Shown here: piece by piece, positions 1 to 47,917 of the stretch | Position numbering within the stretch: position 1 is the stretch's first letter | Layout: every line of letters starts with the position of its first letter | Assembly: GCA_945860955.1 (NCBI GenBank) | Contig: CAMATH010000061.1 | Location: 1-47,917, forward strand | Origin: Planctomicrobium piriforme | Lineage (GTDB): Bacteria > Planctomycetota > Planctomycetia > Planctomycetales > Planctomycetaceae | Length of the DNA stretch: 47,917 bases | Direction: 5' to 3' | Position numbers and translations under genes: made by a program | Notes under the pieces: generated by a model | Told to the model about the DNA's origin: nothing | What the model saw: only the letters and a program-made list of their open reading frames with translations | Databases searched by the model: none

Positions 1-540
1 GATCGGAGCGCTGCCGGCCCCGAAAAAGCCCTCCGCCCCTTTGACTTCTTTATACAGCCGACGAGACCAGTTGACTTCGCCATCCTTCATCCGCAGGCAG
101 TGCAGGTCACCCGCCGCCCCGAACAGATACACCGCATCCTGGTGAATGAGCGGCACGCAGCGCGGCCCGGTGTCCTTGGAGTAGCCCCCCGAAAAGGTGG
201 CAGGGAAGGGTCTCTCCCATCGCTGCTTTCCTGTGGCGGCGTCAAAACACCAGGCGATTTCCTGATTCCCCCGGCGATGAAAAAGCACCCCCGACCCCTG
301 AGAAATCGCCACGCCGGCGAATCCCTCGCCAATCTCCTGGCTCCAGAGCGTTTTCGGCCCACCGCGGGGAAACGCGTCGACCAATGCCTCATCCACCGCC
401 ACGCCGGTCCGGTTCGGTCCGAGGATCTGCGGCCAGTCTCCTCCCCGTGCATTCAGCGGTGCGAACAACAGGCCGGAGGCGACCACCCAGCCAATCCACC
501 GCCCCGCAGCGCGGTGGTTCCAACGACAGGTCTCTTGCAC
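1..540 (-). CDS. PQQ-like beta-propeller repeat protein (5' part only)
   Basis: The reading frame enters from the window edge, so only the N-terminal ~180 residues are present. I chose the GTG at 538-540 because a GAGG stretch lies about 8 bases upstream and the codons after it give a basic N-region, then a hydrophobic run (WIGWVVASGLLFA) like a signal peptide. The mature start DWPQILGPNRTG is the usual opening of planctomycete exported PQQ-like (BamB-like) beta-propellers, and later blade-like pieces such as DAVYLFGAAGDLHCL fit that fold. In the family these are periplasmic or cell-surface proteins of mostly unknown role. No ATG was found in frame upstream. The protein is divergent from ispG, about 170 bp away. 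The family call is fairly sure; the function is unknown. Confidence 0.75.
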   Translation of the reverse strand, partial: MQETCRWNHRAAGRWIGWVVASGLLFAPLNARGGDWPQILGPNRTGVAVDEALVDAFPRGGPKTLWSQEIGEGFAGVAISQGSGVLFHRRGNQEIAWCFDAATGKQRWERPFPATFSGGYSKDTGPRCVPLIHQDAVYLFGAAGDLHCLRMKDGEVNWSRRLYKEVKGAEGFFGAGSAPI

Positions 541-713
541 TCTGAAATCCTCGCTCCGCGGGGCAAATTCACTTGAGCCGTTTCCGATTATGGGCCAGCC
601 AGCCCGATGGATACAAGTCCGCGCGACTTCCCGAACGCGAATCGGCGGACTAAAGTGGTTGGCGTCGGAGGGGATCTCCGGCCTCGAATGAATGACTTCA
701 GGATCAATGTGCC

Positions 714-1853
714 GTGCCCATGCCCCGCAACCCCACCCGAGCCGTCCGGATTGGCACCATCACCATCGGCGGGGGAAACGCCATCGCCGTTCAGAGCATG
801 TGTGCGACGCACACGACGGACATCGACGCCACGGTCAATCAGATCAACGATCTCCATGCGGCGGGAGCCGATGTGGTCCGGATTGCGGTCGACAGCAAGC
901 GCGATGCCGAGGCGTTGCCCGAAATCCGCAGTCGAACCGAAGCGAATCTGGTGATTGACCTGCAGGAAAACTACCGCATGTCCGAGCTGGTGGCACCGCA
1001 TGTCAACAAATTGCGGTACAACCCCGGGCATCTGTACCACCACGAGCGGGAGAAGCCGTGGCAGGACAAAGTGAAATATCTGGCGGATGTCGCGTTTCGA
1101 AACGACTGCGCGTTGCGGGTGGGGGTGAATTGCGGTTCGGTCGATCCGGCACAGGCGGAAAAGTTTGGCGAAGACGATTCGATTTCCCCGATGCTGGAGA
1201 GCGCGTTCGAGCATTGCGCGCTGCTTGATTCGATTGGTTTTCTGCGATACTGCGTGTCGCTCAAGGATTCCGATCCATCGAAGGTGATTGAAGTGAATCG
1301 GCGGTTCGCGGCGCAGCGTCCCGACGTGCCGCTGCATTTGGGAGTCACCGAAGCGGGGCTGCCCCCCGATGGAGTGATAAAAACCCGCGTGGCGTTCGAG
1401 CAATTGATCAGCCAGGGTATTGGCGACACGATTCGGGTGTCGCTGACGGTGCCGAACGCCCGGAAACGGGAAGAGATCGAGGCGGGGCGACAGATATTGG
1501 CCGACCTGGCGGCGGGCCGGACGCGCAGCGTGGTGCGGTTCAATCCGCAGTCGCTAAATATCATCAGTTGCCCGAGTTGTTCCCGAGTCGAGAACGAGGC
1601 GTTCATCGATCTGGCGCAGCAGGTCAAGGAGATGACCGCGTACGCCAAGGATTATGCGATTACGATCGCCGTCATGGGGTGTCGGGTGAATGGACCGGGG
1701 GAAACCGACGATGCCGACCTGGGTTTGTGGTGCGCCCCGCAGCACGTCAACCTCAAGCGGGGTGCGGAGGAACTTGGGGTGTTTCCTTACGACACCATCC
1801 TGGATCGGCTGAAACTCGAACTCGACGCGTTGATTGAACGCCGGAAATCGTAA
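714..1853 (+). CDS. ispG: 4-hydroxy-3-methylbut-2-en-1-yl diphosphate synthase
   Basis: IspG (GcpE) converts 2-C-methyl-D-erythritol 2,4-cyclodiphosphate to HMBPP, the penultimate step of the MEP isoprenoid pathway, using a [4Fe-4S] cluster in the cytoplasm. The 379-residue product has the short bacterial form, close to the E. coli length, with no inserted middle domain. An N-terminal TIM-barrel part ([12 protein letters not shown], then GADVVRIAV) is followed by the C-terminal iron-sulfur part with CPSC (Cys286, Cys289) and GCRVNGPGE (Cys323, Glu330), the expected three cysteine ligands and glutamate. The start is GTG at 714 or ATG at 720, giving almost the same protein; the ribosome-binding site is weak either way. 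It stands alone, with unrelated neighbours. Confidence 0.97.
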
Positions 1854-2140
1854 GGGGTTGCAGAGAATTGCGAAGTTTTTTTGAAGGTCCCCGCTAGTCA
1901 GGAAGGTGACTAAAGACTATAAATGGTTTCCACACAAACGAATCATCGTCCGTAGATGCAGCCCCAGTGTTGCTCGCCATCTCCCGATGGTTGTCGGTTT
2001 CGCGTCGATCGATCTGCTCCAGCATTTCGAGACATCGTACGCGAGAACGCGACGGATCGGTTCGGGTTCCCGGCACATCGTGATGCCGTTGGAACTGCTC
2101 TTTCCGACACTCGTCCCTTCGAAATCGCAAGGACGCTGCC
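1854..2140. other. intergenic region with an 18-bp palindrome
   Basis: This gap separates ispG from the next gene. Shortly after the ispG stop comes a run of seven T (1876-1882), without a convincing hairpin before it. At 1895-1912 lies the perfect palindrome TAGTCA-ggaagg-TGACTA, which could be a hairpin or a protein-binding site. A short plus-strand reading frame at 1906-2154 has no recognisable features and I do not call it a gene. No clear promoter was seen. Confidence 0.5.
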
Positions 2141-3781
2141 GTGCCCAATCTTGAATCCCCTGTATTCCTGGAATCTCTTTCACGCCTGATCGCGCGATGG
2201 GGTTCTGATCCTGATTTTCGAGTGGTCGCAAGACAACTAGCGCAAATCGTGCTTGATGCGACGGAAGACGTGGTACCGGGAGGAGGAGGGCAGGCAACTG
2301 GCGGGGAGGGGGTCCCAGCCAGTCCGTTACGAAGAATTCGGGCCGCCGCCACGGCGGCAAGGGCGACGTCGACTGGCGAAGTTGGTCCGGGTGCGGTGAC
2401 TTTTCCCGAAGAATCTCCGGCGTCAACCTCTTCTTCACCCGCTCCCATGCGTCCTCATGGGACTGTCGCCGAGTCTGAGCCGTATCGCGGAGTGAATATT
2501 GGCGATCTGACACTGGGTCGCGGCCGTTCGTCGATGGGCGAGATGTCTCGTCCGGGGATGCTCGACAAGTTTGTCCCGGTTGATTTCGGATTGATCGAGT
2601 CGAGGTGTCGGTTGAAAGCGGAAGGGGCGCGGTGGGCGGTCGCTCGACGTCGGCTGCTGGCGAACAAGGCCGACTTCGCGACGGAAGTCGAACCGCTCGA
2701 CCGCGACCTGATCGCACGCGCCAAGCTTCTTCCCAATTGCTTTTTGTGGTTGAACCACCCGAACGGTCCGTCCAGCAGCGATGCGACTCGTTACGACGAA
2801 GTCGCCGCCTGCTTTGAGACTCTGGCAGAAGCGGTCTCGCTGGTGAAAGCGATCGAAGAGGATCAGGATCGGGATCCGACCGAGTTCGAAGCGGCGCTGA
2901 ATCTGCTCGCCGAGGCGCAGTCCATGCTGCGGATTTCGGTTGTGAAATTCGACAACTACGCCGACACTGATCAGCGCGATGTGTTCCAGTGGCTGAAGTA
3001 CACCGCCAACGAACAGCAGATCTTTATCCGTCGCTTCATGCGTCTCGACGATCCGGGCGACCCAGCCATGGCGATCGATTTGCAGAACCGTATCAAGGCT
3101 TCGTCGGGGACGATTTCCGAAGCCCGGAGAAAGGTCAAGCAACATAAGAAGCTGTTCAGCAAGTTGAAGCATAAGTGTACTTTGATTCACGATGAGCCAG
3201 AGACGGCGGATGACTACTGGCATCTCGTGATTCCAATGGTGGATGAACTGATCGCGGGAGGGATTCCGCCCAGCAATCGCGAGTTGCGTGAAGCTCTCGC
3301 CCCGGTGGTCGACTCGATCCCGGACTTGCCCGATCTGCCGAAATCGGTACAGATGGTGTTGCGTGAAATCGACCGCTACCTGGCGACTGTGGCCGATGCC
3401 TCGGCCGGAGCGGTGGACGAGCGCCCCAATCCTGTCGTGGCGGAAGTCGCCGGGCTTCTGAAGGGGAAGTCGATGGTCCTGATCGGTGGCGAACGTCGCC
3501 AACAAGCCGAGCGGGCGCTGATTGACGCATTCCAGCTTAAAGAGCTGCACTGGATTTCGACTCGCGAGCACGAGTCTCTCGATTGGTTCGAGCCTTTCGT
3601 CGCCAAGCCGGATGTGGCTGTGGTGGTATTGGCAATTCGCTGGTCGAGCCACTCTTATGGCGACGTCAAGATCTTCTGCGAACGCCACAACAAGCCATTG
3701 GTCCGGCTGCCCGCTGGCTACAACGCGAATCAGGTCGCGTCGCAGATCATGTCGCAGTGCAGCACCAAGCTGCAGGAGTAG
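2141..3781 (+). CDS. unknown protein with a DUF2325-like C-terminal domain
   Basis: I do not recognise the full-length family. The 546-residue product has four visible parts: a short N-terminal helix region; a low-complexity Gly/Ala/Ser/Pro linker (about residues 45-110); a long charged, helical middle; and a C-terminal domain (about 442-546). The last begins GKSMVLIGGERR and continues with a predicted alternating strand-helix pattern, a DVAVVVLAIRWSSHS segment and a HNKPLVRLP strand. That arrangement resembles DUF2325, a small Rossmann-like domain of unknown function. No signal peptide or membrane span is seen, so the protein is probably cytoplasmic. The start is GTG at 2141, preceded by AAGGA at good spacing. 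The gene stands alone and is followed by a strong intrinsic terminator. The DUF2325 match is from memory of the family pattern and is not certain. Confidence 0.7.
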   Translation: MPNLESPVFLESLSRLIARWGSDPDFRVVARQLAQIVLDATEDVVPGGGGQATGGEGVPASPLRRIRAAATAARATSTGEVGPGAVTFPEESPASTSSSPAPMRPHGTVAESEPYRGVNIGDLTLGRGRSSMGEMSRPGMLDKFVPVDFGLIESRCRLKAEGARWAVARRRLLANKADFATEVEPLDRDLIARAKLLPNCFLWLNHPNGPSSSDATRYDEVAACFETLAEAVSLVKAIEEDQDRDPTEFEAALNLLAEAQSMLRISVVKFDNYADTDQRDVFQWLKYTANEQQIFIRRFMRLDDPGDPAMAIDLQNRIKASSGTISEARRKVKQHKKLFSKLKHKCTLIHDEPETADDYWHLVIPMVDELIAGGIPPSNRELREALAPVVDSIPDLPDLPKSVQMVLREIDRYLATVADASAGAVDERPNPVVAEVAGLLKGKSMVLIGGERRQQAERALIDAFQLKELHWISTREHESLDWFEPFVAKPDVAVVVLAIRWSSHSYGDVKIFCERHNKPLVRLPAGYNANQVASQIMSQCSTKLQE

Positions 3782-3862
3782 TTTCGGTCACGGTCGCGTC
3801 CTAGTATCACACAGCGGGTGATCCTTGAGCGACTGACGGAGTGACCTACGGGATGTGAGTTT

Positions 3863-3895
3863 GGGGGGGAGCGAAACTGCTCCCCCCCTTTTTTT
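3863..3895 (+). terminator. strong rho-independent terminator
   Basis: A perfect 10-bp GC-rich stem (GGGGGGGAGC pairing with GCTCCCCCCC) with a six-base GAAACT loop is followed directly by seven T. It lies about 80 bp after the stop of the DUF2325-like gene and should end its transcript. Confidence 0.93.
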
Positions 3896-3916
3896 ATCAA
3901 CGGCCCGCTTGGAGGC

Positions 3917-4048
3917 TATACCCCGCGCGGTCGGAAATCGGACGATTCTGTGCGCAGAGCCGCGCCCGTCAGAAAGCGGAAACCATCAACCGCTTCCTGA
4001 CGGGCGCGGCTCCGCCAGAAAGTCTCAACACCGGCCGCGCGGAGTATA
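3917..4048. repeat. composite nested inverted repeat (foldback element)
   Basis: The outer arms, 3917-3930 and 4035-4048, are inverted copies of 14 bp with one mismatch (TATACCCCGCGCGG and CCGCGCGGAGTATA). Inside them a second pair, 3957-3979 and 3990-4012, matches over 23 bp with one mismatch around a 10-bp loop. The inner arm reads GAGCCGCGCCCGTCA. A shorter relative occurs at 5033-5075. The whole unit could fold into a long cruciform. It encodes nothing recognisable and looks like a MITE-like or palindromic intergenic element. Confidence 0.85.
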
Positions 4049-4058
4049 AGTTGGGTGC

Positions 4059-4089
4059 CACGGCCAGCGAACGCAGCGAGTGGGCCGTG
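4059..4089. repeat. small inverted repeat CACGGCC/GGCCGTG
   Basis: Arms CACGGCC (4059-4065) and GGCCGTG (4083-4089) are perfect, enclosing AGCGAACGCAGCGAGTG. A related GAGCGCAGCGAG string recurs at 4307-4318 inside the next inverted repeat, so the two probably belong to one repeat family. Confidence 0.7.
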
Positions 4090-4146
4090 AAGCCGAACTG
4101 CGGAATGTGGTTGTGCAGCTATGAGAGTGCGTACGACTGACGGACA

Positions 4147-4298
4147 GAATTTGACAGGATGAAGAGGATGAAAGGGATGGAGTTGCGCGCCATTCCTGCT
4201 CGCTGGAAAAGTCGCTGAAATCGAAAAACTCCCAATCCACACGATTGACTGTCGCCTCAGCAATCCTGTCCATCCCTTTCATCCTGTCTAAAAATTCA
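4147..4298 (+). repeat. dispersed repeat, copy 1
   Basis: The core from 4153 to about 4238 is found again, inverted, at about 46341-46440. Shared landmarks in order are GACAGGA, GAAGAGGATGA, GGATGGAGTTGCGCGCCAT, TCCTGCTC and GCTGAAATCGAAAAACT. In this copy the core is also flanked by inverted arms: the left end (gaattt-gacaggatga, 4147-4162) and the right end (tcatcctgtctaaaaattc, 4280-4298) are near-complementary. No protein is encoded. Confidence 0.85.
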
Positions 4299-4389
4299 AC
4301 GGCCCGAGAGCGCAGCGAGTCGACAGTGCGTGTATCAACGGGCATTCCTGTTGAAGTTTGGGCGATCCTAGCCCCGCAGCGGGCCGTTG
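4297..4389. repeat. inverted repeat CAACGGCCC/GGGCCGTTG
   Basis: Perfect 9-bp arms at 4297-4305 and 4381-4389 bound a segment that includes GAGCGCAGCGAG, similar to the element at 4059-4089. Together with the preceding repeats it fills nearly the whole 750-bp gap between the DUF2325-like gene and the MarR gene. Confidence 0.7.
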
Positions 4390-4495
4390 TTTTCTTCAAC
4401 ATCCCACAGATCAGCAGGAAGCCTTCGTCCCAAAAATCACGAAGGGTTTCCCGCGGTTTCCTTCCGTTTAGAAAAAAGACGATTACATGCCTGTC

Positions 4496-4524
4496 TGGAC
4501 AACTATTGTCTGGACTGCTATAAT
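4496..4524 (+). promoter_or_regulatory. sigma-70-type promoter of the MarR gene with overlapping operator-like repeats
   Basis: The -35 box TGGACA (4496-4501, 5 of 6 consensus) and the perfect -10 box TATAAT (4519-4524) are separated by exactly 17 bp. Transcription should start at about 4530-4532, on the A of the ATG at 4531. Overlapping the promoter are a direct repeat TGTCTGGAC (4492-4500 and 4507-4515) and a palindrome GACAA-cta-TTGTC (4498-4510), placed where a bound repressor would block polymerase. Confidence 0.85.
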
Positions 4525-4530
4525 CTCCAT

Positions 4531-5034
4531 ATGTCTGTTTCGCATGCGGAGAGTCCCCCCACGTCGCGGTTTGATTCGCCTGAGCAGGAAGCGTTCCTGA
4601 ACTTGTGGCGGACCTACGACAGGCTGCGCACTTTGGAGGACGAGTTCTTTCGCCCTTACGACCTGACGCCGCAACAGTACAACGTGTTGCGGCTGCTTCA
4701 GGCGCAGCATCCGGTGCCGCTGGCGACGCTCGACATCGCGAATCGCCTTGTTTCTCGCGCCCCGGACATCACCCGCATTCTCGACAAGCTTGAGCAGCGG
4801 GGTCTTGTCACGCGCGTCCGCTCGGAGGTCGATCGCCGCGCGGTTTTGGTGGGAATCGCGCCCGCCGGTGTGGAGCTGCTCGACGAAATGCGAGAACCGT
4901 TGCGATCCTGCCATGAGCGCCAGCTTGGCCACCTTCCTGTCGGGACATTGAAGCAAATCGTCGCTTTGTTGCGGCAGATGAGATCGCCGCACGAAACCAC
5001 GAACAGTCCCTGGAGTTCCCCGCCCCACGATTAG
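4531..5034 (+). CDS. MarR-family transcriptional regulator
   Basis: A 167-residue protein of MarR size with a dimerisation helix, then a winged helix-turn-helix. The visible motif order is LTPQQYNVLRLL, LATLDIANRL, then APDITRILDKLEQRGLVTRVRSEVDRRAVLVGIAPAG, the classical recognition helix and wing (DxR within the wing). MarR proteins are dimeric, usually ligand-responsive repressors that often control their own gene and a neighbour. I chose ATG 4531 over an in-frame upstream start (4387): the family homology begins after 4531, and the promoter at 4496-4524 puts the transcription start at this ATG. There is no Shine-Dalgarno sequence, so the mRNA is probably leaderless. It lies 144 bp upstream of a halogenase-like gene on the same strand, a plausible target. 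Confidence 0.93.
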   Translation: MSVSHAESPPTSRFDSPEQEAFLNLWRTYDRLRTLEDEFFRPYDLTPQQYNVLRLLQAQHPVPLATLDIANRLVSRAPDITRILDKLEQRGLVTRVRSEVDRRAVLVGIAPAGVELLDEMREPLRSCHERQLGHLPVGTLKQIVALLRQMRSPHETTNSPWSSPPHD

Positions 5035-5100
5035 GCAGCGGCCACGGAAACCGCTGCCTGGCGGGCGCGGCTCGGAAAAAGGTCGCACTTTTCGAAGTGC
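5033..5100. repeat. two hairpins after the MarR gene (repeat-related)
   Basis: A 9-bp perfect hairpin (AGGCAGCGG and CCGCTGCCT, 5033-5059) starts within the MarR stop codon. The adjoining GGCGGGCGCGGCTCGGAAA resembles the right arm of the foldback element at 3990-4012. A second 6-bp hairpin GCACTT-ttcg-AAGTGC occupies 5085-5100. Neither is followed by a T-run, so they may act as mRNA structure or attenuate read-through into the next gene rather than terminate. Confidence 0.6.
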
Positions 5101-5178
5101 AGTGAAAGAGCTCCACGCATAGGCTTTTCCGACACGTTCATTGGAACATCCCTCCTTCCAATTTTCAGGACACATTCC

Positions 5179-6459
5179 ATGTCAGTCGCCCCTTCCAGCA
5201 ACTACGACGTCATCGTTATCGGCGGCGGTCCCTCGGGCACGACAGCGGCCACTCTGATTGCGCAGCAGGGGCACCGGGTCGCGTTGTTTGAACGCGACCA
5301 CTTCCCCCGGTTTCACATCGGCGAGTCGCTGATTCCCCAGACCTATTGGGTACTAAAGCGGCTCAACATGCTGGACAAGCTCAAGGGCAGCCACTTCATC
5401 AAGAAGTACAGCGTGCAGTTCGTCACTGAGAAGGGAAAACTCTCAGAGCCGTTTTATTTCTGTGATCACCGGCCGCACGAATCGTCGCAGACGTGGCAGG
5501 TTCGTCGCAGTGAGTTTGATCACCTGATGATCGAGAACGCCCGCGAACACGGGGTCACAGTGTTCGAAGGGGCGCGCGTGCATGACGTTCTAATGGAGGG
5601 GGATCGAGCGACGGGCGTGCGGGTCTCCTCGGGGAAAGATGCCCCCATTCAGGAAGTCCGGGCGAAGGTGGTTGTGGATGCCACCGGGCAGCAGACGATG
5701 ATCATGGGCAAACTCGGCTTGCGCGAATGGGATCCGATTCTGAAGAAAGCAGCGCTTTGGACTTACTGGCGAGGGGCCTACCGCGATCTGGGGCGTGACG
5801 AGGGGGCGACGATTGTGATGCAGACGCAGGGGAAGAACGGCTGGTTCTGGTACATCCCCCTGCATGACGACATTGTCAGCGTCGGGGTCGTGGCGGCGTA
5901 CGATTATCTCTTCAAGAACCGCGAAACGACCGACTTTGAACAGCTCTATTTCGAAGAGGTCGAACGTTGCCCGGGCCTTCACCCTCGCATCAAGAACGCC
6001 GAACGCTGCGACATCTTCCGCGCCCAAAAAGAGTATTCCTACCGCGCCAAGCGGGCGGCGGGAGACGGTTGGGTGATGGTGGGGGACGCGTACGGGTTTT
6101 TGGATCCGCTCTACTCTTCAGGAGTGTTGTTGGCACTGGTCTCGGGACAGATGGCGGCGGACGCGGTATCCGAAGGGTTGTCTAAGGGAGATACCTCGGC
6201 GGCCCAGCTTGGAAAGTGGGAGCCGGAATATGCCGCCGGCATGGAACGGATGCGACGGCTTGTCTGTGAATTCTATGAAGGACTGAGTTTCGGACGTTTC
6301 GTCCGCAAGCATCCACAACACAAGGGGTTGGTGACGGACGTCTTGATTGGCGACATTTTCAAGGAGGACATCGACGTGTTGTGGCCTCTCATCGACGACA
6401 TGAAGGCGGAGCAAGCGGAACAGGCGGCCCGCGAAGCGGAGTTGGCCGGTACCACGTAG
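5179..6459 (+). CDS. flavin-dependent halogenase-like FAD oxidoreductase
   Basis: A 426-residue single-component FAD protein. It has an N-terminal Rossmann motif (VIGGGPSG, 14-20), the GESLIP motif (48-53), the WxWxIP motif of flavin-dependent halogenases (residues 222-227), a second FAD motif VGDA (301-304) and an FxxPxxSxG motif (307-315), which is also described for halogenases. Lys75/Lys76 in FIKKYSVQF sits where the catalytic lysine of phenolic halogenases is expected. Known members use reduced flavin from a partner reductase, O2 and chloride or bromide to halogenate aromatic substrates. Related geranylgeranyl-reductase-like or monooxygenase proteins share the FAD fold, so the substrate and even halogenation are unproven. 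AGGA lies about 8 bases before the ATG. The upstream MarR gene may regulate it, and no flavin reductase is adjacent. Confidence 0.8.
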   Translation: MSVAPSSNYDVIVIGGGPSGTTAATLIAQQGHRVALFERDHFPRFHIGESLIPQTYWVLKRLNMLDKLKGSHFIKKYSVQFVTEKGKLSEPFYFCDHRPHESSQTWQVRRSEFDHLMIENAREHGVTVFEGARVHDVLMEGDRATGVRVSSGKDAPIQEVRAKVVVDATGQQTMIMGKLGLREWDPILKKAALWTYWRGAYRDLGRDEGATIVMQTQGKNGWFWYIPLHDDIVSVGVVAAYDYLFKNRETTDFEQLYFEEVERCPGLHPRIKNAERCDIFRAQKEYSYRAKRAAGDGWVMVGDAYGFLDPLYSSGVLLALVSGQMAADAVSEGLSKGDTSAAQLGKWEPEYAAGMERMRRLVCEFYEGLSFGRFVRKHPQHKGLVTDVLIGDIFKEDIDVLWPLIDDMKAEQAEQAAREAELAGTT

Positions 6460-6470
6460 GCGTCGGTCGG

Positions 6471-6523
6471 GTGGAGACTGCGGGAGGGGCATCAGGCACC
6501 CCGGGTGGTTCTCCACATTTTTT
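6471..6523 (+). terminator. rho-independent terminator after the halogenase-like gene
   Basis: Perfect arms GTGGAGA (6471-6477) and TCTCCAC (6510-6516) enclose an inner GGGG/CCCC pair and are followed by A and six T (6518-6523). It lies 12 bp after the stop of the halogenase-like gene and separates it from the ECF sigma gene. Confidence 0.85.
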
Positions 6524-6595
6524 CGAACTATTCTCGCCGGGCGGCATCAAACAGCCAATACCAACCCGACCGCCCGGCCCGAGTCGTCCTGATTG

Positions 6596-7168
6596 ATGGA
6601 TCCGTCCCGCGAAAACTCTCCCCCTGAGTGGTTTGAGCAGTGGATCCATGCGCACTACGAACGAATCCGTCGGGCGGCGTTCGTTCTGTGCGGCCATAGC
6701 GCCGATGCCGACGATCTGGCTCAGGAGACGTTTCTGCGGCTGCTTTCCACCCGATCGCAGTTTTCCGGAAAAAGCTCCCCCGAGACTTGGTTGTACGCCA
6801 TTTTGCTCAATGCGCACCGCCAACGGTGCCGCAGTAACCAGAGGCTGTGGCGTCGCTGGTGCGAATGGTGGAACGGCCACGGATCCAAAGCGGTCTCGGT
6901 CCCGCCAGACGCGCAAATCCACAGCCGGGAGTGGGCCGAGTCGATCTGGGGAGCGGTCGCGCAGCTCCCCGTGGCGCAACGGCAGGCGATTGTTCTACGA
7001 TACGCCGAACAGTTGAGCTATGAAGAGATCGCCGAGGTTCTGGAATGCCCGGTCGGAACCGTTCGTTCCCGTCTGCACGCCGCCACCGCGACGCTGCGCG
7101 AGAGACTTCCTCCTGACGTGGTACTTCAACCCGTCGAGCAGGAAACCACCCCGTGTCTGGCACGTTGA
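6596..7168 (+). CDS. ECF-type RNA polymerase sigma factor
   Basis: A 190-residue sigma factor with only regions 2 and 4. Region 2 contains HYERIRRAAFVLCG and DADDLAQETFLRLL; region 4 contains LPVAQRQAIVLRYAEQLSYEEIAEVL and the helix-turn-helix CPVGTVRSRLHAA. ECF sigma factors direct RNA polymerase to stress or envelope regulons and are usually held by an anti-sigma factor encoded next door. The start is ATG 6596; a TTG at 6593 is the only other option. The ribosome-binding site is weak. The next gene begins 16 bp after its stop and has the layout of an anti-sigma factor, so the two are likely one transcription unit. Confidence 0.95.
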   Translation: MDPSRENSPPEWFEQWIHAHYERIRRAAFVLCGHSADADDLAQETFLRLLSTRSQFSGKSSPETWLYAILLNAHRQRCRSNQRLWRRWCEWWNGHGSKAVSVPPDAQIHSREWAESIWGAVAQLPVAQRQAIVLRYAEQLSYEEIAEVLECPVGTVRSRLHAATATLRERLPPDVVLQPVEQETTPCLAR

Positions 7169-7184
7169 GTTCCCCCCAATTCCC

Positions 7185-7760
7185 ATGATGACCCCCGCCT
7201 CGAATTCCGATCCCCTGGAACGGTGCCTGATCGACCAAGCCGATCAACTGGCAAAAACGACTTCGACTTCGGCCCCCCGCTCAGCCGCCTGGTTCCTGCG
7301 GGAACACCAGAACCGCTCGCGGCGACGCGCATTTCGCCGGGCCGTGACACTGGCCGCTGTCGCAGTCCCGCTGGCTGTCGGTGGATTCGCCCATTGGTTG
7401 TCACCGAGTGATCAGGCACCACTTCGGGTAATCACTGGAGATGAGTTGAGTCCCCCCGCACCGCGAGTTTCGCAGGGGCCACAGGTCGATTGGACGCGTC
7501 TTGATCCCTCCGCAAACCGAGGAGAATCGATCGACGAATCGAGCCTCGACTGGTTCGCACTTGATCAACTTGGCGACGATTTCGTTCCGGTGGCGATCGA
7601 AGTCATACCGGCAGAGGGGCCCGCCCAGTTTGTACTCGGACTTCTGGCCGTCGGCTCGGTTCGCACCGCCAGTCTCGAAGAACTTTCCCCCACGGAGTTC
7701 GCCGCCGTCGAATCGTTGTACGGTTCAACGACGCCCGCAGTCTCCACCCCCCCGTTTTAG
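7185..7760 (+). CDS. single-span membrane protein, candidate anti-sigma factor
   Basis: I do not recognise the family. The 191-residue protein has a soluble N-terminal part (about 1-50, rich in Arg just before the span), one membrane segment (about 52-71, AVTLAAVAVPLAVGGFA) and an acidic, proline-rich extracytoplasmic tail. This topology (short cytoplasmic domain, one span, outer domain) and the position 16 bp after an ECF sigma gene fit an anti-sigma factor. No HxxxCxxC zinc motif is present, so it is not a ZAS-type anti-sigma. The start is ATG 7185 or 7188 in tandem. The anti-sigma role rests on position and topology only. Confidence 0.65.
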   Translation: MMTPASNSDPLERCLIDQADQLAKTTSTSAPRSAAWFLREHQNRSRRRAFRRAVTLAAVAVPLAVGGFAHWLSPSDQAPLRVITGDELSPPAPRVSQGPQVDWTRLDPSANRGESIDESSLDWFALDQLGDDFVPVAIEVIPAEGPAQFVLGLLAVGSVRTASLEELSPTEFAAVESLYGSTTPAVSTPPF

Positions 7761-7824
7761 ATCGACAGTCCGTTCGCCGCACGAACAACGGTCGATTCCA
7801 GTTTTTGTCTCCACGGAGGATTTC

Positions 7825-9309
7825 ATGTTCGCTGTCCCTTCCGCAATTCACATTCGTCCGCTTCAGGCGAATCGCAGGTTGGAGTTCTTGACCTCAGCGA
7901 TTGTGCTGCTGACCGCACTCCCTTCGGTTGTATTGGCCGGGGACGCCCGACAGGTCGCCAAACATGTCTCGCCGTTGGTCGCCCTGGTCGAGTGGAATCA
8001 ATCCGATGAAAAGACGCAGGTCGCCGTTCCTGCGGATCCAAATCCAAACCCCGCGGCAAAGTACTTCACCCCGGTCGCTTCTGAACGGTTCACTGCGTTG
8101 CAGTCAACGGCAACCCGGGTGCGATTCACAAGCGGCGTGCTGATCTCGGCGGAGGGCTGGATCGCGACCTTTCTGGGAACCTCCGCCGACCCCGCCAGAG
8201 AAAAAGAGATCAAGGTTCGATTCGCTGGCCGGAAGCCCACGTCAGCCCGGATGGTGGTTTTCGACTCGCGAACCGGACTGGCGATCGTCAAAGTCAGTCA
8301 ACTTCCCCATTACGATATTTCGCTTGGGTCTCTGGTAGGCGAGTTGGAGCTGGAAACGATCAGTGAACTGGAGGTTGGCGAGGAGGTGTTTGTCGTCAAC
8401 TCGACACAGCAGAATGAGCAGTCGCTCAGTGGCGGAATTGTGTCTGGCCCCAATCGTTCGCTTTCTGGAGTCAGTCGGGTGGCGCTCATTCCGAGCGATG
8501 TCCGCGCGGGGGAACTGAGCGCCGGCGGAGCGCTGGTCAGCCCGCACGGTCGACTGCTAGGTATCATCGTTTCCACCACGGGGGCGGATCAACCCGTCAC
8601 ATCGGGGATGAACTTCGCGATTCCCGTTCGATTCGTGACGCAGTGCCTGGAACTGGCCAAATCAGTGCCGGACGGGAAAATGGAAATTCTCTCGGCCCCC
8701 TATCTGGGAGTGCAGCTTGACAACCAGGCAATGCCCGGCACTCCGCCCGTGGTGACGAACGTCATAGAGGACTCACCAGCGGCTGCCGCTGGAATTCGTT
8801 CACAAGACCGGATCACCATGGTTGGCAAGAAGGCGGTTCTCAGTCCGGCGGAGGTGATTTCCGAGGTTGCCAGCCGGGTTCCCGATGACCGCGTTCAACT
8901 GATCATTCAACGGGACGAACAACTGATCGCCCTGGATGTCGAGTTGAAGCCGCTCCCGACGCCGGTAGCGGAGAGTCGCAATTCGAAGGTGGCACCACCA
9001 CGCTACCGACTGGAACGGATGCCGGTTTTGTGTATCTACGACGCGAATGGAAAAATGGTCCCTCTGCAAACGTGGAATCTCGAAGAAGACTCCGAGCAGA
9101 GAACCGCCACTCTAAATGAACAAATCAAACAGTCCCGCGCGAAACTGCGATCGACCGTCGGTTCCATGGCCGATCAAGCCGGCGAAGTTCGGATCGAGCG
9201 TTCGGATCTTGATAAACGATTCGACAAACTGAGCGAAGAAGTGGCAGCCCTGCGTGATCAGATTCGTGAATTGACTGAGCAACTGAAAAAAGCCGCGATT
9301 CAGAATTAG
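7825..9309 (+). CDS. catalytically dead HtrA-like PDZ protein
   Basis: A 494-residue exported protein: hydrophobic leader (about 20-38), a trypsin-like fold (about 95-275), a PDZ domain (about 288-380) and a C-terminal coiled coil (about 440-490, heptad-rich LSEEVAALRDQIRELTEQL). The fold is recognisable as HtrA (SGVLISAEGW, RTGLAIVKV, SAGGALVSPHG), but all three catalytic positions are changed when aligned with the usual motifs. The His of TNNHV is Gly118, the Asp of DLAVLK is Gly151, and the Ser of GNSGG is Ala233. It should therefore bind but not cut. A strong GGAGGA lies four bases before the ATG. It follows the ECF and anti-sigma-like genes and could be a PDZ-type sensor or scaffold for that switch. 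Confidence 0.85.
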   Translation: MFAVPSAIHIRPLQANRRLEFLTSAIVLLTALPSVVLAGDARQVAKHVSPLVALVEWNQSDEKTQVAVPADPNPNPAAKYFTPVASERFTALQSTATRVRFTSGVLISAEGWIATFLGTSADPAREKEIKVRFAGRKPTSARMVVFDSRTGLAIVKVSQLPHYDISLGSLVGELELETISELEVGEEVFVVNSTQQNEQSLSGGIVSGPNRSLSGVSRVALIPSDVRAGELSAGGALVSPHGRLLGIIVSTTGADQPVTSGMNFAIPVRFVTQCLELAKSVPDGKMEILSAPYLGVQLDNQAMPGTPPVVTNVIEDSPAAAAGIRSQDRITMVGKKAVLSPAEVISEVASRVPDDRVQLIIQRDEQLIALDVELKPLPTPVAESRNSKVAPPRYRLERMPVLCIYDANGKMVPLQTWNLEEDSEQRTATLNEQIKQSRAKLRSTVGSMADQAGEVRIERSDLDKRFDKLSEEVAALRDQIRELTEQLKKAAIQN

Positions 9310-9611
9310 CAGCTTTTGCCGAACGCGGATGATGTCGCTGTCTTTCTCTGAAAGACTGCCTCGGTGTGCGAACAACGTCACGACAGCGCACTGGGGGCTG
9401 CCCCAGAACTCACAACCAAGCCTCGCACCTACGATTTCGACCTGCGGTTCACTCCCTCGCTGGCACCTTGCGGCGTCAGATTCATTTCGCAACGGCCGGC
9501 TCGCCTGAGAGTTTGCGCCAGCCCCGAGTGCGTCGTGCGATGAAGATCGCACTGCGGGCCGCGCACTCAGAGAGTGTGGGCTACACTCTCTGAGCGTGAC
9601 TGCGGTCGCGT
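9310..9611. other. intergenic region between convergent genes
   Basis: This 302-bp gap lies between the pseudo-HtrA gene (plus) and a small membrane protein gene (minus). Apart from the hairpin at 9566-9594, nothing was recognised in it; no gene or gene remnant is evident. Confidence 0.6.
9566..9594. terminator. 12-bp perfect hairpin between convergent genes
   Basis: Arms CTCAGAGAGTGT (9566-9577) and ACACTCTCTGAG (9583-9594) pair perfectly around a five-base GGGCT loop. It lies between convergent genes, a usual place for a two-way terminator. It has no T-run on either side, so termination is inferred from position and stem strength. Confidence 0.6.
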
Positions 9612-9986
9612 TCACGATTCCGGCCCACCACCCTCGGTCAAGCATTTCGATTCGCGTTCTGACGGCACCGCGACACGACGAATCAAGAACCAACCAATGA
9701 CCGCCGTGATCGCGATGTGAATCAGCAGCGCTTCCATGGAGTGCATCGCCCCCAAGACGATATGCCAAACCAGCCAGGCAAGCAGTAGCCACCGCGCCCA
9801 GGATTTCCCTCGAATCAGCGCGAGACCACCGACAACCGCGAGGAGTCGGACAACAATTGCCAGAGTCACTTCGAGATCAAGGGACCGAGTTGCGCCAAAT
9901 CCCAGTGCTTGGTTCACGATGCCCCCAATACCCACGGCGACGAAGATCGCCCCAATAACCAGCGAAGATCGTGGTGACTTTGTCAT
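9612..9986 (-). CDS. small integral membrane protein of unknown function
   Basis: A 124-residue protein with about four hydrophobic spans: SLVIGAIFVAVGIGGIVNQAL, VTLAIVVRLLAVVGGLALI, WARWLLLAWLVWHIVLGAM and LLIHIAITAVIGWFLI. A polar C-terminal tail follows. I do not recognise the family. It begins with ATG 9986 and lies downstream of the DUF1501 gene on the same strand, about 90 bp away, so it might be the last gene of that unit. Codon use and composition look like the neighbours, and nothing suggests it is a shadow frame. Confidence 0.7.
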   Translation of the reverse strand: MTKSPRSSLVIGAIFVAVGIGGIVNQALGFGATRSLDLEVTLAIVVRLLAVVGGLALIRGKSWARWLLLAWLVWHIVLGAMHSMEALLIHIAITAVIGWFLIRRVAVPSERESKCLTEGGGPES

Positions 9987-10074
9987 GGCACTGGGCGAAA
10001 CCGAACTGGTGGAAACAGACTGGGAGCGGGGAACGGGAGCGAAGTTTCATTTAGTCGCGATTCGCCGAGTCGCA

Positions 10075-11499
10075 TTACGCCAAAATCCCATCCACCACTT
10101 CCCCATGCACATCGGTCAGCCGAAAATCGCGGCCGGCGTGACGGTAGGTGAGTTGGGTGTGGTCGAATCCCAGCAGGTGCAGAATCGTCGCGTGGAAGTC
10201 GGGCATCGTCACCTTTTTCTCGGCGACATAGTACCCAAACTCGTCGGTCTGCCCCCACGCCATTCCTCCGCGAACGCCCCCACCCGCCAGCCACATCGAA
10301 AACGCATGCGGATGGTGGTCGCGGCCGTCCGTCCCCTGCGCCGCCGGGGTTCGCCCGAACTCTGTGCCGAAGACGACCAGCGTGTCGTTGAACAAGCCCC
10401 GCGCCTTCAAATCGCGAAGCAGTGCCGCGATCGGCTGATCGACCTTCTTCGCGTTCGTGGAATGGTTGTTCCGCAGATCGCCGTGCGCGTCCCAGTAGTT
10501 TCGCGGATAGCTGAAATTGACCTGCACAAACCGCACCCCCGCTTCCACGCAGCGTCGCGCGAGCAGGCATTGCCGGGCGAACTCGTCGGTCGGTTCCTGG
10601 CCCACGCCGTAGGCGGCGTGCGTGGCGGGCGTCTCCCGAGCCAGATCCATGACCACCGGCGCTTCTCGCTGCATCCGGAAACTCATCTCAAACGCCTCGA
10701 GTCGGGCGTCGAGCCGCGGATCGTCACCCGTCCGCTCTCGATGCGCCCGATTCCGTCGCGCGAGCAAATCGAGTTGCAGGCGTTGACGGTCGGGAACGTC
10801 CCCCGGTGCCAGATTCGAGAGCGCCGCCTGCTGAAATGGTGTCCCGCCATCGCCAATGCGTGTCCCCTGGAAGCTCGCGGGCAGAAAGGCGGACCCGTAA
10901 TTCTGCGTTCCGCCATGATACAGCGACGGACTCAGGCTGATAAACCCCGGCAGATTCTGGTTTTCGGTCCCCAGACCGTACAGTGTCCAGGCCCCCAGGC
11001 TCGGCCGGGCGAAGACTCCCGAACCGGTGTTCAACGTCAAAAGCGCCGGGCCGTGAGACACCTGGTCGCCACCGTTCATCGATCGAATCACGCAGATGTC
11101 GTCAATCATGGAGCCGATCTGCGGAAACAGCTCACTCACCTCGACGCCACTCTGGCCATACGGGTTGAATTTCCACGGCGAGGCGAGCAGGTTCCCGGTC
11201 GGAGCGAACTCGAATTTCGGCTTGGGGAACGGGAGCGGTTGTCCATTCTTGGCCGCCAGCATCGGCTTGTTGTCGAAGGAGTCGACGTGCGACACCCCAC
11301 CGTGCATGAACAGAAAGATCACCCGCTTCGCGGTCGGAGTGAAATGCGGCCGTCGAGGAGCGAGCGGCCCCGCCGACAGATCGGGGGTGGCACGTGTCTC
11401 GGCACGCGACTCGTCAGCCAGCAGGGCGGCGAACGCCAGGCCGCCAAATCCGCAAGCAGATCGGTTGAGAAATTCGCGTCGGGTGTTGGGGAGTGTCAT
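10075..11499 (-). CDS. DUF1501 family exported protein
   Basis: A 474-residue protein of the DUF1501 family, a sulfatase/alkaline-phosphatase-like fold very numerous in planctomycetes. The N-terminus TRREFLNRSACGFGG is a twin-arginine export signal, so the folded protein should cross the inner membrane. Family landmarks follow: VIFLFMHGGVSHVDSFD near residue 60, the VVFGTEFGRTP block, and GRDHHPHAFSMWLAGGGVRGG with the metal-site-like Asp/His cluster. DUF1501 genes usually sit beside a PSD1 gene, as here: the PSD1 stop is 60 bp upstream on the same strand. The pair is thought to serve polysaccharide or sulfated-glycan use, but no enzyme activity is established. Confidence 0.95.
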   Translation of the reverse strand: MTLPNTRREFLNRSACGFGGLAFAALLADESRAETRATPDLSAGPLAPRRPHFTPTAKRVIFLFMHGGVSHVDSFDNKPMLAAKNGQPLPFPKPKFEFAPTGNLLASPWKFNPYGQSGVEVSELFPQIGSMIDDICVIRSMNGGDQVSHGPALLTLNTGSGVFARPSLGAWTLYGLGTENQNLPGFISLSPSLYHGGTQNYGSAFLPASFQGTRIGDGGTPFQQAALSNLAPGDVPDRQRLQLDLLARRNRAHRERTGDDPRLDARLEAFEMSFRMQREAPVVMDLARETPATHAAYGVGQEPTDEFARQCLLARRCVEAGVRFVQVNFSYPRNYWDAHGDLRNNHSTNAKKVDQPIAALLRDLKARGLFNDTLVVFGTEFGRTPAAQGTDGRDHHPHAFSMWLAGGGVRGGMAWGQTDEFGYYVAEKKVTMPDFHATILHLLGFDHTQLTYRHAGRDFRLTDVHGEVVDGILA

Positions 11500-11559
11500 T
11501 CGGGAGATTCCTGATTCGCGGTGAGGTCGACGACAAGGCCGTCGTTCGAACGGATGAGA

Positions 11560-14500
11560 TCATTCGAGAAACGCGAACTCATTCCCGCACAGCAGTGTCT
11601 GGCAGTAGCTCTGCCACGCCGCTAGCCGGCGGTCCGCTTCGGGACGCGCCTCGGCTGCCTGCGCTTGCAGGTAGCTCTGGAGGAAATCTCGGGCGTCCTG
11701 AAGCTCGTCGGCGGTGGGTGACCGTCCCAACGCCTCGCGGTGGGCTTTCGTGATTCGATCTTCGTCGGAGGCCTTGTCATCCGCCAGCAACCGCGCCGCC
11801 CAGTGTTTGGACTGTTCGCGTACCAGTCGGCTGTTGAGCAGGAACAGTGTTTGTGACGGAACCGTCGTCTCGTTGCGAACGGCGGTGACGTTGTTGGGAT
11901 CCGCCGCGTCGAACAGGGCCAGCACGTCCGGAAGCATGTTGCGGACGACTGGCAGATAAACACTGCGTTTACGGAAGTCGGTGTAGAATGGATGGTCGGC
12001 CGCCATGCGATTCGGTCCGAATCCCCGTTTCTCGTCCTGAACCTCCGCCTCTTTCCACAGGATGTCGGCCGATTCGGACGATCCCCCCGCGCGATCCAGT
12101 TGCCCGCTCACCGCAAAAATCGAGTCGCGCTGTTCCTCCGCATTCAACCGTCGCCGGGGAAAATGTGAGAGCAGCCGATTGTCGGGATCGGCGTTGAGAG
12201 CGGCCGCCGAGGGGGTGTATTGCTGCTGGTAGACACCGGTCAAGACGATGTCACGATGCAACTGCTTGATCGACCATCCCTGCTTCACGAAGCGACCCGC
12301 AAGCCAGTCGAGCAGTTCCGGGTGCGACGGTTTTTCCCCGCGAGTCCCCAGATTGTCACTGGTGGCGACCAACCCCTTGCCAAAGTGATGCTGCCAAACG
12401 CGATTCACCAGAACCCGGGCCGTCAGCGGGTTCTCCGTTGAGGCGATCCACCGCGCCAGTTCCAGTCGGCCGCTTTGTCCCGGAGTCAGTTTGGGGACCG
12501 CTGGCGACAAAACCTGCAAGAATCCCCGGGGAACCGTGCGTCCCAGAGTGAATCGATTGCCGCGCAGGTGAACACGCAAATCTCGGGGAATGGTGTCGCG
12601 GGGGGCCATCACCATGTACGGCTTTTCGCCAGGAGAATCAAACAGCGGGTACTCGTACCACATCGACGAATTACGCACTTCGTCCTTGAAATGTTCCGTG
12701 CTGCGGAAGATCCCCGCCAGCGCGTAGTAGTCAACCGCGCGAATCGCGTCGAATTTGTGATCGTGGCAACGGGCACAACCGATCGTCAGCCCCAGAAACG
12801 TCCGCCCCGTCACGTCGATCTGGTCGTCGACGACATCAATCCGCGACTGTTCTTTATCCGTTTCTGCGAGTGCCTTCTGTCCGACCATCAGGAATCCCGT
12901 CGCGACCACTCTCCGGATGCGTGTCGACAAATCGTCGCTGGGGGGCAACAGATCCCCCGCAAGCTGTTCAACGACGAATTGATCGTACGGCAGATCCCGA
13001 TTCAACGCATCGATCACGTAATTCCGGTACCGCCAGGCAAAGCGCATGACGGCGTTCGCGTCGTTGGCGGTACTCTCGGCGTAACGAACCACATCCAGCC
13101 AGTGACGTCCCCAATGTTCTCCATAGTGTGGCGAGTCAAGCAGTCGGTCGACAACTTTGGCGAATGCCTGGGGCGAATCGTCCCGTTCGAAGGCGTCATA
13201 GTCCGCCGGGGTCGGCGGGAGCCCGGTCAGATCGTAGGTCACCCGCCGCAACAGAGTTCGCTTGTCGGCGGGCGGGGCCGGCGAAAGTCCCGCGGCCTGC
13301 ATCCCCGAGAACACGAACCGATCGATCGGCGATGTGGCCCATCGGGTCTCGTTCACTTGAGGTGGCTCGACAAAACGCACCGGTTGATAGGCCCAGTGCG
13401 ACTTTTCTTCCGGCGTGAACTTCGCGCGCGTCGCCAGTTCCTGCGAACGCAGCGCGATTCCGTACTTGTCGGCAAGCCAGCTCTCAACGCCGAGGCGCGT
13501 CGCATCGGACAGTGCCCGACTGTAGACCAGAGCTTCCCCCACGTCCCCTTGAATCCGACCGGCCCAACTGACCGCGCGTCCCAGGAACGCCCCAACATCC
13601 GCGCGGTGCTGAATCTCCGGAACCGTGTCACGCCCTTCCAGCTTTCCTGGTTCCCCGACGCCCGCCAGTTCGCTGTTGAGATAGATTCGGGTCGTGGTGC
13701 GGATGGGGCCGGGAGTTTTCACAATCGTCAGAATGACCGGTTGACCATACCACGACTGGAATGACCCGTTGCCCAGCGAGGCGTCGTGGTTCCAGCCGCC
13801 GGCGAAATGCAGGGCGTGCTTCTCACCTCGATTGATCTGGATCAGCGCCGCCAGGGGTTTTCCCGGGTCACCTGGAGCGTGTGCCGGGTTGCCCACGCAC
13901 AAAACACAGTCAAAGGGTGGCCCCACGTCGTGCGGCGTCAGGTTGACAACCACCGTCATGGACAACTCCGCGTCCCCCGTGATCGGAATGGGATTCGCCG
14001 GAGACGCAGCCAAGCCGGTTTCCGGATCGAACCGAACCGCTGGACGGCGTTGAATCGCACTCTCTTTCACGAACTTGCCGGGAAGACCGGTGCCATCACT
14101 GCGGATTCCCTTGGTCGCGGACACATCCCGACCGTGGCCACTGCGATCGGGCCAGACGAAGACTTTGTCGCCATCCGCAAGTTGCAGGTCGGCGGCGCTG
14201 AGCCAGAGCTGCAAGTCCGACGCGATCGACCCGGCATTTGGTTCCAGCGGCGCGACCTCGCCGGCCGCCGCGAGCGCATCGGCGGCGTTCGCCGCGGGAG
14301 CGGATGTGGGCCAATAGGCCCCTTGCTGAACCCAGGTCACCAGGTCGGCGATCTGCCCGTCTGACAATTTTCCGCCCGGGGGCATTTTCAAGCCCTCCGT
14401 CTGTCGAATGGCGCGAATGAGCAAACTCTCGTCGGGCTTGCCCGCGACCACCACCGGACCGGAGGCCCCTTTCAGCTCTGTCGTCCCCTCGAGTCGCAAT

Positions 14501-14688
14501 GAGCCTTTGGGCTCTTCGCCCGAGTGACACTTCACGCAGCGCAGGATCAGGAGCGGGCGGATCCGCTTTTCGTAATGGTCGACGGCCGCGTCGTCGGCGT
14601 ACAGCGCGGGAACGACGGCGAGCAGGGCGAGTGCAGTTAGGGCGAATGGGCGCGTCGGTCTAAGGAGGCGGGCTATGACTGAGTTCAT
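11560..14688 (-). CDS. PSD1 / planctomycete cytochrome C protein with DUF1549, LamG and DUF1553
   Basis: A 1042-residue exported protein. After a signal peptide (about 1-31) comes a planctomycete cytochrome c domain with one haem-binding motif, CVKCH (51-55), and the usual MPPGGKL loop. A LamG/concanavalin-like domain follows (about 158-385, from LQLWLSAADLQLADGD). Then comes DUF1549 (FVFSGMQAAGLSPAPPADKRT onward, with a second CARCH motif) and C-terminal DUF1553 (LARWIASTENPLTARVLVNRVWQHHFG; SQTLFLLNS). Such proteins form gene pairs with DUF1501, as seen here. Their role is not proven; the haem suggests electron transfer or redox activity at the cell surface. AGGATCC lies just before the ATG. 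Confidence 0.95.
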   Translation of the reverse strand: MNSVIARLLRPTRPFALTALALLAVVPALYADDAAVDHYEKRIRPLLILRCVKCHSGEEPKGSLRLEGTTELKGASGPVVVAGKPDESLLIRAIRQTEGLKMPPGGKLSDGQIADLVTWVQQGAYWPTSAPAANAADALAAAGEVAPLEPNAGSIASDLQLWLSAADLQLADGDKVFVWPDRSGHGRDVSATKGIRSDGTGLPGKFVKESAIQRRPAVRFDPETGLAASPANPIPITGDAELSMTVVVNLTPHDVGPPFDCVLCVGNPAHAPGDPGKPLAALIQINRGEKHALHFAGGWNHDASLGNGSFQSWYGQPVILTIVKTPGPIRTTTRIYLNSELAGVGEPGKLEGRDTVPEIQHRADVGAFLGRAVSWAGRIQGDVGEALVYSRALSDATRLGVESWLADKYGIALRSQELATRAKFTPEEKSHWAYQPVRFVEPPQVNETRWATSPIDRFVFSGMQAAGLSPAPPADKRTLLRRVTYDLTGLPPTPADYDAFERDDSPQAFAKVVDRLLDSPHYGEHWGRHWLDVVRYAESTANDANAVMRFAWRYRNYVIDALNRDLPYDQFVVEQLAGDLLPPSDDLSTRIRRVVATGFLMVGQKALAETDKEQSRIDVVDDQIDVTGRTFLGLTIGCARCHDHKFDAIRAVDYYALAGIFRSTEHFKDEVRNSSMWYEYPLFDSPGEKPYMVMAPRDTIPRDLRVHLRGNRFTLGRTVPRGFLQVLSPAVPKLTPGQSGRLELARWIASTENPLTARVLVNRVWQHHFGKGLVATSDNLGTRGEKPSHPELLDWLAGRFVKQGWSIKQLHRDIVLTGVYQQQYTPSAAALNADPDNRLLSHFPRRRLNAEEQRDSIFAVSGQLDRAGGSSESADILWKEAEVQDEKRGFGPNRMAADHPFYTDFRKRSVYLPVVRNMLPDVLALFDAADPNNVTAVRNETTVPSQTLFLLNSRLVREQSKHWAARLLADDKASDEDRITKAHREALGRSPTADELQDARDFLQSYLQAQAAEARPEADRRLAAWQSYCQTLLCGNEFAFLE

Positions 14689-14866
14689 GGCGGATCCTGG
14701 GGGGACGCGTTGGCAGGGGGCTGACGCCGCCCCGCTCGCCTGGGTGAGATGTTCAAAATTCTCCCTGTCCGGTGGAGAGTCGTCAACGATGGGTCGAAAT
14801 CGTGTGTGAGTCGTTACAATGAAGACCAGTTAATCTCGCACCGAACTCCAGACCGTTCCTAACGTC

Positions 14867-17356
14867 GTGGCCGAACCCGCACCGATCCCCTCCCGCGACG
14901 AACTCGCTCTCGCCTACCTTGAACAGCTTCCGTACCCCCCGTACCCCGTTCAGGAAGAGGCGCTGTACGCTTGGTTTCAGACCGACGAAGGGGTTCTGGT
15001 CTCGGCACCGACGGGGACGGGCAAAACGCTGATCGCCGAGGCGGCCGCTTACGAGGCGCTGCGGACCGGCAGGCGGATGTATTACACCACGCCGCTCATC
15101 GCGCTGACGGAACAGAAATTCCGCGAGATGACGGCGGCCGCGGTGAGCTGGGGCTTCACTCCCGATGATGTCGGGCTGGTGACCGGCAACCGCCGGGTCA
15201 ATCCCGACGCGCCGGTGCTGGTGGTGGTCGCAGAGATTCTATTGAACCGCCTGCTGCAACCCGAGTTGTTTGATTTCACCGACGTCCTGGGCGTGGTGAT
15301 GGATGAATTCCACAGCTTCTCCGATGTCGAACGGGGAATTGTCTGGGAGTTCTCTCTGTCGCTGTTGCCGAAGCATGTGCGGATGCTGTTGCTGTCGGCG
15401 ACAGTGGGCAATGCCAAGCAGTTTCTGCAATGGCTGCAGGTCTGTCATGGACGACGGCTGGATCTGGTGCAGAGCAGCGACCGCAAGGTGCCACTCAGTT
15501 TTCGCTGGGTGGGGGACCAGGTGCTGAATGACTTGCTTGAAGAAATGGCCGCTGGTGAGGCGGAGATTCGGAAGACTCCCGCGCTGGTCTTCTGCTTCAG
15601 CCGGGACGAATGCTGGAACGTGGGAGAAGAACTCAAGGGAAAGGCGATGCTCGCGGAGGGCCAGCAGAAGACGCTGGTCGAAAAACTCGCCAAACATGAC
15701 TGGTCGAAAGGGGCCGGCCCCAAGCTGAAGCAGATCCTGCAACGCGGCATCGGTGTGCATCACGCGGGGATCCTCCCCCGTTACCGGCGGATTGTCGAAG
15801 AGTTGTTTCAACAGCGATTGCTGACGGTCTGTGTCTGCACCGAAACACTCTCGGCGGGAATCAACCTCCCCGCGCGGTCGGTCGTCATGCCGTGTCTGCT
15901 CAAGGGGCCACCGGGAAAGCAGAAGGTGATCGACCCCAGTTCGGCTCATCAGATTTTCGGTCGAGCCGGCCGCCCGCAATTTGACGACCAGGGCTTCGTG
16001 ATGGCGCTGCCGCACGAAGACGACGTGAAAATCCTTCGCTGGAAAGAGAAATACGACTCGATTCCCGAAGACACGAAGGATTCGGGGTTGATGAAGGCGA
16101 AAAAGGCGCTCAAGAAGAAGCAGCCCACTCGCAGCCCGAATCGGCAGTACTGGAACGAACAGCAATTCGAAAAATTGCAGACCGCCTCTCCCCGCGACCT
16201 GGCGAGCCAGGGGCACCTACCTTGGCGGATGCTGGCGTATATGCTGCAACTCTCACCCGATGTCGACAAACTGAGAACGCTGGTCCGCAAACGGCTGATG
16301 GATCCGAAACGCATCGAACACGAAGAGCGTGAACTCAACGCGATGCTGCTGACATTGCACGCGGCGGGGGTCGTGCGATTGGAACCCGAACCGCCGCAAC
16401 CCAAGAAAGAGGAAGAACTCAAACCGGAAGCCGACGCGACACCGGCCGAGCCGGCCCCCAAACTGACGGCGATGGCGCGGTTGATCGTCGATGCGTTGCA
16501 GGCGGAACGGGCCGCCAAGGGAGAGGCCCCCTTGCCGACGATTCTTGGGGCGGAACAACCGATCGCGGCTCCCTACGCTCCCAAATTCGCATATCCGACC
16601 GAGCGGCTTCGCGAATTCTTCCTGTTCCGCAGCATCAACCCCGTTTATGCGCTGTTCCTGCTCGACCACATGGCGCTTGCCGACGAGAACGAACGGCTGC
16701 AAGCGATGGAGAGCGTGCTGGAACTCCCCAGATCGATCCAGAAGTTCGTACGTGTTCCCGGTGTCGACCTGCTCCCTCCCGGGCCGCTCGCGCGGGAAAA
16801 AGTCGACGTCGAAGTGGTCGCGCGGGGCTTGATCGCCGCGGGGGATTTGTACCCCGAGTGGGATCCCGACACGCGCTTTGAAGATCGCAAATGGCCGCCG
16901 AAACTGTCCGAGAAGTTGCGACTGCTGTTTGAGTCGGAGTATCCCAACGTCCATGGCGTTCACGTCACTCCGGTTTGGGTGGCCCCTGACGTGTTGCAGT
17001 TCGAAGGGAATTTCTTCAACTACATCAGCGGCCGCGATCTGGCGAAGCACGAAGGCTTGATCTTCCGGCACCTGTTGCGCTTGGCGCTGTTGCTGGGAGA
17101 GTTCGCACAGGCGACTCCCCCGGGCGTACCGGCGGACGAGTGGCAGGCGTGGCTGCGGAGTGTTTCCGACCGGCTGACGGCCTGCTGCAACACCGTGGAC
17201 CCGACCAGCACCGAGCAGACGCTGACGCACTTCGCCGACAGCGATTTCGTGCCACGGGAATTGATCGGGAAGGGAACTGCCGCGCCCGTTTTCGAGCCGG
17301 CCACCGAAGGTGAGGTTGAGTTGGAGTTCGGAGCGGGGATTGATGATGCCGAATAG
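14867..17356 (+). CDS. Ski2-like DExH-box helicase
   Basis: An 829-residue superfamily 2 helicase. Visible motifs are the Q-like start PYPPYPVQEEAL, Walker A APTGTGKT (47-54), TPLIALTEQK (motif Ia), the DEFH box (146-149), SAT (177-179), GVHHAGILPRYRR (motif IV region), the TETLSAGINLPA motif and GRAGRPQ (motif VI). The GVHHAG and GINLPAR motifs place it with Ski2/Mtr4-type helicases, RNA or nucleic-acid unwinding enzymes in the cytoplasm. A Lys/Glu/Pro-rich linker (about 500-535) separates the helicase core from a C-terminal part of about 290 residues that I do not recognise. The start is GTG 14867 with a weak ribosome-binding site; a TACAAT lies at 14815-14820. The rhomboid gene follows within 20 bp. 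Confidence 0.92.
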   Translation: MAEPAPIPSRDELALAYLEQLPYPPYPVQEEALYAWFQTDEGVLVSAPTGTGKTLIAEAAAYEALRTGRRMYYTTPLIALTEQKFREMTAAAVSWGFTPDDVGLVTGNRRVNPDAPVLVVVAEILLNRLLQPELFDFTDVLGVVMDEFHSFSDVERGIVWEFSLSLLPKHVRMLLLSATVGNAKQFLQWLQVCHGRRLDLVQSSDRKVPLSFRWVGDQVLNDLLEEMAAGEAEIRKTPALVFCFSRDECWNVGEELKGKAMLAEGQQKTLVEKLAKHDWSKGAGPKLKQILQRGIGVHHAGILPRYRRIVEELFQQRLLTVCVCTETLSAGINLPARSVVMPCLLKGPPGKQKVIDPSSAHQIFGRAGRPQFDDQGFVMALPHEDDVKILRWKEKYDSIPEDTKDSGLMKAKKALKKKQPTRSPNRQYWNEQQFEKLQTASPRDLASQGHLPWRMLAYMLQLSPDVDKLRTLVRKRLMDPKRIEHEERELNAMLLTLHAAGVVRLEPEPPQPKKEEELKPEADATPAEPAPKLTAMARLIVDALQAERAAKGEAPLPTILGAEQPIAAPYAPKFAYPTERLREFFLFRSINPVYALFLLDHMALADENERLQAMESVLELPRSIQKFVRVPGVDLLPPGPLAREKVDVEVVARGLIAAGDLYPEWDPDTRFEDRKWPPKLSEKLRLLFESEYPNVHGVHVTPVWVAPDVLQFEGNFFNYISGRDLAKHEGLIFRHLLRLALLLGEFAQATPPGVPADEWQAWLRSVSDRLTACCNTVDPTSTEQTLTHFADSDFVPRELIGKGTAAPVFEPATEGEVELEFGAGIDDAE

Positions 17357-17375
17357 TCGGGGAGGACTTTTTCCA

Positions 17376-17954
17376 ATGAACGCCGGTCACAATCTCAAAT
17401 TCGCGGCGGGACTCCTGGCGCTCATCGTGGTGGTGTTCGGACTGGAATCAATTCCCAGCCTGGATCTGGCCTCCCACGGACTGGTCCCGCGAACGCTGCG
17501 GGGGATTCCGGGAATTGTGTCCATGCCGTTACTGCATGCGAACCTGGGACACCTCTTGGCGAACCTTGGATCACTGGTGGTGCTGTTGGGCTTTCTGCTG
17601 CTGTTCCACTCGAAAAACGCGATCGGTGTCATCGTGGAAGTGATTCTGCTGGGGGGGATTCTGCTGTGGCTGTTTGGGCGGACCGCGAACCATATTGGAG
17701 CCAGCGGTCTCGTCTACGGTGTCGCGCTGTTTTTGATCTCTTCGGGCCTGTCGCAACGGAGAATTCTCCAGGTCATCGCCGCGGTCGTGGTGATGGTGAT
17801 GTACGGCGGCTCGCTCGTTTGGGGGCTGCTGCCGCTCGACTCCGGCGTGTCGTGGGACGGACACCTGGCGGGAGCCGTCGCGGGGACGATCATTGGAATT
17901 TATGGCGAGAGTCAGGGAAAGTCGGACGGAAAAAAGTCAATTACTGGCCCGTGA
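17376..17954 (+). CDS. rhomboid-family intramembrane serine protease
   Basis: A 192-residue polytopic membrane protein with about six hydrophobic segments. The rhomboid signature is complete: HANLGHLLAN (His54, His59, Asn63), GASG with the nucleophile Ser110, and DGHLAG with the catalytic His163. Rhomboids cleave substrate proteins within or near their membrane spans. The ATG at 17376 is preceded by GGAGGA nine bases upstream, which is why I prefer it to in-frame starts overlapping the helicase gene. The helicase stop is only 19 bp upstream, so the two are probably co-transcribed although they have no obvious shared job. A hairpin repeat (17967-18022) begins 12 bp after the stop. Confidence 0.92.
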   Translation: MNAGHNLKFAAGLLALIVVVFGLESIPSLDLASHGLVPRTLRGIPGIVSMPLLHANLGHLLANLGSLVVLLGFLLLFHSKNAIGVIVEVILLGGILLWLFGRTANHIGASGLVYGVALFLISSGLSQRRILQVIAAVVVMVMYGGSLVWGLLPLDSGVSWDGHLAGAVAGTIIGIYGESQGKSDGKKSITGP

Positions 17955-17966
17955 TATGGCGCGCCT

Positions 17967-18022
17967 TGGAGTGCGGGGCCTTGTTCCCGCCATTCCTTCA
18001 TCCTCCCTCGACGTCCGGCAGC
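17967..18022 (+). repeat. 3'-end hairpin repeat, copy 1
   Basis: About 55 bp shared, inverted, with 21008-21063. It contains GCGGG-ccttgtt-CCCGC followed by a pyrimidine-rich stretch (attccttcatcctccctc). It begins 12 bp after the rhomboid stop, in the same direction as that gene, so it is probably a transcript-end structure. The similarity is near 80% over the whole unit and higher in the hairpin. Confidence 0.75.
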
Positions 18023-18157
18023 CACAATCATTTTCCGGCCTGCCGCGTCGCGATTTCGTTTGACGGGTGTTGACCGGCGCGGCAAAAACGCCGTCACCCG
18101 AATCGGGCAAATACTCGTCGAACCTAATCCACTCATCCTACGAAACACGAGTGCTGT

Positions 18158-20542
18158 TCAACTCATGCGTTGTCCTGCGGCCATTCCAGCGGCCACCGCC
18201 ATCTGTCCTGCGGCCAGGCCGCCATCGCTCGGCGGAATGCGGCCCGGAAGTCCCACTTCTCTCGCGTCGTGCCGCAATCCCTCGGCCAACAGCTCAGTGA
18301 AGATTCGATTCTGAAAACACCCACCACCGAAAACCACAGGCAACCCCGGAATGCGACGACAGACCGCGACGCAAACGTTGGCCAGTCCCCGGTGAAATTT
18401 CGCCGCCATCACCGAGGGTGACACTCCCTTCGCAATGTCACCAACCACCTCTCGAATCATCGGTCGCCAGTCAACCTGGAGCGGTTCCCCGTCGTCGATC
18501 AAAAATCCGTATTGGTCGACGTTTTCCCAATCGCACGCCGCCTCGAGCAGCATGGCGGGGGCACCATCGAAGTCGGCCTGACGCAGTCCGAGGACCATCG
18601 CGGCCACGCCATCAAACAGCCGCCCGGCACTCGACGTCCAGGGCGCGATCCCCTCCTGTCCCGCCGACCGTGCCGCGTTCTCGACGAGTGATCGCAACTT
18701 TTGCCAGGTCGGCGGCAGCAGCCGCGAACACCACACTTCCAACTCTGTGACGGTCAGGCTCTGCACCATCAACGCCAGTGCCACTCGCCACGGTTCGCGG
18801 ATCGCCAACTCCCCCCCGGGCAACTGGAACGGACGCAAATGAGCCACCCGCTGATAGCTCGACGAAGTCGCGCGCAGAAACTCCCCGCCCCAGATCGTGC
18901 CATGGGGTCCATACCCCGTCCCGTCAAAGGCGATTCCCAAGACCTCGCGATCGAGCCAGCCCTGTTCCAGCATGCCTGCCACGACATGCGCATGATGATG
19001 CTGAACGGCAACGACACCACCAGATTGTGACTCTCCCCAAACCGTTGAGAAATAGTCCGGATGCTGGTCGATGATCCAGGCTGGCTCTGCGACGTGATAC
19101 AGTTTCCGCGTTGCGGCGATGCCGCGAACGAACCGCTCCCGTTGTCGCAGTCCGTCGAGATCGCCGATATGCGGTCCCAGCGCCACCTGCCGACCGTTCG
19201 ATACGGCGATCGCGTTTTTCTGGTGTCCGCCGAGTGCGATTGCGACCGGGGGCGACTCCAATGAAAGCCGCAGTGGTGCCAATCCCCGTGCGAGTCGCAA
19301 AGTCACTATGCGGCCAGCCATGGGCCGGACGACACTGTCATCGATTGGGTGCGAGATCGGACGATTGTGGTGCAGGAAGAGGTCGGCAATCTGTCGCAGC
19401 TCAACCAGTGCCTCCTCAACCTCGACCGCCAAAGGTTCTCCTTCCCGATTCCCACTGGTGACAACGAGCGGAAAATTCACCGCGCGAAAAATCAACCAGT
19501 GAAGCGGGCTGCTGGGGAGCATCAATCCCACTTCCTTCAGTCCGGGGTGGATACCCTCGGCGAGTCCATTCCCGCTCCGCGCCCGGACGATCACAATAGG
19601 ATTTGCCGCGCTCTGGAGCGCGACCCGCGAGCTCTTGTCCAGCCACGCAACGCGCTCGGCGGTCGGGAAATCAACGACCATCACCGCCAGCGGCTTCGCG
19701 CGGCGTCCTTTGCGATCGCGCAATCGCCGCACCACGTCGGCCCGTGTCGCGTCGCACAGCAGTTGATAACCGCCGATACCGCGGAGCGCAACGATCTGGC
19801 CGGCGTTGAGTGATTGGACTACCTGTTGAATCGCCGACCTCGGATCCCCGGTCGGCCGTCCCGCCGCGTCCGTACACCAAAGCGAGGGACCGCACTGAGG
19901 ACAGGTAATGGTCTGCGCATGGAATCGGCGGTTGGTCGGGTCGCGATATTCCGCTTCGCAGTCGGCACACGGTGGAAACCATTGAAGGGTGGTTCGCTCG
20001 CGATCGAACGGCAAGTCGTGCAAGAGTGAATACCGGGGTCCACATGTCGCACACGTGGTGAAGGGATAGCCCCTCCTGGGGCCAGCCTCGGCCACATCCG
20101 TGAGGCACTTCCGGCACACGACGACATCGGTCGGAACCTCGACGGAGATCAAGTCACCCGGAGTTGAGTCGAGGATTTCAAATTTGCGGTCAGTGTGGTT
20201 GCCTGAATGGCCGCCGATTTCAGCCGGAAGGTTTTGGAGGGTCATGGGTGGCCCGCGACGTTCACCGTGATGGTTGCCGCTCTGCTCGCTTTCGCTTTGT
20301 TCGAGTCCCGCCCGACCAAGATATTCCTGGAGTCGCTGTTCGAACCTCTGAACGGCCTCAACCGGACCATGAACGGCAAGATCGACTCCCAACCCGGAAT
20401 TCGCGACGTGTCCACCGACACGGCAATCGACCGCGAGCCGGGCGATCGCCGGGCGCAGCCCGACTCCCTGCACCGCTCCGTTCAGACGGAACTGCCGGGA
20501 AGTTGTCGGTTGGTCAGGCTGGGGCGGCTCATCGTTCGACAT
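18158..20542 (-). CDS. hypF: carbamoyltransferase HypF ([NiFe] hydrogenase maturation)
   Basis: HypF uses carbamoyl phosphate and ATP to make the carbamoyl-adenylate that HypE turns into the cyanide ligands of [NiFe] hydrogenases. The 794-residue product has the full domain order. An acylphosphatase domain comes first (VQGVGLRP, 25-31, Arg30; Asn48). Next are zinc-finger cysteine pairs (143/146, 164/167, 192/195, 214/217). A YrdC-like domain follows (ALRGIGGYQLLCDA; KGRRAKPLAVMV), and last a Kae1-like domain (VVAVQHHHAHVVAGM; GIAFDGTGYGPHGTIWGGE; VVFGGGCFQN). An unusual hydrophilic insert (about 82-118, His/Gly-rich) separates the acylphosphatase domain from the zinc fingers. No hydrogenase or other hyp gene is in the window. 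A CGGAAG precedes the ATG. Confidence 0.97.
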   Translation of the reverse strand: MSNDEPPQPDQPTTSRQFRLNGAVQGVGLRPAIARLAVDCRVGGHVANSGLGVDLAVHGPVEAVQRFEQRLQEYLGRAGLEQSESEQSGNHHGERRGPPMTLQNLPAEIGGHSGNHTDRKFEILDSTPGDLISVEVPTDVVVCRKCLTDVAEAGPRRGYPFTTCATCGPRYSLLHDLPFDRERTTLQWFPPCADCEAEYRDPTNRRFHAQTITCPQCGPSLWCTDAAGRPTGDPRSAIQQVVQSLNAGQIVALRGIGGYQLLCDATRADVVRRLRDRKGRRAKPLAVMVVDFPTAERVAWLDKSSRVALQSAANPIVIVRARSGNGLAEGIHPGLKEVGLMLPSSPLHWLIFRAVNFPLVVTSGNREGEPLAVEVEEALVELRQIADLFLHHNRPISHPIDDSVVRPMAGRIVTLRLARGLAPLRLSLESPPVAIALGGHQKNAIAVSNGRQVALGPHIGDLDGLRQRERFVRGIAATRKLYHVAEPAWIIDQHPDYFSTVWGESQSGGVVAVQHHHAHVVAGMLEQGWLDREVLGIAFDGTGYGPHGTIWGGEFLRATSSSYQRVAHLRPFQLPGGELAIREPWRVALALMVQSLTVTELEVWCSRLLPPTWQKLRSLVENAARSAGQEGIAPWTSSAGRLFDGVAAMVLGLRQADFDGAPAMLLEAACDWENVDQYGFLIDDGEPLQVDWRPMIREVVGDIAKGVSPSVMAAKFHRGLANVCVAVCRRIPGLPVVFGGGCFQNRIFTELLAEGLRHDAREVGLPGRIPPSDGGLAAGQMAVAAGMAAGQRMS

Positions 20543-20835
20543 ATCTTCCGATCATCTCGTCGGGTCAAGAACCCGTCCAGGATTAAAACGATCTCATTGG
20601 GGACGTGTTTGCGCCCGACTAACGGATCGATTTCGCCTGAGGTGAAGTCCTGGTAATCGCCGGCGATGGCGAGACTGGTGATTTCGGCGGATTTGTTTGA
20701 GCTCGAATTGTGGATCTTCAATTGCAGTTCGGTCGGTTCACCGGTCGCGTGGGAACCGAAGTCGAATTCGGCCGGACCGAGCGTGAGGTCTGAATTCGGT
20801 GGTGGGGGTGGGAACGGGTGTTTCGTCCAGCCATA
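20543..20835 (-). pseudogene. fragment of an ASH / choice-of-anchor D domain protein
   Basis: Read on the minus strand from 20835, an open frame without a start codon encodes an ASH-like (Hydin/choice-of-anchor D) beta-sandwich repeat. Its visible pieces are LTLGPAEFDFGSHATGEP, LQLKIHNSSSNKSAEITS and IAGDYQDFTSGEID. An in-frame TAA at 20836-20838 precedes it, and downstream the frame runs on into the start of hypF. In known proteins this domain is part of large extracellular polypeptides. I read it as a remnant of a decayed gene. A short protein from the TTG at 20721 would begin in the middle of the domain, so I doubt it is functional. Confidence 0.6.
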
Positions 20836-20838
20836 TTA

Positions 20839-21007
20839 ATCCCAACTCGCGTCGGCACAGGCTACCAGAGGCATTGCCGCCAAACGGAGTCGAAATGCCT
20901 CAACAGTCCACGAACACGTGATTGACTGATTCCCTACATACGTTTTAAACGGAAGACCGCGACACGCGTGTGCGACCTGTCAAGCGATCCGCTCGGATGT
21001 CTGGTGC
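20839..21007. other. intergenic remainder upstream of the gene fragment
   Basis: Non-coding as far as I can see. It holds two short palindromes, a near-palindrome CGTTTTAAACG (20941-20951) and ACACGCGTGT (20962-20971), but no recognisable gene. It adjoins the second copy of the 3'-end hairpin repeat. Confidence 0.5.
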
Positions 21008-21063
21008 GCCTGCTGGAAGTCGATGTCGGATGAAGGAAGGCGGGGACAAGGCCCCGCAGTCCA
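21008..21063 (-). repeat. 3'-end hairpin repeat, copy 2
   Basis: Inverted copy of 17967-18022. On the minus strand it reads TGGACTGCGGGGCCTTGTCC and onward, with a 6-bp hairpin GCGGGG-ccttgt-CCCCGC followed by cttccttcatcc. It begins 6 bp after the stop of the aldose 1-epimerase gene, in the same direction as that gene. Confidence 0.75.
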
Positions 21064-21069
21064 TGGCGG

Positions 21070-22281
21070 TCAGGGCTGGGAGTTCACCGAGAACTTGTAC
21101 ACCGTTGTCTGTGTGTACCTTTCGCCGGGTCGCAGCACGGTGGTGGGGAATTCCGGTCGATTTGGCGAGTCGGGATAGTGCTGTGTCTCGAGGCACAACG
21201 CGCCATGTTTTTTGTGACCGCCGTTTTCGGGTGCGCCATCCAAAAAGTTCGCGGAGTAGAACTGCACTGCCGGCTCCGTCGTGAACACTTCCATCAGCCG
21301 CCCCGATTCGGGATCCTCCACTCGGGCCGCCAGCGTCAGCGCACCTGCCTTGGGTTTGCGCAGCACATAGCAATGATCGTAGCCCCCAGGGGGATCAAAC
21401 GCCTTGTGCGTTTCCTCGATGCGTGAGCCAATCGCGTGCGTCTTGGAAAAATCCATAAACGTCCCCGCTGTCGCGGTCTTTTTCCCCGTCGGGATCATCC
21501 CCTCCCCGACCGAGAGGAATTCATCCGACTCCAGCCGCAGAGTGTGCTTCAACACATCTTTTCCCGAATTCGCGCCGGCCAAGTTCCAGTAGGCGTGATT
21601 CGTCAGATTCAAGACCGTGGGCTGTTTGGTCGTTGCCGCGTACTCGATCTTCACTTCGCTCTCGTCGGTCAGCCAATACGTGACGACCGTCGTCAACTCC
21701 CCCGGGTAGCCTTCATCGCCATCGGGACTGACGTGGGTGAATTTCACGCCGGTCGCTCCGGCGGCGGTCACTTCCTCACTCGCCCACACCTGCCGGTCGA
21801 ACCCCTTCTTTCCGCCGTGCAGGTGTTCCGCACCGTTGTTTGTCGCCAGTTTGAACTCTTTACCATCCAGCACGAACCGACCCTTGCCAATTCGATTCGC
21901 GAATCGCCCGGTCGTGCAGCCGAAATACGCGGTATGCGCGATGTATTTCTCCGCCGAGTCGAAGCCCAGGTTCACATTCTCCAACCGACCCGCGCGGTCC
22001 GGGACGTGGACTGCGACGATGCGGGCTCCGTAATCGGTCACCTGCAACGACACTCCATTTTTGTTGACAAAGGTGAACAGGTGAGTCTCAAGATTGTCGG
22101 GAACTTTTCCGAACGATTGCTTCTTCACGCGGGAACCTTTCGAGGCAGTTGGGGTTTGGTCGGCGCAGACCAAATGGGTGGCCGGAACGGCGAGCGCCAA
22201 GCCGAAAACCAGGAACAAACAAAACCGCCAGCCAACAGTTCGTTGGCGCGGGAACAATCGAATGGGAATTGCGGTTGTCAT
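21070..22281 (-). CDS. galM: aldose 1-epimerase (mutarotase), exported
   Basis: Aldose 1-epimerase interconverts the alpha and beta anomers of hexoses such as galactose and glucose. The 403-residue product has a hydrophobic leader (about 18-37, FCLFLVFGLALAVPATH), so it probably acts outside the cytoplasm, unlike E. coli GalM. Family motifs are present: GCTTGRFANRI, the substrate histidine in EHLHGGKKGFD (His155), NLTNHAYWNLAG (His229), GYDHCYVL, and CLETQHYPDSPN with the catalytic glutamate. I chose ATG 22279-22281 because the leader starts there; the longer frame to 22383 adds 34 residues without homology. It is divergent from the small secreted protein gene at 22398. Confidence 0.95.
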   Translation of the reverse strand: MTTAIPIRLFPRQRTVGWRFCLFLVFGLALAVPATHLVCADQTPTASKGSRVKKQSFGKVPDNLETHLFTFVNKNGVSLQVTDYGARIVAVHVPDRAGRLENVNLGFDSAEKYIAHTAYFGCTTGRFANRIGKGRFVLDGKEFKLATNNGAEHLHGGKKGFDRQVWASEEVTAAGATGVKFTHVSPDGDEGYPGELTTVVTYWLTDESEVKIEYAATTKQPTVLNLTNHAYWNLAGANSGKDVLKHTLRLESDEFLSVGEGMIPTGKKTATAGTFMDFSKTHAIGSRIEETHKAFDPPGGYDHCYVLRKPKAGALTLAARVEDPESGRLMEVFTTEPAVQFYSANFLDGAPENGGHKKHGALCLETQHYPDSPNRPEFPTTVLRPGERYTQTTVYKFSVNSQP

Positions 22282-22397
22282 GGCCGGGATGATATCGGCC
22301 GTCCGAAAATCGGGCAAACATGGCAGGCATCGCGACGGTCGGATACGATTCAGTCCGCGCGGAATTCCCACTCTGTGTCGCATGGAGGATCAACCCG

Positions 22398-22898
22398 ATG
22401 GATCGAAGGTCACTGATGATTGCCGCCGCCGGCTTACCGCTGGGGCTGTGTCTGAATTCCCAGTTGGCGAACGGTACTTTGGCCCAAGCCGACGAGTCAT
22501 TGAGTTCCGCACAATTGCGCGTCATTGGCGTGTTGACCGCCGCGACCACGCAGGATGTATTTCTGCTCCTTGATCTGGCGGCGGCCAGTCTCGCGAAAGA
22601 GGGGCTGTCAGCCGATCGCGTGCGGACGTTGTCGAAAGCGATGGTTCGTCAGCTCGACGGGGTCATCGGTCAATTGCGAAAAATGGAGGATATCAATTTG
22701 GCCAAAGACGACGCCGCGTTCGTCGATTCCGCGATGCAGGTTTGTCGGTCACTTCAGGACGACGCGCGGGCGCTGGGGCGATACGCCGACAAGCAGACGA
22801 GTGCCGACCAGAAGACGTTTGAGAGAACGCATCAAAAGGCCGAACAATCGCTGCGCGAACTTCTGGAGGAGAAGTCGGTGCTGTCTGAGGGTGAGTGA
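22398..22898 (+). CDS. small exported helical protein of unknown function
   Basis: A 166-residue protein with an N-terminal export signal (DRRSLMIAAAGLPLGL, with an Arg pair like a Tat leader). The rest is predicted to be largely helical and charged (LSADRVRTLSKAMVRQLDGVIGQLRKM; KTFERTHQKAEQSLRELLEEKS). I do not recognise the family. The ATG at 22398 is preceded by GGAGG nine bases upstream, which decides the start over the longer frame from 22320. It shares a 116-bp divergent promoter region with the aldose epimerase gene; no operator was recognised there. Confidence 0.75.
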   Translation: MDRRSLMIAAAGLPLGLCLNSQLANGTLAQADESLSSAQLRVIGVLTAATTQDVFLLLDLAAASLAKEGLSADRVRTLSKAMVRQLDGVIGQLRKMEDINLAKDDAAFVDSAMQVCRSLQDDARALGRYADKQTSADQKTFERTHQKAEQSLRELLEEKSVLSEGE

Positions 22899-23202
22899 AC
22901 CCGGGGTGGCTTGGGGCCTGCCTCACCAACAATGTGTGGAAGCGGTTGTGAGACATCCGGAGCGTTCGCGCCCACCAAGAAACGGCAAATGGCTGAAATG
23001 AAGTCGGAGAAGGCGTTCGCGGAGGGGCTGGGCAGGATTCGAACGCCCTGTGACGGCGAGTCTGGACGAAAAACGTAAGTCAAACCGAGTCTTGGCCAGC
23101 CAACCGCGCGAGGTCGCGAAAAACCGGCCGATTCGCGGCGGACCAAAACGACAGCACCCAAGTCGAATGGGGTCGGGACTTCGCACAACTATGGCCGGCC
23201 CA
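22899..23202. other. intergenic region with a tRNA 3'-end-like stretch
   Basis: This 304-bp gap lies between the small exported protein gene and the end of the second PSD1 gene. At 23022-23050 the minus strand resembles the T-loop and 3' acceptor of a tRNA (GTTCGAATCCTGCCCAGCCC). No D-arm or anticodon arm precedes it, and the T-stem pairs poorly. No gene or terminator was recognised. Confidence 0.4.
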
Positions 23203-26200
23203 TCACCGGACGGTGATGAAATCGTTGTGGTTGAACAGCACATGAACCAGGTTCTCCCGAGCCCGCTGATGCGGGTTGTCGGATGCCGGGACATGGGCGG
23301 CGACCCCTGCGGTGAATTTCGTCAGCCCTTCCGGCTGACTGTACTTTTGCGTCTGGGCCGTCAAAAACGCTTCACATTCGGTCCGTTCGCTCGCATTTGG
23401 AGATCGCGCCAGGATCTGTTCAAACGCGTTGGTGATGAATGCGGCGACGTTCGCAGTTTCATTCGCAGGACCAGCCTGTTCTGTCAGCCGCGCCGCCAGC
23501 CGCCTCGACTCGGCAATCGCGAGCGAACTGTTCGCGAGGGCCAGGGCCTGTTGAGGAACGATGCTCTCGCTCCGCCGATAACAATCGACCACATTCGGCC
23601 GGTCGAATGTGTCGAGGAACGTCATCTTTTTCTCTTTGCTGTTGCGGAAGTAGAGACTTCGCCTAGGAGTCTGGAGGCCGGCGTTTTCGTCGAGTTCGGG
23701 ACCGCCGCGCGTCAGGTCGAGGTTGCCCGAAGCGACCAGCGTCGCGTCCCGCACCGCCTCGGCTTCGAGCCGACGAGGATTCGTCCGCCACAGGTAGAGG
23801 TTTTCGGGATCGCGCGATTTGTTGGAATCGTCGGCGGTCTTGGCCTGGGACTGCTGCTGATACGCCTGGCTCGTGACGATCAGCCGATGGATCGGTTTCA
23901 TCTTCCAGTCGTGGTCCATCAACTCGACCGCCAGCCAGTCGAGCAGTTCGGGATGGGTGGGGGCTTTGCCATTCAAGCCAAAGTCAAATACCGTCGGAAC
24001 CAGGGGCGAACCGAGGTGCCGCAGCCAGATGTGATTGATCGCCACCCGCGCAGTGAGCGGATTCGACTTGTTGGCGATCCATTGTGCGAGCGCTAAACGC
24101 CGGCCGGAACTGGTCGCCGGGTAGACCGCGCCGAATTTCGTATAGGCTTCGCCCGGTTGCCGGGACGCTTCCAGCGCCTCCTGCCGCGCCTTGGTCGCCA
24201 TCGCGATCGCCATTTCCGCAACGGTGATCGGAGGGACATTTCCGGGGGTCCGCTTCGCCTCGGCGAGTTTCCGTTCCGCATCCGCGAGCTGCTGTTCGGC
24301 GAGTCGCAGATTGTATTCTTTTTCAGCCAGCGCGGCGGTGGCGGCCAGTTCTTTGGTTTGCGGGGAGGGAGGATTGGCGAACATCGCCTTATCCGCGGCG
24401 ATTCGTGCCTGAACCCACAGTCGATTCGCCAAAGCAGTCGCCAGGACGCGGTCGGCGAAGGCCACCTGTCGTTCCGCGACGACAACCGCTTGTTGCAATT
24501 GAGCTTCGTTCTTGGGGACGGGCGCTTCGCCGATTTTGGAAACCAAGGCGAAATCGGCCGGGACGTTGGTCACTTCAACACGGGAAAATTCCGCCGACGC
24601 GTCGAACGTGAACAACCCAAAACGTCCGGTGGTCGGTCGGTCGGCGGGCAATTCGTAGGCGACCAGCAGGGCACCGTCGACCGAGACATTGACGAGTCGG
24701 CCAGCGACCGCGACCTGCAGGTCGTATTCCCGTCCGACTTCGATGGGGAGCGCCTTCATCCCGGTGGCGGGATATGCGTCCTGTCCTTTCACGTGGTGAA
24801 AAATCTGCACCTTCCCTGAAACGCTAACATAAACGCCCTGGAAATTCTGCGAATCGACATAGTCAAAACAGATTCCGACCGACTTGTACATCTGGCCGCC
24901 GGTCGACTTCAGTTTGACGCGAATCACGCAATCAGTCGGGTGCGGGGGAATCGCCAGCAGGCCGGTCCAGGCATTTTGAATTGTCTGTTGTCGCAACTTC
25001 CCGTCGGCCCACGTCCATTCGCCAGAATCGACCTTCCAGGCATCGTCTTTTTTAGCGCTGAAATCGTCGAGAAACGCGACGGTGGGAGGCTTCTTTTCGG
25101 GGGTCGCTCCCTGGCTGGCGACAAAGTCAGCGAGCGTCTTTCGGGCTTCCTGCAATCGAGCCTCTCCCTCATTCCGCTTGAGGAGGGCATTCTCAAAGTC
25201 TCGCTGCGCCAGTTGTTGTGCTTCGGTCTGTTGAAAGTCTCGAATCCCTGGATAGTACGCCTGCGGAGACAACGCGACCGGCTCGACTTTCAGGTCACTC
25301 GCGCGAAACACTCCCGGCACGCCGGCGGCCAACGGCTGGTCTGTGACCGGCTGTTTGTCGTCACCCCGCCGAAACAGGAACGTGGGGGTGTCGGCTTTCG
25401 CGTCATAGACCCGTACCAGGCCATCCTTCGCCAAATCGGTCTGGTCCGGAACCCGATCGGTCCGCACATCGTGCGACTCAAAGAACGCCCGGAACTGGTA
25501 ATACTCGGGCTGGGTGATCGGGTCGTACATGTGGTCATGACAACGGGCGCAATTCAGCGTCGTTCCCAGGAACGCCTTGGAGGTGTGTTCGATCGTCGCG
25601 TCGAGCCAGACGTTGCGGTTGAACGAAAACCAGTTCCGCACCAGGAAACCAGTCGCCCGGACCGTTTGCGGATCCTCCGGAGCGAGTTCGTCCCCCGCCA
25701 GCATCTCGCGGACCATTTGGTCGTAGCCTCTGTCGGCGTTGAGCGATTCCACAATCCAGTCGCGCCACCGCCAGATGTGGGGCTTGCTTTCCCGCACTTC
25801 CGCCCCGTATCCGTCCCAGTCGCTGTACCGCCAGACATCCATCCAGTGCCGGCCCCAGCGTTCACCATACTGTGGGCTGTCCAGCAGCCGATCGACCACC
25901 TTTTCGTAGGCGTCGGCCGAGTTGTCTGCGAGAAAGGACCGCAGTTCGTCGGCTGTTGGGGGGAGTCCCACCAAGTCGAGATAGACCCGCCGGAGCAACA
26001 CGTTTTTGGCCGCCTGCGGACTCGCTTTGAGCCCCTGGGCCGAATGGCCGGCGGCGATGTAGGCATCGATCGGATTCTGCGACCAGGCCGGATCGGAAGC
26101 CGGTGGGGGATTTCCTCGAACGGGGGGCTGATACGCCCAGTGCTTGGACGGATCGACCGGCACCACCTCGCTGGGGGACTTGGCCCCCGTTTCAATCCAG

Positions 26201-26532
26201 CGTTTGATCAGGCCAATTTGTTCGGCCGTCAACGGCTCTCCCTCGGGTGGCATCTGCGGAACACCGTTCGCCCCCTGGATCGCGTCGAGCAGTAGGCTCT
26301 CCTGGAGATTGCCAGGAACAACCGCCGGCCCGCCGATTCCCCCTTTTTTCGCCAGAGCCGCGGTATCGAGCCGCAACTCGTTCCGTTGTTTCAACGTTCC
26401 ATGACAGGAATAGCACCGGCGTGACAGGATCGGCTTGATATCCTGGGTGTAGTCGACATCCTCTTCGGCCCACGCCCCCAGTGGAAACGAGCCGAGCAGC
26501 ACCAGCAGCGCTGGTAAAAGGGAGCGGAACAT
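23203..26532 (-). CDS. PSD1 / planctomycete cytochrome C protein with inserted LamG-like domain and coiled coil
   Basis: A 1109-residue exported protein with signal peptide (1-22), a haem motif CYSCH (40-44) and DUF1549 (ending near a second CARCHDHMYDP motif). Between DUF1549 and C-terminal DUF1553 sits a large insert. The insert has a concanavalin/DUF1080-like beta-sandwich (from FLDDFSAKKDDAWKVDSGEW) and then a long Ala/Glu/Leu-rich coiled coil (LAEKEYNLRLAEQQLADAER). DUF1553 is seen as LALAQWIANKSNPLTARVAIN and VPQQALALANSSLA. I chose ATG 26530-26532 because the signal peptide begins there; the frame is open to 26658. Unlike the gene at 11560, it has no DUF1501 partner beside it. It is divergent from the seven-gene run at 26781. 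The role is unknown; redox or polysaccharide work at the surface is the usual guess. Confidence 0.93.
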   Translation of the reverse strand: MFRSLLPALLVLLGSFPLGAWAEEDVDYTQDIKPILSRRCYSCHGTLKQRNELRLDTAALAKKGGIGGPAVVPGNLQESLLLDAIQGANGVPQMPPEGEPLTAEQIGLIKRWIETGAKSPSEVVPVDPSKHWAYQPPVRGNPPPASDPAWSQNPIDAYIAAGHSAQGLKASPQAAKNVLLRRVYLDLVGLPPTADELRSFLADNSADAYEKVVDRLLDSPQYGERWGRHWMDVWRYSDWDGYGAEVRESKPHIWRWRDWIVESLNADRGYDQMVREMLAGDELAPEDPQTVRATGFLVRNWFSFNRNVWLDATIEHTSKAFLGTTLNCARCHDHMYDPITQPEYYQFRAFFESHDVRTDRVPDQTDLAKDGLVRVYDAKADTPTFLFRRGDDKQPVTDQPLAAGVPGVFRASDLKVEPVALSPQAYYPGIRDFQQTEAQQLAQRDFENALLKRNEGEARLQEARKTLADFVASQGATPEKKPPTVAFLDDFSAKKDDAWKVDSGEWTWADGKLRQQTIQNAWTGLLAIPPHPTDCVIRVKLKSTGGQMYKSVGICFDYVDSQNFQGVYVSVSGKVQIFHHVKGQDAYPATGMKALPIEVGREYDLQVAVAGRLVNVSVDGALLVAYELPADRPTTGRFGLFTFDASAEFSRVEVTNVPADFALVSKIGEAPVPKNEAQLQQAVVVAERQVAFADRVLATALANRLWVQARIAADKAMFANPPSPQTKELAATAALAEKEYNLRLAEQQLADAERKLAEAKRTPGNVPPITVAEMAIAMATKARQEALEASRQPGEAYTKFGAVYPATSSGRRLALAQWIANKSNPLTARVAINHIWLRHLGSPLVPTVFDFGLNGKAPTHPELLDWLAVELMDHDWKMKPIHRLIVTSQAYQQQSQAKTADDSNKSRDPENLYLWRTNPRRLEAEAVRDATLVASGNLDLTRGGPELDENAGLQTPRRSLYFRNSKEKKMTFLDTFDRPNVVDCYRRSESIVPQQALALANSSLAIAESRRLAARLTEQAGPANETANVAAFITNAFEQILARSPNASERTECEAFLTAQTQKYSQPEGLTKFTAGVAAHVPASDNPHQRARENLVHVLFNHNDFITVR

Positions 26533-26651
26533 TACCTTGGGTCTCCAGCCGGGATCGGTGGCGCGGAACATCACGTGTTGCATCAGCGTGATTTTATGGC
26601 GATTGCGGTCGGGACGCCAGCGGGATGGAATGTGACGAACTTGAAACAATC

Positions 26652-26689
26652 GAGACACGTTGTCTCTGCGTCAGACTGTATGGTACACT
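26652..26689 (+). promoter_or_regulatory. candidate promoter and palindromic operator of the seven-gene operon
   Basis: A perfect palindrome GAGACA-cgt-TGTCTC (26652-26666) overlaps a possible -35 box TTGTCT (26660-26665). A possible -10 box TACACT (26684-26689) follows after 18 bp; both boxes match 4 of 6 consensus. It sits in the divergent gap between the second PSD1 gene and the operon, about 90 bp before the first ATG. The palindrome is certain; its role is inferred. Confidence 0.5.
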
Positions 26690-26780
26690 ACCGTTCCACC
26701 CGAGGGTGACTCAGTTCGTGTTCTGCCGGCCCTGTTGAGGGTTGGGATCCGCTGGTGTCCTCCGCGACGGAAACCACTGC

Positions 26781-29219
26781 ATGACAGGCTCACCTGGACT
26801 CCGCCAAGAAGTCCTCGACGTCCTCGCACAACTTCGCGGCCGGATCCGCAGGTATGTGTTTCTGGAGGGCTTCGCTCTCGTTGTTTGCATCGTCGGGCTG
26901 GCGTTCTGGGTCTCTCTGATTCTCGACTACGGGCTGGAATTGCCTCAAGGAGCCCGCCGGGTTCTGCTGGTTCTAGCAGCCATCGTCACCGCCGCGGCGG
27001 CGATCTGGTACATCGGCCTGCGGGTCGTCCGGGGGTTTCGCAATCGGGCGCTGGCGCTGGTTTTGGAACGGCGTTTTCCCGAACTCAACGAGCGTTTGAT
27101 CACGGCGGTCGACCTCGCGGAAGGGGAACACACGGGACCGCCACTGACGGCGACAATGCTGGCGCAAACGACCAAAGAGGCGACCGACCTGTTGCACAAA
27201 CTGTCGCTGGGCGAAGTCTTCAACTCTTGGCCGTTGTTGCGGGCCGCCGGGCTGGCGTTGTTGCTCCTCGCGTCGATGGGAGGGTTCTACGCTGTCGCCG
27301 GTGACGTGTTTGAGACTTGGTACCAGCGCAATCTGCACTTTTCAGACATCACGTATCATCGCGATACGGAACTGCGGGTGTACGTTTTGGCCGACCCGGG
27401 AGAGCGTCCCGTGGACTTTCAGAACGGTGTCTACAAGCATCCACGAGGAGCCGACTTGGCGCTGGCGGTCGATGTGCTGCCCGAAAAAGTCGTCCCGCGC
27501 GAGGTTCATTATCAATATCGGGGAGTCGAAACCGCGGGGGCCGGCGACGGTTACATGACTCGGGTCGGGGATGGAACCTTTCGCCAGAAGCTCGCCGGAC
27601 TCAAAGATTCGGTGCGGCTCCACGTCCGCGGCGGCGACTTCCGCACCCGACAGCCGCTGTTGGTGCAGGTGGTTGACCCGCCGCAGATCGACCGCGTCAT
27701 GTTACAGTGCCTGTACCCCGATTATATGGGGAAGAACGAACGCGATACCGACGGCAAGACCGTGATGCGGGCGAAAGTGGACGTTCTGGGGGCACAGGTT
27801 TCGCTGCCCGCCGGGACCGACTTTGTCCTCGAAGCCAAGGTGAACAAGCCGTTGGTGGGGGTCCGACTGCAGACCGAGCAATTCGAGCTGTTGTTGACGC
27901 GGGACGGGGCGCAGTTGAAAGTCGGGTCGACCGGCGACGACAGTTCTCCCAAGTTCGACATCGCGGTGACGGAACCCCCCCTGGGAGAAGATGGTTCGGT
28001 CATTAGAATCCCGTTCGTTCTCTCACCAAAGCCGGCCCCGGCGATTGTCGACGACGCCGGCAAACCACTGTGGCCGATCCCCTTGCCCGCCGATGCCGCC
28101 CTGCGATTTCGGCTGCACGACGAAGATGACATTAAGAGTTCAGAACCGGTGCGGCTGAATGTCACCGCGATTCTCGATCAACCGCCGCAGGTCGACGTGC
28201 GTCTGAAAGGGATCGGCACATCGATCACCCGTCAGGCGACGATTCCGCTGGTCGGACAGATTCGCGATGCGGAAGAGGGGAGCCAGGTGTATGGCATGAT
28301 CGACGATTACGGCGTTGTCGAGTCGCGATTTGACTATCGGATCGAAGGCGGAGCCGCCGCTCCGACCGAGGAATTCAAAACGCGACCGTTTAACAGTCCC
28401 GCCAATGGTCGGATGGAAGTTCCGGTTACCGAACGATTCTCCGTTCTTGATCTCGATGTGGCCGTCGGTCAGAAACTCACGCTGAAAGTGGTCGCCCGCG
28501 ATGGGGATACACTCACGGGACCGCACTCGTCTTCCAGCACGGCGTACAACTTTCAAATTGTCTCCGACGACGAATTGATCGCACTGGTCGCGGTCAAGGA
28601 GTTGAACATCCGTCGGCGTTTTGAACAGATTCTGGAAGAGGTCAAAAACAACCGGAAGGATCTCTTGCTACATCGGACCCGACTCGAAGAAGCGAAGCCG
28701 TTGCGTGCGAAGGCCGACGGTCAGCGGACCAAGGAAGAGGCCGAGCGACTGGCGGTGCTGGAGACGGGGGCACTGACTTCGGTCGACCGGGGTGTTTCGG
28801 GGATCCGCAAGAATCACAACGAGACACAGTCGATTGAAGAGGAATTTCGAGATGTGCGGGACGAACTCGACAACAATTCGATTCCCGACGTGCGTCCCAT
28901 GCTCGAGCGGATCGAGAATGGCATCGTGAAACCGCTGCATGAGATCAACACCATCGATTACAACGATTGCGATGATTTGTTGATCAAACTGCGGGAAGCG
29001 CTGGAGCAGCAGGCGGATCCATTTCCTCCGTTCGAGGCGGCCGCCGACCAGCTCGGCAAGACGATTGAACGTTTGGAAGCGGTGTTGGCCCAGATGCTGA
29101 AGAACGAAGACTACAACAAAGTGTTGGAGATGCTGCGGAGTGTGATCCGTGGCCAGGAAGACCTGAAGAAGCAGACCGAAATCGAACGCAAGAAGAAGCT
29201 CATTGAGGGATTGAAGTAG
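26781..29219 (+). CDS. DUF4175-like membrane protein
   Basis: An 812-residue protein with two N-terminal spans (about 27-47 and 61-81) and a third at about 153-173. A long extracytoplasmic part of beta-rich segments follows (about 190-610), then a helical C-terminus rich in Glu/Arg (about 610-812, RRFEQILEEVKNNRKDLLL). The stretch between the spans, ALVLERRFPELNERLITAVDL, is a hallmark of DUF4175-like proteins found in planctomycete envelope gene clusters. The function is unknown. I chose ATG 26781, where a basic helix leads into the first span. It is the first gene of a same-strand run reaching 37824; the next gene starts 34 bp after its stop. Confidence 0.8.
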   Translation: MTGSPGLRQEVLDVLAQLRGRIRRYVFLEGFALVVCIVGLAFWVSLILDYGLELPQGARRVLLVLAAIVTAAAAIWYIGLRVVRGFRNRALALVLERRFPELNERLITAVDLAEGEHTGPPLTATMLAQTTKEATDLLHKLSLGEVFNSWPLLRAAGLALLLLASMGGFYAVAGDVFETWYQRNLHFSDITYHRDTELRVYVLADPGERPVDFQNGVYKHPRGADLALAVDVLPEKVVPREVHYQYRGVETAGAGDGYMTRVGDGTFRQKLAGLKDSVRLHVRGGDFRTRQPLLVQVVDPPQIDRVMLQCLYPDYMGKNERDTDGKTVMRAKVDVLGAQVSLPAGTDFVLEAKVNKPLVGVRLQTEQFELLLTRDGAQLKVGSTGDDSSPKFDIAVTEPPLGEDGSVIRIPFVLSPKPAPAIVDDAGKPLWPIPLPADAALRFRLHDEDDIKSSEPVRLNVTAILDQPPQVDVRLKGIGTSITRQATIPLVGQIRDAEEGSQVYGMIDDYGVVESRFDYRIEGGAAAPTEEFKTRPFNSPANGRMEVPVTERFSVLDLDVAVGQKLTLKVVARDGDTLTGPHSSSSTAYNFQIVSDDELIALVAVKELNIRRRFEQILEEVKNNRKDLLLHRTRLEEAKPLRAKADGQRTKEEAERLAVLETGALTSVDRGVSGIRKNHNETQSIEEEFRDVRDELDNNSIPDVRPMLERIENGIVKPLHEINTIDYNDCDDLLIKLREALEQQADPFPPFEAAADQLGKTIERLEAVLAQMLKNEDYNKVLEMLRSVIRGQEDLKKQTEIERKKKLIEGLK

Positions 29220-29253
29220 TTCGTCCCTCGCCGACTTTCCGGGAGTCCAGTCG

Positions 29254-31206
29254 ATGTCGAATATGTCACGCGCGATCTTGGTACGACTGTCGTTGGCGGT
29301 CGGTTTGTTCTGTTTGGTCGGATGGACCGGCTCCTCACTTCGGGGTGACGACGCCCCGGCGAAGGGGGCACCGGCACAGGAAACTCTGCCGAAGGAGGCC
29401 CCGGCCGCAGAGGGGGCCGCGTCGGACGCAGCTCCTGGTGCCCCGGGAGAAGCGGCACCTGTCGCTGGATTGTCTTCGTCTCAAGAGTCGCTGCAACGAC
29501 AGTACAAACGGTTCGAAGAGGGGCTTTACCGGATCGCCGAGGGACTGAGGAAGAGCGATCCCGAACGAGCCGACCTGCTGTTGCGGGCGATTGGCAAAAG
29601 CAAAGAGGAACGGATTGGTACTCAAATGAGCGAACTGGCCACGCTGTTGCGGGGCCAGAAGCTGGGGGATGCAATCGAGCGGCAGGAAGATCTGATCGGC
29701 AATCTGCAGACCATTCTCGATCTCTTGCTGAGTGAAGACCGGCAGAAGGAATTGAAGGACGAACAAAAGCGGATCAAGGCGTACCTTGAAGAAGTCAACA
29801 AACTGATCGGCAAGGAAAAGGGGAACCGCGCCGATAACGAACGGGGCGTTCCGCTCGACGATGTCGAGGCCCAGCAGAAGAAGATCCAGGACCAGACCGA
29901 CGCCCTGCAACGGAAGATCAACAAAGACGACGAGGCCAAAGCCGCCAAGTCGCAATCCAAGTCCGGTGATAGCGGAGCGAAGTCCCCGAACGGCAAGCCG
30001 ACCGACCCGATGCCCGGCGACAAGTCGGGTGAAAAGAACGGCGACAAATCCGGCGACAAGCCGGGAGAAGATAAACCGGGGGATAAGTCCGGGGACAAAA
30101 ATGGAGACAAGTCGGGCGACAAATCCGGTGAAAAGAAGGAAGGGGACACGCCCGCGGAGAAGTCCGGTGAAAAGTCGGGAGAGAAGAAAGAGGGAGACAA
30201 GCCCGGCGACAAATCACGTGACAAGCCCGGTGACAAGTCGGGGGAAGCAAAGCCCGGTGAACCCAAAGAGGGGGAAGGAAAACCGAGCGAAGGAAAGCCC
30301 AGTGAGGGAGAGCCTCAGGAGGGTAAGCCGCAATCCGGTCAACCGCAGCCTGGGCAGCCTCAGCAGGGTCAACCGGGTCAAAGCGGCCCGAAAACTCCCG
30401 GCCGAGAGGAACTCGAACGGGCCAAGGAAGCGATGGAACGGGCAATCGAGAACCTGAAGAAGAACAAACGTCACGACGCCTCGGACGATCAGGACGACGC
30501 GCTGGCGGAACTGCAACGGGCCAAAGATAAGCTCGAAGAAATCCTGCGGCAGTTGCGCGAAGAAGAAAAAGAACGCTTCCTCGCGATGCTGGAGGCCCGC
30601 TTCCAGCGGATGTTGACGATGCAACTGCTGGTCTACGATGGAACGATCAAGTTGTCGCGAACGTCGGCTGCGGACCGAGCCGAGAAGCACTCGGCGCGGG
30701 CTTTGCAACTGGCGCGGCAGGAAGACGAAATCGCTTTGGAGGCAACGAAGGCGGTTACGCTGCTGCGTGAGGAGGGAACCGCCGTCGCGTTTCCTGAAGC
30801 GGTCGAGATGATGCGGGACGACATGCGACACGTCTCCCGGCGGTTGGAAAAGACCGATGTGGGAGAAGTGACGCAAGCGGTCGAAAAGGACATCATCGAC
30901 GCGCTCGAAGAAATGATCGACGCTCTTCAAAAGGAGATGGAGAAGAGCAAAAAGAAGGACAAGCAACAGCAGCAGCAACAGGATCAGCAGCAACAGGATC
31001 CCGAACTGGTTGACAAGCTCGCTGAACTCAAAATGCTGCGAACGCTGCAACTGCGAATCAACAATCGCACCCGAAGACTGGGTCGTGAAGTCGACGGAGA
31101 GCAGGCGAAGCAGGCTGAAGTGGTCGACCAGCTCCAGGAGCTGGCCGAGCGCCAGGCGCGTGTTCAGAAAGCGACCTACGACATCGCGACCGGTCGTAAC
31201 AAGTAA
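29254..31206 (+). CDS. exported coiled-coil protein with Lys/Ser/Gly/Asp repeat tract
   Basis: A 650-residue protein of unknown family. A hydrophobic leader (about 8-25) is followed by an Ala/Pro/Glu-rich stretch and a helical region (LRGQKLGDAIERQEDLIGNLQ). Next is a low-complexity tract of GDKSG/GEKSG-type repeats turning into GKPSEG and Gln/Pro-rich repeats (about 250-378). The rest is long coiled coils with a glutamine run near residue 575 and a helical end (LQLRINNRTRRLGREVDG). Such proteins are likely extended and surface- or wall-associated. The ATG at 29254 has GGGAG eight bases upstream. It is second in the operon; its length and coiled coils suggest a partner or spacer for the preceding membrane protein. 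Confidence 0.8.
   Translation: MSNMSRAILVRLSLAVGLFCLVGWTGSSLRGDDAPAKGAPAQETLPKEAPAAEGAASDAAPGAPGEAAPVAGLSSSQESLQRQYKRFEEGLYRIAEGLRKSDPERADLLLRAIGKSKEERIGTQMSELATLLRGQKLGDAIERQEDLIGNLQTILDLLLSEDRQKELKDEQKRIKAYLEEVNKLIGKEKGNRADNERGVPLDDVEAQQKKIQDQTDALQRKINKDDEAKAAKSQSKSGDSGAKSPNGKPTDPMPGDKSGEKNGDKSGDKPGEDKPGDKSGDKNGDKSGDKSGEKKEGDTPAEKSGEKSGEKKEGDKPGDKSRDKPGDKSGEAKPGEPKEGEGKPSEGKPSEGEPQEGKPQSGQPQPGQPQQGQPGQSGPKTPGREELERAKEAMERAIENLKKNKRHDASDDQDDALAELQRAKDKLEEILRQLREEEKERFLAMLEARFQRMLTMQLLVYDGTIKLSRTSAADRAEKHSARALQLARQEDEIALEATKAVTLLREEGTAVAFPEAVEMMRDDMRHVSRRLEKTDVGEVTQAVEKDIIDALEEMIDALQKEMEKSKKKDKQQQQQQDQQQQDPELVDKLAELKMLRTLQLRINNRTRRLGREVDGEQAKQAEVVDQLQELAERQARVQKATYDIATGRNK
30004..30380 (+). 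repeat. degenerate coding repeat tract (GDKSG units, then Gln/Pro/Gly units)
   Basis: In-frame imperfect tandem repeats of 12-15 bases encode GDKSG, GEKSG, GDKPG and GEKKEG units. From about 30240 they become GEPKEGEGKPSEGKP-type units and then QPGQPQQGQ. The units differ at third positions, so the tract is old or under selection for the peptide and is not a recent DNA expansion. Confidence 0.85.
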
Positions 31207-31310
31207 CGAACGCGTTCTCGATTGCTGCGCACTGTGGCCTAATTGTGACACGTAACACAACCACCAAATTCCGCCTCGCGTCCCTGCGATCCCCTGGGGG
31301 GAATGACTTT

Positions 31311-32435
31311 ATGACCGCGACACGATTTTCGAACCAGACGCTGACGTTCCTGACGGTCGCCCTCGCGATGCTGCTGGCGGCCAACGCTCAGGGATTCGCG
31401 GAGGAGACGGTTCAGGAAGGGACACCGCCAGCCGCTGCCCCGGCCGACCCGGCGGCACCGGCTGCCCCCGCCCCCCCGGTGCTGGTCGCGCCACCGTCGG
31501 CCGAGACGGTCCGGGGAAAAATCACCGCTTGGCTGGCCCAGCGCGGTACGACGGACGCCGGTCTGGTCGAGAAGATCGCCCAACTTTGGACGCTGGGTGA
31601 TGAGCAGCGAACTCCGGAAGAACTCTTCGAACTGGCGATCGCCACACTGTCTGAAGTCGACGCCGACACGAAGGCGTTTGTCGACGCCTGTGGCCTGACT
31701 GCCCCGCCATTGCTCCCGCCCGAACCGAAGCTGCTGGAGCGAGTGACCGAGGGACCGTTCTACACAGCGAACCTGGGTCTGTTCTACGCCAAGTATCTGG
31801 TCCATCGGCAGATGTTCGACGAAGCGCTCGCCCTGCTGGAGACGCTGCCCGCCACCGAGGTGGTCGACCCGGCAGCGCTCTTGTTTTCGAAAGCGGTCTG
31901 CCAGCACCACCTGCTGCAAAAAGCTCCTGGCCTGGCGACAATCGAACAGCTCTTGAAGAACACCACCGGTGTGCCGATGCGGTACGCCACTTTGGCGTCG
32001 CTCATGCAGTACGATCTCGAGTCGCTGCAAGACAAATCGCTGGATGAAGTCGCGAAGCGCATGTTTGACGTGGAACGTCGGCTGAAGCTCGCCCGCACGG
32101 GAGAAAAAGTTCAGAAGCGCGAAGAAGAGGTGATCACCACGCTGGATGAGATCATCAAGAAGATCGAGGAACAGCAAGGCGGTGGCGGAGGTTCCGGGGG
32201 AAACAGTAATAAGTCATCGGCCCCCGCGCAGGACAGCGTGATCAAGGGTTCGACCGCGCCCGGCAACGTCGATCCCAAGAAATTCAAGAATACGGGGGAG
32301 TGGGGAGATCTCCCGCCGAAGGAGCGGAGCAAGGCCAAAGAGGACATCGCACGCAAGTTCGGGGCGCACTACGCCGAGGCGGTGGAGAAATTCAACGTAA
32401 AACAAGCGGGTCGTCCCGCGCGGAAAGACAAGTAG
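31311..32435 (+). CDS. exported helical protein of unknown function
   Basis: A 374-residue protein. A signal peptide (about 1-30, TLTFLTVALAMLLAANAQGFA) leads into an Ala/Pro-rich linker and then a helical region that resembles TPR-type repeats (LFYAKYLVHRQMFDEALALLETLPATEVVDPAALLFSKAV). A Gly-rich linker follows. The end, EWGDLPPKERSKAKEDIARKF, is like the short LPPxxR tail seen in other planctomycete envelope-cluster proteins. The start is ATG 31311, preceded by a G-rich ribosome-binding site; GTG 31245 would add 22 residues before the signal peptide. The next gene starts 6 bp after the stop, so the two are surely co-transcribed. Confidence 0.75.
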   Translation: MTATRFSNQTLTFLTVALAMLLAANAQGFAEETVQEGTPPAAAPADPAAPAAPAPPVLVAPPSAETVRGKITAWLAQRGTTDAGLVEKIAQLWTLGDEQRTPEELFELAIATLSEVDADTKAFVDACGLTAPPLLPPEPKLLERVTEGPFYTANLGLFYAKYLVHRQMFDEALALLETLPATEVVDPAALLFSKAVCQHHLLQKAPGLATIEQLLKNTTGVPMRYATLASLMQYDLESLQDKSLDEVAKRMFDVERRLKLARTGEKVQKREEEVITTLDEIIKKIEEQQGGGGGSGGNSNKSSAPAQDSVIKGSTAPGNVDPKKFKNTGEWGDLPPKERSKAKEDIARKFGAHYAEAVEKFNVKQAGRPARKDK

Positions 32436-32441
32436 CCCCCC

Positions 32442-33599
32442 ATGTTTCAAGCGCTGCTGCTGTCGCTGGCGTTCGCCGCCCTTCCGCCCGCGGAGGTGGA
32501 AACCATCGTGGGGGATCGACTTGTCGGCGAACTCGTGGAGTTGAACGACGAGTCGCTGGTTTTGAAGGTCGGAACCGAATCGCGCACGATCAAAAGTTCG
32601 CTCGTCCTGGAGATTCGGCAGCCTGTTCCGGTGGTGCCCCTGCCCCCCGGCCCGCGGGTGGAGTTGCTGGATGGTTCCCGCCTGTCGTGCAAAGAGGTGA
32701 CGGTCGGACGGGACCGGGCGCGGCTCACGCTCCATTCGGGTGCGGAAACCCAACTCCCCACAAACCGGGTCGCCTCGATTCGCTTGGGCGAGTCATCGCC
32801 TGCTCTCGACGACGCGTGGAACTCGCTCAAAGATCGTGAATCCAAAAACGATCTCCTGGTGGTTCGCAAAGACGATGTGTTGGACTTTCTGCCGGGCGTC
32901 GCGGGGGAATTCGGAGAGAAGATCACTTTTTTGGTCGACGGCGAAGAATTGCCAGTGTCGCGCGACCGCGTTTATGGTGTGGTCTACCGCAAACGCAACA
33001 TCGCCGCCGCGAAGGTGACTTGCCAGCTCCGCTTGGCGACGGGAGACTCGCTGCAGGCACTGGGAGCGACGCTCGCTGACGGGGAATACAAAATCCGACT
33101 GGCAGGGAACGTGGAATTGAAAATTCCCGCCGACCAGGTGGCGGCTCTCGACTTCAGCGCGGGAAAAGTGCGTTACCTGTCTCAAATGGAGCCGCGCGAC
33201 AAAAAGCTGGTTCCTCTGTTCGACCTGCCCCGCGACGTCGAGCGGGATCGGAGCGTTCTGGGTTCGCCTTTGACTCTTGGGGGAAAGGTGTATTCGCGCG
33301 GTTTGGGGATCTTTCCTCAAACGCGGTTGAAATACCGGATCGGGGGGGAGTTCGCGCGATTTCGCGCGGTGGCGGGGATTGACGACGCGGCCCCGCGACT
33401 GAAGACTTCGGTCCATCTAACAATTTCCGGCGACGGGAAACCGCTCTATGACGCCGAGATCGTGCCGGCGGACGCACCCCGGACAATTGATCTCGATGTC
33501 ACGGGTGTGCGTGAACTCGATTTGCTGGTCGACTTTGGAGAAGACCAGCTCAACATCGGCGACTTCCTCGATCTGGCGGATGCCAAGCTGACGAAATGA
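32442..33599 (+). CDS. exported protein with C-terminal NPCBM domain
   Basis: A 385-residue protein with a short leader (MFQALLLSLAFAALPPAEV). A beta-rich N-terminal half of unknown family carries repeated small beta modules (VGDRLVGELVELNDESLVLKV; LLDGSRLSCKEV). The C-terminal part (about 255-385) matches the NPCBM carbohydrate-binding pattern: GGKVYSRGLGIFPQTRLKYRI, FRAVAGIDDAA, VHLTISGDGKPLYD and a VRELDLLVDFGED strand. NPCBM modules bind glycans, so it may anchor to wall or capsule polysaccharide. The stop codon overlaps the ATG of the following HtrA gene (ATGA), which indicates translational coupling. Confidence 0.82.
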   Translation: MFQALLLSLAFAALPPAEVETIVGDRLVGELVELNDESLVLKVGTESRTIKSSLVLEIRQPVPVVPLPPGPRVELLDGSRLSCKEVTVGRDRARLTLHSGAETQLPTNRVASIRLGESSPALDDAWNSLKDRESKNDLLVVRKDDVLDFLPGVAGEFGEKITFLVDGEELPVSRDRVYGVVYRKRNIAAAKVTCQLRLATGDSLQALGATLADGEYKIRLAGNVELKIPADQVAALDFSAGKVRYLSQMEPRDKKLVPLFDLPRDVERDRSVLGSPLTLGGKVYSRGLGIFPQTRLKYRIGGEFARFRAVAGIDDAAPRLKTSVHLTISGDGKPLYDAEIVPADAPRTIDLDVTGVRELDLLVDFGEDQLNIGDFLDLADAKLTK

Positions 33600-35374
33600 C
33601 CACCTTGTTTTTGGAATCACCGATGCGTCCCCTCCGCGTTGTGGCTTGGGCTCTGCTGACACTGGCCGTGGCCTGGGGAGAGTCGCAGGGGGCCGACGAC
33701 GCAGTTCTGGCGGCACAAAAAGCGCGCGTTGACGTTGTCAACAAGTGTGCCCCGTCAGTAGTCGCGATTTTTGGGCCCGGTGGCGGCGGTGGTGGTTCGG
33801 GAGTGTTGATCACGCGTGACGGGTATGCGCTCACGAATTTCCACGTGACGAGTGGTGCCGGCGACTTCATGAAGTGCGGCCTTAACGACGGCGTGCTCTA
33901 CGACGCGGTGATTGTCGGGATCGATCCGACGGGGGATGTCGCCCTGGTGAAGCTCTTCGGCCGGGACGATTTTCCCGTCGCCACACTGGGTGACAGCGAC
34001 CAGCTCGCCGCTGGCGACCCCGCGTTCGCCATGGGGAATCCGTTTCTGCTTGCGACCGATTTTTCTCCCACGGTGACATTCGGGATTGTCAGTGGCGTTC
34101 ATCGGTACCAAGGTCCCGCAGGCACGTTTCTGGAATACACCGACTGCATTCAGGTCGACGCGTCGATCAATCCGGGAAACTCCGGGGGACCGCTGTTCAA
34201 TTCCGATGGTGAACTGGTTGGAATCAATGGTCGCGGTTCGTTCGAAAAGCGCGGCCGGGTGAACTCGGGAGCGGGTTATGCGATCTCCATCAACCAGATC
34301 AAGAATTTTCTCGATCACCTCCGCGGTGGATTGATTGTCGATCACGCCACTCTGGGGGCGGCGGTCGTTTCCAAGGAGGACGGTGCCGTCATCGTGTCGA
34401 ACATTCTCGACGCCAGCGAGGCGTTCCGTCGCGGACTGCGCGCCGACGATGAAATCGCTTCCTTCGCCGGTCGCCCGATTCGCAGCGTCAATCAGTTCAA
34501 AAACATCCTGGGGATTTATCCCAAAGGGTGGAAGCTGGCGCTCGTCTATCGCCGAGAGGGACGTAAGAGCGAGATTTTGGTTCGGTTGCGCGGTCTGCAT
34601 CGGCAATCGGAATTGACGTTAACCCCACCCGACCGCCCCGCCGACCAGCCCGGTCCCGACGACAAAGACAAGGGGAAAAAGAAGCCGGGGGGACCACGGC
34701 CGAATGCCAAGCCGCCGCAGAAACCGAAGCCGAAGCCTCCCGAACAATACGCCAAATTCCTGGTGGAGCGTCCGGGATTCGCCAATTACTACTTCAACCA
34801 GATTGAACGCGCGCGGGTGCTGGGGCGGCTCTCGGCGTGGGGCGATTTTAAAGGGGTCGCCGGCGCGTGGAAGCTGAAGACCCACGCCATCGCGGCCGAC
34901 GTATCGGCCGACTTCACTATCGCCGACAACCTCGTCGGTCTGGTTCTCGACGGCGGCAAACAGGCATTCGCTCAGGAGACGACCGCCGAGGCGAAGTATG
35001 AGGACGAGCCTCCCGGAACGGGGGGGCTGTTGCTGGCGCTGTCGCATCTCCGTTGGCTCCTGGTTCACGGTCCGGAAGGATTCAGCGAGTGCTATTACGC
35101 GGGAAGTGAGCCCCTGGACGGGACCGGACCGTTGGTCGATGTCGTTTATGCCGAGCGCTATTCGGCCCGGACCCGCTTCCTGTTCGATAAGGGGACCGGA
35201 GCGCTTGTCGGGAGTGACACCGAACGGGACGATGACGTCGATCCGTGTGAACTGAGGTTCGAAGGGTTGATGAACGTTGGTGAGCGCCGGCTTCCCCAGC
35301 AAATCACCGTTCATCATGGGGACCGCGAATACGGACGGTTCCAACTCAAGGAAGCGGCTTTGGCCACACCCTGA
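33596..35374 (+). CDS. HtrA/DegP-type serine protease with PDZ and unique C-terminal domain
   Basis: A 592-residue exported protease with an intact triad: His83 in TNFHVT, Asp114 in GDVALVK, Ser196 in GNSGGPL. A PDZ domain follows (about 275-345, ASEAFRRGLRADDEIASFAGRPI), then a Pro/Lys-rich linker (about 345-385). The C-terminal domain of about 205 residues contains strands such as ARTRFLFDKGTGALVGSD and RRLPQQITVHHGDREYGRFQL, with a look of the LolA/LppX fold. HtrA proteases degrade or hold misfolded envelope proteins. The start at 33596 overlaps the previous stop; ATG 33623 is an alternative that gives a tighter signal peptide and would shift the numbering by nine. Confidence 0.92.
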   Translation: MTTLFLESPMRPLRVVAWALLTLAVAWGESQGADDAVLAAQKARVDVVNKCAPSVVAIFGPGGGGGGSGVLITRDGYALTNFHVTSGAGDFMKCGLNDGVLYDAVIVGIDPTGDVALVKLFGRDDFPVATLGDSDQLAAGDPAFAMGNPFLLATDFSPTVTFGIVSGVHRYQGPAGTFLEYTDCIQVDASINPGNSGGPLFNSDGELVGINGRGSFEKRGRVNSGAGYAISINQIKNFLDHLRGGLIVDHATLGAAVVSKEDGAVIVSNILDASEAFRRGLRADDEIASFAGRPIRSVNQFKNILGIYPKGWKLALVYRREGRKSEILVRLRGLHRQSELTLTPPDRPADQPGPDDKDKGKKKPGGPRPNAKPPQKPKPKPPEQYAKFLVERPGFANYYFNQIERARVLGRLSAWGDFKGVAGAWKLKTHAIAADVSADFTIADNLVGLVLDGGKQAFAQETTAEAKYEDEPPGTGGLLLALSHLRWLLVHGPEGFSECYYAGSEPLDGTGPLVDVVYAERYSARTRFLFDKGTGALVGSDTERDDDVDPCELRFEGLMNVGERRLPQQITVHHGDREYGRFQLKEAALATP

Positions 35375-35437
35375 TTTTTTCTCGCGACCGACCCCATCCA
35401 CCTGATCAGATCCTTGAGTTCCTTCCCGAACCGAAAC

Positions 35438-36586
35438 ATGACCGCTGAACGGCACTTCAACTTCCACACGATGCTGCGGATCGGACTGGTCATCGCCACT
35501 TCGGTGGCCGGTTCGATGACAGCCGTCGCCCAACAGGCGGCAGCGCCCGAAGAGGCTCCCGAAAACGCGAAAGCCAATAATCCGGTGGCCACGCGCAGCA
35601 ACCGGGTGATCGAGCAGTCCTCAAGGCGGGTGGTAAAGATCTTCGGCGCGGGGCGCATGAAGAATCTGTTCGCCTACAGTTCCGGTTTTCTCGTGACTCC
35701 CCAGGGTCATATCGTGACCACATGGAGCCACGTTCTCGACGAGCAGGAAGTGACGGTCGTTTTGCACGATGGCCGGCGGTTCAGTGGAAAAATCGTCGGT
35801 GCCGAGCCGCAACTCGATTTGGCGGTCTTGAAGATCGACGCCGACGATTTACCTTACTTCGACCTCGAAGAGGCGGTGACGCCGGCAGTGGGGGCGCGGG
35901 TGCTGTCGTTCAGCAATATGTTCAAGGTGGCCGCCGGCGATGAACCGGTTTCGGTGATGCATGGGGTGGTCGCCGCCCGGACCCGTCTGGTCGCACGGCG
36001 GGGCGTGTTTGATTCCGCATACAGTGGTCCGGTGTTGGTGATCGATGCGATCACCAACAACCCGGGTTCGGGGGGAGGGGTCATTACGACGCGCGACGGG
36101 GCGCTCGCTGGCATGATCGGCAAAGAGTTGCGCAATGCCCAAAGCAACACCTGGATGAACTATGCGATTCCGATCGCCGAGCTGAAAGTTCCGATTCAAG
36201 ACATCATTTCCGGCCGGTTCACCCCAAAGACGAATCCGCTGGAGTCGGCCACCGCGCAAGCCCGGTTTCTGCCGATCGATTTTGGACTGGTGATGGTTCC
36301 GGATGTGATCTTCCGGACCCCCGCGTTCGTTGACGCGGTGATCCCCAACACCTCGGCTGCCGACGCCAAGTTGCGTGCCAACGATCTGGTCCTGTTTGTG
36401 AATGATCAGCTCATTCAGTCGGTCCGAATGTTGAACGAGGAATTGGGGCGACTGGAGCCGGGCGAGATTCTGAAACTGGTTGTCCGTAGAGACAACGTCC
36501 TCGTCCCGGTCGAGTTGCCGATTCCGAACGAGGCGCGTAAGCCGCGGAAACGGGCAAACGATCCGGACGACGAAAAATCGGAGTGA
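35438..36586 (+). CDS. second HtrA-type serine protease with PDZ domain
   Basis: A 382-residue exported protein: leader (about 13-31), trypsin-like domain and one PDZ domain (about 275-365, ADAKLRANDLVLFVNDQLIQ). The triad is present: His98 in WSHVL, Asp127 in LDLAVLK, Ser211 in NPGSGGGV. The Ser motif is GSGG rather than GNSGG, and the oxyanion-loop context differs from DegP, so its specificity may differ from the upstream paralogue. The start is ATG 35438; TTG 35414 and ATG 35471 are alternatives. The last base of its TGA is the first base of the ATG of the glycosyltransferase gene (TGATG), so the two are translationally coupled. Confidence 0.9.
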   Translation: MTAERHFNFHTMLRIGLVIATSVAGSMTAVAQQAAAPEEAPENAKANNPVATRSNRVIEQSSRRVVKIFGAGRMKNLFAYSSGFLVTPQGHIVTTWSHVLDEQEVTVVLHDGRRFSGKIVGAEPQLDLAVLKIDADDLPYFDLEEAVTPAVGARVLSFSNMFKVAAGDEPVSVMHGVVAARTRLVARRGVFDSAYSGPVLVIDAITNNPGSGGGVITTRDGALAGMIGKELRNAQSNTWMNYAIPIAELKVPIQDIISGRFTPKTNPLESATAQARFLPIDFGLVMVPDVIFRTPAFVDAVIPNTSAADAKLRANDLVLFVNDQLIQSVRMLNEELGRLEPGEILKLVVRRDNVLVPVELPIPNEARKPRKRANDPDDEKSE

Positions 36587-37824
36587 TGGTTCGCGAGCCA
36601 GCAGCGGCCGAGATGTTTCTGGGCCAACGCCTGTTGTTCATCACTGAGCGATTCGCTCCCGATGTGGGGGGAGTCGCGCGGAGCGCGGCCCGAACGGCGG
36701 CGGAGATCGCCCGCTTGGGTGTTGAGGTCGAGGTTCTCGCCTGGACGCGCGGCCTGCCGGCGGGACAGCTCGAAACCCGTGTCATCCGCGATGCGACCGC
36801 GTCCGCGACCGGAGTCGTGGTCCACCGCCTGGGGTTGTTTGCGAATCTCGACTACTCGTTGCAGCATACGCTGACGCTGGTCGAAGCGATCCATCGCCAG
36901 CATCCGTACGACGCCGTCTGGGGGCACTATCTGTTTCCCGCGGGCTTCCTCGGTGTGCTGTTCGCGGGCACAGTCGGGATCCCCGCGACCGTCAGCGCGC
37001 GGGGCAATGATGTCGACATGCTGATGTTTCCTCCTGGGGACTTCGCGCGACTCACCTGGACGCTGGAACGGGCCGACTGCGTTACCGCCGTTTCGGAAGA
37101 TCTGGCTCGCAAGGTCCGTCTCCTCGCGGGAAAAAGTCGGCCGGTCGTGGTCGTTCCGAACAGTGTGGACTTCGAACTGTTCCACCCGTCCCCCCCCGAC
37201 CCCGCGCTGCGGTTCGCATTGGGGATTTTGCCTGAGGAAGCGGTATTGTGCTTCAGTGGCGAACTTCGGCACAAAAAGGGCCTGATTCCGATGCTGCAGG
37301 CGTTTCGGGAAGTCCGCGCCGTTCGACCGGCGTGCCTGTTGGTGATTGGGGAGGTCCGCACCCGCGATCAGGCGCTGCTCGCGTCGTTCGCGGCGGAGGA
37401 TCCGGGCGCCCGCGCGCGGATTCTCATCACAGGCCATCTGGAGGATCCCCGGGAGGTCGCCCGCCACTTGCACCTGTGCGATCTCTTCCTGCAGCCCTCC
37501 ATGTGGGACGGGCTTCCCAACGCGGTCCTGGAAGCGATGGCGTGTGGCAAGATCGTGGTCGCCAGTGAAGCGGGAGGATTGCCCGAAGTGATCGAGCAGG
37601 GCAAGACCGGTTTCATGGTCCCCCGCATGGAACTCGATCGCCTGAGTTTCGTGCTGCTGATGGGACTGTCACTGCCAAGGGAACCACGTGAGGCGATGGA
37701 GCGCGCCGCCCGGGAACGGATTCTGAGTCAATTTTCCGGCGAACGGGAGCGGATCGCGCTCCGTCAGACATTGAGCCACTTCTGGGGGCGGGAAGCGACG
37801 ACTGGCCCCGCACCAGCCGAATAA
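36586..37824 (+). CDS. GT4-family glycosyltransferase
   Basis: A 412-residue GT-B-fold enzyme of the GT4 family. It has an N-terminal domain with the glycine-rich loop FAPDVGGVARSA and the acceptor-side segment WGHYLFPAGFLG. The C-terminal nucleotide-sugar domain carries CFSGELRHKKG and WDGLPNAVLEAMACG (retaining GT4 motif), then EAGGLPEVI. GT4 enzymes transfer sugars from activated donors to lipids, proteins or glycans, usually on the cytoplasmic side of the membrane. No signal peptide is seen. A GTG at 36583 would add one residue. Coupling to the HtrA gene suggests the glycan product belongs to the same envelope function. It ends only 4 bp before the convergent DUF1501 gene. Confidence 0.93.
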   Translation: MVREPAAAEMFLGQRLLFITERFAPDVGGVARSAARTAAEIARLGVEVEVLAWTRGLPAGQLETRVIRDATASATGVVVHRLGLFANLDYSLQHTLTLVEAIHRQHPYDAVWGHYLFPAGFLGVLFAGTVGIPATVSARGNDVDMLMFPPGDFARLTWTLERADCVTAVSEDLARKVRLLAGKSRPVVVVPNSVDFELFHPSPPDPALRFALGILPEEAVLCFSGELRHKKGLIPMLQAFREVRAVRPACLLVIGEVRTRDQALLASFAAEDPGARARILITGHLEDPREVARHLHLCDLFLQPSMWDGLPNAVLEAMACGKIVVASEAGGLPEVIEQGKTGFMVPRMELDRLSFVLLMGLSLPREPREAMERAARERILSQFSGERERIALRQTLSHFWGREATTGPAPAE

Positions 37825-37828
37825 GGCG

Positions 37829-39265
37829 CTACGTCAACACGTCGGCGATGGGTGTCCCCGGACAGACGATCTGCGGGCGATTGCCGGCGTCGTTGAGAAT
37901 CAATCCTGGGGGGACACCCAGACAATGATACACGGTTGAGATCAAATCGACGGGGGGCACGGGATTCACCGTGGGATAGGCGGCGTACCGGTCGGACGCG
38001 CCATACACCACGCCCCCCCGCGTTCCTCCTCCCGCGAGAACGCTGGTGAACACGTTGGGCCAATGATCGCGACCGTCGCGCCCCGCGCCGGCGTCGCTGT
38101 TCACCTGGCCAATCTTGGGTGTCCGCCCGAATTCTCCGGTCCACAGCACCAGCGTTTCCTCCAGCAACCCCCGTTCCTCCAGATCGTCGAGCAGCGTGGA
38201 AAACGCCAGATCCGCCGGGGGCATCAGCCGATCTTTCAGGTCAATGAAATTCCGACTGTGAGTGTCCCAGTAGACCGACACGTTTTTGATCCCGTCGTTC
38301 GGCCAGAAGACCGTGACCAGCGGCACCCCATGCTCGATCAGTCGCCGGGCCTGCAAGACCGACTGTCCATGCGGGTTGAGACCATAGCGGGCCCGAATCT
38401 CGGGAGACTCGGCTGCCAGGTCAAACGCCCCCTGACTGACGGCCGAATTGATGAGATCGAAACTGCGGCGGTAATGTCGATCCATCACCCCCACGGAACC
38501 GGGGGAGTCGGCCCCCCGCAGTTGCCGGTCGATTTCCCGCAACAGCGCTTTGCGATCGTTGAGCCGACTGATGGAAACATCCGCGGGTCGGTCGAATTCC
38601 CCCACGCGGTAGCCGGGTTCATTCGGGTTGTCGTCGATGATCAGCGGGTCGAAATTTTGGCCAAGCCAGCCAGCCCACTGTCCCCGGCTCTCTTCAACGA
38701 AACGGGGAACATCCCCTGGCAGTTTGGGACGCATCGAGACAAACGGAGGCAAGGGATCGCGGCCGCGCCCCAGCCTCGCAAGAACAGAACCGATGTGGGG
38801 CCAGTCGGTGTACTTCGAACCGGTGGGAAGCGGGGGCATCCCGGTGAGCAGGAAGTGCGTCGCCACGGTATGGTCGACATTGTTGTGCGTCATCGAACGG
38901 ATGATCGCCAGTCGATCGGTCCGCTGCGCCAGCAGCGGGAAATGCTCGCTGATGTGAATATCGGGGACGCGCGTCGCGATGGGGTTGAACTCACCCCGAA
39001 TCTCCGCCGGCGCGCCGGGTTTGAGATCCCAGGTCTCCTGCTGAGCCGGCCCGCCCCACATGAAGAGCAGGATACACGCCTTCGCCTTGCCAAAACTCCG
39101 CGACTCTTGGGCCCGGGCGAGCGCGAGGTCACCAGACGATTGCTCCTGGCCAGCGAGCAGCCTGGGCAATCCCAATCCCAGCAGGCTCAACGAGCCAGCG
39201 CGCAGCAGTGCCCGTCGCTCCAGTTGTTGAGCCAGCAGGTGGTTCGAGCAAAACGAAGTGGACAT
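37829..39265 (-). CDS. DUF1501 family exported protein (unpaired)
   Basis: A 478-residue DUF1501 protein with an Arg-Arg leader (ERRALLRAGSLSLLGLGL), consistent with Tat export. Landmarks: ACILLFMWGGPAQQETWDLKP near residue 65, IIRSMTHNNVDHT, VLWTGEFGRTPKIG, and GRDHWPNVFTSVLAGGGTRGG with the Asp/His cluster. It differs clearly from the other DUF1501 protein in the window, so it is not a recent duplicate. It lacks an adjacent PSD1 partner: upstream on the same strand lies the Lhr helicase gene, 73 bp away. Confidence 0.94.
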   Translation of the reverse strand: MSTSFCSNHLLAQQLERRALLRAGSLSLLGLGLPRLLAGQEQSSGDLALARAQESRSFGKAKACILLFMWGGPAQQETWDLKPGAPAEIRGEFNPIATRVPDIHISEHFPLLAQRTDRLAIIRSMTHNNVDHTVATHFLLTGMPPLPTGSKYTDWPHIGSVLARLGRGRDPLPPFVSMRPKLPGDVPRFVEESRGQWAGWLGQNFDPLIIDDNPNEPGYRVGEFDRPADVSISRLNDRKALLREIDRQLRGADSPGSVGVMDRHYRRSFDLINSAVSQGAFDLAAESPEIRARYGLNPHGQSVLQARRLIEHGVPLVTVFWPNDGIKNVSVYWDTHSRNFIDLKDRLMPPADLAFSTLLDDLEERGLLEETLVLWTGEFGRTPKIGQVNSDAGAGRDGRDHWPNVFTSVLAGGGTRGGVVYGASDRYAAYPTVNPVPPVDLISTVYHCLGVPPGLILNDAGNRPQIVCPGTPIADVLT

Positions 39266-39338
39266 GAGTCGGGAACGAATTGATGGATTGTGGAGGAACG
39301 GAATCCAGGTGCCGCGTAATCCCGGAACTACGGACCCG

Positions 39339-42300
39339 TCACCAGCGTGGACGTGGGATCTGATTCGGTGGCAACGCGGGGCGAGGCTTCTTTTTCTTCC
39401 GGGCGAGGCGATCCTGCAATTTTTGCACGCCCCGGGACAGTTTATCCTGTGGTGGAGGGTTCGCGACAGCGGTGGCCCTCTCGGGACACGCGGACTCCCC
39501 GTTGCCGGGAACGGGATCGGAAAGGGTCGGCGAGACAGTCACTGTTGGCGATGGCATTTCAACGACCGCCGGGCCCTCGTCGACCATCTCCCCCGAATGC
39601 AACACCCGCCCGTCCCGCACCAGACTCCGCAATTGCGGGGAAGGATCGGTCAGCCAGCGGACTTCTCCCGCCACGAGCGCCGCGATGGGATGGCCGTCCA
39701 GGTACGCGAGTTTGTTCGAGGCGTTGCTGGTGACGCGATCGTGCTTCGTGAGTATCCCCACCAGATTGAGCGGGTCGACCGCCGAAAGAATCACCAATTC
39801 CTGCTTCGGCCCGTCGTCGCGTAATTGGCGCAACAGACGGACGGTGTCTCCCAGGGCGAACTGTTCGCCCGCCACCCCGGTGATAAATCGGCCACCGCGG
39901 ATCTCACCCCGCGCTTCGAGTCTCCGCAACACCTGCAACAACTCAAACCACCGGGGTGCGCCCGGTTCCCTTTCGAGCAAGTCGCGAAAAACAACACCCC
40001 ATCGCCGGAGGAGTTGCCACGCCCAGTTTTCAACGATCTCCGTCGCGGTTCGATCCATCGGTGATTTGGAAACGACCTGGCGTTCGGATGTCGTGGAATT
40101 CATGTTCGTTCCGCCCGCACTCTGCGAGGAGTTTTCAACTGATCCCCGATTCCGCCACAGCGACCACCGGCCCGCTCCCGACAGCGGCGCGCGACGTCGT
40201 GCCAACCGGGGCAGGTTGCGCTGCGCGTCATCGTCGGCGGACCGCGCCGCCACCAGCGCCCGCAGGCCGGCGAATCCGTCTGCGGTCGCCAGTCCGTACG
40301 ACACCAGTTCCCCCAGCACTTCCGTGAGCTGCGTCGGCAACATCCGCGTCCCCTGCAACAGGTCGCTCGCAAACATCGCTCCCTGAGTGTGCAAAAGAGA
40401 CAAGACCTCTTGTGCCGGGCTGCTCAGCGTCGTCCCGTCGGTTTCCGTGGCCTGCGCTTGAAGCCAGGTAAGGTCCGACCTCAAGAACAGAGACAGAGGA
40501 ACCACCCGAGTCAGACTCGCCATGGGTCGGGCGCGATCAGCAGACCGCTTGTGGGGATACAATCGCCCCCAGCTCGCCTCTCCCGCCAGGCAAAGTTCAT
40601 CCAGCCATTCGCTGCGGTACTTCTCGACACGACCGGGTAACAGATCCCGTTCCCAGGTGATCGCGGGGAGATCCAATCCCTGCAACTGCGCGACCGCTTC
40701 GTACACGCCGCTTGAACCCGCGCGGTGTGAACCGGGGAGCAGCGCATGGTGCCGGGTGAGAAACCGTATGAAAATGTCGACAGTCACCGGTTCAATCTGT
40801 TTCCGCAGCCCCTCCATCGTCAGTCGATGAATTCGCGCCAGCAGTCGGCGGTGACACCACTCGAGATCGGCAGGTTTCGGAACTTCGGGAACCGGCTCGT
40901 GGTCATGGTCGTGGGAACACGACATCGACTCGCCGGAAACCGCCGGTTTCGCGGGAACATCGAGCAACGCGTCTAAACTCCCCTCCATTTTAGAGGCCAC
41001 CCCACTTCCGTCGCTGGACGATGCGTTTACCGGCGGTACCAGCAGTACTTCAACCGGCAATGCAGGTCGCGCTTCGGCCGGACGGAATCGGCCGCGAAGG
41101 ACAACCCCTTCTCCCTCCAGCGCCTCGAGTGCCGCGTCGACCTGATGGATGGGAAGCGTCAAGTATGCCCCGATCTCGGCGCTCGTTGTCGGCCCGCACA
41201 CCTCCAGCAATCCCCGCAGCAGCGTCACCCGGGCTTCGATCTCATCCCAGTCGTGACGGACAGTGTCCGGAACGACGACTGCCGGCTCGGGCTTCCCTTG
41301 GGGAAACGCCGCCTGAACCGCGGGGAGCCGCTCGGTGGATACCCAGTACCGCACGCAATCCACCCGCACAAACGTCGTCGCGCGACCCGCCCGCCGCAGG
41401 TCGGCGAAAAGTGGCTGCCAGTCGGGAGGGGACTGGCACAAGCCGAGCATTCCCTCGACGGGAACCACCAGGCGACTCAGCAGCACATCATGCAGTTCAT
41501 CGATCGAGCGCACGAACGGTAGCGCCTCGGAACACACCTGCCGAATGGCTTCGGGATCAAGCCGCCCGAGATCCGATACACTCTCGACTGTCAAAGAGCG
41601 ACGCGTGGCGACCGCCCGCGTGCGCCGTTCCGCCGCCTCGCCACCATCCAAGAATGCGTACGGGTTGGCGTTCAGCAACTCATAACAGAATGGCGAAGGT
41701 TCTCGCGTATCCCGCGCGAGCAACTCAATCTCCCCGCGCTGGATCCGTCCCAATACGACCTTGAGTCCTTCCAGATCGTGTGCTTCCTGCAAACTGTCGT
41801 GCATCGACTGCTTGACCAGCGGATGATCGGGCAGCACGTGGTCGCCAGTGATGTTCTCTTGACACCCCGTCAGCTTCGGAAAGACCGAGGTCAACAGATC
41901 GTCGGCCCGAAACCGCTGCAGCGCGGGCGGAACCTTTTTGCCGTTCTTGAATCGCGACACCAACAGCGCCCGGGTGACATTCCACCGCCACCGGGTCTGA
42001 AACGTCGGGACGTACAACAGCGCCTGCTCCAGCAGTTTGTCGACGTTGTTCGCGTTGAGCATGGGAAACATGCTCTCCAGCGGAAAACTGTGCTGCGGAC
42101 CGAGCGACAGGATCAGACCGTCGTCGTCGGCGGTCGCCTGCAATTCGAAATCGAAGCTTCGGCAAAACCGCTTCCGCATCGCCAGCCCCCACGCCTTGGC
42201 GATCCGCGCCCCGAACGGAGCGTGAATCACCAGTTGCATCCCCCCCGATTCGTCAAAGAACCGTTCGAAGACAATCCGATTTTGCGTCGGCAACAGTCCG

Positions 42301-44342
42301 ATCGCCCCTTTTTGGGCCCGGGCGTATTCGACAGTTTGATGGACCGCCGACTCGGTGGCTCCCGTCTCGGTGGTCAACCATGCCTCCGCGCCGGCGGGGT
42401 CTTCGAGGCGCGCTTCCAGGTCGGTGCGCAGTCGCGAGACTTCCTCCGACAGTTCCAAAGTCCGACCGGGAGCTTCGCCGCGCCAGAACGGAATCGTCGG
42501 AGGAGCCCCGGCCGCGTCGGCCACCGTCACATCGTTCCCACGGACATGCAGAATCCGCCACGACGTGTTGCCGAGCAGAAAGATCTCGCCCGCCGAACTC
42601 TCGCTGGCGAAGTCTTCATCGAGCGTCCCGACCACGGTCTGGTCTGGCTCGGCGACCACGCGGTACGAGGCGATCTCGGGAATCGCCCCGCCGTTCGTCG
42701 TCGCGATGAGCCGGGCACCCGGTCGCGCCCGCACGCGTTTGCCAACCTGGTCGTGGTGCAAAAAGACCTTGCCCCGGCCGGTGGACTGCGAGATTCCCTC
42801 ACTGAGAAACGCGATCGTGTCGTCAAAGTCCGACCGTTTCAGATTGCGATAGGGCCACGCGTTCCGAAACAACTCGAACAGTTTGTCGGTCTCCCATTCA
42901 CCACAACCGACCTCGGCGACGATCTGCTGGGCGAGAATGTCGAGTGGCGCTTCGGGAATGGGAATGACATCCAGCCGACCCGCTCGAATCGCGCGGATGA
43001 GAGCCAGGCACTCGATCAACTCGTCGCGGGTCAGCGCGACCAGTCGGCCTTTGGGGATCAGTCCCAGCGCGTGACCCGATCGGCCGACCCGTTGCAGAAA
43101 CGTGGCGATGGACCGGGGGGAACCGATCTGAATCACCAGGTCGATGTAACCAATGTCCAATCCCAGTTCGAGCGACGCGGTCGCCACCACGGCCTTCAAC
43201 TGCCCGTTCTTAAGGCGCTGTTCGGTGTCATGCCGGAGGTTGGCCGCGAGCGAACCGTGGTGACTGCTGACTGCGTCTTCACCCAGCAACTGGGTGAGCT
43301 GATGCGTGATCCGCTCAGCCATCCGCCGGGTGTTGACAAAAATGAGCGTGCTGCGATGGGAATTGATCAACTCGCAGATGCGGGCGTTGATCTCAGCCCA
43401 TTGCTCGTGCATGCAGACGGCACCGAGTTCGCTCGCGGGGATTTCGATGTCGAGATCGAGTTGCCGCTGGTGACCGACGTCGACGATGGCGACGAGGCGG
43501 TTGGTGGTTGGTGAGACGGGCGGAAGTTGATGCTGGCGCATCGACGGCTCGGCAGGAGCCTCGCCCTCCCGTGGGGTTGTACCATCCCGTGGGGCCTGAC
43601 CCTCCCAATGATCCGCGCTCTCCCGTGGGGGCATGCGTTCGCAGCGTGCTACGTGGTCGCGGTTCCAGGCCGCGATTGTCGCTTCGTCTCCCCCCACCAA
43701 AAACGCCGCGATCCGTTCCATGGGGCGCTGGGTCGCCGACAAACCAATCCGTTGAACGGGCCGACCGCACAACGCATCGAGGCGTTCGAGCGACAGTGCA
43801 AGGTGCGATCCCCGTTTGTCCCGCACCAGTGCATGGATTTCGTCGACGATCACGGTCTCCACACTCGCCAGCCGTTCGCGACCACGAACGCTGGTCAACA
43901 GAAGGTAGAGCGATTCCGGCGTGGTCACCAGAATGTGCGGCGGATGTTTGATCAATCGCGCCCGCTCACGCTGTGGCGTGTCTCCAGTGCGCAGTCCGAC
44001 CCGAATGGGGGGAACGTTGAGCCCCTCGGCGGCCGCCAGTGCCGAGATTTCCGCCAATGGCACTTCGAGATTGCGGTGCATGTCATTCGACAAAGCCCGC
44101 AATGGCGAGATGTAGACGACCCGAATCTCTTCCGGAAGTTCCCCCTGCTCACTCTCCTGGAACAGCCGGTCAATCGCCGCCAGAAATGCCGTCAGGGTCT
44201 TACCCGATCCCGTCGGGGCGGCGATCAGCGTGTGTTCGCCGTTGTGAATGCGGGGCCAGCCAAACTGCTGTGGTTCGGTGGGACCGCGAAAGCGACCGAG
44301 AAACCATCGGCGGATGATCGGATGAAACTGTTCCAAAGCCAT
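39339..44342 (-). CDS. lhr: Lhr-type ATP-dependent DEAD/DEAH helicase
   Basis: A 1667-residue superfamily 2 helicase of the Lhr family, longer than E. coli Lhr (about 1540). The core has APTGSGKT (42-49), ISPLRALSND (motif Ia), DEIH (167-170), SAT (202-204), FVNTRRMAERI, ATASLELGLDIGYIDLVIQ (motif V) and QRVGRSGHA (motif VI). Long winged-helix and Lhr C-terminal domains follow. Family members are 3'-5' translocases active on DNA or RNA-DNA hybrids. An insert at about residues 237-282 is made of repeat-derived sequence (PREGEAPAEP) between SAT and the second RecA-like domain. I chose ATG 44340-44342, where the family homology begins (MALEQFHPII); the frame is open to 44429. A near-consensus promoter lies upstream. 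Confidence 0.95.
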   Translation of the reverse strand: MALEQFHPIIRRWFLGRFRGPTEPQQFGWPRIHNGEHTLIAAPTGSGKTLTAFLAAIDRLFQESEQGELPEEIRVVYISPLRALSNDMHRNLEVPLAEISALAAAEGLNVPPIRVGLRTGDTPQRERARLIKHPPHILVTTPESLYLLLTSVRGRERLASVETVIVDEIHALVRDKRGSHLALSLERLDALCGRPVQRIGLSATQRPMERIAAFLVGGDEATIAAWNRDHVARCERMPPRESADHWEGQAPRDGTTPREGEAPAEPSMRQHQLPPVSPTTNRLVAIVDVGHQRQLDLDIEIPASELGAVCMHEQWAEINARICELINSHRSTLIFVNTRRMAERITHQLTQLLGEDAVSSHHGSLAANLRHDTEQRLKNGQLKAVVATASLELGLDIGYIDLVIQIGSPRSIATFLQRVGRSGHALGLIPKGRLVALTRDELIECLALIRAIRAGRLDVIPIPEAPLDILAQQIVAEVGCGEWETDKLFELFRNAWPYRNLKRSDFDDTIAFLSEGISQSTGRGKVFLHHDQVGKRVRARPGARLIATTNGGAIPEIASYRVVAEPDQTVVGTLDEDFASESSAGEIFLLGNTSWRILHVRGNDVTVADAAGAPPTIPFWRGEAPGRTLELSEEVSRLRTDLEARLEDPAGAEAWLTTETGATESAVHQTVEYARAQKGAIGLLPTQNRIVFERFFDESGGMQLVIHAPFGARIAKAWGLAMRKRFCRSFDFELQATADDDGLILSLGPQHSFPLESMFPMLNANNVDKLLEQALLYVPTFQTRWRWNVTRALLVSRFKNGKKVPPALQRFRADDLLTSVFPKLTGCQENITGDHVLPDHPLVKQSMHDSLQEAHDLEGLKVVLGRIQRGEIELLARDTREPSPFCYELLNANPYAFLDGGEAAERRTRAVATRRSLTVESVSDLGRLDPEAIRQVCSEALPFVRSIDELHDVLLSRLVVPVEGMLGLCQSPPDWQPLFADLRRAGRATTFVRVDCVRYWVSTERLPAVQAAFPQGKPEPAVVVPDTVRHDWDEIEARVTLLRGLLEVCGPTTSAEIGAYLTLPIHQVDAALEALEGEGVVLRGRFRPAEARPALPVEVLLVPPVNASSSDGSGVASKMEGSLDALLDVPAKPAVSGESMSCSHDHDHEPVPEVPKPADLEWCHRRLLARIHRLTMEGLRKQIEPVTVDIFIRFLTRHHALLPGSHRAGSSGVYEAVAQLQGLDLPAITWERDLLPGRVEKYRSEWLDELCLAGEASWGRLYPHKRSADRARPMASLTRVVPLSLFLRSDLTWLQAQATETDGTTLSSPAQEVLSLLHTQGAMFASDLLQGTRMLPTQLTEVLGELVSYGLATADGFAGLRALVAARSADDDAQRNLPRLARRRAPLSGAGRWSLWRNRGSVENSSQSAGGTNMNSTTSERQVVSKSPMDRTATEIVENWAWQLLRRWGVVFRDLLEREPGAPRWFELLQVLRRLEARGEIRGGRFITGVAGEQFALGDTVRLLRQLRDDGPKQELVILSAVDPLNLVGILTKHDRVTSNASNKLAYLDGHPIAALVAGEVRWLTDPSPQLRSLVRDGRVLHSGEMVDEGPAVVEMPSPTVTVSPTLSDPVPGNGESACPERATAVANPPPQDKLSRGVQKLQDRLARKKKKPRPALPPNQIPRPRW
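43497..43634 (-). repeat. repeat element inserted in frame in lhr
   Basis: About 140 bp containing three imperfect copies of a CCCACGGGA motif, then GGGCGAGGCTCCTGCCGAGC on the coding strand. It encodes PRESADHWEGQAPRDG, then TTPREGEAPAEPSMRQ. The peptide string REGEAPAEP recurs in planctomycete proteins (from memory of the phylum), which marks it as a mobile or palindromic repeat tolerated inside the coding region. Confidence 0.75.
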
Positions 44343-44385
44343 GTGGCCGCAATTCCCTGTGCGTGAATCTGTACTCCCGTACTCT

Positions 44386-44414
44386 ATTGTCCCGCGCCGC
44401 GTGCGCAGTGTCAA
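44386..44414 (-). promoter_or_regulatory. sigma-70-type promoter of lhr
   Basis: On the minus strand, a perfect -35 box TTGACA (44409-44414) and a -10 box GACAAT (44386-44391, 4 of 6) are spaced by 17 bp. The transcript would start near 44379, about 37 bases before the lhr ATG at 44342. Confidence 0.75.
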
Positions 44415-44535
44415 GAATTGGAATTTCAATTGTTCCAGGAATTCGAGCGCAGTACCTGTCCACGATCAAATCCGTGGTTTTGTTTTGGTATCCAAGCGGG
44501 TGGTCGGTAAGAATCGCCGCAGGTCTCACAGCACC

Positions 44536-45438
44536 CTACAAGCCGGCAAGCAGGTCGGCCCAACTCTCGACGTCGAGCAAGCGTGTGGCAATGCCTTCGA
44601 GGACGGCCGGTTCGGCGATCGTCGAGATTCTCCTGCGAACCTTCACCGGCGGCTTGCCGAAACGTTTCGTTCCCAGAGATAACAAGATCCGCCGGGCTTC
44701 GTCGGCCCGCCCTTCCTCTCTCCCTTCCTCACGTCCTTCCTCACGTCCAACGACCACCCCCTGTATGCGACCCTCCTCGAGAATCGCTTGGTAGGTCACA
44801 GATTCTTTCATCGAACGAACTCCCTGCAGCATTTGTCTGGCGAACCTCTCTTCATATTCTAACCCCATCAAGACGTACGTGGCAGTCCAAAGCATGTCGA
44901 CGTCGGCCCGCTTCGCGTCGCGGTCGAATCGCTTCTCCATCTCGCGAATCAGGCGCGGCAATCTGCTGCGGGCGACCTTCGTCAGCGGCAACAGCGGGAG
45001 CGTGCCGATCCCGCCAGCCAGAATGTCCTCGGGAGAGAGTTCCCAGAGGCGGACGACTTCGTACTCGAATTCGAGATACGTCTTGTCACTGGCCAGTTTG
45101 CCCTGCAGGTGACCCGTCATGGTCTTTCCATCGGCCTCGCGGCGTAGAAGGATGACCACACTGCGCACCGGCAGTGAATGGCGCACGCCAAGGAGTACGT
45201 TGTAGTGCAATATTCTCTGGCTGAGCGTCGCGTCATAGTTCGCCTGAAACTCCACATGCAAAATGTACGGGTTGGGTTCATCGACGCGCAACACCTTATC
45301 CGCCGCCGCCGTCACGGTCGACACGTCAGCGTCGACGACTGTCACAGGAACGCGCTGCTTGACCCCTAAGAACAACCCCCAGTCTTGCGGAAAGACTTCC
45401 TCCAAGTGCTTGGCAGTGGCGTCATAGGGCTTGGACAC
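44536..45438 (-). CDS. Rpn-family (PD-(D/E)XK) recombination-promoting nuclease-like protein
   Basis: A 300-residue protein. The N-terminal domain has the pattern of the Rpn/transposase-31 type PD-(D/E)XK nucleases: YDATAKHLEEVFPQDW, Asp38 in VVDADVS, and LHVEFQ with Glu63-x-Gln65, then a LHYNVLLG helix. Members nick DNA and have been linked to RecA-independent recombination. The C-terminal part is helical and carries three tandem GREE(G) units (GREEGREEGREEGRAD), a common feature of this family. The start is GTG 45436-45438; no strong ribosome-binding site is seen. It lies upstream of lhr on the same strand, but lhr has its own promoter. Confidence 0.8.
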   Translation of the reverse strand: MSKPYDATAKHLEEVFPQDWGLFLGVKQRVPVTVVDADVSTVTAAADKVLRVDEPNPYILHVEFQANYDATLSQRILHYNVLLGVRHSLPVRSVVILLRREADGKTMTGHLQGKLASDKTYLEFEYEVVRLWELSPEDILAGGIGTLPLLPLTKVARSRLPRLIREMEKRFDRDAKRADVDMLWTATYVLMGLEYEERFARQMLQGVRSMKESVTYQAILEEGRIQGVVVGREEGREEGREEGRADEARRILLSLGTKRFGKPPVKVRRRISTIAEPAVLEGIATRLLDVESWADLLAGL

Positions 45439-45517
45439 GATGCGAGGATTCTACGGCACCGCATGAAGTCGTGCCACAGTTCTCCAATCGTCGGCCGAAC
45501 ATTGTGGACGGCTATTT

Positions 45518-45546
45518 GCCGCCGCGCGTGATATTCTCACGGCGGC
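45518..45546. promoter_or_regulatory. GC-rich hairpin upstream of the membrane protein gene
   Basis: GCCGCCG (45518-45524) pairs with CGGCGGC (45540-45546), and inside lies TGA-tattc-TCA with a four-base bulge. It lies about 65 bp before the ATG at 45613. It could be a leader structure or a binding site; the loop contains a TATTCT that might serve as a -10 box. Confidence 0.4.
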
Positions 45547-45612
45547 TTCGCCATCCTATTGGAAATCACACCGCTCCACGTTTCACGCTGGCCGCTCGGG
45601 AAACCACAGGTC

Positions 45613-46329
45613 ATGTCCGCCGAATCGAATACGAATCCAATTTCCGCCGTCTGGATGCGAAATTCCCGGCTGCCATTATGGAGCAAGCTCGCCTTCACGG
45701 CGTTCATGGCGGTTTTGGTCCCGTACTATTGGACCTCGTACGGGCCGACGAATTTTCTCTACTTTTGCGATATCGCACTGTTCTTGACGCTGGGGGCGTT
45801 CTGGCTGGAAAAGCCGCTGCTGGCGTCGATGCCGGCGGTGGGCATTCTGGTTCCTCAGGCCTTGTGGATGGCCGACTTTTTGACCAGTCTCGTGGGGTTT
45901 CCCCTGGCGGGACTGACGTCGTACATGTTCGACCCGAATCTGTCGCTGACGACGCGGGGACTGAGCTTTTTTCATTTCTGGCTGCCAATCGTGCTGGTGA
46001 TTCTGGTCTGGCGGTTGGGGTACGACCGCCGGGCGTTCACTGCTTGGACGGTACTCGCCTGGGCCTTGATGCTGATCTGCTACTTTTTCATGCCTGCCCC
46101 CCCCGCTTTACCCGCGACCGAGGACGGAGTGCGTCCACCCGTGAATATCAACTACGTCTACGGTCTCAGTAACGACGTGGCGCAAACGTGGATGCCCGCT
46201 CCCGCCTGGCTCGCCACGCTGATGATTGGCATCGTCCCGATCTGCTACGTGCCAGCGCACTTGATTCTGGCAAAACTCTTCGGACGACATCCGGACTCAG
46301 ATTCCACCGCCATGACAGCGAGTTCATGA
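45613..46329 (+). CDS. polytopic membrane protein of unknown function
   Basis: A 238-residue protein with about six to seven hydrophobic segments: LAFTAFMAVLVPYYW, FLYFCDIALFLTLGAFWL, LASMPAVGILVPQALWMADFL, FFHFWLPIVLVILVWRL, FTAWTVLAWALMLICYFFM and WLATLMIGIVPICYVPAHLIL. I recognise it as a type seen in planctomycete genomes but cannot name a function. The start is ATG 45613; the longer frame from 45559 has no supporting signal. It stands alone between the divergent Rpn gene and the dispersed repeat at 46341. Confidence 0.8.
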   Translation: MSAESNTNPISAVWMRNSRLPLWSKLAFTAFMAVLVPYYWTSYGPTNFLYFCDIALFLTLGAFWLEKPLLASMPAVGILVPQALWMADFLTSLVGFPLAGLTSYMFDPNLSLTTRGLSFFHFWLPIVLVILVWRLGYDRRAFTAWTVLAWALMLICYFFMPAPPALPATEDGVRPPVNINYVYGLSNDVAQTWMPAPAWLATLMIGIVPICYVPAHLILAKLFGRHPDSDSTAMTASS

Positions 46330-46340
46330 CGTTCCACCAG

Positions 46341-46440
46341 ATTGTGGGAAGTTTTTCGATTTCAGCCACTTGCCCCGAGAGCAGGAATGGCGCGCAACTC
46401 CATCCTGTTCATCCCTCTCATCCTCTTCCTCCTGTCAAAA
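46341..46440 (-). repeat. dispersed repeat, copy 2
   Basis: Inverted copy of the core of 4147-4298. Read on the minus strand, the landmarks appear in the same order: GACAGGA, GAAGAGGATGA, GGATGGAGTTGCGCGCCAT, TCCTGCTC and GCTGAAATCGAAAAACT. It begins 11 bp after the stop of the membrane protein gene and is non-coding. Confidence 0.85.
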
Positions 46441-46587
46441 ATCGATTGGACGCAACCTGTTGTCTACAATCGTATTGCGACTCACAGCACCACATCGCTT
46501 GAACCGCGCCGGCTTGGGCACCGTTCCTGTTCTGAATACGATCCAGGGGGTCAGCAATGAGCCCCGAGTTCAGAACTAGGTGGAATC

Positions 46588-47382
46588 ATGTTTGCGGAAA
46601 TTTTGCGAGAGGTGGGTGGGCGCGGGTTTGGCGTCATGTTCGGGCTGCTGATTGGTGGCACCTCCACCTGGCTCCTGGCGCGGTTGCGCCGTCGCCGGGA
46701 GAGGCAGAGTATTTTGCAGGGAGATGCCCGCGACACTGTCGTCATCTCGCAGCACATTGTCACGACCGAAACCGTTCCTGGCATCGGCGGGGGGCCTCCA
46801 CAAGTGGTCCCCACCACGCTGCGGATCCGATCATTGGGTCAATCGCAGCTCGATCGGGTTGTCCCCAACGGATACCTCGCGTCGATTCTGCTCGATCGCA
46901 CGTTTCAGGTCACGCCGAAAAGCACTCTCATTTCAATGGAGGGGGCCGAGGGCTCCTATCTGCTGGAAACCTTGACGAACTTCGTCTGCGACCGGGTGGG
47001 GAATGGCGCGTTTAACCACGACTTGTACGTGATGGCACCGTGTTGCGAGCCGGCGGACTTCGCGCATCATCAGCCGATGACGATCATCCTGATCAAAGTC
47101 CGCGACCTGTTGCTGTTCGCCGACTGGCCCGCCTGCCGGGACGTGAAAGTCGAACACAGCAGCGACGGTGCCCGCATTCTCACCTTGCGGGAACTGGCCC
47201 ATCGGTTCCGTCAGGAACAGGCGAAAATCGCCGAGCTGCGAAAAGCGGGTCAACGCACGCGGTACATCGAGACCTCGTATGTTCTCGACCTGGCGCTCGA
47301 CAATCGGACGGCGGAGATTCCCATCAAAACGGTCCCCTGGGGTCGCTTTGAGGAGGTGTTGAGCGACTTGAATCTGGAGTAG
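46588..47382 (+). CDS. membrane-anchored protein of unknown function
   Basis: A 264-residue protein with one N-terminal hydrophobic segment (about 14-31, FGVMFGLLIGGTSTWLLARL) followed by an Arg-rich stop (RLRRRRER), so it is probably anchored with the bulk in the cytoplasm. The soluble part has mixed alpha/beta character (YLASILLDRTFQVTPKS; MTIILIKVRDLLLFADW) and a charged helix (LAHRFRQEQAKIAELRKAG). I do not recognise the family. AGGTGG lies six to seven bases before the ATG. Nothing in the neighbours hints at its job. Confidence 0.72.
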   Translation: MFAEILREVGGRGFGVMFGLLIGGTSTWLLARLRRRRERQSILQGDARDTVVISQHIVTTETVPGIGGGPPQVVPTTLRIRSLGQSQLDRVVPNGYLASILLDRTFQVTPKSTLISMEGAEGSYLLETLTNFVCDRVGNGAFNHDLYVMAPCCEPADFAHHQPMTIILIKVRDLLLFADWPACRDVKVEHSSDGARILTLRELAHRFRQEQAKIAELRKAGQRTRYIETSYVLDLALDNRTAEIPIKTVPWGRFEEVLSDLNLE

Positions 47383-47476
47383 TTTTCGATACCGCTTTCC
47401 TTTCGCACGCTCCCGCGATATTGTCTGCCAGATCGCACGGAAACAACCCGCTTCCCGCCTCGTCGAGTGTCGTGCC

Positions 47477-47917
47477 ATGAAGACTCCGCTTCGCATCTGG
47501 TTGGTGATCTCGTTCCTTACGCTCGGCTTGACCCCCCTGGCACGGGGGCAGGCCGACCCGCTTCCGTCAACCGTTTCGAGCGGCGCGAAGCTGGTGTCGG
47601 TCTACAGTGACCCACGGTTTTTCGAAGGGCCGGTCTGGGACAACGTCACCGGCAAGCTGTATTTCACCGCGTTTGGGGATGAAAAAGCCGACACGCAAAT
47701 TCTGCGGCTCGACGCTCCAGGCAAAGTGACTGTCTGGGCCGACAAGACCGAAGGGGTCAATGGGATGGCCCTGGGGAACGACGGTCGGCTGATTGGCGCT
47801 CAGGCGTTTGGTCACCGTATCGTCAGCTATCAAATCGGCCCGGATGGCCCTCTCGATCCCAAAGTCCTGTTGTTCAACGACAAGCTCCACCAGCCGAACG
47901 ACGTCGCTCAGGCTCCC
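47477..47917 (+). CDS. SMP-30/gluconolactonase family protein (5' part only)
   Basis: The frame is open to the window end, giving 147 residues of the N-terminus. A signal peptide (IWLVISFLTLGLTPLARG) is followed by the opening of an SMP-30/gluconolaconase/LRE beta-propeller: FFEGPVWDNVTGKLYFTAFG, with the metal-binding Glu in EGPVW, and then GVNGMALGNDGRLIGAQ and QPNDV. Such proteins hydrolyse sugar lactones or related esters. Being exported, this one would act outside the cytoplasm. The ATG at 47477 has no strong ribosome-binding site, but the signal peptide supports it. Confidence 0.85.
   Translation, partial: MKTPLRIWLVISFLTLGLTPLARGQADPLPSTVSSGAKLVSVYSDPRFFEGPVWDNVTGKLYFTAFGDEKADTQILRLDAPGKVTVWADKTEGVNGMALGNDGRLIGAQAFGHRIVSYQIGPDGPLDPKVLLFNDKLHQPNDVAQAP

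What the first reader, a model, noticed from the sequence alone, without database searches (positions are those of the whole stretch)
26781..37824. Seven-gene envelope operon with scaffold-like proteins, two active HtrA proteases and a coupled glycosyltransferase
Seven plus-strand genes follow each other with gaps of 34, 104, 6, -4, 63 and -1 bases: a DUF4175-like membrane protein, a repeat/coiled-coil protein, a TPR-like exported protein, an NPCBM glycan-binding protein, two HtrA proteases with complete triads and a GT4 glycosyltransferase. I know of no named system with this set. The content suggests a cell-surface structure that is assembled, glycosylated and policed by its own proteases.
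Basis: partly seen in the sequence, partly recalled or inferred. Interest (0 to 1): 0.62.

Follow-up and report, generated by a model that had tools for sequence, protein, structure and literature searches.

The report
Planctomycete MoxR operon with dead proteases
Six of these seven genes are the detached back half of an old Planctomycetota gene set that couples a MoxR chaperone machine to one working cell-envelope protease and two inactivated copies of it, a pairing not found in the literature searched; the sugar-transferase gene is a late addition.

Summary
The seven ORFs are real, at the stated coordinates and spacing. The grouping g1-g6 (DUF4175-like, coiled coil, TPR-like, NPCBM, HtrA, HtrA) is not local: its order is kept in 32 of 40 loci fetched from the same class. 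There it usually continues MoxR-DUF58-BatA-VWA upstream and ends with a third HtrA-like gene (g8). The window's genome keeps BatA/VWA and g8 on other contigs. The GT4 gene is not part of the system: 0 of 40 class loci have a relative of it; beside g6 it was seen elsewhere only in one same-genus genome. The claim 'two active HtrA proteases' is wrong. g5 has an intact triad in 106 of 106 distinct homologs; g6 has no serine at the nucleophile position in 122 of 122; g8 has Tyr there in 86 of 87 (one Trp). g5 and g6 are fused in 3 of 18 out-of-class loci. g6 and g8 occur in the same 108 of 148 class genomes, even where the genes are scattered. Best reading: a Bat-type MoxR/VWA chaperone coupled to an envelope HtrA regulated by two pseudoproteases, for maturation or quality control of envelope proteins, not a glycosylated surface structure. 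Genomic coupling is well supported; mechanism and substrate are inferred.

The parts
26781..29219 (+). g1, DUF4175-like membrane protein, 812 aa: N-terminal TM helices, Ig-like beta domains (about 198-593), C-terminal helical bundle (596-811)
   Evidence: ORF; hydropathy; AlphaFold model pLDDT 85.7; generic Ig/FNIII-like Foldseek and VIA matches; DUF4175 hit in 2 of 39 homologs; homolog in 145 of 148 class genomes
29254..31206 (+). g2, probably exported coiled-coil protein with a low-complexity DKSG/PGE linker; shares a C-terminal segment with g3
   Evidence: ORF; N-terminal hydrophobic segment; hhalign g2 versus g3 prob 95.8, E 7e-9
31311..32435 (+). g3, probably exported helical TPR-like protein, Gly/Gln linker, C-terminal WGxLP...HYRxAIExYF motif
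   Evidence: alignment A1, model pLDDT 82.5, Foldseek; homolog in 130 of 148 class genomes, in family f2 only weakly
32442..33599 (+). g4, NPCBM domain (residues 245-384) behind an N-terminal region without a family
   Evidence: Pfam PF08305 100.5 bits
33596..35374 (+). g5, HtrA serine protease with intact triad H83/D114/S196, PDZ and about 250 aa C-terminal extension
   Evidence: triad intact in 106 of 106 distinct homologs resolved at these columns, one further fragment not resolved
35438..36586 (+). g6, HtrA pseudoprotease (Trypsin_2 + PDZ); nucleophile replaced (motif NPG[AS][AG]GG in this family). Start is 35438 or 35471
   Evidence: 0 of 122 distinct homologs carry Ser at the nucleophile column
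36583..37824 (+). g7, GT4 glycosyltransferase; lineage-specific gene behind g6, not part of the conserved system

Best explanation
g1-g6 are the envelope half of a Planctomycetota gene set MoxR-DUF58-BatA-VWA-g1-g2-g3-g4-g5-g6-g8. In the window's genus the set is broken into at least three loci, and in part of the genus a GT4 gene has been acquired behind g6. Shown by sequence: the set, its order, its co-retention, one active and two inactivated HtrA proteins, and g5-g6 fusions. Inferred mechanism: cytoplasmic MoxR (AAA+) with DUF58, and the two membrane VWA proteins, form a Bat-type chaperone that works with the membrane protein g1 (Ig-like domains and helical bundle, probably periplasmic) and the exported helical proteins g2/g3. 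The NPCBM protein g4 anchors or recognises a glycan or wall-linked substrate. g5 is the only protease. g6 (held to g5, in some lineages covalently) and g8 use their PDZ and dead protease domains to bind substrate or gate g5. The outcome is ATP-assisted maturation or quality control of envelope proteins with controlled proteolysis.
For: Order g1-g6 in 32 of 40 class loci, with g8 behind in 30, VWA2 in front of g1 in 32, and the whole BatA-to-g8 run in 25. Partner families in relatives by Pfam: DUF58 174.5 bits, BatA 52.5, MoxR AAA_3 212.6, g8 Trypsin_2 72.9 and PDZ_2 84.2. The window genome keeps DUF58 (cut by the contig end)/BatA/VWA2 on C82 and g8 on C26. Outside the class 13 of 18 fetched loci hold g5, g6 and g8 (three of these with g5 and g6 in one ORF), and L257 has MoxR-DUF58 between g4 and g5. 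g6 and g8 co-occur: the same 108 of 148 class genomes, compared by listing, including G132 and G021, single-contig genomes where g1, g3, g6 and g8 lie from about 50 kb to several Mb apart. Triads. Precedent for a dead HtrA activating a live one: MamO/MamE (PMC4794232, abstract). Precedent that MoxR/VWA pairs act on protein complexes: NorQ/NorD and RavA/ViaA (starts of abstracts in the listing).
Against: No expression, interaction or mutant data. In Leptospira deletion of all bat ORFs gave no change in growth rate or shape and no protective role against oxidative stress could be shown (PMC3557215, abstract). The MoxR/VWA half can stand without the HtrA trio: in the one f2 locus fetched (L099) and in the out-of-class stretches L255/L256 it has g1 and g4 but no trio, and no f2 genome in the class sample has a g8 row (E<=1e-60) or a g6 row above 108 bits. 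8 of 40 class loci do not keep the g1-g6 order, 6 of them in the window's own family. In the window genome the two halves are unlinked and the MoxR gene of the set was not located (contig ends in DUF58). The sides of the membrane are deduced from hydropathy only.
Confidence: 0.55

Rival explanations
1. The HtrA trio and the MoxR/VWA half are two separate envelope functions that merely share regulation and neighbourhood in Planctomycetota, without physical coupling.
For: The MoxR/VWA half occurs without the trio (L099, L255, L256; f2 genomes); in the window's genus and in G132, G021, G018 and G116 the genes are split.
Against: Order kept across the class and outside it; MoxR-DUF58 placed directly before g5 in L257; g6/g8 co-retained after scattering; g5-g6 fusions tie at least those two together.
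Confidence: 0.22
2. The pseudoproteases act mainly as metal or ligand binders in the manner of MamO, serving an assembly rather than a proteolytic task.
For: MamO is a degenerate HtrA that binds transition metals and activates MamE (PMC4794232, abstract); g8 keeps Tyr in the nucleophile place in 86 of 87; VWA domains often bind metal (recalled).
Against: No MamE/MamO membership: 112 bits (MamE, g5) and 54.8 bits (MamO, g6) against cut-offs of 800. I did not search for a conserved metal site.
Confidence: 0.12
3. One reading: a self-contained operon building a glycosylated surface structure with its own GT4 and two active proteases.
For: GT4 overlaps g6 by 4 bases and is kept there in a same-genus genome; g4 carries an NPCBM domain.
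Against: No GT4 relative in 40 of 40 class loci nor behind g6 in same-genus G149; g6 is not a protease by its active site.
Confidence: 0.04
4. A MoxR-vWA conflict (VMAP/iSTAND ternary) system with trypsin effectors.
For: MoxR hits bpMoxR (50.2 bits); such systems are reported in planctomycetes, and nearly all trypsin domains in their effector position are inactive (PMC7159879, passages).
Against: MoxR scores far higher as AAA_3 (212.6 bits) and sits beside DUF58 and BatA; the HtrA proteins are separate PDZ proteins with leader-like N termini (by eye); 'DUF58' and 'BatA' do not occur in that paper's text. Broad retention in a class (108 of 148) is unlike a mobile conflict system (inference).
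Confidence: 0.02

Closest known systems
Bat (Bacteroides aerotolerance) MoxR-DUF58-BatA/B operons
   Same: MoxR, DUF58, a BatA-N/VWA membrane protein and a second, weakly matching VWA protein in a row, followed by a membrane protein and a TPR-like protein
   Different: Adds NPCBM, one active HtrA and two HtrA pseudoproteases, plus g1/g2; BatB-E were not tested by models of their own
MamE/MamO of magnetosomes
   Same: One catalytic HtrA working with a catalytically dead HtrA (PMC4794232, abstract)
   Different: Scores far under the MamE/MamO cut-offs, two pseudoproteases, a MoxR/VWA context, Planctomycetota
DegP/DegQ/DegS HtrA proteases
   Same: g5 aligns over protease and PDZ with an intact triad
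   Different: g5 has a C-terminal extension without a Pfam match, scores under the curated Do cut-off (213 of 416.2 bits), and comes with two dead paralogs
AdvA (DUF4175) of Acinetobacter baumannii
   Same: DUF4175 membrane protein, there with a division role (PMC7481262, passages)
   Different: g1 is tied to DUF4175 only through 2 of 39 homologs and has long Ig-like and helical parts
MoxR-vWA VMAP/iSTAND ternary systems
   Same: MoxR plus VWA, often with inactive trypsin-like domains (PMC7159879, passages)
   Different: DUF58/BatA type here; HtrA-PDZ proteins are separate genes

Membership tests
HtrA/Do serine protease (g5) | Trypsin-like domain, His-Asp-Ser triad, PDZ domain | tested here: met
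   Trypsin_2 109.3 bits, PDZ_2 27 bits (at its cut-off of 27); triad in 106 of 106 distinct sequences resolved; aligns with DegP
HtrA/Do serine protease (g6 as an active enzyme) | Nucleophile serine in GNSGG | tested here: not met
   0 of 122 distinct sequences have Ser in that column; register supported by the alignment with DegQ-family chain 6z05, GaaGG against GNSGG
HtrA/Do serine protease (g8 as an active enzyme) | His-Asp-Ser triad | tested here: not met
   Tyr in 86 and Trp in 1 of 87 at the Ser column; His and Asp places mostly replaced (motif counts; alignment)
Bat (MoxR-DUF58-BatA-VWA) operon | MoxR, DUF58, BatA N-terminal domain plus VWA in a row | tested here: met
   In relatives. 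Window genome: DUF58 (partial)-BatA-VWA2 on C82; MoxR not seen because the contig ends; same-genus G148 and G150 show MoxR-DUF58-BatA-VWA2
Bat operon | BatB/C/D/E orthology of VWA2, g1, g2, g3 | not tested
   Only similarity of position and type was noted; no Bat-specific models or alignments were compared
DUF4175 (PF13779) | Match to the Pfam model | tested here: inconclusive
   No hit for the window g1; 2 of 39 homologs hit, best E 2.3e-12
MamE/MamO | NCBIfam equivalog score at or above 800 bits | tested here: not met
   MamE 112 bits (g5), MamO 54.8 bits (g6)
BshA and other named GT4 equivalogs (g7) | Score above curated cut-off | tested here: not met
   BshA 120.1 bits against 273.7; the other 24 of the 25 rows shown (of 35) are lower and under their cut-offs
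VMAP/iSTAND MoxR-vWA ternary system | Third component VMAP/iSTAND and vWA-fused effectors | tested here: inconclusive
   No VMAP/iSTAND model was run by name; MoxR hits bpMoxR weakly

The most novel reading that the evidence does not exclude
A Planctomycetota-wide trans-envelope machine in which a cytoplasmic MoxR AAA+/VWA chaperone drives or gates an envelope HtrA protease through two permanently inactivated HtrA subunits (one with a conserved Ser-to-Tyr replacement). It would be an ATP-linked periplasmic protease complex with built-in pseudoprotease regulators, unlike the free DegP/DegQ cages.
Probability: 0.35. Interest if true: 0.78.

Novelty: new variant of a known kind. Interest (0 to 1): 0.6.

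Why it matters
Bat-type MoxR/VWA operons are found in several phyla but their job is unsettled (e.g. no phenotype in Leptospira, PMC3557215, abstract). Here one is tied, inside and outside one class of Planctomycetota, to an envelope protease with two conserved dead partners, which gives the chaperone a likely client compartment and output (proteolysis) and makes its function testable in a tractable planctomycete. It also adds a setting other than MamE/MamO for HtrA pseudoproteases kept under constraint. The window is a natural experiment: the operon has come apart, yet its located parts are retained.

Tried and rejected
GT4 as a member: rejected by neighbourhoods. g6 as an active protease with a shifted serine: the window's GSGGG could by eye be slid by one, but the family motif NPG[A/S][A/G]GG and the alignment with 6z05 put the serine in the Asn place, and 105 of 122 homologs have Ala or Gly at the nucleophile column. 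Decay of g6/g8 as pseudogenes: rejected, since mean pairwise identity over 1500 random pairs (0.46, 0.43) is not far below that of g5 (0.51). Conflict-system reading: see rivals.

Led nowhere: Foldseek with the g3 model (no match at E<=0.001); Foldseek/VIA with g1 gave only generic Ig/FNIII matches. The Planctopirus limnophila transposon-essentiality paper (PMC10632474; passages) has no Plim_17xx, 18xx or 19xx in its main text; that the operon would fall in that range is my estimate from genome position, and the supplement could not be read here, so essentiality is open. The anammox paper found with Planctomycetes+HtrA+MoxR shows no such operon in the passages seen. PMC8195603 was looked at for MoxR/planctomycete/PDZ passages only; PMC7203096 has no MoxR in the part held; PMC13061223 was seen only in the listing. 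'Not in print' rests on (0 papers; 1; 1; 5) of one open-access library; (9 papers on HtrA pseudoproteases) was seen as a listing, and of it only PMC4794232 was opened (outline and abstract).

Selections made: of 145 class genomes with a g1 hit, 40 were fetched (21 from the window's family, two of these from one genus, and 19 from other families); some loci are cut by contig ends (e.g. L088, L090, L098, L101), which lowers the counts. The genome-contig scan kept the best 80 of 398 relatives; in my count of the listing, g8 lies in 49 of 80, and GT4 beside g6 in 1; L160 (g6 78% identical) shows neither g8 nor GT4 behind g6. The 18 out-of-class loci come from 148 out-of-class genomes with a g3 row (my count), mostly the better-scoring ones. 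Rows with weak scores were dropped by bit thresholds written in the scripts. In one search the columns printed for the g8 His and Asp were set one residue off and are not used; the g8 statement on these rests. Thresholds (E<=1e-30; E<=1e-60) differ, so weaker g8 copies could be missed.
Full report
WHAT IS THERE. Seven plus-strand ORFs at 26781-37824, gaps 34, 104, 6, -4, 63, -4. Neighbours on both sides are on the minus strand: 23203-26658, which clusters with the DUF1549/DUF1553 gene at 11560-14688, and a DUF1501 gene at 37829-39265. g4 has an NPCBM domain, g5 and g6 Trypsin_2 plus PDZ, g7 GT4 domains. g1, g2 and g3 have no Pfam hit above cut-off; g1's link to DUF4175 rests on 2 of 39 homologs. 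Hydropathy gives TM helices in g1 and a leader-like segment in g2 and g3; the N termini of g4-g6 look leader-like to the eye only.

NEIGHBOURHOODS. A class-wide search found g1 in 145 of 148 genomes and g3 in 130 of 148 (in family f2 the g3 rows are weak and cover mainly its C-terminal part). I fetched 40 loci around g1. In 32 of 40 the order g1-g2-g3-g4-g5-g6 is kept on one strand; in 30 of 40 a further gene, g8, follows; in 32 of 40 a VWA gene precedes g1; in 25 of 40 the run from BatA to g8 is complete; in 0 of 40 is there a relative of the window's GT4 gene at E<=1e-5 (the same query scored 915 bits on the window). Pfam identifies the upstream genes in relatives as MoxR (AAA_3), DUF58, BatA-N with VWA, and a second protein with VWA hits under the cut-off. 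The 8 loci without the full order are L063, L067, L069, L071, L078, L079 (all in the window's family), L099 (family f2) and L101 (cut short).

THE WINDOW IS THE EXCEPTION. In the window's own genome the DUF58-BatA-VWA2 genes are on C82, where the contig ends inside DUF58 so that MoxR is not seen, and g8 is on C26. Same-genus genome G149 has g1-g6 with no g7 scored behind g6; same-genus G148 has g5-g6-g7 with GT4 93% identical; of the four genomes of the genus searched, two (G000, G148) have this GT4. Loci L236 and L161 (g6 71% and 68% identical) still have VWA2-g1-...-g6, and L236 also g8. So the split and the GT4 look derived within the genus. The GT4 may be translationally coupled to g6 (4-base overlap) but was not seen there beyond this genus.

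ONE LIVE, TWO DEAD. Pooling all loci and keeping distinct sequences: g5 has His, Asp and Ser in 106 of 106 (one more is a fragment). g6 has no serine at the nucleophile column in 122 of 122 (Ala 70, Gly 35, others 17); its His and Asp are kept in 86 and 75 of 122. g8 has Tyr in 86 and Trp in 1 of 87; its His and Asp places are mostly replaced (motif counts; alignment). In the alignment of the g6 profile with the DegQ-family chain 6z05 its GaaGG falls on GNSGG. Mean pairwise identities are 0.51, 0.46 and 0.43, so the dead proteins are constrained, not decaying.

LINKAGE BEYOND SYNTENY. g6 (198 bits or more) and g8 are found in the same 108 of 148 class genomes; the only extra g6 row is a weak HtrA match in G048 (107.9 bits) (compared by listing). 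The 40 genomes without are the 37 of family f2 in the sample plus G006, G011 and G121 (my count). In single-contig genomes G132 and G021 g1, g3, g6 and g8 lie about 50 kb to several Mb apart and are all kept. The one f2 locus fetched keeps MoxR-DUF58-BatA-VWA2-g1 and a g4 homolog (L099). Outside the class, 18 loci were fetched (L241-L258): 13 hold g5, g6 and g8; in L246, L250 and L252 g5 and g6 are one ORF of 973-979 aa; in L257 MoxR-DUF58 sit between g4 and g5. L242, L255, L256 and L258 lack the trio in the stretch held, L247 is cut at g5. A phylum-wide g3 profile search hits 176 of 343 genomes, many by the C-terminal part alone.

STRUCTURE. g1 model (pLDDT 85.7): TM helices, Ig-like domains, helical bundle. 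g3 model (pLDDT 82.5): helical repeats. g2 and g3 share about 110 aligned columns, strongest in a coiled-coil segment (hhalign prob 95.8, E 7e-9).

HOW IT PROBABLY WORKS. Shown: gene set, order, co-retention, one live and two dead HtrA proteins, fusions. Inferred: MoxR/VWA acts as a chaperone, as for NorQ/NorD and RavA/ViaA (starts of abstracts in listing); g1 and g2/g3 carry the work across the membrane; g4 recognises a glycan or wall-linked partner; g5 cleaves; g6 and g8 regulate or hold substrate, as MamO does for MamE (abstract). Substrate and energy coupling are unknown. Against: deletion of all bat genes in Leptospira had no detected phenotype in growth, shape or stress (abstract), and the halves are separable (L099, L255, L256, window genus).

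NAMES. The phylum is Planctomycetota by the record titles.

VERDICT. An ordinary-looking operon claim turns into a fragment of a system spread over a class and beyond it in Planctomycetota, which none of the papers I opened describes in the parts seen. Interest 0.6; new variant of a known kind (Bat-type MoxR/VWA operon with an HtrA/pseudo-HtrA module).

Noticed in passing
window 7879-9309: Another Trypsin_2/PDZ gene (45.1 and 51.5 bits) of a different HtrA-like group, on the plus strand.
   Followed up: no
window 10075-14688 and 37829-39265: DUF1501 and PSCyt1-DUF1549-DUF1553 genes side by side; a second DUF1501 gene borders the operon.
   Followed up: no
window 18158-19735: 525 aa protein with Sua5/YciO/YrdC and HypF C-terminal domains but no acylphosphatase or zinc-finger hit at E<=1e-5: a short HypF.
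   Followed up: no
window 39339-44342: Lhr-type large helicase with winged-helix domains.
   Followed up: no
window 5179-6459: FAD-dependent tryptophan-halogenase-like protein (110.6 bits).
   Followed up: no
L062, L075, L080, L081, L082 after g8: A shared gene family follows g8 in 5 of 40 loci; the L062 member is BacA (251.3 bits; the UppP role is recalled), a hint towards lipid-linked envelope polymers.
   Followed up: partly
L062 15898-17865, L064 16091-18016 and other g8 proteins: In the class g8 is about 650 aa with, in L064, weak alpha/beta-hydrolase hits in its C-terminal part (under cut-off); the matching elbow motif varies widely. Most out-of-class g8 ORFs are shorter.
   Followed up: partly
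L099 9840-12030: In the f2 locus a protein without Pfam hit and a prenyltransferase/squalene-cyclase-like protein take the place of g2-g3.
   Followed up: no
L236 10985-12290: About 1.3 kb without a member of the system lies between g6 and g8 in a relative, the same spot where the window's lineage has the GT4 gene.
   Followed up: partly
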